From positions 23,123 through 64,434 of the forward strand of contig NZ_RCAA01000019.1 of the NCBI RefSeq assembly GCF_003628475.1: a DNA stretch of 41,312 bases, read 5' to 3'. This document shows positions 1 through 41,312 of the stretch, piece after piece. A program made the position numbers and the translations under genes. Under the pieces are notes generated by a model, which was given only the letters and a program-made list of their open reading frames with translations, did no database searches and was not told the origin of the DNA. This DNA comes from Enterobacter sp. R1(2018). Lineage in GTDB: Bacteria; Pseudomonadota; Gammaproteobacteria; Enterobacterales; Enterobacteriaceae. Within the stretch, counting starts at the first letter, position 1; each line of letters opens with the position of its first letter.

Positions 1-94
1 TCTTCTCCTGATACGCAATAGCGCCCGATCGTAGCCACGCTTTCCGTCCACGGTGTACACTGCCCGATAAACATTCTGATTCCCGAGGATAGTC

Positions 95-826
95 ATGGCT
101 GAATTACTGTTAGGCGTAAACATCGATCACATCGCGACCCTGCGCAACGCTCGCGGCACGGCCTACCCGGATCCGGTACAGGCGGCTTTTATCGCCGAAC
201 AGGCCGGCGCCGATGGTATTACCGTTCACCTGCGTGAAGATCGTCGCCATATCACCGATCGCGACGTTCGCGTTTTACGCCAGACCCTCGACACCCGCAT
301 GAATCTCGAAATGGCCGTCACCGAAGAGATGATTGCCATCGCCTGCGAAACCAGACCGTATTTCTGCTGCCTGGTGCCGGAAAAACGTCAGGAAGTGACC
401 ACCGAAGGCGGCCTGGACGTTGCCGGCCAGCTCGATAAAATGCACGATGCCTGCAAACGCCTCGCTGACGCGGGGATCCTGGTGTCGCTGTTTATTGACG
501 CTGACCATGCCCAGATCGATGCGGCCGTCGCCGTCGGCGCGCCCTATATCGAAATTCATACCGGCTGCTATGCCGATGCCAAAGATGAAGCTACGCAGGC
601 CAAAGAGCTGGCGCGCATTGCCGAAGCCGCGGCTTATGCCGCAGGTAAGGGCCTGAAGGTGAATGCCGGACACGGCCTGACCTACCATAACGTGCAGGCC
701 ATTGCCCGTCTGCCTGAAATGCACGAACTGAATATCGGCCATGCGATTATCGGCCGTGCCGTGATGAGCGGCCTGAAGGAAGCGGTATCGGAAATGAAAC
801 GCCTGATGCAGGAAGCGCGTCGCTAA
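95..826 (+). CDS. pdxJ: Pyridoxine 5'-phosphate synthase PdxJ
   Basis: This cytoplasmic enzyme condenses 1-deoxyxylulose 5-phosphate with 3-amino-2-oxopropyl phosphate to make pyridoxine 5'-phosphate, the last ring-closing step of de novo vitamin B6 synthesis. The 243-residue product has the family's usual length and is near-identical to E. coli PdxJ as I recall it. The N-terminal [16 protein letters not shown] strand is present, as are the expected catalytic residues His45 (VHLRED), Glu72 (NLEMA) and the [10 protein letters not shown] histidine near 193. The stop codon overlaps the acpS start (TAATG), so the two genes are probably co-translated. The 94 bases upstream hold no gene I can identify. 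Identity is very secure. Confidence 0.98.
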
Positions 827-1206
827 TGGCGATACTTGGCCTCGGCACGGACATCGTGGAGATAGCGCGCATTGAGAGCGTTATCTCCCGTTCGGGAGAC
901 AGGCTGGCAAAACGCGTGCTGAGCAACAACGAATGGAAGCAGTACGAAGCGCACCAGCAGCCGGTGCGTTTTCTTGCCAAACGATTTGCGGTCAAAGAGG
1001 CGGCGGCCAAAGCTTTTGGCACGGGCATCCGCAACGGCCTTGCGTTTAATCAGTTTGAAGTGTTTAACGATGTCTTGGGCAAACCGCAGCTGCGGTTCTG
1101 GGAAGAGGCGGAACGACTTGCTGAACGGATGGGCGTACGCTCGGTTCACGTTACGCTTGCCGATGAACGCCATTACGCCTGCGCGACAGTGATTATCGAA
1201 AGTTAG
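826..1206 (+). CDS. acpS: Holo-[acyl-carrier-protein] synthase AcpS
   Basis: AcpS moves the 4'-phosphopantetheine arm from coenzyme A to a serine of acyl carrier protein, switching on fatty-acid synthesis. The 126-residue protein is full length for the family. It shows the N-terminal GLGTDIVEI motif with the metal ligand Asp9, and the second signature [15 protein letters not shown] with Glu58. Its ATG overlaps the pdxJ stop, as in E. coli. Its 3' end overlaps the 3' end of the convergent yfhL by four bases, so no terminator fits between the two genes. Confidence 0.97.
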
Positions 1207-1463
1207 ATTTTGTCGGCGTGATGCAGCTGAACAAACTTGTCCCACAGCTGCTCTTCGCTTTCCCGATGCGCCGGATCGATAATAATGGTGTTTACAATCG
1301 GGCAAACCTGCTGGCAGGTTGGCGTATCGTAATGGCCAACGCACTGGGTGCATCGATCGCTGTCGATCTCATAAATACTGTCGCCCATAGAGATTGCCTG
1401 ATTTGGACACTCCGGTTCGCACATATCGCAATTGATGCATTTTTTGGTAATTAATAACGCCAT
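1203..1463 (-). CDS. yfhL: YfhL family 4Fe-4S ferredoxin
   Basis: This is a small 2x[4Fe-4S] ferredoxin of 86 residues. Two cysteine clusters are visible: [12 protein letters not shown] near residues 9-20 and [18 protein letters not shown] near 38-55. The longer CX8CX3C spacing in the second is typical of the YfhL/Alvin-type ferredoxins. I chose the start giving MALLITKKC, which matches the E. coli protein; an in-frame extension of 15 codons upstream looks non-coding. In E. coli YfhL is an electron carrier of uncertain partner, implicated in tRNA hydroxylation chemistry (family knowledge, not visible here). It converges on acpS, and the tailocin island begins just upstream of it. Confidence 0.95.
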
Positions 1464-1533
1464 TTCAAAACCTTGCTGTTTCTCAACCTGCCAGTTGCCC
1501 TTCCACAAAACACATTAAAGCCGTTAACACCGG

Positions 1534-1564
1534 TTGGCGTATGTGTTTTTATACAGTATATAAT
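1534..1564 (+). promoter_or_regulatory. Putative promoter with LexA-like box, yfhL/repressor intergenic region
   Basis: A perfect TATAAT lies at 1559-1564, with TTGGCG at 1534-1539 as a poor -35 at 19 bp spacing. Overlapping it, 1539-1558 resembles the LexA operator: ATGT, eight bases (GTTTTTAT), then ACAGTA. The right half is perfect and the left half has ATGT instead of CTGT. The site could govern rightward transcription into the repressor gene at 1722, leftward transcription of yfhL, or neither. The promoter call is moderate and the LexA call weak. Confidence 0.35.
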
Positions 1565-1660
1565 GGAAGTCTGAGCACTGGAATTTGCAGGCGCGCACTG
1601 TACCACAAAAGCAAAACATCCCCAATAACGATGCGTCTTTAACCGCGTTTAGTGCTTTGT

Positions 1661-1728
1661 GTACTTTCAGTACGTGTTATTATTGAACCAAATGTCTTCT
1701 TAACGAGCGAAGATCGTACTTATGGTGC
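1661..1728. promoter_or_regulatory. Operator-like repeats at the repressor gene 5' end
   Basis: Three related elements lie just before the repressor. A perfect inverted repeat GTACTTTCAGTAC is at 1661-1673. TATTGAACCAA at 1681-1691 is the exact reverse complement of TTGGTTCAATA at 2591-2601. ATCGTACTTATGGTGC at 1713-1728 spans the start codon and matches 14 of 16 bases of ATCGTACTTTTGGTTC at 2558-2573. Sharing the same words with the promoter downstream of the repressor suggests that the repressor binds both places and represses itself. A TATTAT at 1678-1683 could be the repressor's -10. The binding itself is inferred. Confidence 0.5.
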
Positions 1729-2471
1729 AGAGAGAACAATTACGTGAAGCCTTCTCCCGTCGGCTGGCGCAGGCCTGCGCGCAGGCGAATCTGGATGAAT
1801 TCGGCAGAGGAATGGCCATTGCCCGCGCTTTAGGCGTCTCTTCGAAGGCGGTCAGCAAGTGGCTGAATGCCGAGTCTATCCCACGGCAGGATAAGATGTA
1901 TGAGCTTGCCGCCTTTTTAGGCGCCGATGTTTTATGGCTGCAGCACGGTAACGAAGGCGTCTTCTCCGAAGAGAGCAGGGAGAGCCAGCATGCCGCCTCG
2001 CTTAGCGAGGCGCCTGTGTTTTACCTGCCGCAGGCGGAGGCGGGGTTTCGTATCGACGTGCTGGATATTGAAGCGAGCGCAGGGCCCGGCAGCCTGATCT
2101 CAAGCGACGTCACCGAGACGATCAACCATATTGTTTATGACAGTCAGGAAGCGCTGGAGCTGTTCGGCCATCGGCCCGCCTCAAGCATTAAGGTGATTAC
2201 CGTCACCGGCGATAGCATGTCCGGCACCATTGAACTGGGCGATTACATCTTTGTTGATATCGCTAAGGACTATTTCCACGGCGACGGCATTTACGTTTTC
2301 CTCTACAAGGGACAGCTTCTGGTTAAGCGCCTGCAAATGACGCACGACAGCCTGCTGGTGCGTTCAGATAACCCTAAATATGCTGACTGGAAGATTTGCG
2401 AAGACAACGAGCAGCATCTCAAAATTATTGGTCGCGTGATGTATAGCCACTCGATCAAGCGCCACGCCTGA
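1722..2471 (+). CDS. CI-type self-cleaving repressor (HTH plus S24 peptidase)
   Basis: This 249-residue protein has an N-terminal helix-turn-helix of the phage CI class (about residues 26-67, with ALGVSSKAVSKWLNAE as the recognition region). Its C-terminal half is a LexA/UmuD-like S24 peptidase. The catalytic Ser165 sits in TGDSM and Lys202 in LLVKRLQ, and a likely cleavage dipeptide Ala120-Gly121 lies in ASAGPG. RecA filaments formed after DNA damage would be expected to trigger self-cleavage and release the tail and lysis operon. It is the first gene of the island and reads in the same direction as the operon, but is separated from it by a 268-bp control region. No integrase or Cro-like gene is beside it. 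The domain call is strong; control of the tail genes is inferred. Confidence 0.9.
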   Translation: MVQREQLREAFSRRLAQACAQANLDEFGRGMAIARALGVSSKAVSKWLNAESIPRQDKMYELAAFLGADVLWLQHGNEGVFSEESRESQHAASLSEAPVFYLPQAEAGFRIDVLDIEASAGPGSLISSDVTETINHIVYDSQEALELFGHRPASSIKVITVTGDSMSGTIELGDYIFVDIAKDYFHGDGIYVFLYKGQLLVKRLQMTHDSLLVRSDNPKYADWKICEDNEQHLKIIGRVMYSHSIKRHA

Positions 2472-2557
2472 GCCGATTGCCCCGGCCGTGGGGCAATCAG
2501 AACTATTTTTCCTTAATAATCAATCAATAAATAAAAACAGCGTTTTTTTATCTTTAA

Positions 2558-2602
2558 ATCGTACTTTTGGTTCTTGACTGATTTGTACTATTGGTTCAAT
2601 AT
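2558..2602 (+). promoter_or_regulatory. Tailocin operon promoter with two operator repeats
   Basis: Two direct repeats, GTACTTTTGGTTC at 2561-2573 and GTACTATTGGTTC at 2585-2597, sit 24 bp apart, 12 of 13 bases identical. Between them, TTGACT at 2574-2579 makes a good -35. With 17 bp spacing the -10 would be CAATAT at 2597-2602, which is weak. One repeat abuts the -35 and the other fills the spacer, the geometry expected for steric repression. The same words recur at the repressor gene. The repeats are plain in the sequence; their function is inferred. Confidence 0.55.
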
Positions 2603-2657
2603 CAATTCATCAGCACGACAAAGCGCTCAGCGATGAGCCAACGCTCTTTAACGCCTG

Positions 2658-2720
2658 GCCCTGAAAAAGGGCAATACACCCAGCAATAAGCTTTGGGATA
2701 TCAAAAAGATATCGCCAAAG
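2658..2720 (+). other. Operon leader with two hairpins
   Basis: Downstream of the predicted promoter, the 5' leader can form a small hairpin, GCCCT/AGGGC (2658-2672). A larger one pairs CTTTGG-GATATC (2691-2702) with GATATC-G-CCAAAG (2708-2720) across an A5 loop and ends ten bases before the Shine-Dalgarno of the first gene. Neither is followed by a T-tract, so they are not intrinsic terminators. They could protect the mRNA or control translation of the first gene. Confidence 0.4.
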
Positions 2721-2739
2721 TTGATTGACAGGAGGATGT

Positions 2740-3075
2740 ATGGACGCACAGGCCCGTCGCCGAAAACGCCGCGAGGCGAAACAGGCGGCCTGGAAAGCAG
2801 CGAACCCTCTGTTAGTGGGCATCCGCTTTATACCGCAGCCGCAGCCCGTAATAAGACTAAGCCGCAAACCTGAAGACCGAATCGCTAAAGCGCTGGAGGT
2901 GGTCAATGAGTATGGTCTGCAAATCCAGCAAAACGTGCAGCGCTATCAACGCTTACGCCAGCTTGAGCAACAAAAAAACAGCCTTATCTACCGCGCTCAA
3001 CCAAAGAATACCTCGGGATTACCCGATGCCCACGGCAAAGAAAAACGTCATGGGAAATCTATCCCTCTGATCTAG
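2740..3075 (+). CDS. Small basic protein, first gene of the tail operon (unknown function)
   Basis: I do not recognise this 111-residue protein. The start at 2740 is chosen because a strong AGGAGG lies four bases upstream. The N-terminus is very basic (MDAQARRRKRREAKQ), followed by a Pro/Gln-rich stretch (IPQPQPV) and a predicted helical segment (about residues 45-80, with ALEVVNEYGLQIQQNVQRYQ). The C-terminus is again Lys/Arg-rich. It has no signal peptide or membrane segment. Being first in the operon and basic, it could be a nucleic-acid-binding regulator such as an antiterminator or late activator, but nothing in the sequence proves this. Confidence 0.6.
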   Translation: MDAQARRRKRREAKQAAWKAANPLLVGIRFIPQPQPVIRLSRKPEDRIAKALEVVNEYGLQIQQNVQRYQRLRQLEQQKNSLIYRAQPKNTSGLPDAHGKEKRHGKSIPLI

Positions 3076-3133
3076 AAAACCTCGCTGAACAGACGTTACC
3101 TCGGCTACAGCGCCGCAGGTGAGAGAGACTCGC

Positions 3134-3436
3134 ATGAACGACCAACCAGGAAATATTGTCACGCAGAGCTTTGCGTGGCTGGCGGCATTGACCGCCGGTC
3201 TGGGTATCACGACACAGGATATGGTCTACATGATATTCGGCCTGATAAGCGTGGCTATTTCAGTGGCTTCCTTTATTAACGGACGCATGGATGCGCACCG
3301 CTTAAGAAAGGAGGATGAGAAGCGTACGCGGCTTCTTCAGGATTACCTTGAGACGCTGCAAACCAAAACGATAGCCAAATCCGACCTGCCCGCAACGGCG
3401 AAAGCCCTTCGCGAGGCGCTTAAACAGGCTGGTGTT
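3134..3436 (+). CDS. Probable holin (two membrane segments)
   Basis: This protein of about 100 residues has two hydrophobic segments close together near the N-terminus, about residues 8-25 (VTQSFAWLAALTAGLGI) and 30-48 (MVYMIFGLISVAISVASFI). A charged, coiled C-terminal tail follows (RLRKEDEKRTRLLQDYLETLQ). This is the layout of class II holins, and it resembles the HP1-type phage holins I know. The ATG at 3134 follows GAGAGA with suitable spacing, in preference to one five codons upstream. The reading frame runs on to a stop at 3445. Its place ahead of endolysin and spanin genes supports a role in opening the inner membrane. The exact family is moderately certain. Confidence 0.7.
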
Positions 3437-3459
3437 CGCCACTAGCCGTAAGCCTGTCC

Positions 3460-3491
3460 TCTTCTGAAATAGCCGCAGGGATTTCGGAAGA
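3460..3491 (+). other. Hairpin between holin and lipoprotein genes
   Basis: TCTTCTGAAAT at 3460-3470 pairs with ATTTCGGAAGA at 3481-3491 (11 bp with one G-U pair) across a ten-base loop. No T-tract follows, so it is not a normal terminator. It ends 18 bases before the ATG of the tiny lipoprotein gene. Confidence 0.4.
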
Positions 3492-3509
3492 TAACTAACG
3501 AGGAACTAC

Positions 3510-3584
3510 ATGAAGTTAAAACTTTTTTTACTGGCTGTGCTTTGTTCTAACCTGGCCGGCTGCACCACGCTCTACTATCGCTAA
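3510..3584 (+). CDS. 24-residue lipoprotein (lysis-cassette microprotein)
   Basis: This short ORF is a credible gene. A GAGGAA Shine-Dalgarno sits about seven bases before the ATG. The product MKLKLFLLAVLCSNLAGC followed by TTLYYR is a textbook lipoprotein signal peptide with lipobox LAGC at residues 15-18. After signal peptidase II cleavage the mature lipopeptide would be only seven residues, CTTLYYR. The stop lies five bases before the next lipoprotein gene, which begins with a similar MKL...LAGC leader, so the two may be translationally coupled. Size and position recall colicin-type lysis lipoproteins, but the family is not identified. It could help release particles or only serve as a coupling leader. 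Confidence 0.6.
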   Translation: MKLKLFLLAVLCSNLAGCTTLYYR

Positions 3585-3589
3585 CAACG

Positions 3590-4087
3590 ATGAAATTACT
3601 TATTCCGCTATTAACTTTTGCATTAGCCGGCTGCATTAACGTTTATGGGCCGGTGAAAACCGCAGGCCAAAGCGATGCCTCTTCCGACCAGCAGGGGCCA
3701 GGTATGGGAGACGGTGTTTCAACGACGAAGGTTGGCAACAGAAAGCCAGAAGAGCTGTTGCATGCAGTTGAACTTTACTATCAGCAGAAAGGGCTGGCAC
3801 CCAGCGTACAAGATTCAGCCACGGGTATTGTGGCCGCGTCTGGCTCCGATGATGAGCCAGCAGGCTTGTACCTTGATTGTTATGTGCTGCCGCAAACCCA
3901 GAATATCCAGCGGCGGTTCCGCATTGTGACTCAGGTCTGGCGCGCAGACGAAGGCAGCAATATCTCCGTCAATGTGACCGGTGTGGCCGGGCTGGTTGCC
4001 GCAGACGGCAACGATAAGGTTAAACCTGCCGAGTGTAAGAGCACCGGCCTGTTTGAAAAGGACCTTTTCGAACGGCTTCGCAAGTAG
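3590..4087 (+). CDS. Predicted lipoprotein of the lysis cassette (unknown function)
   Basis: This 165-residue protein starts with a lipoprotein signal peptide, MKLLIPLLTFALAGC, with lipobox LAGC and Cys15 as the lipidated residue. A Ser/Gly/Asp-rich linker follows (about 20-45). The globular part (about 50-165) contains GNRKPEELLHAVELYYQQKG and two further cysteines. I do not recognise the domain. No clear Shine-Dalgarno precedes the ATG, and the upstream 24-codon gene ends five bases away, which points to coupled translation. It lies between holin and endolysin, so an envelope role during lysis is possible. It is also possible that it is a cargo gene unrelated to lysis. Confidence 0.75.
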   Translation: MKLLIPLLTFALAGCINVYGPVKTAGQSDASSDQQGPGMGDGVSTTKVGNRKPEELLHAVELYYQQKGLAPSVQDSATGIVAASGSDDEPAGLYLDCYVLPQTQNIQRRFRIVTQVWRADEGSNISVNVTGVAGLVAADGNDKVKPAECKSTGLFEKDLFERLRK

Positions 4088-4233
4088 ACGTAAAGGTTCC
4101 AGACACTCAATTTCATTCCAAATCTTTCAAAACCACGCCAGCGCCCGGCTCCCGTATGTCCAGCATATTTCCGGAAAGGTAACCGGAGATACGGACGTTG
4201 ACGCACTGCGCGCAGAAAACAGAGAGGTAGCTA

Positions 4234-4725
4234 ATGGCAATGTCTCCCGGACTGAGAAACACCTTACTTGGCCTGTCAGGGGCCAGCGCGTTAACGCTGG
4301 CTGGCGCCATGATCCCCGAGCTGGAGGGAGTGCGCTACACGCCTTACTACGATGTCGCAGATGTGCTTACCGTTTGTTATGGCCATACCGGCAAAGACAT
4401 TATTCCCGGAAGGAAATACACCCCGGAAGAGTGCCGGGCGATGCTAGGCAAAGATTTGCAGCCTTTTGCCAGCGCGGTGGCGCGAGCCGTCACCGTTCCC
4501 GCAGATGCATACCAGAAAGCGGCGTTAATCACTTTTAGCTATAACGTCGGTATTTCAGCCTTTCAGCGTTCAGCCGTATTGCGCGATCTCAACGCCGGAC
4601 ATTTTGACAGGGCATGCGAGGGCCTGAAAAAGTGGATTTGGGCAGGAGGGAAGCAGTGGAAAGGCTTGATGAACCGGCGCGAAATTGAGTATGAGGTTTG
4701 CCGCTGGAACAGGAATGCCTCATGA
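4234..4725 (+). CDS. Phage-type lysozyme, SAR endolysin (GH24)
   Basis: This 163-residue GH24 muramidase cuts the glycan strands of peptidoglycan. The catalytic triad has phage 21 spacing: Glu31 (in ELEG), Asp40 (YYDVAD) and Thr46 (LTVCYGHTG). Residues 10-27 form a weakly hydrophobic Gly/Ala/Ser-rich segment (LLGLSGASALTLAGAMI), typical of a signal-anchor-release domain that tethers the inactive enzyme until the membrane is depolarised. A GAGAGG ribosome site precedes the ATG. The stop overlaps the Rz start (ATGA). This is the release enzyme of the tailocin. Confidence 0.93.
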   Translation: MAMSPGLRNTLLGLSGASALTLAGAMIPELEGVRYTPYYDVADVLTVCYGHTGKDIIPGRKYTPEECRAMLGKDLQPFASAVARAVTVPADAYQKAALITFSYNVGISAFQRSAVLRDLNAGHFDRACEGLKKWIWAGGKQWKGLMNRREIEYEVCRWNRNAS

Positions 4726-5213
4726 ACATGCGGTTTTTATTCGCCCTTTTGGTATGCCTCTCGCTCGCCTTCAGTACTTATTACTTTCAGGCGCGCTATG
4801 CCGCACAAAAAGTGCTGACCGCGCACGCTGAAAAGGAACTTGCCGCGCAGAGCAGGCTGCTTGCGGACCTGCAACATCGCCAACGGGATGTCGCAGCCCT
4901 GGATTCCAGATACACACAGGAACTCGCCGATGCACAACGCACGATTGAGGATTTGCAGCATGATGTGGCTGGTGGCGCTAGGCGGCTGCAAATCGCCGCC
5001 CGTTGCCCAAACGTGCCTGTCGCCACCGGCACCGCCCGCGTGGATGATGCTGCCCGCGCCAGACCTACTGACGCCGCTGAGCGAAATTATTTCTCTCTCA
5101 GAAACCGCATCGCCCTCGCCACAAAACAAATAGCCGGGCTGCAGGACTATATCCGCCAGCAATGCCTGCGCAGCCCCGACCGCTTTATTACCACGGAGAC
5201 CGCAGATGAATGA
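4722..5213 (+). CDS. Rz-like spanin, inner-membrane subunit
   Basis: This 163-residue protein has one N-terminal membrane segment (FLFALLVCLSLAFSTYYF, about residues 4-21). A long charged helix follows (about 30-90, with AHAEKELAAQSRLLADLQ), typical of Rz i-spanins. Together with the Rz1 lipoprotein encoded inside it, Rz spans the periplasm and fuses the inner and outer membranes in the last step of lysis. I chose the ATG overlapping the lysozyme stop (ATGA). The 3' end overlaps the tail terminator gene by eight bases, joining the lysis and tail modules in one transcript. Confidence 0.85.
   Translation: MNMRFLFALLVCLSLAFSTYYFQARYAAQKVLTAHAEKELAAQSRLLADLQHRQRDVAALDSRYTQELADAQRTIEDLQHDVAGGARRLQIAARCPNVPVATGTARVDDAARARPTDAAERNYFSLRNRIALATKQIAGLQDYIRQQCLRSPDRFITTETADE
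4930..5133 (+). CDS. Rz1-like spanin, outer-membrane lipoprotein (embedded in Rz)
   Basis: This gene lies wholly inside Rz in another frame, the classic Rz/Rz1 arrangement. The 67-residue product starts MHNARLRICSMMWLVALGGC. It has a basic n-region, a hydrophobic core and a lipobox ending at Cys20. The mature lipoprotein is about 48 residues and proline-rich (SPPAPPAW, PAPDLLTP), as expected of Rz1 o-spanins. A later start at 4960 (MMWLVALGGC) is possible but would remove the basic n-region. No separate promoter is needed. Confidence 0.8.
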   Translation: MHNARLRICSMMWLVALGGCKSPPVAQTCLSPPAPPAWMMLPAPDLLTPLSEIISLSETASPSPQNK

Positions 5214-5745
5214 CTCAACCCACTCGGGTTATCTCACGCCGGTCAATTCGCCACCCGCCTATGACGAATTGCTGGAAGAGGCGTTAATCCACTGGATTAG
5301 CAGCCTGGCAGGACTACCGGGCGATGCCATTGTGCCGCGCTGGACAGAACCGCCCCCGCAAACCCCCGCCGTGGAGCAGACTCGCTGCGAGTTTGATCTT
5401 TCTATCGGCCATGATGCTAACCCTATGTTCGTCCCCGTATCTCAATACGGCGACGAGCTCAGACAAACTGAAACGCTGGAGGTGAATTGCACATTTTACG
5501 GACCCGACATGCAGGCCATTGCGACGCAGTTTCGCGATGGATTATATGTCGCGCAAAACAATACCGAGCTTAATAACCTGGGTATGACGGTCAAAACCTG
5601 CGGGGCGCTGACCCCTTCGGCTGACCTTATCAACAATCAGTGGCTACGCCGCTACAACCTGACCGTTACGCTCCGCCGCCGCGTGGTGCGTGAATACGGC
5701 ATCCAATCCCTCCTTTCAGGATCGGTTAACTTCTTCGGAGAATAA
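5206..5745 (+). CDS. Tail terminator-like protein (gp12/LIC_12616-type)
   Basis: This 179-residue protein looks like the phage neck or tail terminator family (LIC_12616 / gp12-like). An early helix-strand region contains EEALIHWISSLAGLPGDAIVPRW. A middle part follows with CEFDLSIG and LEVNCTFYGPDMQAIATQFRDG, and then the C-terminal RRYNLTVTLRRRVVREYGIQSL. Tail terminators cap the growing tube and sheath and set their final length. With no head genes present, this would be the top cap of a free tail particle. It is the first structural gene and overlaps Rz. The family call is from memory of sequence style and position, so it is moderate. Confidence 0.7.
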   Translation: MNDSTHSGYLTPVNSPPAYDELLEEALIHWISSLAGLPGDAIVPRWTEPPPQTPAVEQTRCEFDLSIGHDANPMFVPVSQYGDELRQTETLEVNCTFYGPDMQAIATQFRDGLYVAQNNTELNNLGMTVKTCGALTPSADLINNQWLRRYNLTVTLRRRVVREYGIQSLLSGSVNFFGE

Positions 5746-5748
5746 AAT

Positions 5749-7230
5749 ATGTCACAGGGATTACCTGTCTCTAACATCGTCAACGTGACGGTGAGCATGG
5801 CTGCGCGCGCGGCCCAGTCCCGTAACTATGGCGCCTTGCTGGTCGTAGGGGCAAGCGACGTTATCGATGCCCATGAACGTATGCGCGTCTATTCCGGCAT
5901 CAGCGGCGTTGCGGCAGACTTTGGCGTGGACGCGCCGGAATACAAAGCGGCAAGCCTTTACTACCAGCAGTCTCCTCAGCCGGTGGATCTGTACATCGGC
6001 CGCTGGGTAAAAACCGAAGCTGCCGCAAAGTTACGCGGAGCTATCCTTACCGCGAATCAGCAGGCGATGAGTAACTTTACGGTGGTAACGGACGGTGCGA
6101 TGAGCATCGTGCTGGATGGCAAAGAGAGCCTAATTACGGAAATCGATCTCAGCGCCGAAACCAATCTTAATGGCGTTGCCGGACGTATTCAGGATGCCCT
6201 GGCCGGCAGCACTGTCGAATGGGATGCCACAAGCGGCCGCTTCAGCGTTCGTTCAATTACACCCGGCGCCGGTTCCGCCGTGGGCTATGCAGATGCCGCT
6301 CCGGAAGGGACCGATCTTTCTTCCCTGCTGGGGTTAACCGAATCCGCAGGCGCAACGCCGATTGCCGGGCAGGCGAGCGAGACCATCGAGCAGTGCGTAT
6401 CGGCGCTGTCGAGCCATTCAACCGACTGGTACGGTCTGGTTATCGCGGATAGCGGCCTGAGCGATGAAGACGTGCTTGCCGTTGCCGCGGTAATTGAAGC
6501 CGATGGCGTATCTCGTATCTACGGGCATACCACTCAGGCAACCAGCGCGCTGGATGCGGACGTCACTACCGACATTCTCAGCCAGCTGAAAGCGGCAAAA
6601 TATGCCCGCACCTTTAGCCACTATTCCAGCGCCAGCCCCTATGCCGCCGCTTCGCTCTTTGGCCGCGCCTTTACCGTTAACTTTAACGGCAATAACACCA
6701 CTATCACCCTGAAGTTCAAGCAAGAACCGGGTATCGTCGCGGAGACCCTGACCCAAAGCCAGGCCAATGCGCTGCAGGGTAAAAACGCTAACGTCTTTGT
6801 GAACTACAACAACGATACCGCCATTATCCAGGAAGGCGTGATGTCCAACGGCGACTTTATCGATGAGCGTCACGGCCTCGACTGGCTGCAAAACTACGTG
6901 CAAACCAACCTCTATAACCTGCTGTACACCAGCACCACAAAAATCCCGCAGACCGACGCGGGGGTAACCCGTCTGTTAAGCAACGTTGAGCAGTCGATGA
7001 ACCAGGCGGTCACCAACGGTCTGGTCGCGCCGGGTATCTGGAACGGCGGTGAAATTGGCCAGCTGTCCGCAGGCGACACGCTCACCAAAGGTTACTACGT
7101 CTACGCCCCGGCGGTGGCCACGCAGGCGCAGTCCGACCGTGAAGCGCGCAAAGCCCCGGTTATTCAGGTGGCGTGCAAACTGGCTGGTGCCGTGCACTTC
7201 GCCGATGTTGAAATCAATGTAGTTCGTTAA
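5749..7230 (+). CDS. Contractile tail sheath protein (DUF3383 family)
   Basis: This 493-residue protein is the sheath that contracts to drive the tube through the target envelope. It shows the N-terminal [28 protein letters not shown], a middle region with [27 protein letters not shown], and a conserved-looking [35 protein letters not shown]-type core (about residues 320-355). The C-terminal part includes [19 protein letters not shown] and a final strand rich in valine. I place it in the DUF3383 phage sheath-like family. It lies directly before the tube gene, the usual order. Its presence shows that the particle is contractile (R-type). Confidence 0.88.
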
Positions 7231-7240
7231 GGAGAAATTT

Positions 7241-7681
7241 ATGAGCGCATATTCTTTTATGGATGTAACGGCATCTTTTGCGGGCCCGACCGGAACCATC
7301 GATCTGGGCGCGGGTTCAGCCAACGGTGAGGAAGGCATCAAGGTTGAAATGAACGTGGTGAAGAACACCATGACAGAAAGTATCGACGGCGAAGTGATGC
7401 ACAGCCTCAATCCGAGCAAGTCGGGCAAAATTACCGTCTCTCTGCTCAAAAGCTCTCCGGTCAATAAAAAGCTTTCGCTGGCCTATAACGCACAGACGCT
7501 CTCTTCTGCGACATGGGGAAGCAACGTTATTGTTATCCGCAATAGCGTTTCAGGTGACGTAGTCACCGCTCGCTCCGTTGCTTTCCAGAAGCTGCCGGAT
7601 AACGTCAACGGCAAAGAGGGCGGCACCCTGGCCTGGGTATTTGACTGCGGCAAAATCGATCAGGTTCTGGGAGTGTTCTAA
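7241..7681 (+). CDS. Tail tube protein (DUF3277-type)
   Basis: This 146-residue protein forms the inner tube. It has the compact beta-rich pattern of phage tubes: MSAYSFMDVTASFAGPTGTIDLG, then EGIKVEMNVVKNTMTESIDGE, SLNPSKSGKITVSLLKSSPVN, and the C-terminal GTLAWVFDCGKIDQVLG. This matches the DUF3277 phage structural family found after DUF3383 sheaths. A strong AAGGAG precedes the start, fitting a product needed in many copies. Confidence 0.85.
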   Translation: MSAYSFMDVTASFAGPTGTIDLGAGSANGEEGIKVEMNVVKNTMTESIDGEVMHSLNPSKSGKITVSLLKSSPVNKKLSLAYNAQTLSSATWGSNVIVIRNSVSGDVVTARSVAFQKLPDNVNGKEGGTLAWVFDCGKIDQVLGVF

Positions 7682-7684
7682 GCC

Positions 7685-8110
7685 ATGGAAATCACAATCA
7701 AAGAGATAGATTACCGCATTGGTAAGCTTGGCGTATTCGAGCAGCTGAAAGTCTCCAGAAAACTGTTGCCCGTCCTGGCCGGTATGGTGGGTGATTTCCG
7801 CCGCCTGCAAACGGCTGACGCTGAAGAGCAAGGTGTCAGCGCCCTGGAATCAGTTCTGCCGAAAATCGCTAAAACGCTTGCCGATATGAGTGAAGAAGAC
7901 TGCCAGTCAATAATCTTTCCCTGCCTGAGCGTGGTGGCGCGCCGCCATATGAAAGGCTGGGTACCGGTATTTAGCCAGGGCAGCCTGGCATTCGATGATA
8001 TCGATCTGCTGACCCTGTTGCAGCTGGTGGCCCGGGTGGTGGCCGATTCGCTGGGAAATTTTTTGCAAGAACTCCCCGGCGACCTGACGCAGGACCCGGC
8101 AGCAGCCTGA
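7685..8110 (+). CDS. Tail assembly chaperone
   Basis: This 141-residue, mostly helical protein lies between tube and tape measure, where tail assembly chaperones sit. It has IKEIDYRIGKLGVFEQLKVSRKLLPVL near the start, then a helical region with EEDCQSIIFPCLSVVARR, and DIDLLTLLQLVARVVADSLGNFL before the end. Such proteins coat the tape measure during assembly, as lambda gpG does. A heptamer A-AAT-TTT at 8056-8062, in the zero frame, could allow a -1 shift, and the -1 frame stays open to 8178. The ORF that follows is unusual (see 8107-8300). Function is assigned by position and fold style. Confidence 0.72.
   Translation: MEITIKEIDYRIGKLGVFEQLKVSRKLLPVLAGMVGDFRRLQTADAEEQGVSALESVLPKIAKTLADMSEEDCQSIIFPCLSVVARRHMKGWVPVFSQGSLAFDDIDLLTLLQLVARVVADSLGNFLQELPGDLTQDPAAA
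8056..8062 (+). other. Possible -1 frameshift heptamer in the chaperone gene
   Basis: A AAT TTT is of the X-XXY-YYZ slippery type and is in register with the chaperone codons. Slippage would give a product continuing in the -1 frame to the stop at 8176-8178, through the strong hairpin at 8124-8156. The gap to that hairpin (about 60 bases) is longer than usual for a stimulatory structure, so the site is only a candidate. Confidence 0.25.
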
Positions 8111-8300
8111 CGCTTGATACCCTGCCGGGCGGAGAAGATTACATTCTCCGCCCGGCCCGGCGGAGGTTTTCGGGCTGAACTGGCAGGATCTGAAAAGCGG
8201 CGCGGTGGATCTCTACGACATCGCGCTGATGAACGATTACCTGGACATGCGGGCCGATAACAAGGCCCGCATCGCACGCTGGAGAGAGGAAAATGAGTGA
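8107..8300 (+). pseudogene. Tail accessory ORF split over two frames (GT-extension-like)
   Basis: Between chaperone and tape measure, one frame reads TLPGGEDYILRPA (from CTG at 8107, in a CTGA overlap with the chaperone stop). It ends at TGA 8176-8178. The next frame reads EVFGLNWQDLKSG, then AVDLYDIALMNDYLDMRADN, and ends in a stop at 8298-8300, overlapping the tape-measure start by eight bases. The two parts look like halves of one small tail protein of the kind that follows many chaperones (GEDW-LLRP ... LKDG ... DIA-MN patterns, from memory). One missing base between about 8150 and 8163 would rejoin them. Alternatively the second half is made alone from CTG 8175, eight bases after GGAGG. 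No ATG, GTG or TTG start gives either full segment. It could be a real mutation, a sequencing error in GC-rich DNA, or recoding. Confidence 0.5.
8124..8156 (+). other. Perfect 13-bp hairpin after the chaperone gene
   Basis: GCCGGGCGGAGAA (8124-8136) pairs perfectly with TTCTCCGCCCGGC (8144-8156) across a seven-base loop, GATTACA. It has no T-tract, so it is not an intrinsic terminator. It lies inside the split ORF at 8107-8300 and six bases before a GGAGG. It could tune tape-measure translation, stimulate frameshifting or mark an mRNA-processing point. Confidence 0.6.
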
Positions 8301-10095
8301 TAGCAAGCAGCTCAGCAAACTTATCTCGATGGACGTCCACCTAAGAAATATTGAACTTATCCTGAGAAAATTGCAGGACGAGCAGGACGACGTTCTTGAA
8401 AAAATAGCTGGCGCTTTTGAAAAGGCGACGAATTTGCTGTCTCCTGGCGCTGATAACGCACAGCGGAGAACGTCAGGGGATGAGTCTGCACAAGGCGTTG
8501 GAAAAATGGTTGGTGAACTGGGCAAATTCTCAAGCCTCTTTGTTCAGGGGGCGGCAAAATTTGTCGGTTTCGTCACCGATTCTGCGGGCAGTATTGAAAA
8601 AGATGCCCAGGCAGCGAAAGACAGCGATGCCAGCGTCGGCGGCTACAAAGCGATTGAATATGCGGCGAGCCAAACAGGCGTTGAGGCGGAATCTATCAGC
8701 GAGTCGCTAAAAAACGTGGCTGCTTTCTGGAAAAACGACGTGGCGGGTGAGGCGATGCTCAACAATATGGGCATTCAAACCCGGCTGAAGGATGGAAGCC
8801 AGGCCGATAACGCGGACGTTTTTACCCAGGTAGGCCAGTCATTAAGTACCCTGTCGCCTGACGCTGCGAAGCAGTTTTCCGGGGCGCTGGGTATTGATGA
8901 AAAAACTTTCGGCGCCATGAAGCAGGGCATGGCCCAATACACCGAGCAGTACCATCAGATGGTGGTCAGCACGGGTGTTGACGCGGAACGGGCGGCAAGC
9001 CAGTCGGCGATGTTTATGACGTCGATGCGTAAAATGACAGCCGTTTCAGATCTTATTCGCGATAAAGTCGGCTCGGGGCTTGCGGCGGGGCTAATCGGCC
9101 CCATCGAATCTATTACAGCGACGATCCTTGCTAACTTCCCAAATATTGAAACCACGGTTAACCAGGTCATCAACGTAATAAGCGGTTTTGCCACGCTTTT
9201 TGCGAATGCTATTAACGGCACCATTGGCTGGGTGTCGGCGTTGATTAATTTATGGCAGCAGCTTGATTCCAGCACGCAGATTGTAATTGGCGCCGTTATG
9301 GCGCTGGTTGCGGCATGGTATGCATTAAGTCTGGCGATTGGACTATCACCGGTTGGCATTATTCTGACGCTGGTGTCCGTTATCGGCCTGGCATATGACG
9401 AATTCACTAAATGGAAGTCGGGCGGAGAAACATTCTTCAACTGGGGGAAATTGGGGGAATCCGTCAGCAAAGCCTCCGCAGCTATCAGCAGGTTAATCAT
9501 CACCGTCAAAAATCTGGTCCTTCAGTTCTGGGAAATGCTGAAAATCGATTTTGGTTCGTGGTCAATCGACAAGATTTTCGAGGGGCTCATAGGCGGATTT
9601 GAACAGCTTGGCGCCATGCTGCAGAAGGTGGGTAAGCTAATCAAGGCGCTGAAAGATGGCGACTGGTCAGAGGCCGCGAGCATTGGTAAAGAGATGATTA
9701 ACGATGTCAGCAATAGCCCGGTCGGAAAGCTGGTTCAGAAGGGTAAAGATCTGCTGGATGAAGGCATTGATAAAGCTGGCAGCTGGCTTACGGACGGTGA
9801 AAAGAAAGAAACCCGCCGTCCGGATGCTGCCACTTTGTTTCCCCCACAGGCGCTAAATAACCTCGAATCAAATACTCTTATGGGCGGCTACGGTCAGGAT
9901 TATGGGCGCTATGCCTATAATAACGAGCTGAATCAAACCGCTTCGACTACCGTCAATTCCCCGACCATCAATAATGAATCACACATCGTTATTAACGGCG
10001 CGGGCGATCCGCTAACGACGGGAAACACACTCGTCAGCCGCATTACTGATACCTATTCACGAATGGCCCAGCAATATATTCCGGGGATAACGTAA
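8293..10095 (+). CDS. Tape measure protein
   Basis: This 600-residue protein sets tail length and fills the tube. The N-terminal part is coiled and polar (LRNIELILRKLQDEQDDVLEKIAGAFEKA). The centre has strongly hydrophobic stretches (about residues 330-370, with QIVIGAVMALVAAWYALSLAIG and IILTLVSVIGLAYDEF). The end is Asn/Thr-rich (TTVNSPTINNESHIVING). By the usual 0.15 nm per residue, the tail would be about 90 nm long (inference). The gene overlaps its upstream ORF by eight bases, and its stop is at the start of the next gene (TAATG), showing tight coupling. Confidence 0.88.
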   Translation: MSDSKQLSKLISMDVHLRNIELILRKLQDEQDDVLEKIAGAFEKATNLLSPGADNAQRRTSGDESAQGVGKMVGELGKFSSLFVQGAAKFVGFVTDSAGSIEKDAQAAKDSDASVGGYKAIEYAASQTGVEAESISESLKNVAAFWKNDVAGEAMLNNMGIQTRLKDGSQADNADVFTQVGQSLSTLSPDAAKQFSGALGIDEKTFGAMKQGMAQYTEQYHQMVVSTGVDAERAASQSAMFMTSMRKMTAVSDLIRDKVGSGLAAGLIGPIESITATILANFPNIETTVNQVINVISGFATLFANAINGTIGWVSALINLWQQLDSSTQIVIGAVMALVAAWYALSLAIGLSPVGIILTLVSVIGLAYDEFTKWKSGGETFFNWGKLGESVSKASAAISRLIITVKNLVLQFWEMLKIDFGSWSIDKIFEGLIGGFEQLGAMLQKVGKLIKALKDGDWSEAASIGKEMINDVSNSPVGKLVQKGKDLLDEGIDKAGSWLTDGEKKETRRPDAATLFPPQALNNLESNTLMGGYGQDYGRYAYNNELNQTASTTVNSPTINNESHIVINGAGDPLTTGNTLVSRITDTYSRMAQQYIPGIT

Positions 10096-10655
10096 TGGAT
10101 ATACTTTCAGTGCTTCTCCAGCAGCGAACGCGATCTGTTGGCCTTTTAATTCCGGACGTGGTTATTACTGAATCTCATAAAGATGAACTGGAAATTGCCA
10201 CGCATCCCGTAGAGGCAGGTGCGAACATTAGCGATCACGCCTGGAAAAAACCGTCCACGGTAATTATCGACTGTGGCTTTTCTGGCGGCGGAACTTTACT
10301 GGATTTTGCCGCTGTTTCTGATTATGGCCTTGATGTCGGGTTATCCCCGAAAAAGGCTTACGAGAAGATTCTGGATCTGCAAAAACGCTGCGAACTGCTG
10401 GACGTGGTTACCGGCAAGCGGACTTACAGCAATATGCTCATTCAGCAGGTTGATGTGACAAGCAGTAAAGAAAATGAAAGCGTTCTTATCGCTAAACTCA
10501 CGCTAACGGAGGTGTTCCTTTCCAGAACGGAAAGTACAACCGTTGCTGAAAAATCAGCGATGGCCCAGGGCGTTTCAACTTCCGCCATGGTGAATACCGG
10601 TCAAAAAAGCCTGAAGCCTGTTAATAACAGCAGCCTTGCTGTACCCAATAGCTAA
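10095..10655 (+). CDS. Dit-like baseplate/tail protein
   Basis: This 186-residue protein follows the tape measure and looks like the Dit-like N-terminal domain family of myophage baseplates. Recognisable parts are LIPDVVITESHKDELEIATHPVE near residues 18-40, the ISDHAWKKPSTVIIDCGFSGG segment, and later KRCELLDVVTGKRTYSNMLIQQVDV and VLIAKLTLTEVFLSRTES. This AWKKP...D arrangement is characteristic of such proteins as I know them. The C-terminal 35 residues are low-complexity. It likely joins the tube end to the baseplate hub. Confidence 0.72.
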   Translation: MDILSVLLQQRTRSVGLLIPDVVITESHKDELEIATHPVEAGANISDHAWKKPSTVIIDCGFSGGGTLLDFAAVSDYGLDVGLSPKKAYEKILDLQKRCELLDVVTGKRTYSNMLIQQVDVTSSKENESVLIAKLTLTEVFLSRTESTTVAEKSAMAQGVSTSAMVNTGQKSLKPVNNSSLAVPNS

Positions 10656-10668
10656 TAAGGAGGCAGGA

Positions 10669-10977
10669 ATGAATATTCAGGAAATTCCTCTTAGCGCAGA
10701 CAATCAGGTCTTCACAATTCAACTGGGCGATAATCAGCTTCGCCTGCGGCTTATATTCCGTGACGAAGCGGGCTGGATATTGGATGTCATGGCAGTAGAT
10801 TCCACGCCAATAATCAGCGGCATACCGCTGGTCACCGATATCAATCTTCTTGCTCCTTATTCTCATCTTGGATTTTCCGACAGCCTGCTTGTCGTTAGCG
10901 ACGATCGCGCACAGTTTTACCCGACGAAGACGAACCTTGGTTTTCAAAGCCACCTCTATTTCGTCACGGATAATTAG
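10669..10977 (+). CDS. Small baseplate protein (Pam3_gp18/DUF6983-like)
   Basis: This 102-residue protein has MNIQEIPLSADNQVFTIQLGDNQLRLRLIFRD at its start and DINLLAPYSHLGF near the middle. This is the pattern of the Pam3_gp18-type baseplate proteins found between Dit-like and hub genes. I chose the ATG at 10669 because AAGGAGG lies just upstream; the longer reading from 10636 has none. It is probably a structural part of the baseplate centre. A 154-bp gap follows it, the largest within the tail genes. Confidence 0.75.
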   Translation: MNIQEIPLSADNQVFTIQLGDNQLRLRLIFRDEAGWILDVMAVDSTPIISGIPLVTDINLLAPYSHLGFSDSLLVVSDDRAQFYPTKTNLGFQSHLYFVTDN

Positions 10978-11131
10978 CCGTCCGGGAGCTAACACCGTTA
11001 GTTTAAGTTTGTGATACCTGAGCGACCATCGGGTTGGGCTTCTCTACGGGAATCAAATCCCGTTGTTTCCCTTCTTTCATCAGCTTAAGTGAATGCTGTT
11101 AGTCCGGGATCGGCTTTTTTATGGAGCTACT
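10978..11131 (+). other. 154-bp non-coding gap in the tail operon with hairpins
   Basis: No gene is visible here. ACGGGA and TCCCGT around 11056-11074 can form a six-bp hairpin with an ATCAAA loop. AGTCCG-GGAT-CGGCT followed by TTTTTT near 11102-11120 looks like a weak intrinsic terminator with a one-base bulge. It sits just before the hub gene's Shine-Dalgarno (GGAG). Other junctions in the tail operon are mostly a few bases or overlaps, so this gap stands out. Confidence 0.4.
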
Positions 11132-12205
11132 ATGAGCCAGAACTGGTTACGCCATTTTGAGCTGCAGCTGCTTGATGATAAAGGGCAGGGGATTGCCCTC
11201 AGTGATTTTAAAGTCACGTTCTCAATCGACTGGTTTAAAGGTTCGTCTCCCCGCGCTGCGGAAGTGAAGATTTATAACCTTAAGCCTGACACCGCCCACA
11301 AAATCATGGGAGAAGAGTTTTCTAAAATTCGTCTGATTGCCGGATACGAAGGGCCGCAGACGATTTATTCCGCAGATCGGGTTGGCGTTGAAGTCAGGAT
11401 CAGTCCTGATGAAGATCCCGGGAAAAAATACGATCGTAATTACGGATTGATCTTCAGCGGCGATATTCGCATTGCCATCACGGGGCGAGAGGCCACGCCG
11501 GATACATGGGTTTTAATTCAGGCTATCGACGGACATGAAGCCATAAGTTACGCCACGGTAAGCGCCACCTTATCGAAAGGTCACTCCACCAAAGATCTTT
11601 ACACCGCTCTGTTAAAAAGCCTCGAACCGTTCAGCATTATTAAAGGGGTTGAGCCCGTTTTTCCGCCGACCGAATTTCCTCGTGGAAGGACGCTTCACGG
11701 GAAAGTGACGACCTACCTGGATGAAGTCAAAAAACTCTGTAACGCAGACTGGCAGATCGTTGATGGCAGGCTGGATTTTCTTTCTAAAACTTCGGTAGCC
11801 CATACGGCCATCGAACTCAATAGCCAGTCGGGGTTAATTGGTTTGCCCCAGCGCACGACTAACGCGGGAGTGAATGCGAAGTGTCTTATTAATCCGAATA
11901 TTCGTGTCAATGGCCTGGTGCAGCTCAATCAGTCATCCCTTTATCTTCAGAAGCTTTCAGAGCAGCAGCTTGGCGCCGCAGGTGAGAGGCCTGGGCGCAT
12001 CCAGGCTATTGATAAAAAAGATGACGGTAATCAAACCCTGAATGTTTCAACGCCGCCGGCGAGCATTGCCACCGACGGTATTTATGAAGTGTGCGGCATC
12101 ACAACGAAAGGCGATACGCGCGGCGGGGACTGGTATATGGAGCTAATGTGCCAGGCACGAGGCAGTTCGGATTACACCGAAGAAGCCCGCAAGAAAAAGC
12201 CATGA
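11132..12205 (+). CDS. Baseplate hub protein
   Basis: This 357-residue protein resembles phage baseplate hub proteins of the gp44/gp27 type that cap the tube with a trimeric ring. Visible features are MSQNWLRHFELQLLDD, the early DFKVTFSIDWFKGSSPRAAEVKIYNL (about 24-50, a hub-type motif ending in YNL), LIAGYEG, GLIFSGDIRI (a G-x-I-x-x-G pattern) and the later LCNADWQIVDGRLDFLS. I chose the ATG at 11132 after GGAG over an upstream start inside the gap. The gene is flanked on both sides by hairpin/T-tract elements, suggesting separate control of its amount. Confidence 0.75.
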   Translation: MSQNWLRHFELQLLDDKGQGIALSDFKVTFSIDWFKGSSPRAAEVKIYNLKPDTAHKIMGEEFSKIRLIAGYEGPQTIYSADRVGVEVRISPDEDPGKKYDRNYGLIFSGDIRIAITGREATPDTWVLIQAIDGHEAISYATVSATLSKGHSTKDLYTALLKSLEPFSIIKGVEPVFPPTEFPRGRTLHGKVTTYLDEVKKLCNADWQIVDGRLDFLSKTSVAHTAIELNSQSGLIGLPQRTTNAGVNAKCLINPNIRVNGLVQLNQSSLYLQKLSEQQLGAAGERPGRIQAIDKKDDGNQTLNVSTPPASIATDGIYEVCGITTKGDTRGGDWYMELMCQARGSSDYTEEARKKKP

Positions 12206-12234
12206 CCTTAGCCGTCATCCTAAGCTATTTCCTG

Positions 12235-12256
12235 ACCCGCCCGTTGCGGGTTTTTT
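12235..12256 (+). terminator. Intrinsic terminator inside the tail operon
   Basis: ACCCGC (12235-12240), loop CCGTT, GCGGGT (12246-12251), then a run of T to 12256 form a compact rho-independent terminator. It lies between the hub stop and the spike's GGAGG. Full termination here would cut off the baseplate and fibre genes, so it is probably partial or is overridden by antitermination. Confidence 0.65.
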
Positions 12257-12273
12257 ATTGCCTGGAGGTAATT

Positions 12274-13029
12274 ATGGCACTCACCACACCCGCGCTTAGC
12301 GGCCAGCTTGCCGAGGTTCTGGCCGCGACCACCGCGGCGTTAAGCAACGATTTGCGCGTTGCGCTGCCCGGCATTATTCACTCGTTCGATCCTGAAACGG
12401 TTACCTGCACCGTTGCTCCTGCCATTAAAGGCGCACGGATGGCCAGCGATGGTTCGGTGAACTCGGTCAGCTATCCGCTATTGGTCGATGTTCCCGTTGT
12501 CTTCCCGCGCGGAGGCGGCTGTACGCTTACCTTTCCTGTAGCTTCGGGTGACGAATGTCTGCTGATTTTCGCCGATCGCGCCATCGATTTCTGGTGGCAG
12601 AGCGGCAACACTCAGGAGCCGGTAAATTCCCGACAGCATTCGCTCTCAGATGCGTTCGTTATCCCAGGCCCTCAGTCACAGGTTAAGAAAATCAGTGGGA
12701 TAAGTACGACTGCCGCGCAGCTACGTAGCGATGACGGAGCGGCATTTGTCGAAGTGGCTGCCGCTCATGACATCACATTGATCACGCCCGGCAAACTGAT
12801 GGCAAAAGCCGATGGCGGCATTGAGATCACCTCGCCGACCATCGTGCTAAACGGCTCAGTGACGATCAATGGTCCTCTCAACCAGGGCAAGGGTTCTGCC
12901 GGTGGTGGAGCATCACTGCTTGGACCCGTTACGGTAGATAACGACGTAAGCGCCGGGGGGATAAGTCTGAAGAGGCATACCCATAGCGGCGTGCAAAGCG
13001 GTGGCGGCAACACGGGAGGACCGCAATGA
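12274..13029 (+). CDS. Baseplate central spike (Gp138_N-like)
   Basis: This 251-residue protein is the piercing tip of the tube. The N-terminal part (ALPGIIHSFDPETVTCTVAPAIKG, about 24-50, then VVFPRGGGCTLTFPVASGDECLLIF) fits the Gp138 N-terminal OB-fold of phage spikes. The C-terminal half is a short-strand beta-helix region (ITLITPGKLMAKADGGIEITSPTIVLNGSVTING). It ends in KRHTHSG, whose HxH motif binds an iron ion at the tip of gpV-type spikes, then a Gly-rich tail. The ATG follows GGAGG. The stop overlaps the next start. Confidence 0.82.
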   Translation: MALTTPALSGQLAEVLAATTAALSNDLRVALPGIIHSFDPETVTCTVAPAIKGARMASDGSVNSVSYPLLVDVPVVFPRGGGCTLTFPVASGDECLLIFADRAIDFWWQSGNTQEPVNSRQHSLSDAFVIPGPQSQVKKISGISTTAAQLRSDDGAAFVEVAAAHDITLITPGKLMAKADGGIEITSPTIVLNGSVTINGPLNQGKGSAGGGASLLGPVTVDNDVSAGGISLKRHTHSGVQSGGGNTGGPQ

Positions 13030-13370
13030 AATACAGAAAAGAAATTTCTGGGGATTATTCATTTGGCCGAGGAGATTCAGGCTTTCTTGTCAATTCAGCG
13101 GAAACCGTGGCCCAGGCTGTTAAAACGCGCCTTAACCTCTGGCGCGGTGAATGGTTTCTGGATACCTCAGAAGGAACGCCCTATGTCCAGTCGGTACTCG
13201 GCAAGCAGCCGCCAGAGGTATATACCATGGCCATTAGCGACCGGATCCTTGGCACGCGCGGCGTTAATTCGATAATCGAATTCAATACTAACAATGACGG
13301 CCATGGCCGACGTCTGACTTTTAGCGTCACGATCGACACCGTCTACGGAGAGGTAACAGTTGATGTATGA
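13026..13370 (+). CDS. gp25-like baseplate wedge protein
   Basis: This 114-residue protein has the size and style of the T4 gp25/gpW lysozyme-like wedge family. Features are AETVAQAVKTRLNLWRGEWFLDTSEGTPY (about 26-55), with the LxxxxGEWFxD core, and the C-terminal NSIIEFNTNNDGHGRRLTFSVTIDT. It sits between spike and baseplate J, the conserved place for gp25 in contractile systems. It starts inside the spike's end (ATGA overlap). Confidence 0.78.
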   Translation: MKYRKEISGDYSFGRGDSGFLVNSAETVAQAVKTRLNLWRGEWFLDTSEGTPYVQSVLGKQPPEVYTMAISDRILGTRGVNSIIEFNTNNDGHGRRLTFSVTIDTVYGEVTVDV

Positions 13371-14556
13371 AAACCTAATCGACAGCATGATGCCGACTAT
13401 CAGTCAGGAAGGAATTGGTGCCCCGGATTTTCAGACTATCCTCGACCAATGGAAAATCATTTTTCGGGATATCTACGGAGACGATATTTATATCGAGCCG
13501 GACAGTAAAGATGGCGTACTGCTGTCAATGATTGCCTGGGCTATCCACGGCTGCAACAACGCGACAATTGCTGCTTATAACTCTTTCAGTCCGCAAACGG
13601 GCATGGGCGAAGGGCTCTCACGTAACGTGAAGATCAACGGTATCGCCCGTAAAGTTGCCACCAACTCAACGGTTGATGTGCTGCTCACGGGAAAAGTAGG
13701 CACGGTAATCAAAAATGGCCAGGTACGTGATTTAGCGGGAAACGTTTGGTCGTTGCCGGCGACGGTTTCGTTGGATTTGCACGGCAACGCGACGGTGACC
13801 GCTATTTGCGAAATTCCCGGTGCGGTTAGCGCGTTAGCCGGGGACATTGTCGATATTGCGACGCCGACGCTTGGCTGGCAGAGCGTGGTTAATCTATCGG
13901 CGGCGACGGAAGGTAAGGCGGTGGAAACTGATGCTGAACTGCGTCAGCGGCAAATTCAGTCCGTCGCGCTGCCGTCAAAAACCGTTATTGAAGGGTTACA
14001 GGGCGCGCTGGCTAATCTGCCGGGCGTTGCGCGACTGAAGGTCTTTGACAATGATACCGATACGGAGGACGACAACGGCATTCCGCCACATAGCCTCGCC
14101 GTGGTGGTTGACGGTGGCGATTCAACCGGTATTGCCCGAACCATAGCCCTGAAGCAAACCCCTGGCGTACCGACGAATGGGACGACAACGGAAAATGTGA
14201 CCGATAGCTATGGAAACAGCAAGGCGGTTCATTTTTATCGCCCGACTGACGTTCCGGTTTTTGTTGAAATTAAATTAAAGCCGCTGGTGGGCTATACCAC
14301 GGATATTGGCAACGGCATCAAAGAGTCGGTATCTGATTATATCAACAGGCTTGATATCGGCGATACGCTGTTTCTTTCCAGACTATTTTCTTCTGCATCC
14401 TTGAATAATGCCAGCGGCGGTAATACCTACGATATTTTATCTCTGGAGATTGGCAAATCTGCCGATGCGCTTTCAACTGATAATATTGTGGTGGCATTCA
14501 ATGAGCTGGCAACGTCTTCTGTGGTTAATATCAATATTATTACGGTGACAACATGA
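13363..14556 (+). CDS. Baseplate J-like protein
   Basis: This 397-residue protein is a baseplate wedge component of the gpJ/gp47 (JayE) family. It has the early DFQTILDQWKIIFRDIYGDDIYIEPDS, then DGVLLSMIAWAIHGCNNATIAAYNSFSP (about 45-75), the GxARKxAT segment, and TEGKAVETDAELRQRQIQSVALPS (about 180-205), a family hallmark. I chose the ATG at 13363, nine bases after GGAGAGG, not the TTG one codon before it. The start overlaps the wedge gene and the stop overlaps the next start (ATGA), as expected for parts made in fixed ratio. Confidence 0.88.
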   Translation: MYENLIDSMMPTISQEGIGAPDFQTILDQWKIIFRDIYGDDIYIEPDSKDGVLLSMIAWAIHGCNNATIAAYNSFSPQTGMGEGLSRNVKINGIARKVATNSTVDVLLTGKVGTVIKNGQVRDLAGNVWSLPATVSLDLHGNATVTAICEIPGAVSALAGDIVDIATPTLGWQSVVNLSAATEGKAVETDAELRQRQIQSVALPSKTVIEGLQGALANLPGVARLKVFDNDTDTEDDNGIPPHSLAVVVDGGDSTGIARTIALKQTPGVPTNGTTTENVTDSYGNSKAVHFYRPTDVPVFVEIKLKPLVGYTTDIGNGIKESVSDYINRLDIGDTLFLSRLFSSASLNNASGGNTYDILSLEIGKSADALSTDNIVVAFNELATSSVVNINIITVTT

Positions 14557-15128
14557 GTAACCCCTACAGCGAACTCATTCCCGCCAGTCAACGAGAAGCA
14601 CCAAATTATGCAAAAACGCTCGATGTGCTGACGACGGCTTTTACCACGCAGCAGACCGTTAGCCGTAGCCTGATAAATAATTTCGACCTTGATAAAGCTA
14701 TCGGTGCTCAGCTTGATATTATCGGTAAATGGATTGGCAGCACGAGAAGAATTTTTGCTCCGATAGAGGATTACTTCTTCTCCTTTGATAGCGAAACGCT
14801 TGGCTTTGATTACGGTTATTGGAAAAATCGTTACGACTCGGAGTTTGGTTTTGTTGACCTGGATGACAGTAATTTCCGCACCGTATTACGCGCTAAAATA
14901 GGTGCTAATAACTGGGACGGAACCAATCAAACATTACCCGATATTCTGCAAGGTATTTACCCCAAAAAAGATATTCTGATCTCCTATACCGATAACCAGG
15001 ATATGACGATGACCGTCACCGTTAAAGGTAAGTCGATCTCAACCATCACTAAAGAAATTATTCGGCAAGGCTATCTGGCCATCAAACCAGCCGGGATTAC
15101 CGTTAATTACGAAATTACCGAGGATTAA
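14553..15128 (+). CDS. Baseplate wedge protein (DUF2612)
   Basis: This 191-residue protein matches DUF2612, a phage tail protein found after baseplate J. Features are NYAKTLDVLTTAFTTQQTVSRSLINNFDLD, the GAQLDIIGKWIGSTRRI motif (about residues 51-68), and SNFRTVLRAKIGANNWDGT (about 106-125). In other contractile particles the protein at this position links wedges and anchors fibres. It overlaps baseplate J by four bases and leads directly into the fibre gene. Confidence 0.83.
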   Translation: MSNPYSELIPASQREAPNYAKTLDVLTTAFTTQQTVSRSLINNFDLDKAIGAQLDIIGKWIGSTRRIFAPIEDYFFSFDSETLGFDYGYWKNRYDSEFGFVDLDDSNFRTVLRAKIGANNWDGTNQTLPDILQGIYPKKDILISYTDNQDMTMTVTVKGKSISTITKEIIRQGYLAIKPAGITVNYEITED

Positions 15129-15130
15129 CT

Positions 15131-16606
15131 ATGCCTGTAAATGATTTTAAGGCGTTCGCCACCGGCGAATTCGCCAACGTATTGTCACAGCCAGAATTTG
15201 AGGCGCTTGAGGCGCTTGGTAACGGCTTCCAGTCGGGGATCGCCCGCAGTGAAGAGCTCAATAAAGTCTGGCGCCAGGCGTCAACCATTGCCTCCGTCGT
15301 CGCCTCGTTTATGGCAACTAAATCCGGAAACGACGTGCTGGATAATGGCGATGTCACCACGCTGCAAGCCACGCTGCTGAAAGCTCTTCTGAACAACTCA
15401 ACCAGCCAGCTCGATGGCCGCTACCTGAAAGCCGCATCAAACCTGTCTGAGCTGACCAATACGGCCACGGCTCGCGTGAACCTGGGATTGAAGGGGGCTG
15501 CGGTACAGGATACAGGCACGGTCGCCGGGACAGTCGCTGCGGGCAATGATGCTCGCATTGTTAATGCTCTACAGAGAGGGAACAATCTTTCTGATTTGAC
15601 GGATAAGGCGGCTGCGCTTGCGAATTTGAACGGTGTACCAAAAACAACCTCAGTGAATGGCCATACTCTTTCAGGGAACGTGACTGTAACAGCACAGGAT
15701 ATTTTTAACGGGCAGGCTATTGCCATTCCAGATGCTGCCGATCTGAACACCTATACTACCCCTGGACTTTACTATCAGTCCGCAAACGCACAGGCTGCAA
15801 CAGGTAAAAACTATCCTGAAGCTCAGGCAGGATCGCTTGAAATATATAAGCATGTGGGGTTTACGCAGGTATATAGAATATATGGAAATTCAAAATCCTA
15901 TGTACGTACATATTACAGTGGTGTCTGGACGGCATGGTCAAGAGTTTATGATACGGCGTTTAAACCTACGGCAGCGGAGGTTGGGGCGTTATCTTCAGGT
16001 GGTGGGCGCCTTACTGGACCACTTGAAGTTTTTCATGCTGCTCCAATAATTCAATTAACTGAAACCGATACTGGTAAAAAATTCTTTATTGTACTAGATG
16101 GAAGTGGATTTCGTATTAATGAAGACTCTACAGCAGGGAATGCTATTTTCTCTTATGCGGGAGGAAGTAAACAATTAAAAACCATAGGTCAGTTTGTACC
16201 AGGTGATTATGCAAACTTTGATGCCAAATATCAGGTTAAAGGGAACTATACTCCGGCAGGCCAAGCATATACAAAAACCGAAAGTGATTCCAGATATGCC
16301 TCTAAAGGAACATCAGGTACAACAACCACCGGCAATTTTTCGGCATATTACAGGCATGCAAGTGGACAGGTCTTCATGCAAACCATAGGCGGTATTGTAT
16401 CAAGTTCCAGTTCAAATCCTGATGTAACAGTGACATTGCCTGCATCCTTCCCTAATGGGATTTTAGGCATTGGCGCATCCTATTATGGCACAGGTGGTAA
16501 TGATAGTGATTCATATTATACTGTTCAACCTGTTGGGAAAAATCAATTAAAACTAAATACGCGAAATTGTAGCGGTACATTTTCATTTATAGTGGCAGGG
16601 TATTAA
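15131..16606 (+). CDS. Tail fibre with pyocin-knob-like domain
   Basis: This 491-residue receptor-binding fibre decides which cells the particle kills. The N-terminal 90 residues (MPVNDFKAFATGEFANVLSQ onward) attach to the baseplate. Shaft repeats follow (NLSELTNTATARVNLGLKGAA and NNLSDLTDKAAALANLNG). A region with LNTYTTPGLYYQSANAQA ... VYRIYGNSKSYVRTYYSGVWTAWSRVYD resembles the pyocin knob. A C-terminal head (TTTGNFSAYYRHASGQVFMQ ... TVTLPASFPNGILGIGASYYG) resembles gp53-like fibre tips. From about 15700 the DNA is clearly AT-richer and uses rarer codons than upstream, a sign of exchanged receptor-binding ends. Confidence 0.87.
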   Translation: MPVNDFKAFATGEFANVLSQPEFEALEALGNGFQSGIARSEELNKVWRQASTIASVVASFMATKSGNDVLDNGDVTTLQATLLKALLNNSTSQLDGRYLKAASNLSELTNTATARVNLGLKGAAVQDTGTVAGTVAAGNDARIVNALQRGNNLSDLTDKAAALANLNGVPKTTSVNGHTLSGNVTVTAQDIFNGQAIAIPDAADLNTYTTPGLYYQSANAQAATGKNYPEAQAGSLEIYKHVGFTQVYRIYGNSKSYVRTYYSGVWTAWSRVYDTAFKPTAAEVGALSSGGGRLTGPLEVFHAAPIIQLTETDTGKKFFIVLDGSGFRINEDSTAGNAIFSYAGGSKQLKTIGQFVPGDYANFDAKYQVKGNYTPAGQAYTKTESDSRYASKGTSGTTTTGNFSAYYRHASGQVFMQTIGGIVSSSSSNPDVTVTLPASFPNGILGIGASYYGTGGNDSDSYYTVQPVGKNQLKLNTRNCSGTFSFIVAGY

Positions 16607-16607
16607 T

Positions 16608-17030
16608 ATGATATATTTTTTCAGTAATCAAGATGGCGGTTTTTACCCAGAGGATACTCTAAAATATTGTAAATCAATAGGTGCATTACCCGATGATTTA
16701 GTAGAAGTATCAGCTGATGAATATGATGAGTTCACAGGCGCAAATCCAGACGGAAAGCTCCCGCGCTATAATAAAAAAATGCTATGGGTTGATGCCCCAC
16801 CAATTCAATATACGCGGGAGCAATTGATTATGCAGGCTCAGCAGAAAAAGACAGCTTTTATGGTCACAGCAAATCAATCTATTGCACCTCTTCAGGATGC
16901 TATTGATTTAGGTATAGCAACCGAGAGAGAGGTTGCATGCCTGCAATTATGGAAAAAATATCGAGTTGAGCTCAACAGGATTGACACTTCTCTTGCCCCT
17001 GATATCGACTGGCCAACTTCCCCAGCATGA
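16608..17030 (+). CDS. Tail fibre assembly chaperone (Tfa-like)
   Basis: This 140-residue protein follows the fibre by one base and resembles caudoviral tail fibre assembly proteins. The N-terminal part is MIYFFSNQDGGFYPEDTLKY, there is a VSADEYDEF segment, and the C-terminal half holds TREQLIMQAQQKKTAFM ... QLWKKYRVELNRIDTSLAPDIDWP, the usual end of the Tfa family. Tfa proteins help fold and trimerise the matching fibre tip. The AT-rich composition of the fibre end continues through most of this gene, so the two probably moved as a pair. It is the last island gene. Confidence 0.87.
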   Translation: MIYFFSNQDGGFYPEDTLKYCKSIGALPDDLVEVSADEYDEFTGANPDGKLPRYNKKMLWVDAPPIQYTREQLIMQAQQKKTAFMVTANQSIAPLQDAIDLGIATEREVACLQLWKKYRVELNRIDTSLAPDIDWPTSPA

Positions 17031-17069
17031 TGTTCGCTGGGCGCTGCTGTCCTTTAGTGAACACTAAAG
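17021..17069. other. Island right end: hairpin and perfect palindrome
   Basis: CCCAGC (17021-17026) pairs with GCTGGG (17036-17041) around the tfa stop. CTTTAGTG-AA-CACTAAAG (17052-17069) is a perfect inverted repeat with an eight-bp arm. Neither has a clear T-tract on either strand. They lie between the last tail gene and the convergent yfhH stop, so they may slow or end transcription from both sides, or mark the old insertion boundary. I found no matching copy at the left edge. Confidence 0.4.
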
Positions 17070-17081
17070 AGAAACCCACCA

Positions 17082-17930
17082 TCAAACCAGCTTTTTCACC
17101 AAAGCCTCGCTGTGCCGGATTCGTTCCGGCGCATTTTCCAGATCCTGCTGGACCAGCGCCATAAACAGCAGGTCTGTCAGCATCATCTGTGCGCTTGTTG
17201 ATGAGATTGCCGCGCTGCGCGTCGCCAGCTCTTCTGCGATGGTGTACAAGCAAAGCGTGGCGCGCTGCTGTAGCGCATTCGGCGTAAAACCGGTGACGGC
17301 GAGGACTTTTGCGCCCGTGCGCAGGGTTTCATCGGCGGCAAGGTTAATCTCGCGCCGTTCGCCTGAATAAGAAATAGCGAAAAGGATATCGTCAGCGCTA
17401 AGCGCCTGTGCGGTTGCCAGCAGGGCGTGCATATCTTGTTCTGCCACGGCGTTAATGCCGATCTTCATTAGCTTCCAGGCGAAGTTTTTAGCAACCAAAC
17501 CTGAGGCGCCAATACCGACAATCAGCACGCGCCGGGCGTTGCGCAGCATGGCGACGCTGGCCAGCAGTTTTTCTTCGCTGTTGATATCAAGGCTTGCATG
17601 CATAGCGGCGAGATTATCTTTAATGAGCTTTTCGCCAACCAGCCTTAAAGGATCGTCGCCAAGAATTTGATTGTGGACCGGCACGGAGTGGGGATCCTGT
17701 CCGCTGGCCAGGGCTTCGCTGATAGCAAGTTTAAGGGCGGGAAAACCCTTAAATCCCAGCTTCTGGGAGAATTTTACAACGCTTGACTGGCTTACGCCCG
17801 CCTCCTGCGCCAGAAGCTGCGAGCTGAGATGACGCGCGCGGTCGGGATTCGCCAACAAAAAATCTGCCAGTTTACGGTCACTTTGCGCCAGGGTGGGATA
17901 ACGCTGACGGATACGCAGTAAACAATTCAT
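17082..17930 (-). CDS. yfhH: RpiR/MurR-family transcriptional regulator YfhH
   Basis: This 282-residue regulator has an N-terminal HTH domain of the RpiR type (about residues 1-77, with LLAQEAGVSQSSVVKFSQKLGFKGFPALK). A C-terminal SIS sugar-phosphate-binding domain follows (about 120-250, with VLIVGIGASGLVAKNFAWKLMKIG and DDILFAISYSGERREINLAADE). It is close to E. coli YfhH over its full length. The start at 17930 is supported by GGAGAGG just upstream; an in-frame start eight codons earlier is less likely. Target genes and ligand are unknown. It faces the tailocin operon end to end. Confidence 0.95.
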   Translation of the reverse strand: MNCLLRIRQRYPTLAQSDRKLADFLLANPDRARHLSSQLLAQEAGVSQSSVVKFSQKLGFKGFPALKLAISEALASGQDPHSVPVHNQILGDDPLRLVGEKLIKDNLAAMHASLDINSEEKLLASVAMLRNARRVLIVGIGASGLVAKNFAWKLMKIGINAVAEQDMHALLATAQALSADDILFAISYSGERREINLAADETLRTGAKVLAVTGFTPNALQQRATLCLYTIAEELATRSAAISSTSAQMMLTDLLFMALVQQDLENAPERIRHSEALVKKLV

Positions 17931-18166
17931 GTCCTCTCCATGGGAGCAATTCAAAACCGGTTTCGTTAAATGATAACGTAAATACCGGCTCTGAATGAAT
18001 GCCGTATTCTGTTATTGCGTCGTTAGCTGGAATTAAATATTCAATATAACAACGTCCGACGATTGTTACCGGAAAGTTGAGGTTCTATCTGTTAGGCTTT
18101 GTGTAACGGCCTCGGTCGGAGGCGGTGTACAAGGCTTATGGAATTCAACGATCGAAGGAGTAGCGT

Positions 18167-18806
18167 TTGACAAACCAGAGCGAGCGTCGGGTAGTGGTTT
18201 TTCGATTTGGACGGCACCCTGCATCAGCAGGATATGTTCGGCAGTTTTTTGCGCTATCTGCTGCGCCATCAGCCCCTCAATCTGTTGCTTGTTATTCCGC
18301 TTTTGCCGGTAATCGGCGGCGCGCTGCTGATTAAAGGCCGCACCGCTCGCTGGCCGATGAGCCTGCTGCTCTGGGGAGCGACCTTCGGACACAGCGAAGC
18401 GCGGCTTAAACAGCTGGAGATGAGCTTCGTTAGCTGGTTCCGCAGCCGCGTCACGGCGTTCCCGGTCGTGCAACAGCGGCTTACTGATTACCTCACCAGC
18501 TCCGATGCGGACGTCTGGCTTATCACCGGTTCGCCGCAGTCGCTGGTGCAGCAGGTCTATTACGACACGCCGTGGCTGCCTGAAGTGAAGCTCATCGCCA
18601 GCCAGATGAAACGTTCGCACGGCGGCTGGGTGCTGACATTACGCTGCCTCGGTCATGAAAAAGTCGCCCAGCTTGAGCGGCAAATCGGCACGCCGCTTCA
18701 GCTCTACAGCGGCTACAGCGATAGTAAGCAGGATAACCCGCTGCTCTATTTCTGCCAGCACCGCTGGCGCGTCACAGCACAGGGACAGCTGCAGCAGCTT
18801 GAGTAA
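18167..18806 (+). pseudogene. pgpC: Phosphatidylglycerophosphatase C, frameshifted near its start
   Basis: PgpC (YfhB) is an inner-membrane HAD-family phosphatase making phosphatidylglycerol. From residue DGTLHQQDMFGSFLRYLLR onward the frame matches E. coli PgpC to its end (LQQLE). The first codons, TTG at 18167 after AAGGAG (TNQSERRVV), are in another frame. One extra base near 18194-18202 (GTGGTTTTTCGA) breaks the gene inside HAD motif I. Removing it gives VV-FFDLDGTL as in E. coli. A start at TTG 18207 would lose the first catalytic Asp. This could be a real mutation, a homopolymer sequencing error, or a +1 slip at UUU-C before the rare CGA codon. pgpA and pgpB usually cover the function. 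Confidence 0.65.
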
Positions 18807-18825
18807 CGCATTTCGCATCCGATGA

Positions 18826-20815
<1,990 letters not shown>

Positions 20816-20980
20816 ACGGTTAATGGTCTGCGGTGCCTCGGGACTTAGCTCACAATGGTCATTTATAAAGATGGTTCAGCGACAGGATGAGGCGCATTTT
20901 GCTTAACAAAGCGCCAGCGCGCAACTTATTCGGCGCGGTTGGCGGCTTTTTGTACAGCAAAAAGTAATGCTTTTATTTCT

Positions 20981-21019
20981 ACGCAAACGGTTTCGTCACG
21001 GCGCGGTATTCTCTATAAT
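20981..21019 (+). promoter_or_regulatory. purL promoter with PurR operator
   Basis: ACGCAAACGGTTTCGT at 20981-20996 is a PurR box, the same word I recall from E. coli purL. TATAAT at 21014-21019 is a perfect -10. The -35 region (TTTCGT, 20991-20996) lies inside the PurR box, so purine-bound PurR would block RNA polymerase. Confidence 0.88.
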
Positions 21020-21082
21020 GACGCCCGTTTTCCCCTTGCGCCCACGTGAGCGTCGCTCACGCTTGAAGACGAGAGATCTTTG

Positions 21083-24000
21083 ATGATGGAAATTCTGCGT
21101 GGTTCCCCCGCTCTATCGGCATTTCGTATTAACAAACTGCTGGCCCGTTTTAAAGATGCCCACCTGCCGGTGAGCGACATTTACGCCGAGTATGTTCACT
21201 TTGCCGATTTAGACGCGCCGCTGAGCGCCGATGAGCACGCACGGCTGCAAAGGTTGCTGAAATACGGCCCGACCCTTGCCGACCACGCCCCGACGGGCCA
21301 TCTGATGCTGGTAACGCCTCGCCCTGGCACCATCTCCCCCTGGTCCTCTAAAGCTACCGACATCGCCCATAACTGTGCCCTTGCCAAAGTGAAGCGTCTG
21401 GAGCGCGGCGTAGCCTATTACGTCAGCGGCGAGACCCTGACAGAAGCGCAGTGGCATGAGGTAAGTGCTTTACTGCACGATCGTATGATGGAGAGCGTTT
21501 TCGGCTCCCTGAACGACGGCGAAAAGCTTTTTTCTCATCACCAACCGGCGCCTGTACAAAGCATCGATTTGCTTGGGCAGGGGCGCGATGCGCTGGTGGA
21601 AGCCAATATTCGCCTTGGCCTCGCGCTGGCGGAAGATGAAATCGACTATCTGCAAGAGGCGTTCACCGGGCTTGGCCGCAATCCGAACGATATCGAATTG
21701 TATATGTTCGCGCAGGCCAACTCCGAACACTGCCGTCATAAGATTTTCAACGCCGACTGGGTGATTGACGGTAAGCAGCAGCCGAAGTCGCTGTTTAAAA
21801 TGATCAAAAATACCTTTGAGCAAACCCCCGACCACGTACTGTCTGCCTATAAAGATAACGCGGCGGTTATGGAAGGCTCAGCGGTAGGGCGCTTCTTCGC
21901 GGACCGCGAAGCAGGCCGCTACGATTTCCATCAGGAGGAGGCGCATATCCTGATGAAGGTCGAAACGCACAACCATCCGACGGCGATTTCTCCATGGCCG
22001 GGCGCCGCGACCGGCTCCGGCGGTGAGATTCGTGACGAAGGCGCGACGGGACGCGGAGCGAAACCAAAAGCCGGTTTAGTCGGTTTCTCGGTTTCCAACC
22101 TGCGTATTCCAGGCTTTGAACAGCCGTGGGAAGAAGATTTCGGCAAGCCGGATCGCATCGTGACCGCGCTGGACATCATGACCGAAGGTCCGCTCGGCGG
22201 CGCCGCGTTTAACAACGAATTTGGCCGTCCGGCTTTGACGGGATATTTCCGTACCTATGAAGAGCGGGTCAACAGCCATAACGGCGTTGAGCTGCGCGGC
22301 TACCATAAGCCAGTCATGCTGGCGGGTGGCATCGGTAACATTCGCGCCGACCACGTTCAGAAGGGCGAAATTCCACCGGGCGCGAAGCTTATCGTCCTGG
22401 GGGGCCCGTCCATGAATATCGGCCTCGGCGGCGGTGCGGCCTCCTCTATGGCCTCAGGCCAGTCCGACGCGGATCTGGACTTTGCGTCCGTACAGCGCGA
22501 CAACCCGGAAATGGAGCGTCGCTGCCAGGAGGTTATCGACCGTTGCTGGCAGATGGGCGAGCACAACCCGATTCTGTTTATTCACGACGTCGGCGCGGGC
22601 GGTTTGTCTAACGCTATGCCGGAGCTGGTCAGCGACGGCGGACGCGGCGGTCGTTTCGAGCTGCGCGACATCCTCAACGACGAACCGGGCATGAGCCCGC
22701 TTGAGGTGTGGTGTAACGAATCTCAGGAACGCTATGTGCTGGCGGTTGCGCCTGAACAGATTGAGCTATTCGACGAGCTTTGCCGCCGTGAACGCGCGCC
22801 GTACGCGGTTATCGGTGAAGCCACCGAGGAAAAACATCTGACGCTCAACGACAGCCATTTCAACAACCAGCCTATCGACATGCCGCTGGACGTGCTGCTG
22901 GGCAAAACGCCGAAGATGGAGCGCAACGTTGAAACCCTGAAAGCGAAAGGCGAGGCGCTCGACGGCAGCGCCATCACCATTGCCGATGCGGTCAACCGCG
23001 TTCTGCATCTGCCGGCGGTTGCGGAAAAAACCTTCCTGATAACCATTGGCGATCGCAGCGTAACCGGCATGGTTGCGCGCGACCAGATGGTTGGCCCGTG
23101 GCAGATCCCGGTCGCTAACTGCGCGGTGACTACCGCAAGCCTCGACAGCTACTACGGCGAAGCGATGTCCATCGGCGAACGTGCGCCTGTTGCGCTGCTC
23201 GATTTCGCCGCTTCCGCGCGCCTTGCGGTGGGCGAAGCGCTGACCAACATCGCCGCCACCCAGATTGGTTCGCTTAAACGCATTAAGCTTTCCGCCAACT
23301 GGATGGCCGCTGCGGGTCACCCCGGCGAAGACGCCGGCCTGTACGAAGCGGTTAAGGCCGTGGGCGAAGAGCTTTGTCCGCAGCTTGGCATCACCATTCC
23401 GGTGGGCAAAGACTCCATGTCGATGAAAACCCGCTGGCAGGAAGGCTGCGAACAGCGTGAGATGACTTCTCCGCTTTCGCTGGTTATCACCGCGTTTGCT
23501 CGTGTGGAAGACGTGCGCCGCACGGTTACGCCGCAGTTGAGCACCGAGGATAACGCGCTGCTGCTTATCGACCTGGGAGCCGGCCACAACGCGCTGGGCG
23601 CAACCGCCTTGTCTCAGGTTTATCGCCAGCTGGGTGACAAGCCTGCCGATGTGCGCGACGTTGCGCAGCTTAAAGGCTTCTACGATGCGATGCAGGCGCT
23701 GGTGGCCGAACGGAAGCTGCTGGCCTATCACGACCGTTCGGATGGCGGCCTGCTGGTTACGCTCGCGGAAATGGCCTTTACCGGTCATTGCGGCGTGGAA
23801 GCGGATATTGCAGCGCTGGGTAAAGATCGTCTTGCCGCCTTGTTTAACGAAGAGCTGGGCGCGGTGATCCAGGTTAAAGCGGCGGATCGCGCGGCGGTAG
23901 AGCAAATCCTTGCCGATCACGGCCTGGCGAACTGCGTGCACGTCCTCGGCAAAGCCGTAGCTGGCGACCGTTTCACTATTACGGCTGAAGGCCACGCCGT

Positions 24001-24970
24001 ATTCAGCGAAAGCCGTTCGACGCTGCGCATGTGGTGGGCGGAAACTACCTGGCAGATGCAGCGCCTGCGCGATAACCCGGCCTGTGCGGATCAGGAGCAT
24101 GAAGCGAAAGCAAATGACCAGGATCCCGGCCTGAACGTGAAGCTGAGCTTCGACATTAACGAAGATATCGCCGCGCCGTTTATCGCAACCGGCGCCCGAC
24201 CAAAAGTTGCCGTTCTGCGCGAGCAGGGCGTTAACTCCCACGTTGAAATGGCTGCGGCCTTCCATCGCGCGGGCTTCGATGCCATCGACGTGCATATGAG
24301 CGATCTGCTGGTGGGACGCCGCGGGCTGGAAGATTTCCAGGCGCTGGTAGCCTGCGGCGGTTTCTCCTATGGCGACGTGTTAGGCGCGGGGGAAGGCTGG
24401 GCGAAATCGATTCTGTTCAACGAGCGCGTGCGCGACGAGTTCGAAACCTTCTTCCATCGCCCGCAAACGCTGGCGCTGGGCGTATGTAACGGCTGCCAGA
24501 TGATGTCTAATCTGCGCGAGCTGATTCCGGGCAGCGACCTGTGGCCACGCTTTGTGCGCAACCAGTCCGATCGTTTTGAAGCACGTTTCAGCCTGGTGGA
24601 GGTTAGCTCCAGCCCGTCATTGCTGCTGCAGGGTATGGCAGGTTCGCATATGCCAATCGCCGTCTCGCATGGTGAAGGCCATGTGGAAGTACGCGATGCC
24701 GCGCATCTGGCTCAGCTTGAAGGCAAAGGGCTGGTGGCGCTGCGTTTTATCGACAACTTCGGTAAAGTCACGCAAACCTATCCGGCTAACCCGAACGGTT
24801 CGCCAAACGGCATTACCGCCGTCACCAACGAAAGCGGGCGCGTTACCATCATGATGCCGCATCCGGAGCGCGTGTTCCGTACGGTCAGCAACTCCTGGCA
24901 TCCGGCGGAGTGGGGCGAAGACAGCCCGTGGATGCGTATCTTCCGTAATGCCCGCAGGCAGTTAGGTTAA
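21083..24970 (+). CDS. purL: Phosphoribosylformylglycinamidine synthase
   Basis: PurL uses ATP and glutamine to turn FGAR into FGAM, step four of purine synthesis. The 1295-residue single-chain enzyme is typical of gamma-proteobacteria. It has an N-terminal PurS-like part, a linker, the FGAM synthase core with [19 protein letters not shown] (about 293-311) and a C-terminal class I glutaminase with nucleophile Cys1135 (LGVCNGCQM) and the PHPERVF histidine pair. The chosen start is ATG at 21083 (MMEILRG, as in E. coli), not TTG one codon earlier. PurR-controlled promoter upstream; strong terminator downstream. Confidence 0.98.
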
Positions 24971-24975
24971 TCATC

Positions 24976-25001
24976 ATCCCCGCTTCGGCGGGGATTTTTT
25001 T
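24976..25001 (+). terminator. purL rho-independent terminator
   Basis: ATCCCCGC (24976-24983), a TTCG tetraloop and GCGGGGAT (24988-24995) form a perfect eight-bp stem followed by a run of T. It starts six bases after the purL stop. Confidence 0.93.
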
Positions 25002-25113
25002 GTCTGTAAATCCCGACAGGCTGCTTTTCAGGTGTCTCCAAAAAGAGACATCTAACTTTTTGTTTTTATTGGTTTTATTTTTAAGGCATTTATACTGTTG
25101 TCGATTAGCGACA
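25001..25113 (+). promoter_or_regulatory. Three GlrR activator sites upstream of glmY
   Basis: Three copies of TGTC-N10-GACA are present. TGTC 25001-25004 with GACA 25015-25018, and TGTC 25033-25036 with GACA 25047-25050, are exact. TGTT 25096-25099 with GACA 25110-25113 has one mismatch. This is the known GlrR (QseF) enhancer motif, located upstream of a sigma-54 promoter as in E. coli. Confidence 0.82.
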
Positions 25114-25202
25114 GAAAGGTTAAAAAAGAAGCCCGCCTTGTTTAGCCGTTTTGTTAGATAAATTACTTTAAAAACAAATGGATATAATTTGTTATTTAAT
25201 TG

Positions 25203-25218
25203 TGGCACGCATCCTGCA
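25203..25218 (+). promoter_or_regulatory. Sigma-54 promoter of glmY
   Basis: TGGCACGCATCCTGCA has the -24 GG (25204-25205) and -12 GC (25216-25217) of sigma-54 promoters. It departs from the consensus only by C for T in the second half. The first RNA base would be A25230, 13 bases after the GC, as expected. Confidence 0.85.
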
Positions 25219-25229
25219 TTTAAATAAGC

Positions 25230-25422
25230 AGTGGCTCATTCACTCTCTTATGTCAGCCCTCTTTTTAGAGTCGTGCTACATAAACCATCGAATGATGCAC
25301 TCAAGGTGCCTGCCGTCCACCTTTTGCCAATAGTCTTCGAGACCTGGCATACTCCGGGCGAAACGTTGAGTAAGGCACCGCCTGATTCCGCCGCAAAGGC
25401 AGGGTTTTAAACCCTGCCTTTG
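25230..25422 (+). ncRNA. glmY: GlmY small regulatory RNA
   Basis: The gap between purL and glrK holds glmY, as in E. coli. Landmarks are the 5' AGTGGCTCATTCAC, the CTTATGTCAG and GTGCTACATAAACCA arms of the first stem-loops, GGTGCCTGCCGTCCA, and the conserved middle CGAGACCTGGCATACTCCG with CGTTGAGTAAGGCACCGCC. GlmY does not pair with mRNA itself. In E. coli it binds RapZ and so spares the homologous RNA GlmZ, which activates glmS translation when glucosamine-6-phosphate is low. The gene ends with its own terminator. Coordinates are estimated from promoter and terminator positions. Confidence 0.9.
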
Positions 25423-25428
25423 TTGTTT
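25395..25428 (+). terminator. glmY terminator
   Basis: AAAGGCAGGG and CCCTGCCTTT form a perfect ten-bp stem (25395-25421), extendable through the T/A-rich loop and followed by a T-rich stretch. It ends 66 bases before the glrK start. Confidence 0.9.
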
Positions 25429-25494
25429 CTGAACATCCAGACTTTAAACTCCCTCCGATCCCGGCTAGCATCATGTCTCACAGGTAAATTTGAG

Positions 25495-26931
25495 ATGAAG
25501 CTATTGAACCAGTGGCATTTTTTCCCCCGATCCCTGCGCCAGCTTGTGATGATGGCTTTTTTGCTGGTGCTGGTGCCGCTGCTGGTACTGGCCTGGCAGG
25601 CCTGGCAGAGCCTTAACGCGCTTAGCGCGCAGGCTGCGCAGACTAACCGCACTACGCTAATCGACGCGCGCCGCAGCGAGGCGATGACCAATGCCGCCCT
25701 CGAAATGGAACGAAGCTATCGCCAGTACTGCGTGCTGGACGATGCGACGCTTGCAAAGGTCTACCAGGGGCAGCGTAAACGTTATGCGCAAATGCTCGAT
25801 GCCCACGCGGGCGTGCTTCCCGACGATCATCTCTATCAGGCGCTGCGCCAGTCCTTAAACGATCTTGCCGAGCTGCAGTGCAAAAACAGCGGTCCCGATG
25901 CGACCGCCGCGGTGCATCTTGAAGCCTTTGCCACCGCCAATACTGAAATGGTGCAGGCTACGCGTACGGTGGTTTTTTCTCGCGGCCAGCAGCTGCAACA
26001 GGAAATAGCCGAGCGCGGCCAGTTTTTTGGCTGGCAGGCGCTGGTGCTGTTTTTACTGAGCCTCGGCCTGGTGATTATCTTCACCCGCATGATTATCGGC
26101 CCTGTGAAGGGCATCGAGCGGATGATCAACCTGCTTGGCGAAGGACGTTCCCTCGGGGATTCCGTATTGTTCAAAGGCCCGCGCGAACTGCGCTCGGTCG
26201 GGCAGCGTATCGTCTGGCTAAGCGAACGTCTTTCCTGGCTTGAATCGCAGCGCCACGAATTTTTGCGGCACATCTCTCATGAATTAAAAACGCCGCTTGC
26301 GAGTATGCGCGAGGGGACGGAACTGTTGGCGGATCAGGTAGCCGGGCCGTTAACCGCCGATCAAAAAGAGGTGGTGGAGATCCTGGACAGCAGCAGCCGC
26401 CATCTGCAGAAACTGATTGAGCAGCTGCTGGATTACAACCGCAAGCTGGCGGACGGCCAGGTCGAACTAGAAAAAGTAGCGCTCTCGCCGCTGGTTGAAG
26501 TGGTACTCTCCGCCCACAGTTTGCCCGCACGGGCTAAAATGATGCATACCGAATGCGACCTCAGCCCCGTGGCCTGTCTGGCGGAACCCATGCTGTTAAT
26601 GAGCGTGCTGGATAATCTCTATTCCAATGCGGTGCACTATGGCAGTGAATCCGGTACCATTTACCTCCGCAGTTCGCAGGTTGGTTCCGTGCTACGTATT
26701 GAGGTGGCGAATACCGGGCAACCTATTCCTGCCACCGAACGGGAGATGATCTTTGAGCCTTTTTACCAGGGCAGTCTACAGCGTAAAGGTGCGGTCAAAG
26801 GCAGTGGCCTGGGGCTGAGCATCGCCCAGGATTGTATCCGCCGCATGCACGGCGAGCTGCGTCTGGTTGAGGACGATAAAACCGACGTCTGTTTCCGTAT
26901 TGAATTGCCCGTCTTTCCCGAGAATGATTAA
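25495..26931 (+). CDS. glrK: Sensor histidine kinase GlrK (QseE)
   Basis: GlrK is the membrane sensor kinase that phosphorylates GlrR. The 478-residue protein has two membrane segments (about residues 16-36, MMAFLLVLVPLLVLAWQAW, and about 180-205, GWQALVLFLLSLGLVIIF). They flank a periplasmic domain, followed by HAMP, the phospho-acceptor His262 in ISHELKTPLASM, and HATPase motifs (SVLDNLYSNAVHYG, GSGLGLSIAQD). The start at 25495 gives an E. coli-like N-terminus (FPRSLRQLVM); the upstream extension lies in the glmY terminator. It forms an operon with qseG and glrR. Confidence 0.96.
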   Translation: MKLLNQWHFFPRSLRQLVMMAFLLVLVPLLVLAWQAWQSLNALSAQAAQTNRTTLIDARRSEAMTNAALEMERSYRQYCVLDDATLAKVYQGQRKRYAQMLDAHAGVLPDDHLYQALRQSLNDLAELQCKNSGPDATAAVHLEAFATANTEMVQATRTVVFSRGQQLQQEIAERGQFFGWQALVLFLLSLGLVIIFTRMIIGPVKGIERMINLLGEGRSLGDSVLFKGPRELRSVGQRIVWLSERLSWLESQRHEFLRHISHELKTPLASMREGTELLADQVAGPLTADQKEVVEILDSSSRHLQKLIEQLLDYNRKLADGQVELEKVALSPLVEVVLSAHSLPARAKMMHTECDLSPVACLAEPMLLMSVLDNLYSNAVHYGSESGTIYLRSSQVGSVLRIEVANTGQPIPATEREMIFEPFYQGSLQRKGAVKGSGLGLSIAQDCIRRMHGELRLVEDDKTDVCFRIELPVFPEND

Positions 26932-26933
26932 AA

Positions 26934-27695
26934 ATGAAAGTGACTCTATTTCGTCGCCGTATTGGCGTAATTTTACTGCCGTTGCTGCTGGCAGGCTGCG
27001 TGCAAAATACGGTGACCAGCGCGATTAAACAACTTCATCAGCCGCAGGTGCCCGAGCAGCAGCTGGCGGATTACCTTTCTACCGACTGTATGGATATCTG
27101 GCACATTGAGGGGCGTGAAGCGGTCAACAACCCTTTATTCTGGCTGCGCGGCATGGACTGCGCCGAGCGGCTTTCGCCTGCCGAGGCGCGGGCGAAAGCC
27201 CGCCAGTGGCCGGCCGATACCTGGCAGGACACCTTTAAGCGCGGCATCCTGCTGGCCAACGCCAAAATCACGCCAACGGAGCGGCGGCGCTACATGTCTC
27301 AGCTTGATACGATGGCTGGCGAAGTGCCTGCGCAGGTGCGCCCGCTTTTCCAGGTGTGGCGGGATGGACAGTCCCTGTTGCTCGATCTTTCCGATGAGCG
27401 CACCCGCTACAGCAGGCTCCAGCAATCGGCGGATGGGGAGCTGGATACGCTGCGCGAGCAGCAACAGCGCCTGCGTAATCAGCTGGATCTGACCACCCGC
27501 AAACTTGAAAATTTGACGGATATCGAGCGACAGCTTTCCAGTCGTAAGCCGGCCAGCGGCTATCTGCCGGACGGCAGCCGGGGCGCTGAAAAAGCGGCTC
27601 CGGCTCCTGCGGCGCAGGGCGAGGCGGATGACGATATCACTAAGCCGGCGCCCGAAACGGATAGTGAAAAACCGAAGCAGGAGGCAAAACCATGA
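26934..27695 (+). CDS. qseG: Outer-membrane lipoprotein QseG
   Basis: QseG (YfhG) is an outer-membrane lipoprotein that in E. coli interacts with GlrK and modulates the system. The 253-residue protein has a signal peptide ending in lipobox LAGC (LLPLLLAGCVQN, Cys22). A globular part follows (QLADYLSTDCMDIWHIEGREA ... LFWLRGMDCAERL) and then a long helix (about 145-205, with LREQQQRLRNQLDLTTRKLENLTDIERQL). The C-terminus is a Pro/Ala/Glu-rich tail longer than in E. coli (253 against about 237 residues). It starts three bases after glrK and overlaps glrR by four. Confidence 0.94.
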   Translation: MKVTLFRRRIGVILLPLLLAGCVQNTVTSAIKQLHQPQVPEQQLADYLSTDCMDIWHIEGREAVNNPLFWLRGMDCAERLSPAEARAKARQWPADTWQDTFKRGILLANAKITPTERRRYMSQLDTMAGEVPAQVRPLFQVWRDGQSLLLDLSDERTRYSRLQQSADGELDTLREQQQRLRNQLDLTTRKLENLTDIERQLSSRKPASGYLPDGSRGAEKAAPAPAAQGEADDDITKPAPETDSEKPKQEAKP

Positions 27696-29029
27696 CCCAA
27701 CGCAAACCGGCCCGGCTGCTGCTTGTTGATGACGATCCCGGGCTGCTCAAACTCCTCGGCATGCGTCTGGTCAGCGAGGGCTATACCGTTTCGACGGCGG
27801 AAAGCGGCGCAGAAGGCCTGCGGTTGCTGAGCCGTGAAAAGATCGATCTGGTTATAAGCGATCTGCGCATGGATGAAATGGACGGCATGGCGCTGTTCGC
27901 GGAAATCCAGAAGATGCAGCCGGGAATGCCGGTCATCATTCTTACCGCACACGGTTCGATTCCGGACGCCGTTGCCGCCACGCAGCAGGGCGTGTTTAGC
28001 TTCCTGACCAAGCCGGTGGATAAAGACGCTTTGTATCAGGCTATCGACGATGCGCTGGTGCACACCATCGCCGCTGGCGATGATATGTGGCGTGAGGCGA
28101 TAGTTACCCGCAGTCCGAATATGCTCCGTCTGCTGGAACAGGCGCGAATGGTCGCGCAGTCCGATGTCAGCGTGCTGATTAACGGCCAGAGCGGCACCGG
28201 GAAAGAGATTCTGGCCCAGGCGATCCACAACGCCAGCCCGCGTAGTAAAAACGCCTTTATCGCCATCAACTGCGGAGCGTTGCCGGAGCAGCTGCTGGAG
28301 TCGGAGCTGTTTGGTCACGCGCGCGGCGCATTTACCGGCGCGGTGAGCAGCCGGGAAGGGCTGTTCCAGGCTGCGGAAGGCGGCACGTTATTCCTTGACG
28401 AAATTGGCGATATGCCTATTCCCCTGCAGGTTAAGCTGCTGCGCGTTCTGCAGGAGCGTAAGGTGCGGCCGTTGGGCAGCAACCGCGACCTGGATATTAA
28501 CGTGCGTATTATTTCCGCTACCCACCGCGATCTGCCAAAGGCTATGGAACGCGGCGAGTTTCGCGAAGACCTCTTTTACCGCCTCAACGTGGTGAATCTG
28601 AAGATCCCGGCGCTGCACGAGCGCGCGGAAGATATTCCGCTGCTGGCAAACCATTTGCTGCGCCAGTCAGCCGACCGCCACAAGCCTTTTGTGCGCAGTT
28701 TCTCCACGGACGCGATGAAGCGCTTAATGGCCGCCAGCTGGCCGGGCAACGTGCGCCAGCTGGTTAACGTTATTGAGCAGTGCGTGGCGCTGACCTCCGC
28801 CCCGGTTATCAGCGAAGCGCTGGTGGAGCAGGCGCTGGAAGGCGAAAACACCGTCCTGCCGACCTTTGCCGAAGCGCGTAATCAGTTCGAGCTCAACTAC
28901 CTGCGCAAGCTGCTGCAAATCACCAAAGGCAACGTTACCCATGCGGCGCGCATGGCGGGACGTAACCGCACCGAATTCTACAAATTACTCTCGCGTCATG
29001 AACTCGATGCCAATGACTTTAAAGAGTAG
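27692..29029 (+). CDS. glrR: Sigma-54-dependent response regulator GlrR (QseF)
   Basis: GlrR activates sigma-54 promoters such as glmY. The 445-residue protein has an N-terminal receiver with Asp13-Asp14-Asp15 and phospho-acceptor Asp57 (VISDLRMDEMDG). The AAA+ domain has Walker A GQSGTGKE (165-172), the sigma-54-contacting loop GAFTGA (212-217) and Walker B GGTLFLDEIGDMP. A C-terminal Fis-type HTH follows (GNVTHAARMAGRNRTEFYKLL). Its own enhancer sites lie upstream of glmY at the head of the same locus. It overlaps qseG by four bases. Confidence 0.97.
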   Translation: MTQRKPARLLLVDDDPGLLKLLGMRLVSEGYTVSTAESGAEGLRLLSREKIDLVISDLRMDEMDGMALFAEIQKMQPGMPVIILTAHGSIPDAVAATQQGVFSFLTKPVDKDALYQAIDDALVHTIAAGDDMWREAIVTRSPNMLRLLEQARMVAQSDVSVLINGQSGTGKEILAQAIHNASPRSKNAFIAINCGALPEQLLESELFGHARGAFTGAVSSREGLFQAAEGGTLFLDEIGDMPIPLQVKLLRVLQERKVRPLGSNRDLDINVRIISATHRDLPKAMERGEFREDLFYRLNVVNLKIPALHERAEDIPLLANHLLRQSADRHKPFVRSFSTDAMKRLMAASWPGNVRQLVNVIEQCVALTSAPVISEALVEQALEGENTVLPTFAEARNQFELNYLRKLLQITKGNVTHAARMAGRNRTEFYKLLSRHELDANDFKE

Positions 29030-29091
29030 TCTGTGGTAATTTGAGCAACCGATTACCATGCTTGCAGCACACATAACCTGTGCGGGAATGA

Positions 29092-29439
<348 letters not shown>

Positions 29440-29443
29440 TTTA

Positions 29444-29470
29444 AAGCCCTCTTCCCGCAGGAGAGGGCTT
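29444..29470. terminator. Shared terminator between glnB and hmp
   Basis: AAGCCCTC (29444-29451) pairs with GAGGGCTT (29463-29470), with one more T-A pair inside. On the minus strand the stem is followed by TTTAAAT, on the plus strand by a poor T-tract. It sits between convergent stops and can serve both genes, hmp better. Confidence 0.65.
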
Positions 29471-29475
29471 AGCTG

Positions 29476-30666
29476 TTACATCACCTTATGCGGGCCAAAG
29501 CATTCGTAATGAATACGATCTTTTTCAACGCCCAGCTTCACCAGCTGTTCGGCGGTAAAACGCATAAAGTTCACCGGGCCGCACAGATAGAACTGCATAT
29601 CCGGCGCGCTGATTTTTCCTTCGTGCGCAAGCAAATCCATTAACCCTTCGCTGTTGAATTTTGCCTGAGCGCGATCGCTTTCGTTCGGCGTCCGATACCA
29701 GACGTGGCTTGCAAAGCGCGGCAGCAGCTTACCTGTGTTATTTACCTCGTCGGCAAAGGCGTGCACTTCGCCGTGTTCTGCAGCGTGGAACCAGTTAACC
29801 TGCGCGGTATGGGCGTTTTTCGCCAGCGTATCGAGCATTGCCAGCATCGGCGTCTGGCCTACGCCCGCAGAAATCAGCGTCACCGGCGTTTGCGGCGCAA
29901 CATCCATAAAGAAATCACCTGCCGGGGCCGCCAGATAGGCTACATCGCCCACCTTAGCGTGATTATGCAGCCAGCTGGAAACCTGACCTGAATCTTCGCG
30001 TTTTACCGCAATGCGATAGCTTTTCCCGTCCGGTTTACGGGTTAAAGAGTACTGACGAATTTCCTGATGCGGGAAACCTTCCGGCTTCAACCAAACGCCA
30101 AGGTACTGGCCGGGCTGATAATCGGCTACCGGCTGACCGTCCACCGGGGCGAATTCGAAGCTGGTTATCAGCGCGCTTCGCGGCTCTTTTGCCACAATGC
30201 GAAAAGCGCGAGTTCCTTCCCAGCCGCCGTCTTTCGCCTTGTTCGCCTGATAAATCTCCGATTCACGATTGATGAAAACCTCCGCCAGCACGCCGTAGGC
30301 TTTACCCCATGCGTTCAGCACCTCCTCGCCCGGACTAAACATCTCATCAAGAGTGGCTAACAGATGGCCACCAACGATGTTGTACTGCTCGGGTTTAATC
30401 TGGAAGCTGGTATGTTTCTGGGCAATTTTCTCAACCGCCGGCAGCAGAACCGCCAGATTCTCAATATTGGTGGCATAAGCGCAGATGGCGTTAAACAGCG
30501 CTTCTCGCTGGTCGCCATTGCGCTGGTTGCTCATGTTAAAGATCTCTTTCAGCTCGGGATTATGGCTGAACATGCGATCGTAGAAATGGGCGGTAAGTTT
30601 TGGGCCGGTGGCGGCGAGCAGGGGAATGGTTGATTTTACAACGGCGATGGTTTGCGCATCTAGCAT
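29476..30666 (-). CDS. hmp: Flavohemoglobin (nitric oxide dioxygenase)
   Basis: Hmp turns nitric oxide and oxygen into nitrate using NAD(P)H, a main NO defence. The 396-residue protein has an N-terminal globin (about 1-136, with [20 protein letters not shown] holding the proximal histidine). The FAD domain has [21 protein letters not shown], and the NAD domain [15 protein letters not shown] and [10 protein letters not shown]. Length and ends match E. coli Hmp. CAGGAG precedes the ATG, and an NsrR box lies in the promoter. It is divergent from glyA. Confidence 0.97.
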
Positions 30667-30696
30667 GGTTGGCTCCTGAGAACAGCGTTTTTATAT

Positions 30697-30719
30697 AAGT
30701 TGTATTTTAAATGCATCTT
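30697..30719 (-). promoter_or_regulatory. NsrR box of hmp
   Basis: On the minus strand, AAGATGCATTT, one A, then AAATACAACTT forms the near-palindromic NsrR operator (11-1-11), very close to the E. coli hmp site. It lies about 30-50 bases upstream of the start codon. The [Fe-S] repressor NsrR would release it in the presence of NO. Confidence 0.85.
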
Positions 30720-30860
30720 ATAAAAACAGGCTTGTATTGTAAATGGTTATCGATGTTAACGACGTCGATCACAGAAAGTGAAAAACACGCATGTTGCTGA
30801 TGAAGAAATATCCATCTAAACCGCGGGGAGCTTATGCCCTCAAACCCTTGCGCCACGCTT

Positions 30861-30876
30861 AGCCAATCGTTTGCGT
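30861..30876 (+). promoter_or_regulatory. PurR box of glyA
   Basis: AGCCAATCGTTTGCGT matches the PurR consensus in its right half and closely resembles the E. coli glyA operator. TTGCGT (30871-30876) may be the -35, with TATCAC at 30895-30900 as a weak -10. I saw no convincing MetR pair in the 330-bp hmp-glyA region. The rest holds a small GCCC-GAAA-GGGC hairpin at 30935-30946 and no gene. Confidence 0.75.
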
Positions 30877-30996
30877 AAAAACCTCTGTCAAGACCTATCA
30901 CCCAATACCAATTCGGTTTACACTGTTGCCCGTCGCCCGAAAGGGCCCCCTCAAAGCAGTCCAAATTTTTACTGTTAGCTGAGTCAGGAGATGCGA

Positions 30997-32250
30997 ATGT
31001 TAAAGCGTGAAATGAACATTGCCGATTATGATGCCCAACTGTGGCAGGCTATGGAGCAAGAAAAAGTACGTCAGGAAGAGCACATTGAACTGATCGCCTC
31101 CGAAAACTACACCAGCCCACGCGTTATGCAGGCGCAGGGTTCTCAGCTGACCAACAAGTACGCTGAAGGCTATCCGGGCAAGCGCTATTACGGCGGCTGC
31201 GAATATGTCGATGTGGTAGAGCAGCTGGCTATCGACCGCGCAAAAGAGCTGTTCGGCGCAGACTACGCTAACGTACAGCCGCACTCCGGCTCCCAGGCTA
31301 ACTTCGCGGTATACACGACCTTACTGGAACCAGGCGATACCGTTCTGGGCATGAACCTGGCGCACGGCGGCCACCTGACTCACGGCTCCCCGGTAAACTT
31401 CTCCGGCAAGCTGTACAACATCGTTCCTTACGGTATCGATGAAACAGGCCATATCGATTACGCGGACCTGGAAAAGCAGGCAAAAGAGCATAAGCCGAAA
31501 ATGATTATCGGTGGCTTCTCCGCTTATTCCGGCGTGGTTGACTGGGCAAAAATGCGTGAAATCGCAGACCAGGTCGGGGCTTACCTGTTTGTTGATATGG
31601 CTCACGTTGCCGGTCTTATCGCCGCAGATGTCTATCCGAACCCGGTTCCACATGCTCACGTCGTAACAACCACTACTCACAAAACGCTTGCAGGCCCGCG
31701 CGGCGGCTTAATCCTCGCGAAAGGCGGCAGCGAAGAGCTGTACAAAAAACTGAACTCTGCGGTATTCCCTGGCGCGCAGGGCGGCCCTCTGATGCACGTT
31801 ATCGCGGGTAAAGCCGTTGCGCTGAAAGAAGCAATGGAGCCTGAGTTCAAAACCTATCAGCAGCAGGTTGCTAAAAACGCGAAAGCGATGGTTTCCGTTT
31901 TCCTCGAGCGCGGCTACAAAGTGGTGTCCGGCGGTACCGACAACCACCTGTTCCTGCTGGATCTGGTTGATAAAAATCTGACCGGTAAAGAAGCCGATGC
32001 GGCCCTCGGCCGTGCGAATATCACCGTCAACAAAAACAGCGTGCCAAACGATCCGAAAAGCCCGTTTGTGACTTCCGGTATTCGTATCGGTACGCCGGCT
32101 GTGACGCGCCGCGGCTTTAACGAAGCTGACGTTCGCGAGCTGGCGGGCTGGATGTGTGACGTGTTAGACAACATCAACGACGAAGCCGTGATTGAGCGCA
32201 CCAAGCAAAAAGTGCTCGATATCTGCGCTCGTCTGCCTGTGTACGCATAA
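30997..32250 (+). CDS. glyA: Serine hydroxymethyltransferase
   Basis: GlyA interconverts serine and glycine with tetrahydrofolate and is the main source of one-carbon units. The 417-residue protein has the PLP-binding lysine Lys229 in [14 protein letters not shown], the N-terminal [18 protein letters not shown] and [12 protein letters not shown]. The ATG at 30997, six bases after AGGAG, gives the E. coli-type start [12 protein letters not shown]; an in-frame ATG two codons earlier is unlikely. Three hairpins follow the gene. Confidence 0.98.
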
Positions 32251-32265
32251 GGCAAAGCCAAATGA

Positions 32266-32294
32266 AAAAGGCCGCGAAAGCGGCCTTTTATTTT
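32266..32294 (+). terminator. glyA terminator
   Basis: AAAAGGCCGC (32266-32275), a GAAA tetraloop and GCGGCCTTTT (32280-32289) form a perfect ten-bp stem, followed by ATTTTTC. It starts 15 bases after the glyA stop. Confidence 0.93.
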
Positions 32295-32298
32295 TCTG

Positions 32299-32366
32299 AC
32301 AAAGAAGGGAAAAGCGTGGTTTTTCCTTCTTTGTGGTTATCAGCTGAAAATCAAAAATTGATTTTC
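32299..32366. repeat. Two further hairpins in the glyA-yphA gap
   Basis: AAAGAAGGGAAAA (32301-32313) pairs with TTTTTCCTTCTTT (32320-32332) with one wobble; two flanking pairs extend it to 15 bp. GAAAATCAA (32346-32354) pairs perfectly with TTGATTTTC (32358-32366). Both arms end in T-rich DNA on either strand, so they could act as extra terminators or mRNA 3'-end stabilisers. In E. coli this position holds REP-type repeats; these are unlike REPs in sequence. Confidence 0.55.
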
Positions 32367-32389
32367 TTGTTGTTTATTTAATGAAATAT

Positions 32390-32442
32390 GCCCGCTTTGC
32401 GACCGGACATCAGTCTGAAAGGTCGCGAGCGCGGGCTTTTTT
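32390..32442. terminator. Bidirectional terminator between glyA and yphA
   Basis: GCCCGC (32390-32395) pairs with GCGGGC (32431-32436), and inside it GCGACC (32399-32404) pairs with GGTCGC (32421-32426), followed on the plus strand by TTTTTT. It lies nine bases beyond the yphA stop on the minus strand, where the downstream DNA is AT-rich, so it can serve both directions. Confidence 0.75.
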
Positions 32443-32450
32443 ATGAAAAA

Positions 32451-32873
32451 TCAGCGCTTATCGAGAGAAATACTGCCGGGACCCACAATGGCCAGCAGTA
32501 AAAAAGCAGCGGCAATGCTGACATTTTTGTAGAAGTTAATCATGTTCGGCACCACCGCGTCCCCGCTCATATTCCAGTAGTGGTGGCCAATGACCGCCGT
32601 CCCCAGCGTATAAAAGATAAAGATTATCGCCAGCGGGCGGGTAAAGAAGCCCAGCACGATAAGTATTGCGGCGACAACCTCCATCAGCACGGCGATAACG
32701 GCGGAGATCGTCGGCAACGGCGCGCCAACGGATGCCATATATTGCACGGTCCCGCTAAAGCCGGTCATTTTCGGCACGCCAAAAATAATAAACAAAAGCA
32801 CCAGAGCGATTCGGGCGATCAGCAGCATAACAGGACGCGACTGACCGAAGTCGAAATAACGTAATGTATTCAT
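32451..32873 (-). CDS. yphA: DoxX-family inner membrane protein YphA
   Basis: This 140-residue protein has four hydrophobic segments ([77 protein letters not shown]), the DoxX-family layout. It matches E. coli YphA over its whole length (start [10 protein letters not shown], end SLDKR). The start at 32873 gives that alignment. A TTG 15 codons upstream is less likely, although no strong ribosome site is seen at either. Function is unknown; some DoxX relatives affect redox stress. In E. coli K-12 yphA lies at the other end of the yph cluster, so its place beside glyA is a rearrangement. Confidence 0.93.
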
Positions 32874-32962
32874 AGTGGGCTCGATTGTGGGGAGGTTCAA
32901 AATAACCCTAATACACAACCCTGCAGCTTGCCTGGAAATAGCAGCTTAAATAAACCGCCTGC

Positions 32963-34153
32963 TTAGGCCCTCAATACTTCTTCCACATATAAATAGCCGA
33001 TTCCCATTACCTGCTGCGCACGGGTTAAGCGCCCAAAATCTATCTGCGTGGCGTTCATTTTGAGCGAGTCGCCGTGATCGAACGGGTTAAAACCAATCTG
33101 TTTGTTGATGGTGGCAAGCCAGCCTTCCCCAAACCCGCAGCTTCTGCCGTAAAACCAAATCTGGTTGATATTCAGAATATTAAGAAAATTATACAGGCTC
33201 AGGCCGATGGCGTTTGCCGCGCTGTCTACCCAGCGGCGGACATGCTCGTTCCCTTCGTGCCAGGCATTAATAAGTTGTGTGGAAGTTAAGGATTCCGGGT
33301 TGAGCTTTGGTGAATCCGGCTGTGACTTAAGCCAGATCCGCGCCTGTTTTTTTAATGCCGTCAGCGATGCAACGGTTTCCAGACAGCCGTAACGCCCGCA
33401 GGCGCAGGCCATCCCGTCAGGGTTCACGATGGTGTGGCCGATTTGTCCGCTGCCGTACAGGCTGCCGCGATAGATCTGGCCATTAATCACGAATGAAGAA
33501 CCAATGCCGTAATCAACGTTTATCACGCAAAAATCCTGCCTGTTCGCCGAATTTTGCCACTTTTCCGCCAGAGCCAGCATGACGCAGTCGTTGTCCACCA
33601 TCACCCGAATTTTTAGTTTTTCTTCAAGCAGATACTTAAGCTCGATAGGTTCTTTCCACGGCGCCTGCGGCATGGTTTGCGACACGCCGGTAATCGGATC
33701 GACCTGCCCATGTATCGCCAGGGCAAGATTGATCCTGTAGCCGGGCCAGGCCTTGCGGTAGCGATGCCAGCATTTTTCAATTTCCGCCAGCAGCGCCTTC
33801 GGCGTCGGCGCTTCTATGCTGTGGCGCTCAAATTCCCCCTTCGGACTCAGGCAGGCGTTGGCCAGCTGGCACTCGATGCTGGTTGGGGTGATGTTCATGC
33901 ACAGCGTCCAGTCCCCTTCCGGCGCAATGAGCCACGTGCCGCCGCTGCGCCCGCGTTGCGAATTATCCTCCTGCACGTTAAGTACCCGTTTCTCTGCCTC
34001 CAGTTCGCTGAGGATATTGCTTACCGCGGGGATGGAGATTTGCGTGAGTCGGGCGAGCGTGGACTTAGTGGTGCGCTTCTCCCGGTACAGGTGTTCCAGA
34101 ATGACGCATTTGTTGTAGTGACGAATGTGCTGGTTGCTGATACAGGCTTTCAT
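32963..34153 (-). CDS. yphH: ROK-family transcriptional regulator YphH
   Basis: This 396-residue protein has an N-terminal winged HTH (about residues 10-65, with KSTLARLTQISIPAVSNILSELEAEKRV) and a C-terminal ROK domain. The ROK domain shows LALAIHGQVDPITGVS, VINVDYGIGSSFVING, GSGQIGHTIVNPDG and the zinc-type CACGRYGCLE motif. It corresponds to E. coli YphH, with a shorter N-terminus. ROK regulators usually sense sugars. It is divergent from yphG, with a 116-bp shared promoter region, so it probably controls yphG-F-E-D. Ligand unknown. Confidence 0.94.
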   Translation of the reverse strand: MKACISNQHIRHYNKCVILEHLYREKRTTKSTLARLTQISIPAVSNILSELEAEKRVLNVQEDNSQRGRSGGTWLIAPEGDWTLCMNITPTSIECQLANACLSPKGEFERHSIEAPTPKALLAEIEKCWHRYRKAWPGYRINLALAIHGQVDPITGVSQTMPQAPWKEPIELKYLLEEKLKIRVMVDNDCVMLALAEKWQNSANRQDFCVINVDYGIGSSFVINGQIYRGSLYGSGQIGHTIVNPDGMACACGRYGCLETVASLTALKKQARIWLKSQPDSPKLNPESLTSTQLINAWHEGNEHVRRWVDSAANAIGLSLYNFLNILNINQIWFYGRSCGFGEGWLATINKQIGFNPFDHGDSLKMNATQIDFGRLTRAQQVMGIGYLYVEEVLRA

Positions 34154-34269
34154 TTAACTAAACCTTGTTTACTTTTTAGCGTGATGATTGTGCAAAAATA
34201 CCGCGTCCGTGTCCATTACACTGCCTGAAATCTTTATTTTTAGTATGTCTTGTTAATATTGAGGGCGAC

Positions 34270-37200
34270 ATGGAATCAGTAAAAGTTTGGCAAGAATCCG
34301 TAAACATTCCGACCTATCAAACCGGGCCGCAGGACGTTCATCCTATGTTTCTGGAGAATCGTGTCTATCAGGGTTCTTCAGGCACGGTTTACCCGTACGG
34401 CGTGACCGACACGCTTAGCGATGAAAAAATCATGAAAACCTGGCAGGCGGTCTGGCTTGAAAATGACTATGTGAAAGTCATGATCCTGCCCGAGCTGGGC
34501 GGTCGCGTTCATCGCGCCTGGGATAAGGTCAAGCAGCGTGATTTTGTTTATCACAACGATGTCATAAAGCCTGCTTTAGTGGGGCTGCTTGGTCCGTGGA
34601 TCTCGGGCGGCATCGAATTTAACTGGCCGCAGCACCATCGTCCGACAACCTATATGCCGGTTGATTTCAGTATTGAAGAGTGTGAAGACGGGGCGAAAAC
34701 CGTCTGGGTCGGGGAAACGGAGCCCATGCATGGCCTGCAGGTGATGACCGGCTTTACGCTCAGGCCGCAGCGCGCGGCGCTTGAAATCGGCAGCCGGGTT
34801 TACAACGGCAACACCACGCCGCGGCATTTCCTGTGGTGGGCTAATCCGGCGGTAAAAGGCGGCGACGGGCACCAGAGCGTGTTCCCGCCGGATGTCACGG
34901 CGGTCTTTGACCACGGCAAACGCGCCGTTTCAACGTTCCCCATTGCCACCGGCACCTATTACAAAGTGGATTACTCCGCGGGCGTGGATATCTCGCGCTA
35001 CAAGAATGTCCCGGTTCCAACTTCCTATATGGCCGAGAAATCTGAGTATGACTTTGTCGGTGCATGGTGCCACGACGAGGACGGCGGTCTGCTGCACGTA
35101 GCCGATCACCATATCGCGCCGGGCAAAAAGCAGTGGAGCTGGGGATACAGCGAGTTCGGCCAGGCGTGGGATCGCAATCTGACCGATGAGAACGGTCCTT
35201 ACATTGAACTAATGACCGGTATTTATGCCGATAACCAGCCTGATTTTACCTGGCTTGACGCTTTTGAAGAAAAGCGTTTTGTACAATATTTCCTGCCTTA
35301 TCATTCGCTTGGCATGGTGCAGAACGCTTCCGAAGATGTGGTGATAAAACTTGAGCGCGGCGACGAGGGCATTGAATGGGGGATTTACGCTATCTCTCCG
35401 CTTGCCGGCCATCGTTTAACCGTCAGTGAAGCTGGTAATGAAAAGCTGCTGCTGGATGAAGCCGTAAACCTTACGCCCGGCCACGTTCTGCAAGGCACGC
35501 TCAAAGGCGTCACCGCTGGACGGCTGACCCTGACGCTCAGCGATAAACACAATAAAGACGTTATCAGCTACCGGGAACACCAGCCTGAAGAGGTCCCTTT
35601 GCCCGAGGTGGCGAAGGCGCCGTTGCGTGCAGCGGAGATCACCAGCGTAGACGAAGCGTGGTTTATCGGTCAGCACCTTGAGCAGTACCATCACGCCAGC
35701 CGCTCGCCCTTCGATTACTATCTGCGCGGCATCGAACTGGACCCGCTGGACTATCGCTGCAACCTGGCACTGGCCATGCTCGAATACAATCGGGCGGATT
35801 ATATTCGCTGTCAGGCATATGCCACCCAGGCGTTAAAGCGCGCGCATCGTCTGAATAAAAATCCCCAGTGTGGCCAGGCGAGCCTGATTCGTGCCAGCGC
35901 CTTTGAGCGTCAGGAAAACGAGAAGGCGGCGGAAGAAGATTTCTGGCGCGCCACCTGGAGCGGCAATTCAAAAGCCGCTGCCTTTTACGGGCTGGCGCGG
36001 CTGAGCGCGCGTCGGGGACATTACGATGAGGGAATTGAGTTTTGCCGCCAGAGCCTGCGGGCGACGCCGGGCAACCAGGATGTCATTTGTCTGGAGAATC
36101 TGCTTCTTCAGCTCAGCGGTCAGAATGAACGGGCAGCCAAAGAGCGCGAGCAACATCTCAAAGCCTGGCCGCTAAACCCAACGCTCTGGTGGCTGAAGGC
36201 TCAGGGTGAGCGCAGCGAAGCGAGCTTTGCACAGTGGCGTGGACTGTGCGGCGGCCGCGACATTAACGCTTTGCTCACCGCAGGGCTGCTGCTCTCCTGG
36301 GGCATGAAAAAGCAGGCGCTTGAGGTGCTGGAAGCGCTGGATATTCAGCGTACGCTGCCGCTTTATCTGCATGCCAGCCTGTTGAGCAAATCAGAACGTG
36401 CGCCGTTAATTGCCCGTGCCCGCAACGTTTTCCCTGAGTTCGTGCGCTTCCCGAATACGCTTGATGAAGTAGCGGCGCTGGAAAAAATCGACGAGTGCTA
36501 CTTCGCGCTTCATCTGCTCGCCTGTTTCCACTACAGCAAGCGCAGCTATGAAAAAGCGATTGCCCTCTGGCAGCGCTGCACTGAGATGCAGCCTGATTTT
36601 GCTGACGCCTGGCGTGGCCTTGCGATTCACGCCTGGAATAAGCAAAAGGATGCACGGCTGGCGGCGCGCTATCTCGATACGGCCTGCGCCCTGCAGCCGA
36701 ATGATTCCCGTCTTATTTTCGAACGCGACCTGCTTGACAAGCTGACCGCCGTTGCCCCTGAAACACGCCTGGCGCGGCTGGAGGCAAACCTGATCTGCGC
36801 GCTTGGGCGTGATGATATGACGGCGGAATTAATTGGCCTGTGGCATCAGTGCGGCAAAACGGCCGAAGCGGCGAAGATCCTCGCAACCCGTAAATTTCAT
36901 CCGTGGGAAGGGGGCGAAGGTAAGGTCACCGGGCAATTTATCCTCAATCATCTGCTGCGCGCCTGGGCGCTCATTGAGCGCCAGCAGCCGGAGCAGGCAG
37001 CAGAAGTGCTCAACGGGGCGCTTCACTACCCTGAAAACCTGAGCGAAGGTCGCCTGTCCGGGCAAACCGATAACGATATCTGGTTCTGGCTAGGCGTTTG
37101 CGCGCAGCAGCGCGGCCAGCAGGCGGAAGCCGAACGCTGTCTGCGTAAGGCCGCCCTGGGCGATCGCTCGATTAACGTTCACAGCTACTACAACGATCAG

Positions 37201-37551
37201 CCGGTGGGCTATCTCTTCTGGCAGGGTATGGCGCTGCGCCTGCTGGGTGAAAAAGAAGCCGCTGACCGGCTGTTTGCCGATATGCAGCAATGGGCTGAAA
37301 ACATGATGCGTGCGGAGGTTGAGGCAGATTTCTTTGCCGTTTCCCAGCCTGATTTACTGGCGCTTTACGGCGATCTCCAGCAGCAGCACAAAGAGAAGTG
37401 CCTGCTGGTGAACGCGCTGGCCGCAGCGGGAAGGGGTGACGTTTCAGGCTATCGTGCGGCGTGTCAGTCTCTTGAAAAGCTTAACCCGGCATGGCCCGGC
37501 GCGCCGCTGATTCGTAGCACCTTTTCTTTCCTGCAGCACCTCGTTCACTGA
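34270..37551 (+). CDS. yphG: YphG: DUF5107-type sugar-binding-fold and TPR protein
   Basis: This 1093-residue cytoplasmic protein has no signal peptide. The first about 400 residues look like the DUF5107 beta-rich domain, related to aldose epimerases (MILPELGGRVHRAWDK, WISGGIEFNWPQHHRPTTYMP, HFLWWANPAV). A linker leads to a long TPR-like helical region (about 470-1090, with FDYYLRGIELDPLDYRCNLALAM, AEEDFWRATWSGNSKAAAFYGLARL, SYEKAIALWQRCTEMQPDFADAW). It equals E. coli YphG in length. Activity is unknown; a role in processing the sugar imported by YphFED is inferred from the operon and the divergent ROK gene. GAGGG precedes the ATG. Confidence 0.92.
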   Translation: MESVKVWQESVNIPTYQTGPQDVHPMFLENRVYQGSSGTVYPYGVTDTLSDEKIMKTWQAVWLENDYVKVMILPELGGRVHRAWDKVKQRDFVYHNDVIKPALVGLLGPWISGGIEFNWPQHHRPTTYMPVDFSIEECEDGAKTVWVGETEPMHGLQVMTGFTLRPQRAALEIGSRVYNGNTTPRHFLWWANPAVKGGDGHQSVFPPDVTAVFDHGKRAVSTFPIATGTYYKVDYSAGVDISRYKNVPVPTSYMAEKSEYDFVGAWCHDEDGGLLHVADHHIAPGKKQWSWGYSEFGQAWDRNLTDENGPYIELMTGIYADNQPDFTWLDAFEEKRFVQYFLPYHSLGMVQNASEDVVIKLERGDEGIEWGIYAISPLAGHRLTVSEAGNEKLLLDEAVNLTPGHVLQGTLKGVTAGRLTLTLSDKHNKDVISYREHQPEEVPLPEVAKAPLRAAEITSVDEAWFIGQHLEQYHHASRSPFDYYLRGIELDPLDYRCNLALAMLEYNRADYIRCQAYATQALKRAHRLNKNPQCGQASLIRASAFERQENEKAAEEDFWRATWSGNSKAAAFYGLARLSARRGHYDEGIEFCRQSLRATPGNQDVICLENLLLQLSGQNERAAKEREQHLKAWPLNPTLWWLKAQGERSEASFAQWRGLCGGRDINALLTAGLLLSWGMKKQALEVLEALDIQRTLPLYLHASLLSKSERAPLIARARNVFPEFVRFPNTLDEVAALEKIDECYFALHLLACFHYSKRSYEKAIALWQRCTEMQPDFADAWRGLAIHAWNKQKDARLAARYLDTACALQPNDSRLIFERDLLDKLTAVAPETRLARLEANLICALGRDDMTAELIGLWHQCGKTAEAAKILATRKFHPWEGGEGKVTGQFILNHLLRAWALIERQQPEQAAEVLNGALHYPENLSEGRLSGQTDNDIWFWLGVCAQQRGQQAEAERCLRKAALGDRSINVHSYYNDQPVGYLFWQGMALRLLGEKEAADRLFADMQQWAENMMRAEVEADFFAVSQPDLLALYGDLQQQHKEKCLLVNALAAAGRGDVSGYRAACQSLEKLNPAWPGAPLIRSTFSFLQHLVH

Positions 37552-37571
37552 ACGCCGTTAACTGAAATGTA

Positions 37572-37661
37572 TGAGCGGCAAGCGCGCCGCTCAATGTGAA
37601 ATGTTTAAAATCTGTAAATACTTCGTTACCGGTCATGGCGTCAGGCGGGACCGGTAACGAA
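37572..37661 (+). other. Two perfect stem-loops between yphG and yphF
   Basis: TGAGCGGC (37572-37579) pairs with GCCGCTCA (37586-37593). TTCGTTACCGGTC (37622-37634) pairs perfectly over 13 bp with GACCGGTAACGAA (37649-37661) around a 14-base loop. Neither has a T-tract, so full termination is unlikely. Such structures often protect upstream mRNA ends and set different levels for genes of one operon, here the abundant binding protein YphF against YphG. The second could also be a regulator site. Confidence 0.55.
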
Positions 37662-37702
37662 AACAGCAAAAATAATAAATAGTTACCCTACAGGAGACAG
37701 AT

Positions 37703-38680
37703 ATGTCCCGACTCACAACGAAATCGATTTTTGCATTGCTGATGCTTCTGAGCGCCTCGTCAGCGGGCCTTGCCGCCGGAAAAGACATCACTATTGGCGC
37801 CATCTATCTGGATACGCAGGGCTACTACGCAGGCGTACGCCAGGGCGTACAGGATGCGGCTAAATCGGCGGACGTAAAGGCGCAGCTCATCGAAACCAAC
37901 GCGCAGGGCGATATTTCTAAAGAGAGCTCCTTTGTTGACACGCTCGTTGCCAGAAACGTTGACGCCATTATTCTTTCCGCGGTGTCAGAAAATGGCAGCA
38001 GCCGAACCGTACGCCGCGCAAGCGAAGCGGGCATTCCGGTTATTTGTTACAACACCTGCATTAATCAAAAGGGCGTGGAAAAATATATTTCCGCTTATTT
38101 AGTGGGCGATCCAGTGGAGTTTGGTAAAAAGCTGGGTAACGCCGCCGCCGATTATTTTATCGCCAATAAAATTACCGAACCTAAAATCGCCGTCATTAAC
38201 TGTGAAGCCTTTGAAGTGTGCGTTCAGCGCCGTAAAGGCTTTGAGGAGGCGGTGAAAGCGCGCGTCCCGGGTATGCAAATTATTGCAAATCAGGAGGGCA
38301 CCGTGCTCGATAAAGCGATTTCAGTCGGCGAGAAATTAATTGTCTCAAGCCAAAACCTGGACGCGATTATGGGCGAGTCAGGCGGAGCGACCCTCGGCGC
38401 AGTTAAAGCCGTACGTAATCAAAATAAGGTCGGGAAAATTGCCGTATTTGGCTCTGATATGACCACCGAAATTGCGCAGGAATTGCAGAATAACCAGGTG
38501 TTAAAAGCGGTCGTCGATATTTCCGGCAAGAAAATGGGCAATGCCGTTTTCGCCCAGACGATAAACGTGATTAATAAAAATCCTCCCAAAGAAAAAATTA
38601 CCCAGGTGCCGGTCGATTTATACAGCAAAGCGGAAGACGGCAAACAGTGGCTCGCCACCCATATTGACGGTTTACCGTAG
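37703..38680 (+). CDS. yphF: Sugar ABC transporter periplasmic binding protein YphF
   Basis: This 325-residue periplasmic sugar-binding protein is of the type I (ribose/LacI-like) fold. It has a signal peptide (SIFALLMLLSASSAGLAAG, cleavage about residue 25), then ITIGAIYLDTQGYYAGVRQGVQDAA, VARNVDAIILSAVSENGSS, and CYNTCINQKGV. It matches E. coli YphF closely from there to GKQWLATHIDGLP. Substrate unknown. AGGAGA lies before the ATG. It is followed by its ATPase gene yphE. Confidence 0.95.
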   Translation: MSRLTTKSIFALLMLLSASSAGLAAGKDITIGAIYLDTQGYYAGVRQGVQDAAKSADVKAQLIETNAQGDISKESSFVDTLVARNVDAIILSAVSENGSSRTVRRASEAGIPVICYNTCINQKGVEKYISAYLVGDPVEFGKKLGNAAADYFIANKITEPKIAVINCEAFEVCVQRRKGFEEAVKARVPGMQIIANQEGTVLDKAISVGEKLIVSSQNLDAIMGESGGATLGAVKAVRNQNKVGKIAVFGSDMTTEIAQELQNNQVLKAVVDISGKKMGNAVFAQTINVINKNPPKEKITQVPVDLYSKAEDGKQWLATHIDGLP

Positions 38681-38712
38681 CGGTCACTTATCCATTGTTG
38701 AGGTTTGCAGTC

Positions 38713-40227
38713 ATGACGATAAATCAAACCGGGCCGTTGCCCGTCGCGCAAATTATTGCCGGCCATAAGCGCTATCCTGGCGTGGTTGCAATGGATAACG
38801 TTAATTTCACCCTTCATAAAGGGGAGGTGAGGGCACTGCTGGGCAAGAACGGCGCCGGAAAATCAACGCTGATTCGTATGCTGACCGGCAGCGAAAGGCT
38901 GGACAGCGGCGAAGTGCTGCTCGGCGGCAAACGTCTGGAGGGCACAGACGCGTCGCTGACTCGTCAGGCCTCTTCCCTCGGCATAAGAGCCGTTTACCAG
39001 GAACTTAGCCTGGTGGATGGGTTAACGGTGGCGGAAAACCTTTGTCTGGGCAGCTGGCCGAGGCGCAACGGCGTTATCGACAACCAACGGATGACGCAGC
39101 AGGCGAAGCGTAGCCTGCAGGCGCTGGGCGTTGAGATAGACCCCGACACGCTGGTGGAAAGCCTCAGCCCCGCGCAGAAGCAGCTGGTGGAAATCGCCCG
39201 GGTCATGGAAGGCGAGCCCGGCGTGGTTATTCTGGATGAGCCGACCAGCTCCCTTGCGAATGCCGAAGTGGAGCTGGTTATCGAAGCCGTGCGGAAAATG
39301 TCCGCTTTGGGCATCGCGGTGATCTACGTTAGCCACCGCATGGAAGAAATACGGCGTATCGCCACTTCGGCGACCATCATGCGCGACGGGCAGGTCGCGG
39401 GCGATGTCTCTCTCGACAACACCTCAACCCAGCATATCGTCACGCTGATGCTCGGGCGCGAAACCCAACAGCATCCTCCCGTATCGATAGCCGCGGCGCG
39501 GGGTGAGCCGGTGCTTGAGGTGCGTGGCCTGAGAAGGATGCCGCAGCTTAGGGATATCTCCATGACGCTGCATCGCGGCGAGGTGCTGGGGATTGCCGGG
39601 CTGCTTGGCGCCGGGCGCAGCGAGCTCCTGAAATCTCTTATCGGGCTTGAGCCTTTTGAAGCCGGGGAAATAGTCATCAACGGCGATGCGGTTAAACGCC
39701 CCGATTATGAAGATATGCTGCAACGCGGCGTCGGCTACACGCCGGAAAACCGTAAAGAGGCCGGCATCATTCCTCTGCTCGGCGTGGATGAAAACACCGT
39801 TATCACCAATCGCCGCCGGGTGAGTGAAAAAGGCGTCCTGCAGTGGGGAAAAGTCCGTAGCCTCACTGAAGGGATCATGCGCCGTATGAGCGTGAAGGCC
39901 GCCAGCAGCGAAACGGCCATCGGCACGCTCTCGGGCGGCAATCAGCAAAAGGTGGTGATCGGGCGCTGGGTCTACGCCGAAAGCCAGATCCTGCTTCTGG
40001 ACGAGCCTACGCGCGGCGTGGATATCGAAGCCAAGCAGCAGATTTACCGTATCGTTCGCGAGCTTGCGCAGGAGGGGAGGAGCGTGGTGTTCATTTCAAG
40101 CGAAGTGGAAGAGCTTCCCCTTGTCTGCGACCGAATTTTGCTGCTGCAACACGGCGCCTTCAGCAAAGAGTTTCAGTCTCCCGTCAGCGTGGACGAACTG
40201 ATGTCCGCCCTTTTGTCCGTGCACTGA
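38713..40227 (+). CDS. yphE: Sugar ABC transporter ATP-binding protein YphE
   Basis: This 504-residue protein has two fused nucleotide-binding domains, as in RbsA/MglA-type transporters. The first has Walker A GKNGAGKST (about 47-55), the LSPAQKQLVEIARV signature region and Walker B VVILDEPTSS. The second has the usual degenerate Walker A (GLLGAGRSE), the LSGGNQQKVVIGRW signature and ILLLDEPTRGVD. It aligns with E. coli YphE throughout. The ATG at 38713 is preferred to TTG codons just upstream because GAGG lies at suitable distance. Confidence 0.96.
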   Translation: MTINQTGPLPVAQIIAGHKRYPGVVAMDNVNFTLHKGEVRALLGKNGAGKSTLIRMLTGSERLDSGEVLLGGKRLEGTDASLTRQASSLGIRAVYQELSLVDGLTVAENLCLGSWPRRNGVIDNQRMTQQAKRSLQALGVEIDPDTLVESLSPAQKQLVEIARVMEGEPGVVILDEPTSSLANAEVELVIEAVRKMSALGIAVIYVSHRMEEIRRIATSATIMRDGQVAGDVSLDNTSTQHIVTLMLGRETQQHPPVSIAAARGEPVLEVRGLRRMPQLRDISMTLHRGEVLGIAGLLGAGRSELLKSLIGLEPFEAGEIVINGDAVKRPDYEDMLQRGVGYTPENRKEAGIIPLLGVDENTVITNRRRVSEKGVLQWGKVRSLTEGIMRRMSVKAASSETAIGTLSGGNQQKVVIGRWVYAESQILLLDEPTRGVDIEAKQQIYRIVRELAQEGRSVVFISSEVEELPLVCDRILLLQHGAFSKEFQSPVSVDELMSALLSVH

Positions 40228-40250
40228 TGAACCTACAGAGGAATTTCAAG

Positions 40251-41249
40251 ATGTCAGCCTCGTCACTCACTCTGCCGCAAGGCAAAAGCGCAGCGCTGAA
40301 GCAGTTTGTCAGCCGCCATATTAACGTTATCGGTCTGCTGGTGGTGATCGCGATTCTCTATCTGGCGTTCTCTTTTAACGCGCCAGGCTTTATCTCTTTG
40401 AATAACCAAATGAACGTGCTGCGGGATGCGGCCACTATCGGGATTGCCGCTTGGGCGATGACGCTGATTATTATCTCCGGTGAAATTGATGTCAGCGTCG
40501 GGCCCATGGTGGCCTTTGTCTCCGTATGCCTGGCGTTTTTACTGCAGTTCCAGGTTCCGCTGGGGGTCGCCTGCCTGCTGGTGCTTTTACTCGGCGCGCT
40601 GCTGGGGACGCTGGCCGGCGTGCTGCGCGGCGTGTTCAACGTACCGAGCTTTGTTGCCACCCTCGGGCTGTGGAGCGCCCTGCGCGGGATGGGGCTGTTT
40701 ATGACCAACGCGCTGCCGGTGCCCATTGATGAAAACCCCGTGCTGGACTGGTTTGGCGGGCAGGTTCTCGGCCTGCCGGTTTCAGCCGTCATCATGCTTG
40801 TGCTGTTTGCCCTGTTCGTTTTTATAAGCCGTAAAACGGCGTTTGGCCGCTCGGTGTTTGCTATCGGCGGGAACGCAACGGCGGCGCAGCTGTGCGGCAT
40901 CAACGTTAAGCGCGTGCGCATCATGATCTTTACGCTCTCCGGCCTGCTGGCCGCGATTACGGGAATTTTGCTTGCCGCCCGGCTTGGGTCCGGCAACGCG
41001 GGGGCCGCAAACGGCCTGGAGTTCGACGTGATTGCCGCGGTGGTGGTCGGGGGCACGGCGCTGTCCGGCGGGCGAGGCTCTCTGCTGGGGACGCTGCTTG
41101 GCGTGCTGGTTATCACGCTTATCGGCAACGGCCTGGTGCTGCTGGGCATCAACTCCTTTTTCCAGCAGGTGGTGCGCGGCGTCATTATCGTGGTGGCGGT
41201 GCTGGCGAACATCCTGCTCACTCAGCGAAACAGTAAAGCAAAACGCTAA
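40251..41249 (+). CDS. yphD: Sugar ABC transporter permease YphD
   Basis: This 332-residue inner-membrane permease of the RbsC/AraH family has about eight to ten hydrophobic segments. The conserved permease loop EIDVSVGPMVAF is near residue 78-90, and VVVGGTALSGGRGSLLGTLLG is near the end. It matches E. coli YphD over its length, including the start MSASSL and the end SKAKR. The ATG at 40251 follows AGAGGA; the ORF can be read eight codons further upstream, to the yphE stop. It completes the YphFED transporter. About 60 bases follow to the window end; yphC is next in E. coli. Confidence 0.96.
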   Translation: MSASSLTLPQGKSAALKQFVSRHINVIGLLVVIAILYLAFSFNAPGFISLNNQMNVLRDAATIGIAAWAMTLIIISGEIDVSVGPMVAFVSVCLAFLLQFQVPLGVACLLVLLLGALLGTLAGVLRGVFNVPSFVATLGLWSALRGMGLFMTNALPVPIDENPVLDWFGGQVLGLPVSAVIMLVLFALFVFISRKTAFGRSVFAIGGNATAAQLCGINVKRVRIMIFTLSGLLAAITGILLAARLGSGNAGAANGLEFDVIAAVVVGGTALSGGRGSLLGTLLGVLVITLIGNGLVLLGINSFFQQVVRGVIIVVAVLANILLTQRNSKAKR

Positions 41250-41312
41250 TGCTATTCGGGCTTTCTGCCGTACCGGCGGGAACAACATTTTATCTTATGA
41301 AAGGCGAGGGAA

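Follow-up and report, generated by a model that had tools for sequence, protein, structure and literature searches.

A -1 frameshift extension (DUF6889) predicted for a tail assembly chaperone, and its private five-base break, in an Enterobacter tailocin-like island

What is encoded in the short gap between a tail assembly chaperone (TAC) gene and the tape measure gene of a contractile-tail island in Enterobacter sp. R1(2018)? In the 41,312-nucleotide stretch of DNA that was analysed (the window), 182 bp separate the TAC stop at 8108-8110 from the tape measure gene, and two peptide segments in different frames lie across this gap. Segment A (…LTLDTLPGGEDYILRPARRRFSG) occupies the -1 frame of the TAC gene. 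Segment B (EVFGLNWQDLKSGAVDLYDIALMNDYLDMRADNKARIARWREENE) lies one frame beyond segment A and runs to a TGA at 8298-8300, past the tape-measure ATG at 8293, so that the two reading frames overlap. An earlier note on this DNA had remarked on this overlap and on the lack of a standard start in either segment, and both observations hold: no ATG, GTG or TTG precedes the conserved part of segment A or of segment B in the window. The same note took the two segments for a hidden tail-accessory gene of its own. We are instead highly confident that the gap encodes the C-terminal, T-like domain of a long TAC isoform, which would be reached by a -1 slip of the ribosome, and that the copy in the window is broken by five bases. 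The coordinates of all features are listed in Table 1.

Table 1. Features of the island and of the TAC-tape measure junction (positions in the window)
Feature	Position	Strand	Remarks
Contractile-tail island, headless as judged from its genes	1722..17030	+	between pdxJ-acpS and rpiR/SIS gene
TAC short form (Phage_TAC_15, phrog_1688)	7685..8110	+	PF21822 E 7e-33; phrog_1688 'tail assembly chaperone' E 5.8e-52
Putative -1 slippery site CTG GGA AAT TTT TTG	8051..8065	+	overlapping in-frame heptamers
Heptamers at the slip site	G_GGA_AAT 8053-8059; A_AAT_TTT 8056-8062; T_TTT_TTG 8059-8065	+	
Segment A, the -1 frame extension as the window reads	8062..8178	+	38 residues, the first being the slip-run Phe; stop TGA 8176-8178
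13-bp perfect inverted repeat (predicted RNA hairpin)	8124..8156	+	arms 8124-8136/8144-8156; extra bases at 3' foot
Tandem CCCGG x2	8151..8160	+	five bases more than the four closest aligned copies; breaks -1 frame
Segment B, DUF6889 core of the extension	8163..8300	+	PF21829 E 1.7e-20; phrog_4364 E 2.1e-16; out of frame with segment A
Tape measure protein	8293..10095	+	phrog_2276 E 1.3e-75; ATG overlaps end of segment B

The island carries genes for a CI/S24-type repressor, an antiterminator-like protein, a holin, an endolysin, a spanin and a tail terminator, followed by genes for the sheath, tube, TAC, tape measure, baseplate, fibre and fibre assembly; a stretch at 3590-4087 is of unknown function. 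No terminase or capsid gene was named among the main open reading frames (ORFs) scanned in 1722-17030. Counting against a headless reading, the tail-terminator gene gave one weak match to a portal model (E 1.4e-4). PHROGs also lists the matches of the tube (phrog_280) and of DUF2612 (phrog_587) under 'head and packaging'. The acpS gene, the rpiR gene or both edge the same tail cluster in 11 of 13 stretches from relatives (L267-L279, the two without such an edge being L275 and L279), a setting that would fit a fixed contractile tailocin locus. From its gene content, the element reads as a headless, tailocin-like island. The relatives' tail clusters with such edges span five genus codes.

A DNA search across the bacterial family located the region in 46 of 392 genomes, and four of six genomes of the same genus have a match, the window's own genome being included in both counts. 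Further loci were drawn from E. coli, phage, viral and genome collections, with two of the match lists comprising the best 80 of 555 and the best 80 of 546 matches. Together with the window, 263 loci gave 164 distinct alleles, compared over the TAC gene and the 300 nt that follow its stop, with the window allele counted once. Some of these loci were found with patterns that included slip-site residues or letters, and related alleles are not independent of one another. L020 and L058 were omitted from the allele counts because their stretches were too short; the frame is open in L020 as well.

Among the relatives listed, segments A and B lie in a single frame, -1 to that of the TAC gene, which is unbroken from inside the TAC gene to the overlap with the tape measure gene. 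The two segments thus belong to one polypeptide, as the earlier note had supposed, and this polypeptide is a C-terminal extension of the chaperone. Beyond the TAC stop, the -1 ORF stays open for 179 nt or more in 163 of the 164 alleles and for exactly 188 nt in 121 of them, so that the open -1 frame is a feature of the family. The only early stop is that of the window allele, 68 nt past the TAC stop, and the window copy has therefore either lost the open -1 frame or been misread. The -1 ORF of one allele, L158, runs 299 nt past the TAC stop because this allele is rearranged inside DUF6889. In that locus, contig 24 of Izhakiella australiensis, DUF6889 is cut after ...SVDLAD by an apparent rearrangement and the -1 frame enters other sequence.

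Segment B scores 72.9 bits against DUF6889 (PF21829), above the Pfam gathering score of 23.9. Both segments are also constrained as protein. In the 121 of 164 alleles that have the commonest extension length (1,824 non-independent pairs, with the window, L037 and L003 excluded), third codon positions of the -1 frame take most of the differences, namely, 7,383 of 10,299 in segment A and 29,311 of 38,996 in segment B. Codon change is thus not random in either segment, as it might have been had the earlier note been wrong to regard both as coding.

The order of the genes, in which the chaperone gene, its -1 frame extension and the tape measure gene follow directly on one another, is that of G/GT-type systems. 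As in these, a conserved zero-frame heptamer of the X_XXY_YYZ type lies near the 3' end of the TAC gene: all 164 alleles carry T_TTT_TTN in frame, and GGAAATTTT and A_AAT_TTT are each present in 161 of them. The three exceptional alleles have GGT AGT, GGT GAT or GGC AGT ahead of the T run, with no AAA at that place. As G_GGA_AAT occurs in just 154 of 164 alleles, the T run is the common element. The same conservation is seen in alleles from searches that required no slip-site letters (T run, 136/136; AAATTTT, 133/136) and in those from a query on the DUF6889 side (77/77 for both). In the window TAC gene, the slip-site heptamers are the only in-frame X_XXY_YYZ motifs. The codons at the site are nearly fixed over the 164 unselected alleles: glycine is GGA in 161/164, asparagine is AAT in 161/161, and phenylalanine is TTT in 164/164. 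Elsewhere in 161 of these TAC genes, which were picked by the slip run itself, the same codons account for 121 of 1,223 (GGA), 176 of 411 (AAT) and 357 of 800 (TTT) occurrences. Between the slip site and the TAC stop, not one of the 164 alleles has a stop in the -1 frame; 30 have one in the +1 frame. Recoding had been raised in the earlier note as an alternative to a missing base, and in the form of -1 slippage it is supported by these data, but the site is at 8051-8065, upstream of the interval which that note had indicated.

Folding of the RNA immediately downstream of the slip site revealed no stable structure (mean z of -0.17, with 4 of 70 clusters below -2). Further into the extension, a hairpin has a low minimum free energy (MFE) compared with dinucleotide shuffles (mean z of -2.72; 40 of 70 clusters below -2) and a mildly low one compared with synonymous resampling (mean z of -1.45; 24/70 below -2). 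Against synonymous resampling, the next stretch of the extension is also low (-0.91; 16/69 below -2), and the C-terminal stretch and three stretches of the TAC gene are near 0 (-0.23 to 0.03). In 63 of the 70 cluster representatives (the seven omitted include that of the window), pairing in the hairpin was 0.742, compared with 0.734 under protein-preserving codon permutation, and 14 of 500 permutations reached as high a value; for the PGGE..ILRP subset, 119 of 500 did so, and there was no excess of further pair types (480 of 500 permutations as high). Since pairing is barely above that obtained by codon permutation, we take the hairpin mostly as a by-product of the encoded protein motif. RNA-level selection on the hairpin was accordingly set aside, the pairing being mostly explained by the PGGE..ILRP codons. 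Counted from the first base of the TAC stop, the hairpin begins 16 nt downstream, and it is long in several island alleles. It is very stable in L037 (positions 1926-1986; -43.4 kcal/mol, z of -8.18), and the corresponding values for the stretch in the window are -32.5 kcal/mol and -4.26.

The break in the window copy can be traced to a single change. The metagenomic contig IMGVR_UViG_3300011206_000027 encodes a TAC protein identical to that of the window (L037), and over 9,231 bp (window positions 6385-15615 against L252 on the same contig) the two DNAs are 99.4% identical, with 51 substitutions and a single length difference. That difference consists of five extra bases in the window, which form CCCGGCCCGG at 8151-8160; two aligners place the gap at different spots inside the CCCGG repeat. 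On the metagenomic contig, the extra bases are absent and the -1 frame is intact, and L038, L039 and the same-genus locus L003 (about 82% identity over 3.4 kb) likewise lack the five bases. The CCCGG tandem is absent from the other 163 of the 164 alleles, including those of three other same-genus genomes with a match. As this change is private to the window, its two frames can be accounted for by the conserved -1 shift together with this single change in length. The earlier note had proposed one missing base between about 8150 and 8163; the length change does fall there and its effect on the frame is equivalent, but compared with the four closest copies, the window has five bases too many. The extension in the window is predicted to end in ILRPARRRFSG, 38 residues from the last phenylalanine of the slip run, with the DUF6889 core missing.

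Given the intact copy at 99.4% identity and the sole length difference, the split reads as one recent mutation or sequence error atop a conserved programmed frameshift, that is, as a probable loss of function, or else a base-calling error, in one strain. The alternative of an error in sequencing or assembly at the GC-rich hairpin, in which case the true genome would have an intact -1 extension, is a possibility to which we give appreciable but minority weight. It is compatible with our explanation for the family and touches the window copy alone. It draws on the uniqueness of the length difference, on the position of the extra bases at a 13-bp perfect inverted repeat and on the finding that an exact 24-base pattern with the duplicated form occurs in no viral contig. 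However, tandem duplication of a short unit by a hairpin is a plausible replication-slippage mutation too, and the 3' foot of the repeat is a plausible place for such slippage and equally for an assembly error.

A second alternative concerns the family as a whole. DUF6889 might be a separate small gene with a nonstandard start, CTG at 8107 or 8175, that is coupled to the preceding stop, as the earlier note had also suggested. In the window, both CTG codons do lie in CTGA overlaps and GGAGG is found at 8162-8166; moreover, 23 of the 70 clusters have a usual start codon at or before the conserved LPGG block (most often TTG at its leucine or ATG shortly after the TAC stop), and four of eight records viewed have separate short genes annotated at this place. 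These starts are not shared, though. The codon aligned with CTG 8175 is CTG in only 2, and GGAGG lies just upstream in only 17, of the 155 alleles that could be scored (9 of 164 did not fit the pattern), and 47 of the 70 clusters lack any ATG, GTG or TTG in the -1 frame between the slip site and the leucine of the block. A separate gene would also leave unexplained why the slip run and a stop-free -1 frame are kept inside all 164 TAC genes. With no start conserved, we rejected this reading, with CTG or any other start, as very improbable. We give hardly any credence to a second recoding event (another shift, or a brief jump across the duplicated repeat) by which the window strain would join segments A and B and make the full extension: the segments do adjoin, with a strong hairpin ending at their junction, but the frame of segment A contains no X_XXY_YYZ heptamer between 8060 and 8178, the other 163 alleles stay open past 179 nt with one shift, and the duplication was seen in no other allele or viral contig.

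A C-terminal chaperone extension reached by -1 slippage thus remains our explanation, and it has described counterparts. The tube gene in the window matches the KPP10_Orf10 family, and KPP10 is presumably a relative of phage Adele. The Adele paper argues for a TAC-N/TAC-NC arrangement in Vandenendeviridae and Andersonviridae (PMC12846349), which resembles the present one in its stop-free -1 extension, its T-rich slip motif and a downstream ORF that is routinely annotated as a hypothetical protein. The invariant motif there is GTTTTT, which differs from the run found here. In P2 E/E', as described in PMC3931495, the slip run is T6G, and the extension, which lacks a ribosome binding site, reaches into the following gene. 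The present system resembles this arrangement but differs in having AAA ahead of the T run (161 of 164 alleles). For lambda, PMC5009743 describes a short chaperone, gpG, with a rare -1 extension, gpGT, acting with the tape measure and tail-tube proteins: gpG binds the tape measure, tail-tube subunits are brought in by the rare gpGT, and both are gone by the time the tail is completed. The likeness drawn here is in this arrangement of a short and a long form.

By analogy with lambda, we infer that most ribosomes would read the TAC gene through to its stop and that a minority would slip back by one base on GGAAATTTTTTG near its 3' end, continuing in the -1 frame through DUF6889 to the stop that overlaps the tape measure start. 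Many short chaperones would then coat the tape measure, and a few long ones would recruit tail-tube subunits, if the lambda-like roles of the two forms hold here. In the window, the tandem CCCGG at the foot of the hairpin would send the slipped ribosomes into the wrong frame, so that the extension would end after 38 residues and the DUF6889 core would be lost.

Further precedents are two phages that have the same locus with an intact frame, Klebsiella phage Mulock (MN098327.1) and Burkholderia phage Magia (MT701587.1), for which GenBank lists a 'tape measure chaperone frameshift product'. Their extensions were matched by tblastn with E values of 9e-16 and 2e-7, respectively. Mulock has the same GGAAATTTTTTG run as the window and, unlike the window, an intact frame, and Magia (L265), which is only distantly related, has C_CCT_TTT in frame in place of this run. 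In view of these annotated products and the Adele and P2 precedents, the frameshift mechanism is already known, and as the five extra bases broke a known programmed frameshift in one genome, the case of the window is an ordinary one. The words 'frameshift' and 'chaperone' are both absent from the Mulock genome announcement. In the open-licence literature, we found no paper that names DUF6889 and none on a tailocin with a tail assembly chaperone frameshift, and a search for a tailocin at acpS/pdxJ in Enterobacter returned only one unrelated paper. The link of DUF6889 to the frameshift and its retention in a headless island may therefore be new. With this, DUF6889, a domain of 'unknown function' in Pfam, gains a likely identity as the domain that ends the long isoform of the chaperone, and the data further suggest that a headless tail island has kept the frameshift.

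A frameshift extension also explains why this locus is annotated with gaps or with short fragments. The earlier note had predicted that gene callers would miss the region, and this is borne out by the eight annotated records that we viewed: two have the frameshift product (Mulock and Magia), four have a truncated or separate fragment called as an independent gene, either DUF6889 or hypothetical, and two have nothing (YP3 and SEN34). The RefSeq DUF6889 genes of L032, L033 and L036, which by their coordinates encode 32, 27 and 50 aa, start inside the frameshift extension and are probably misannotated fragments of it.
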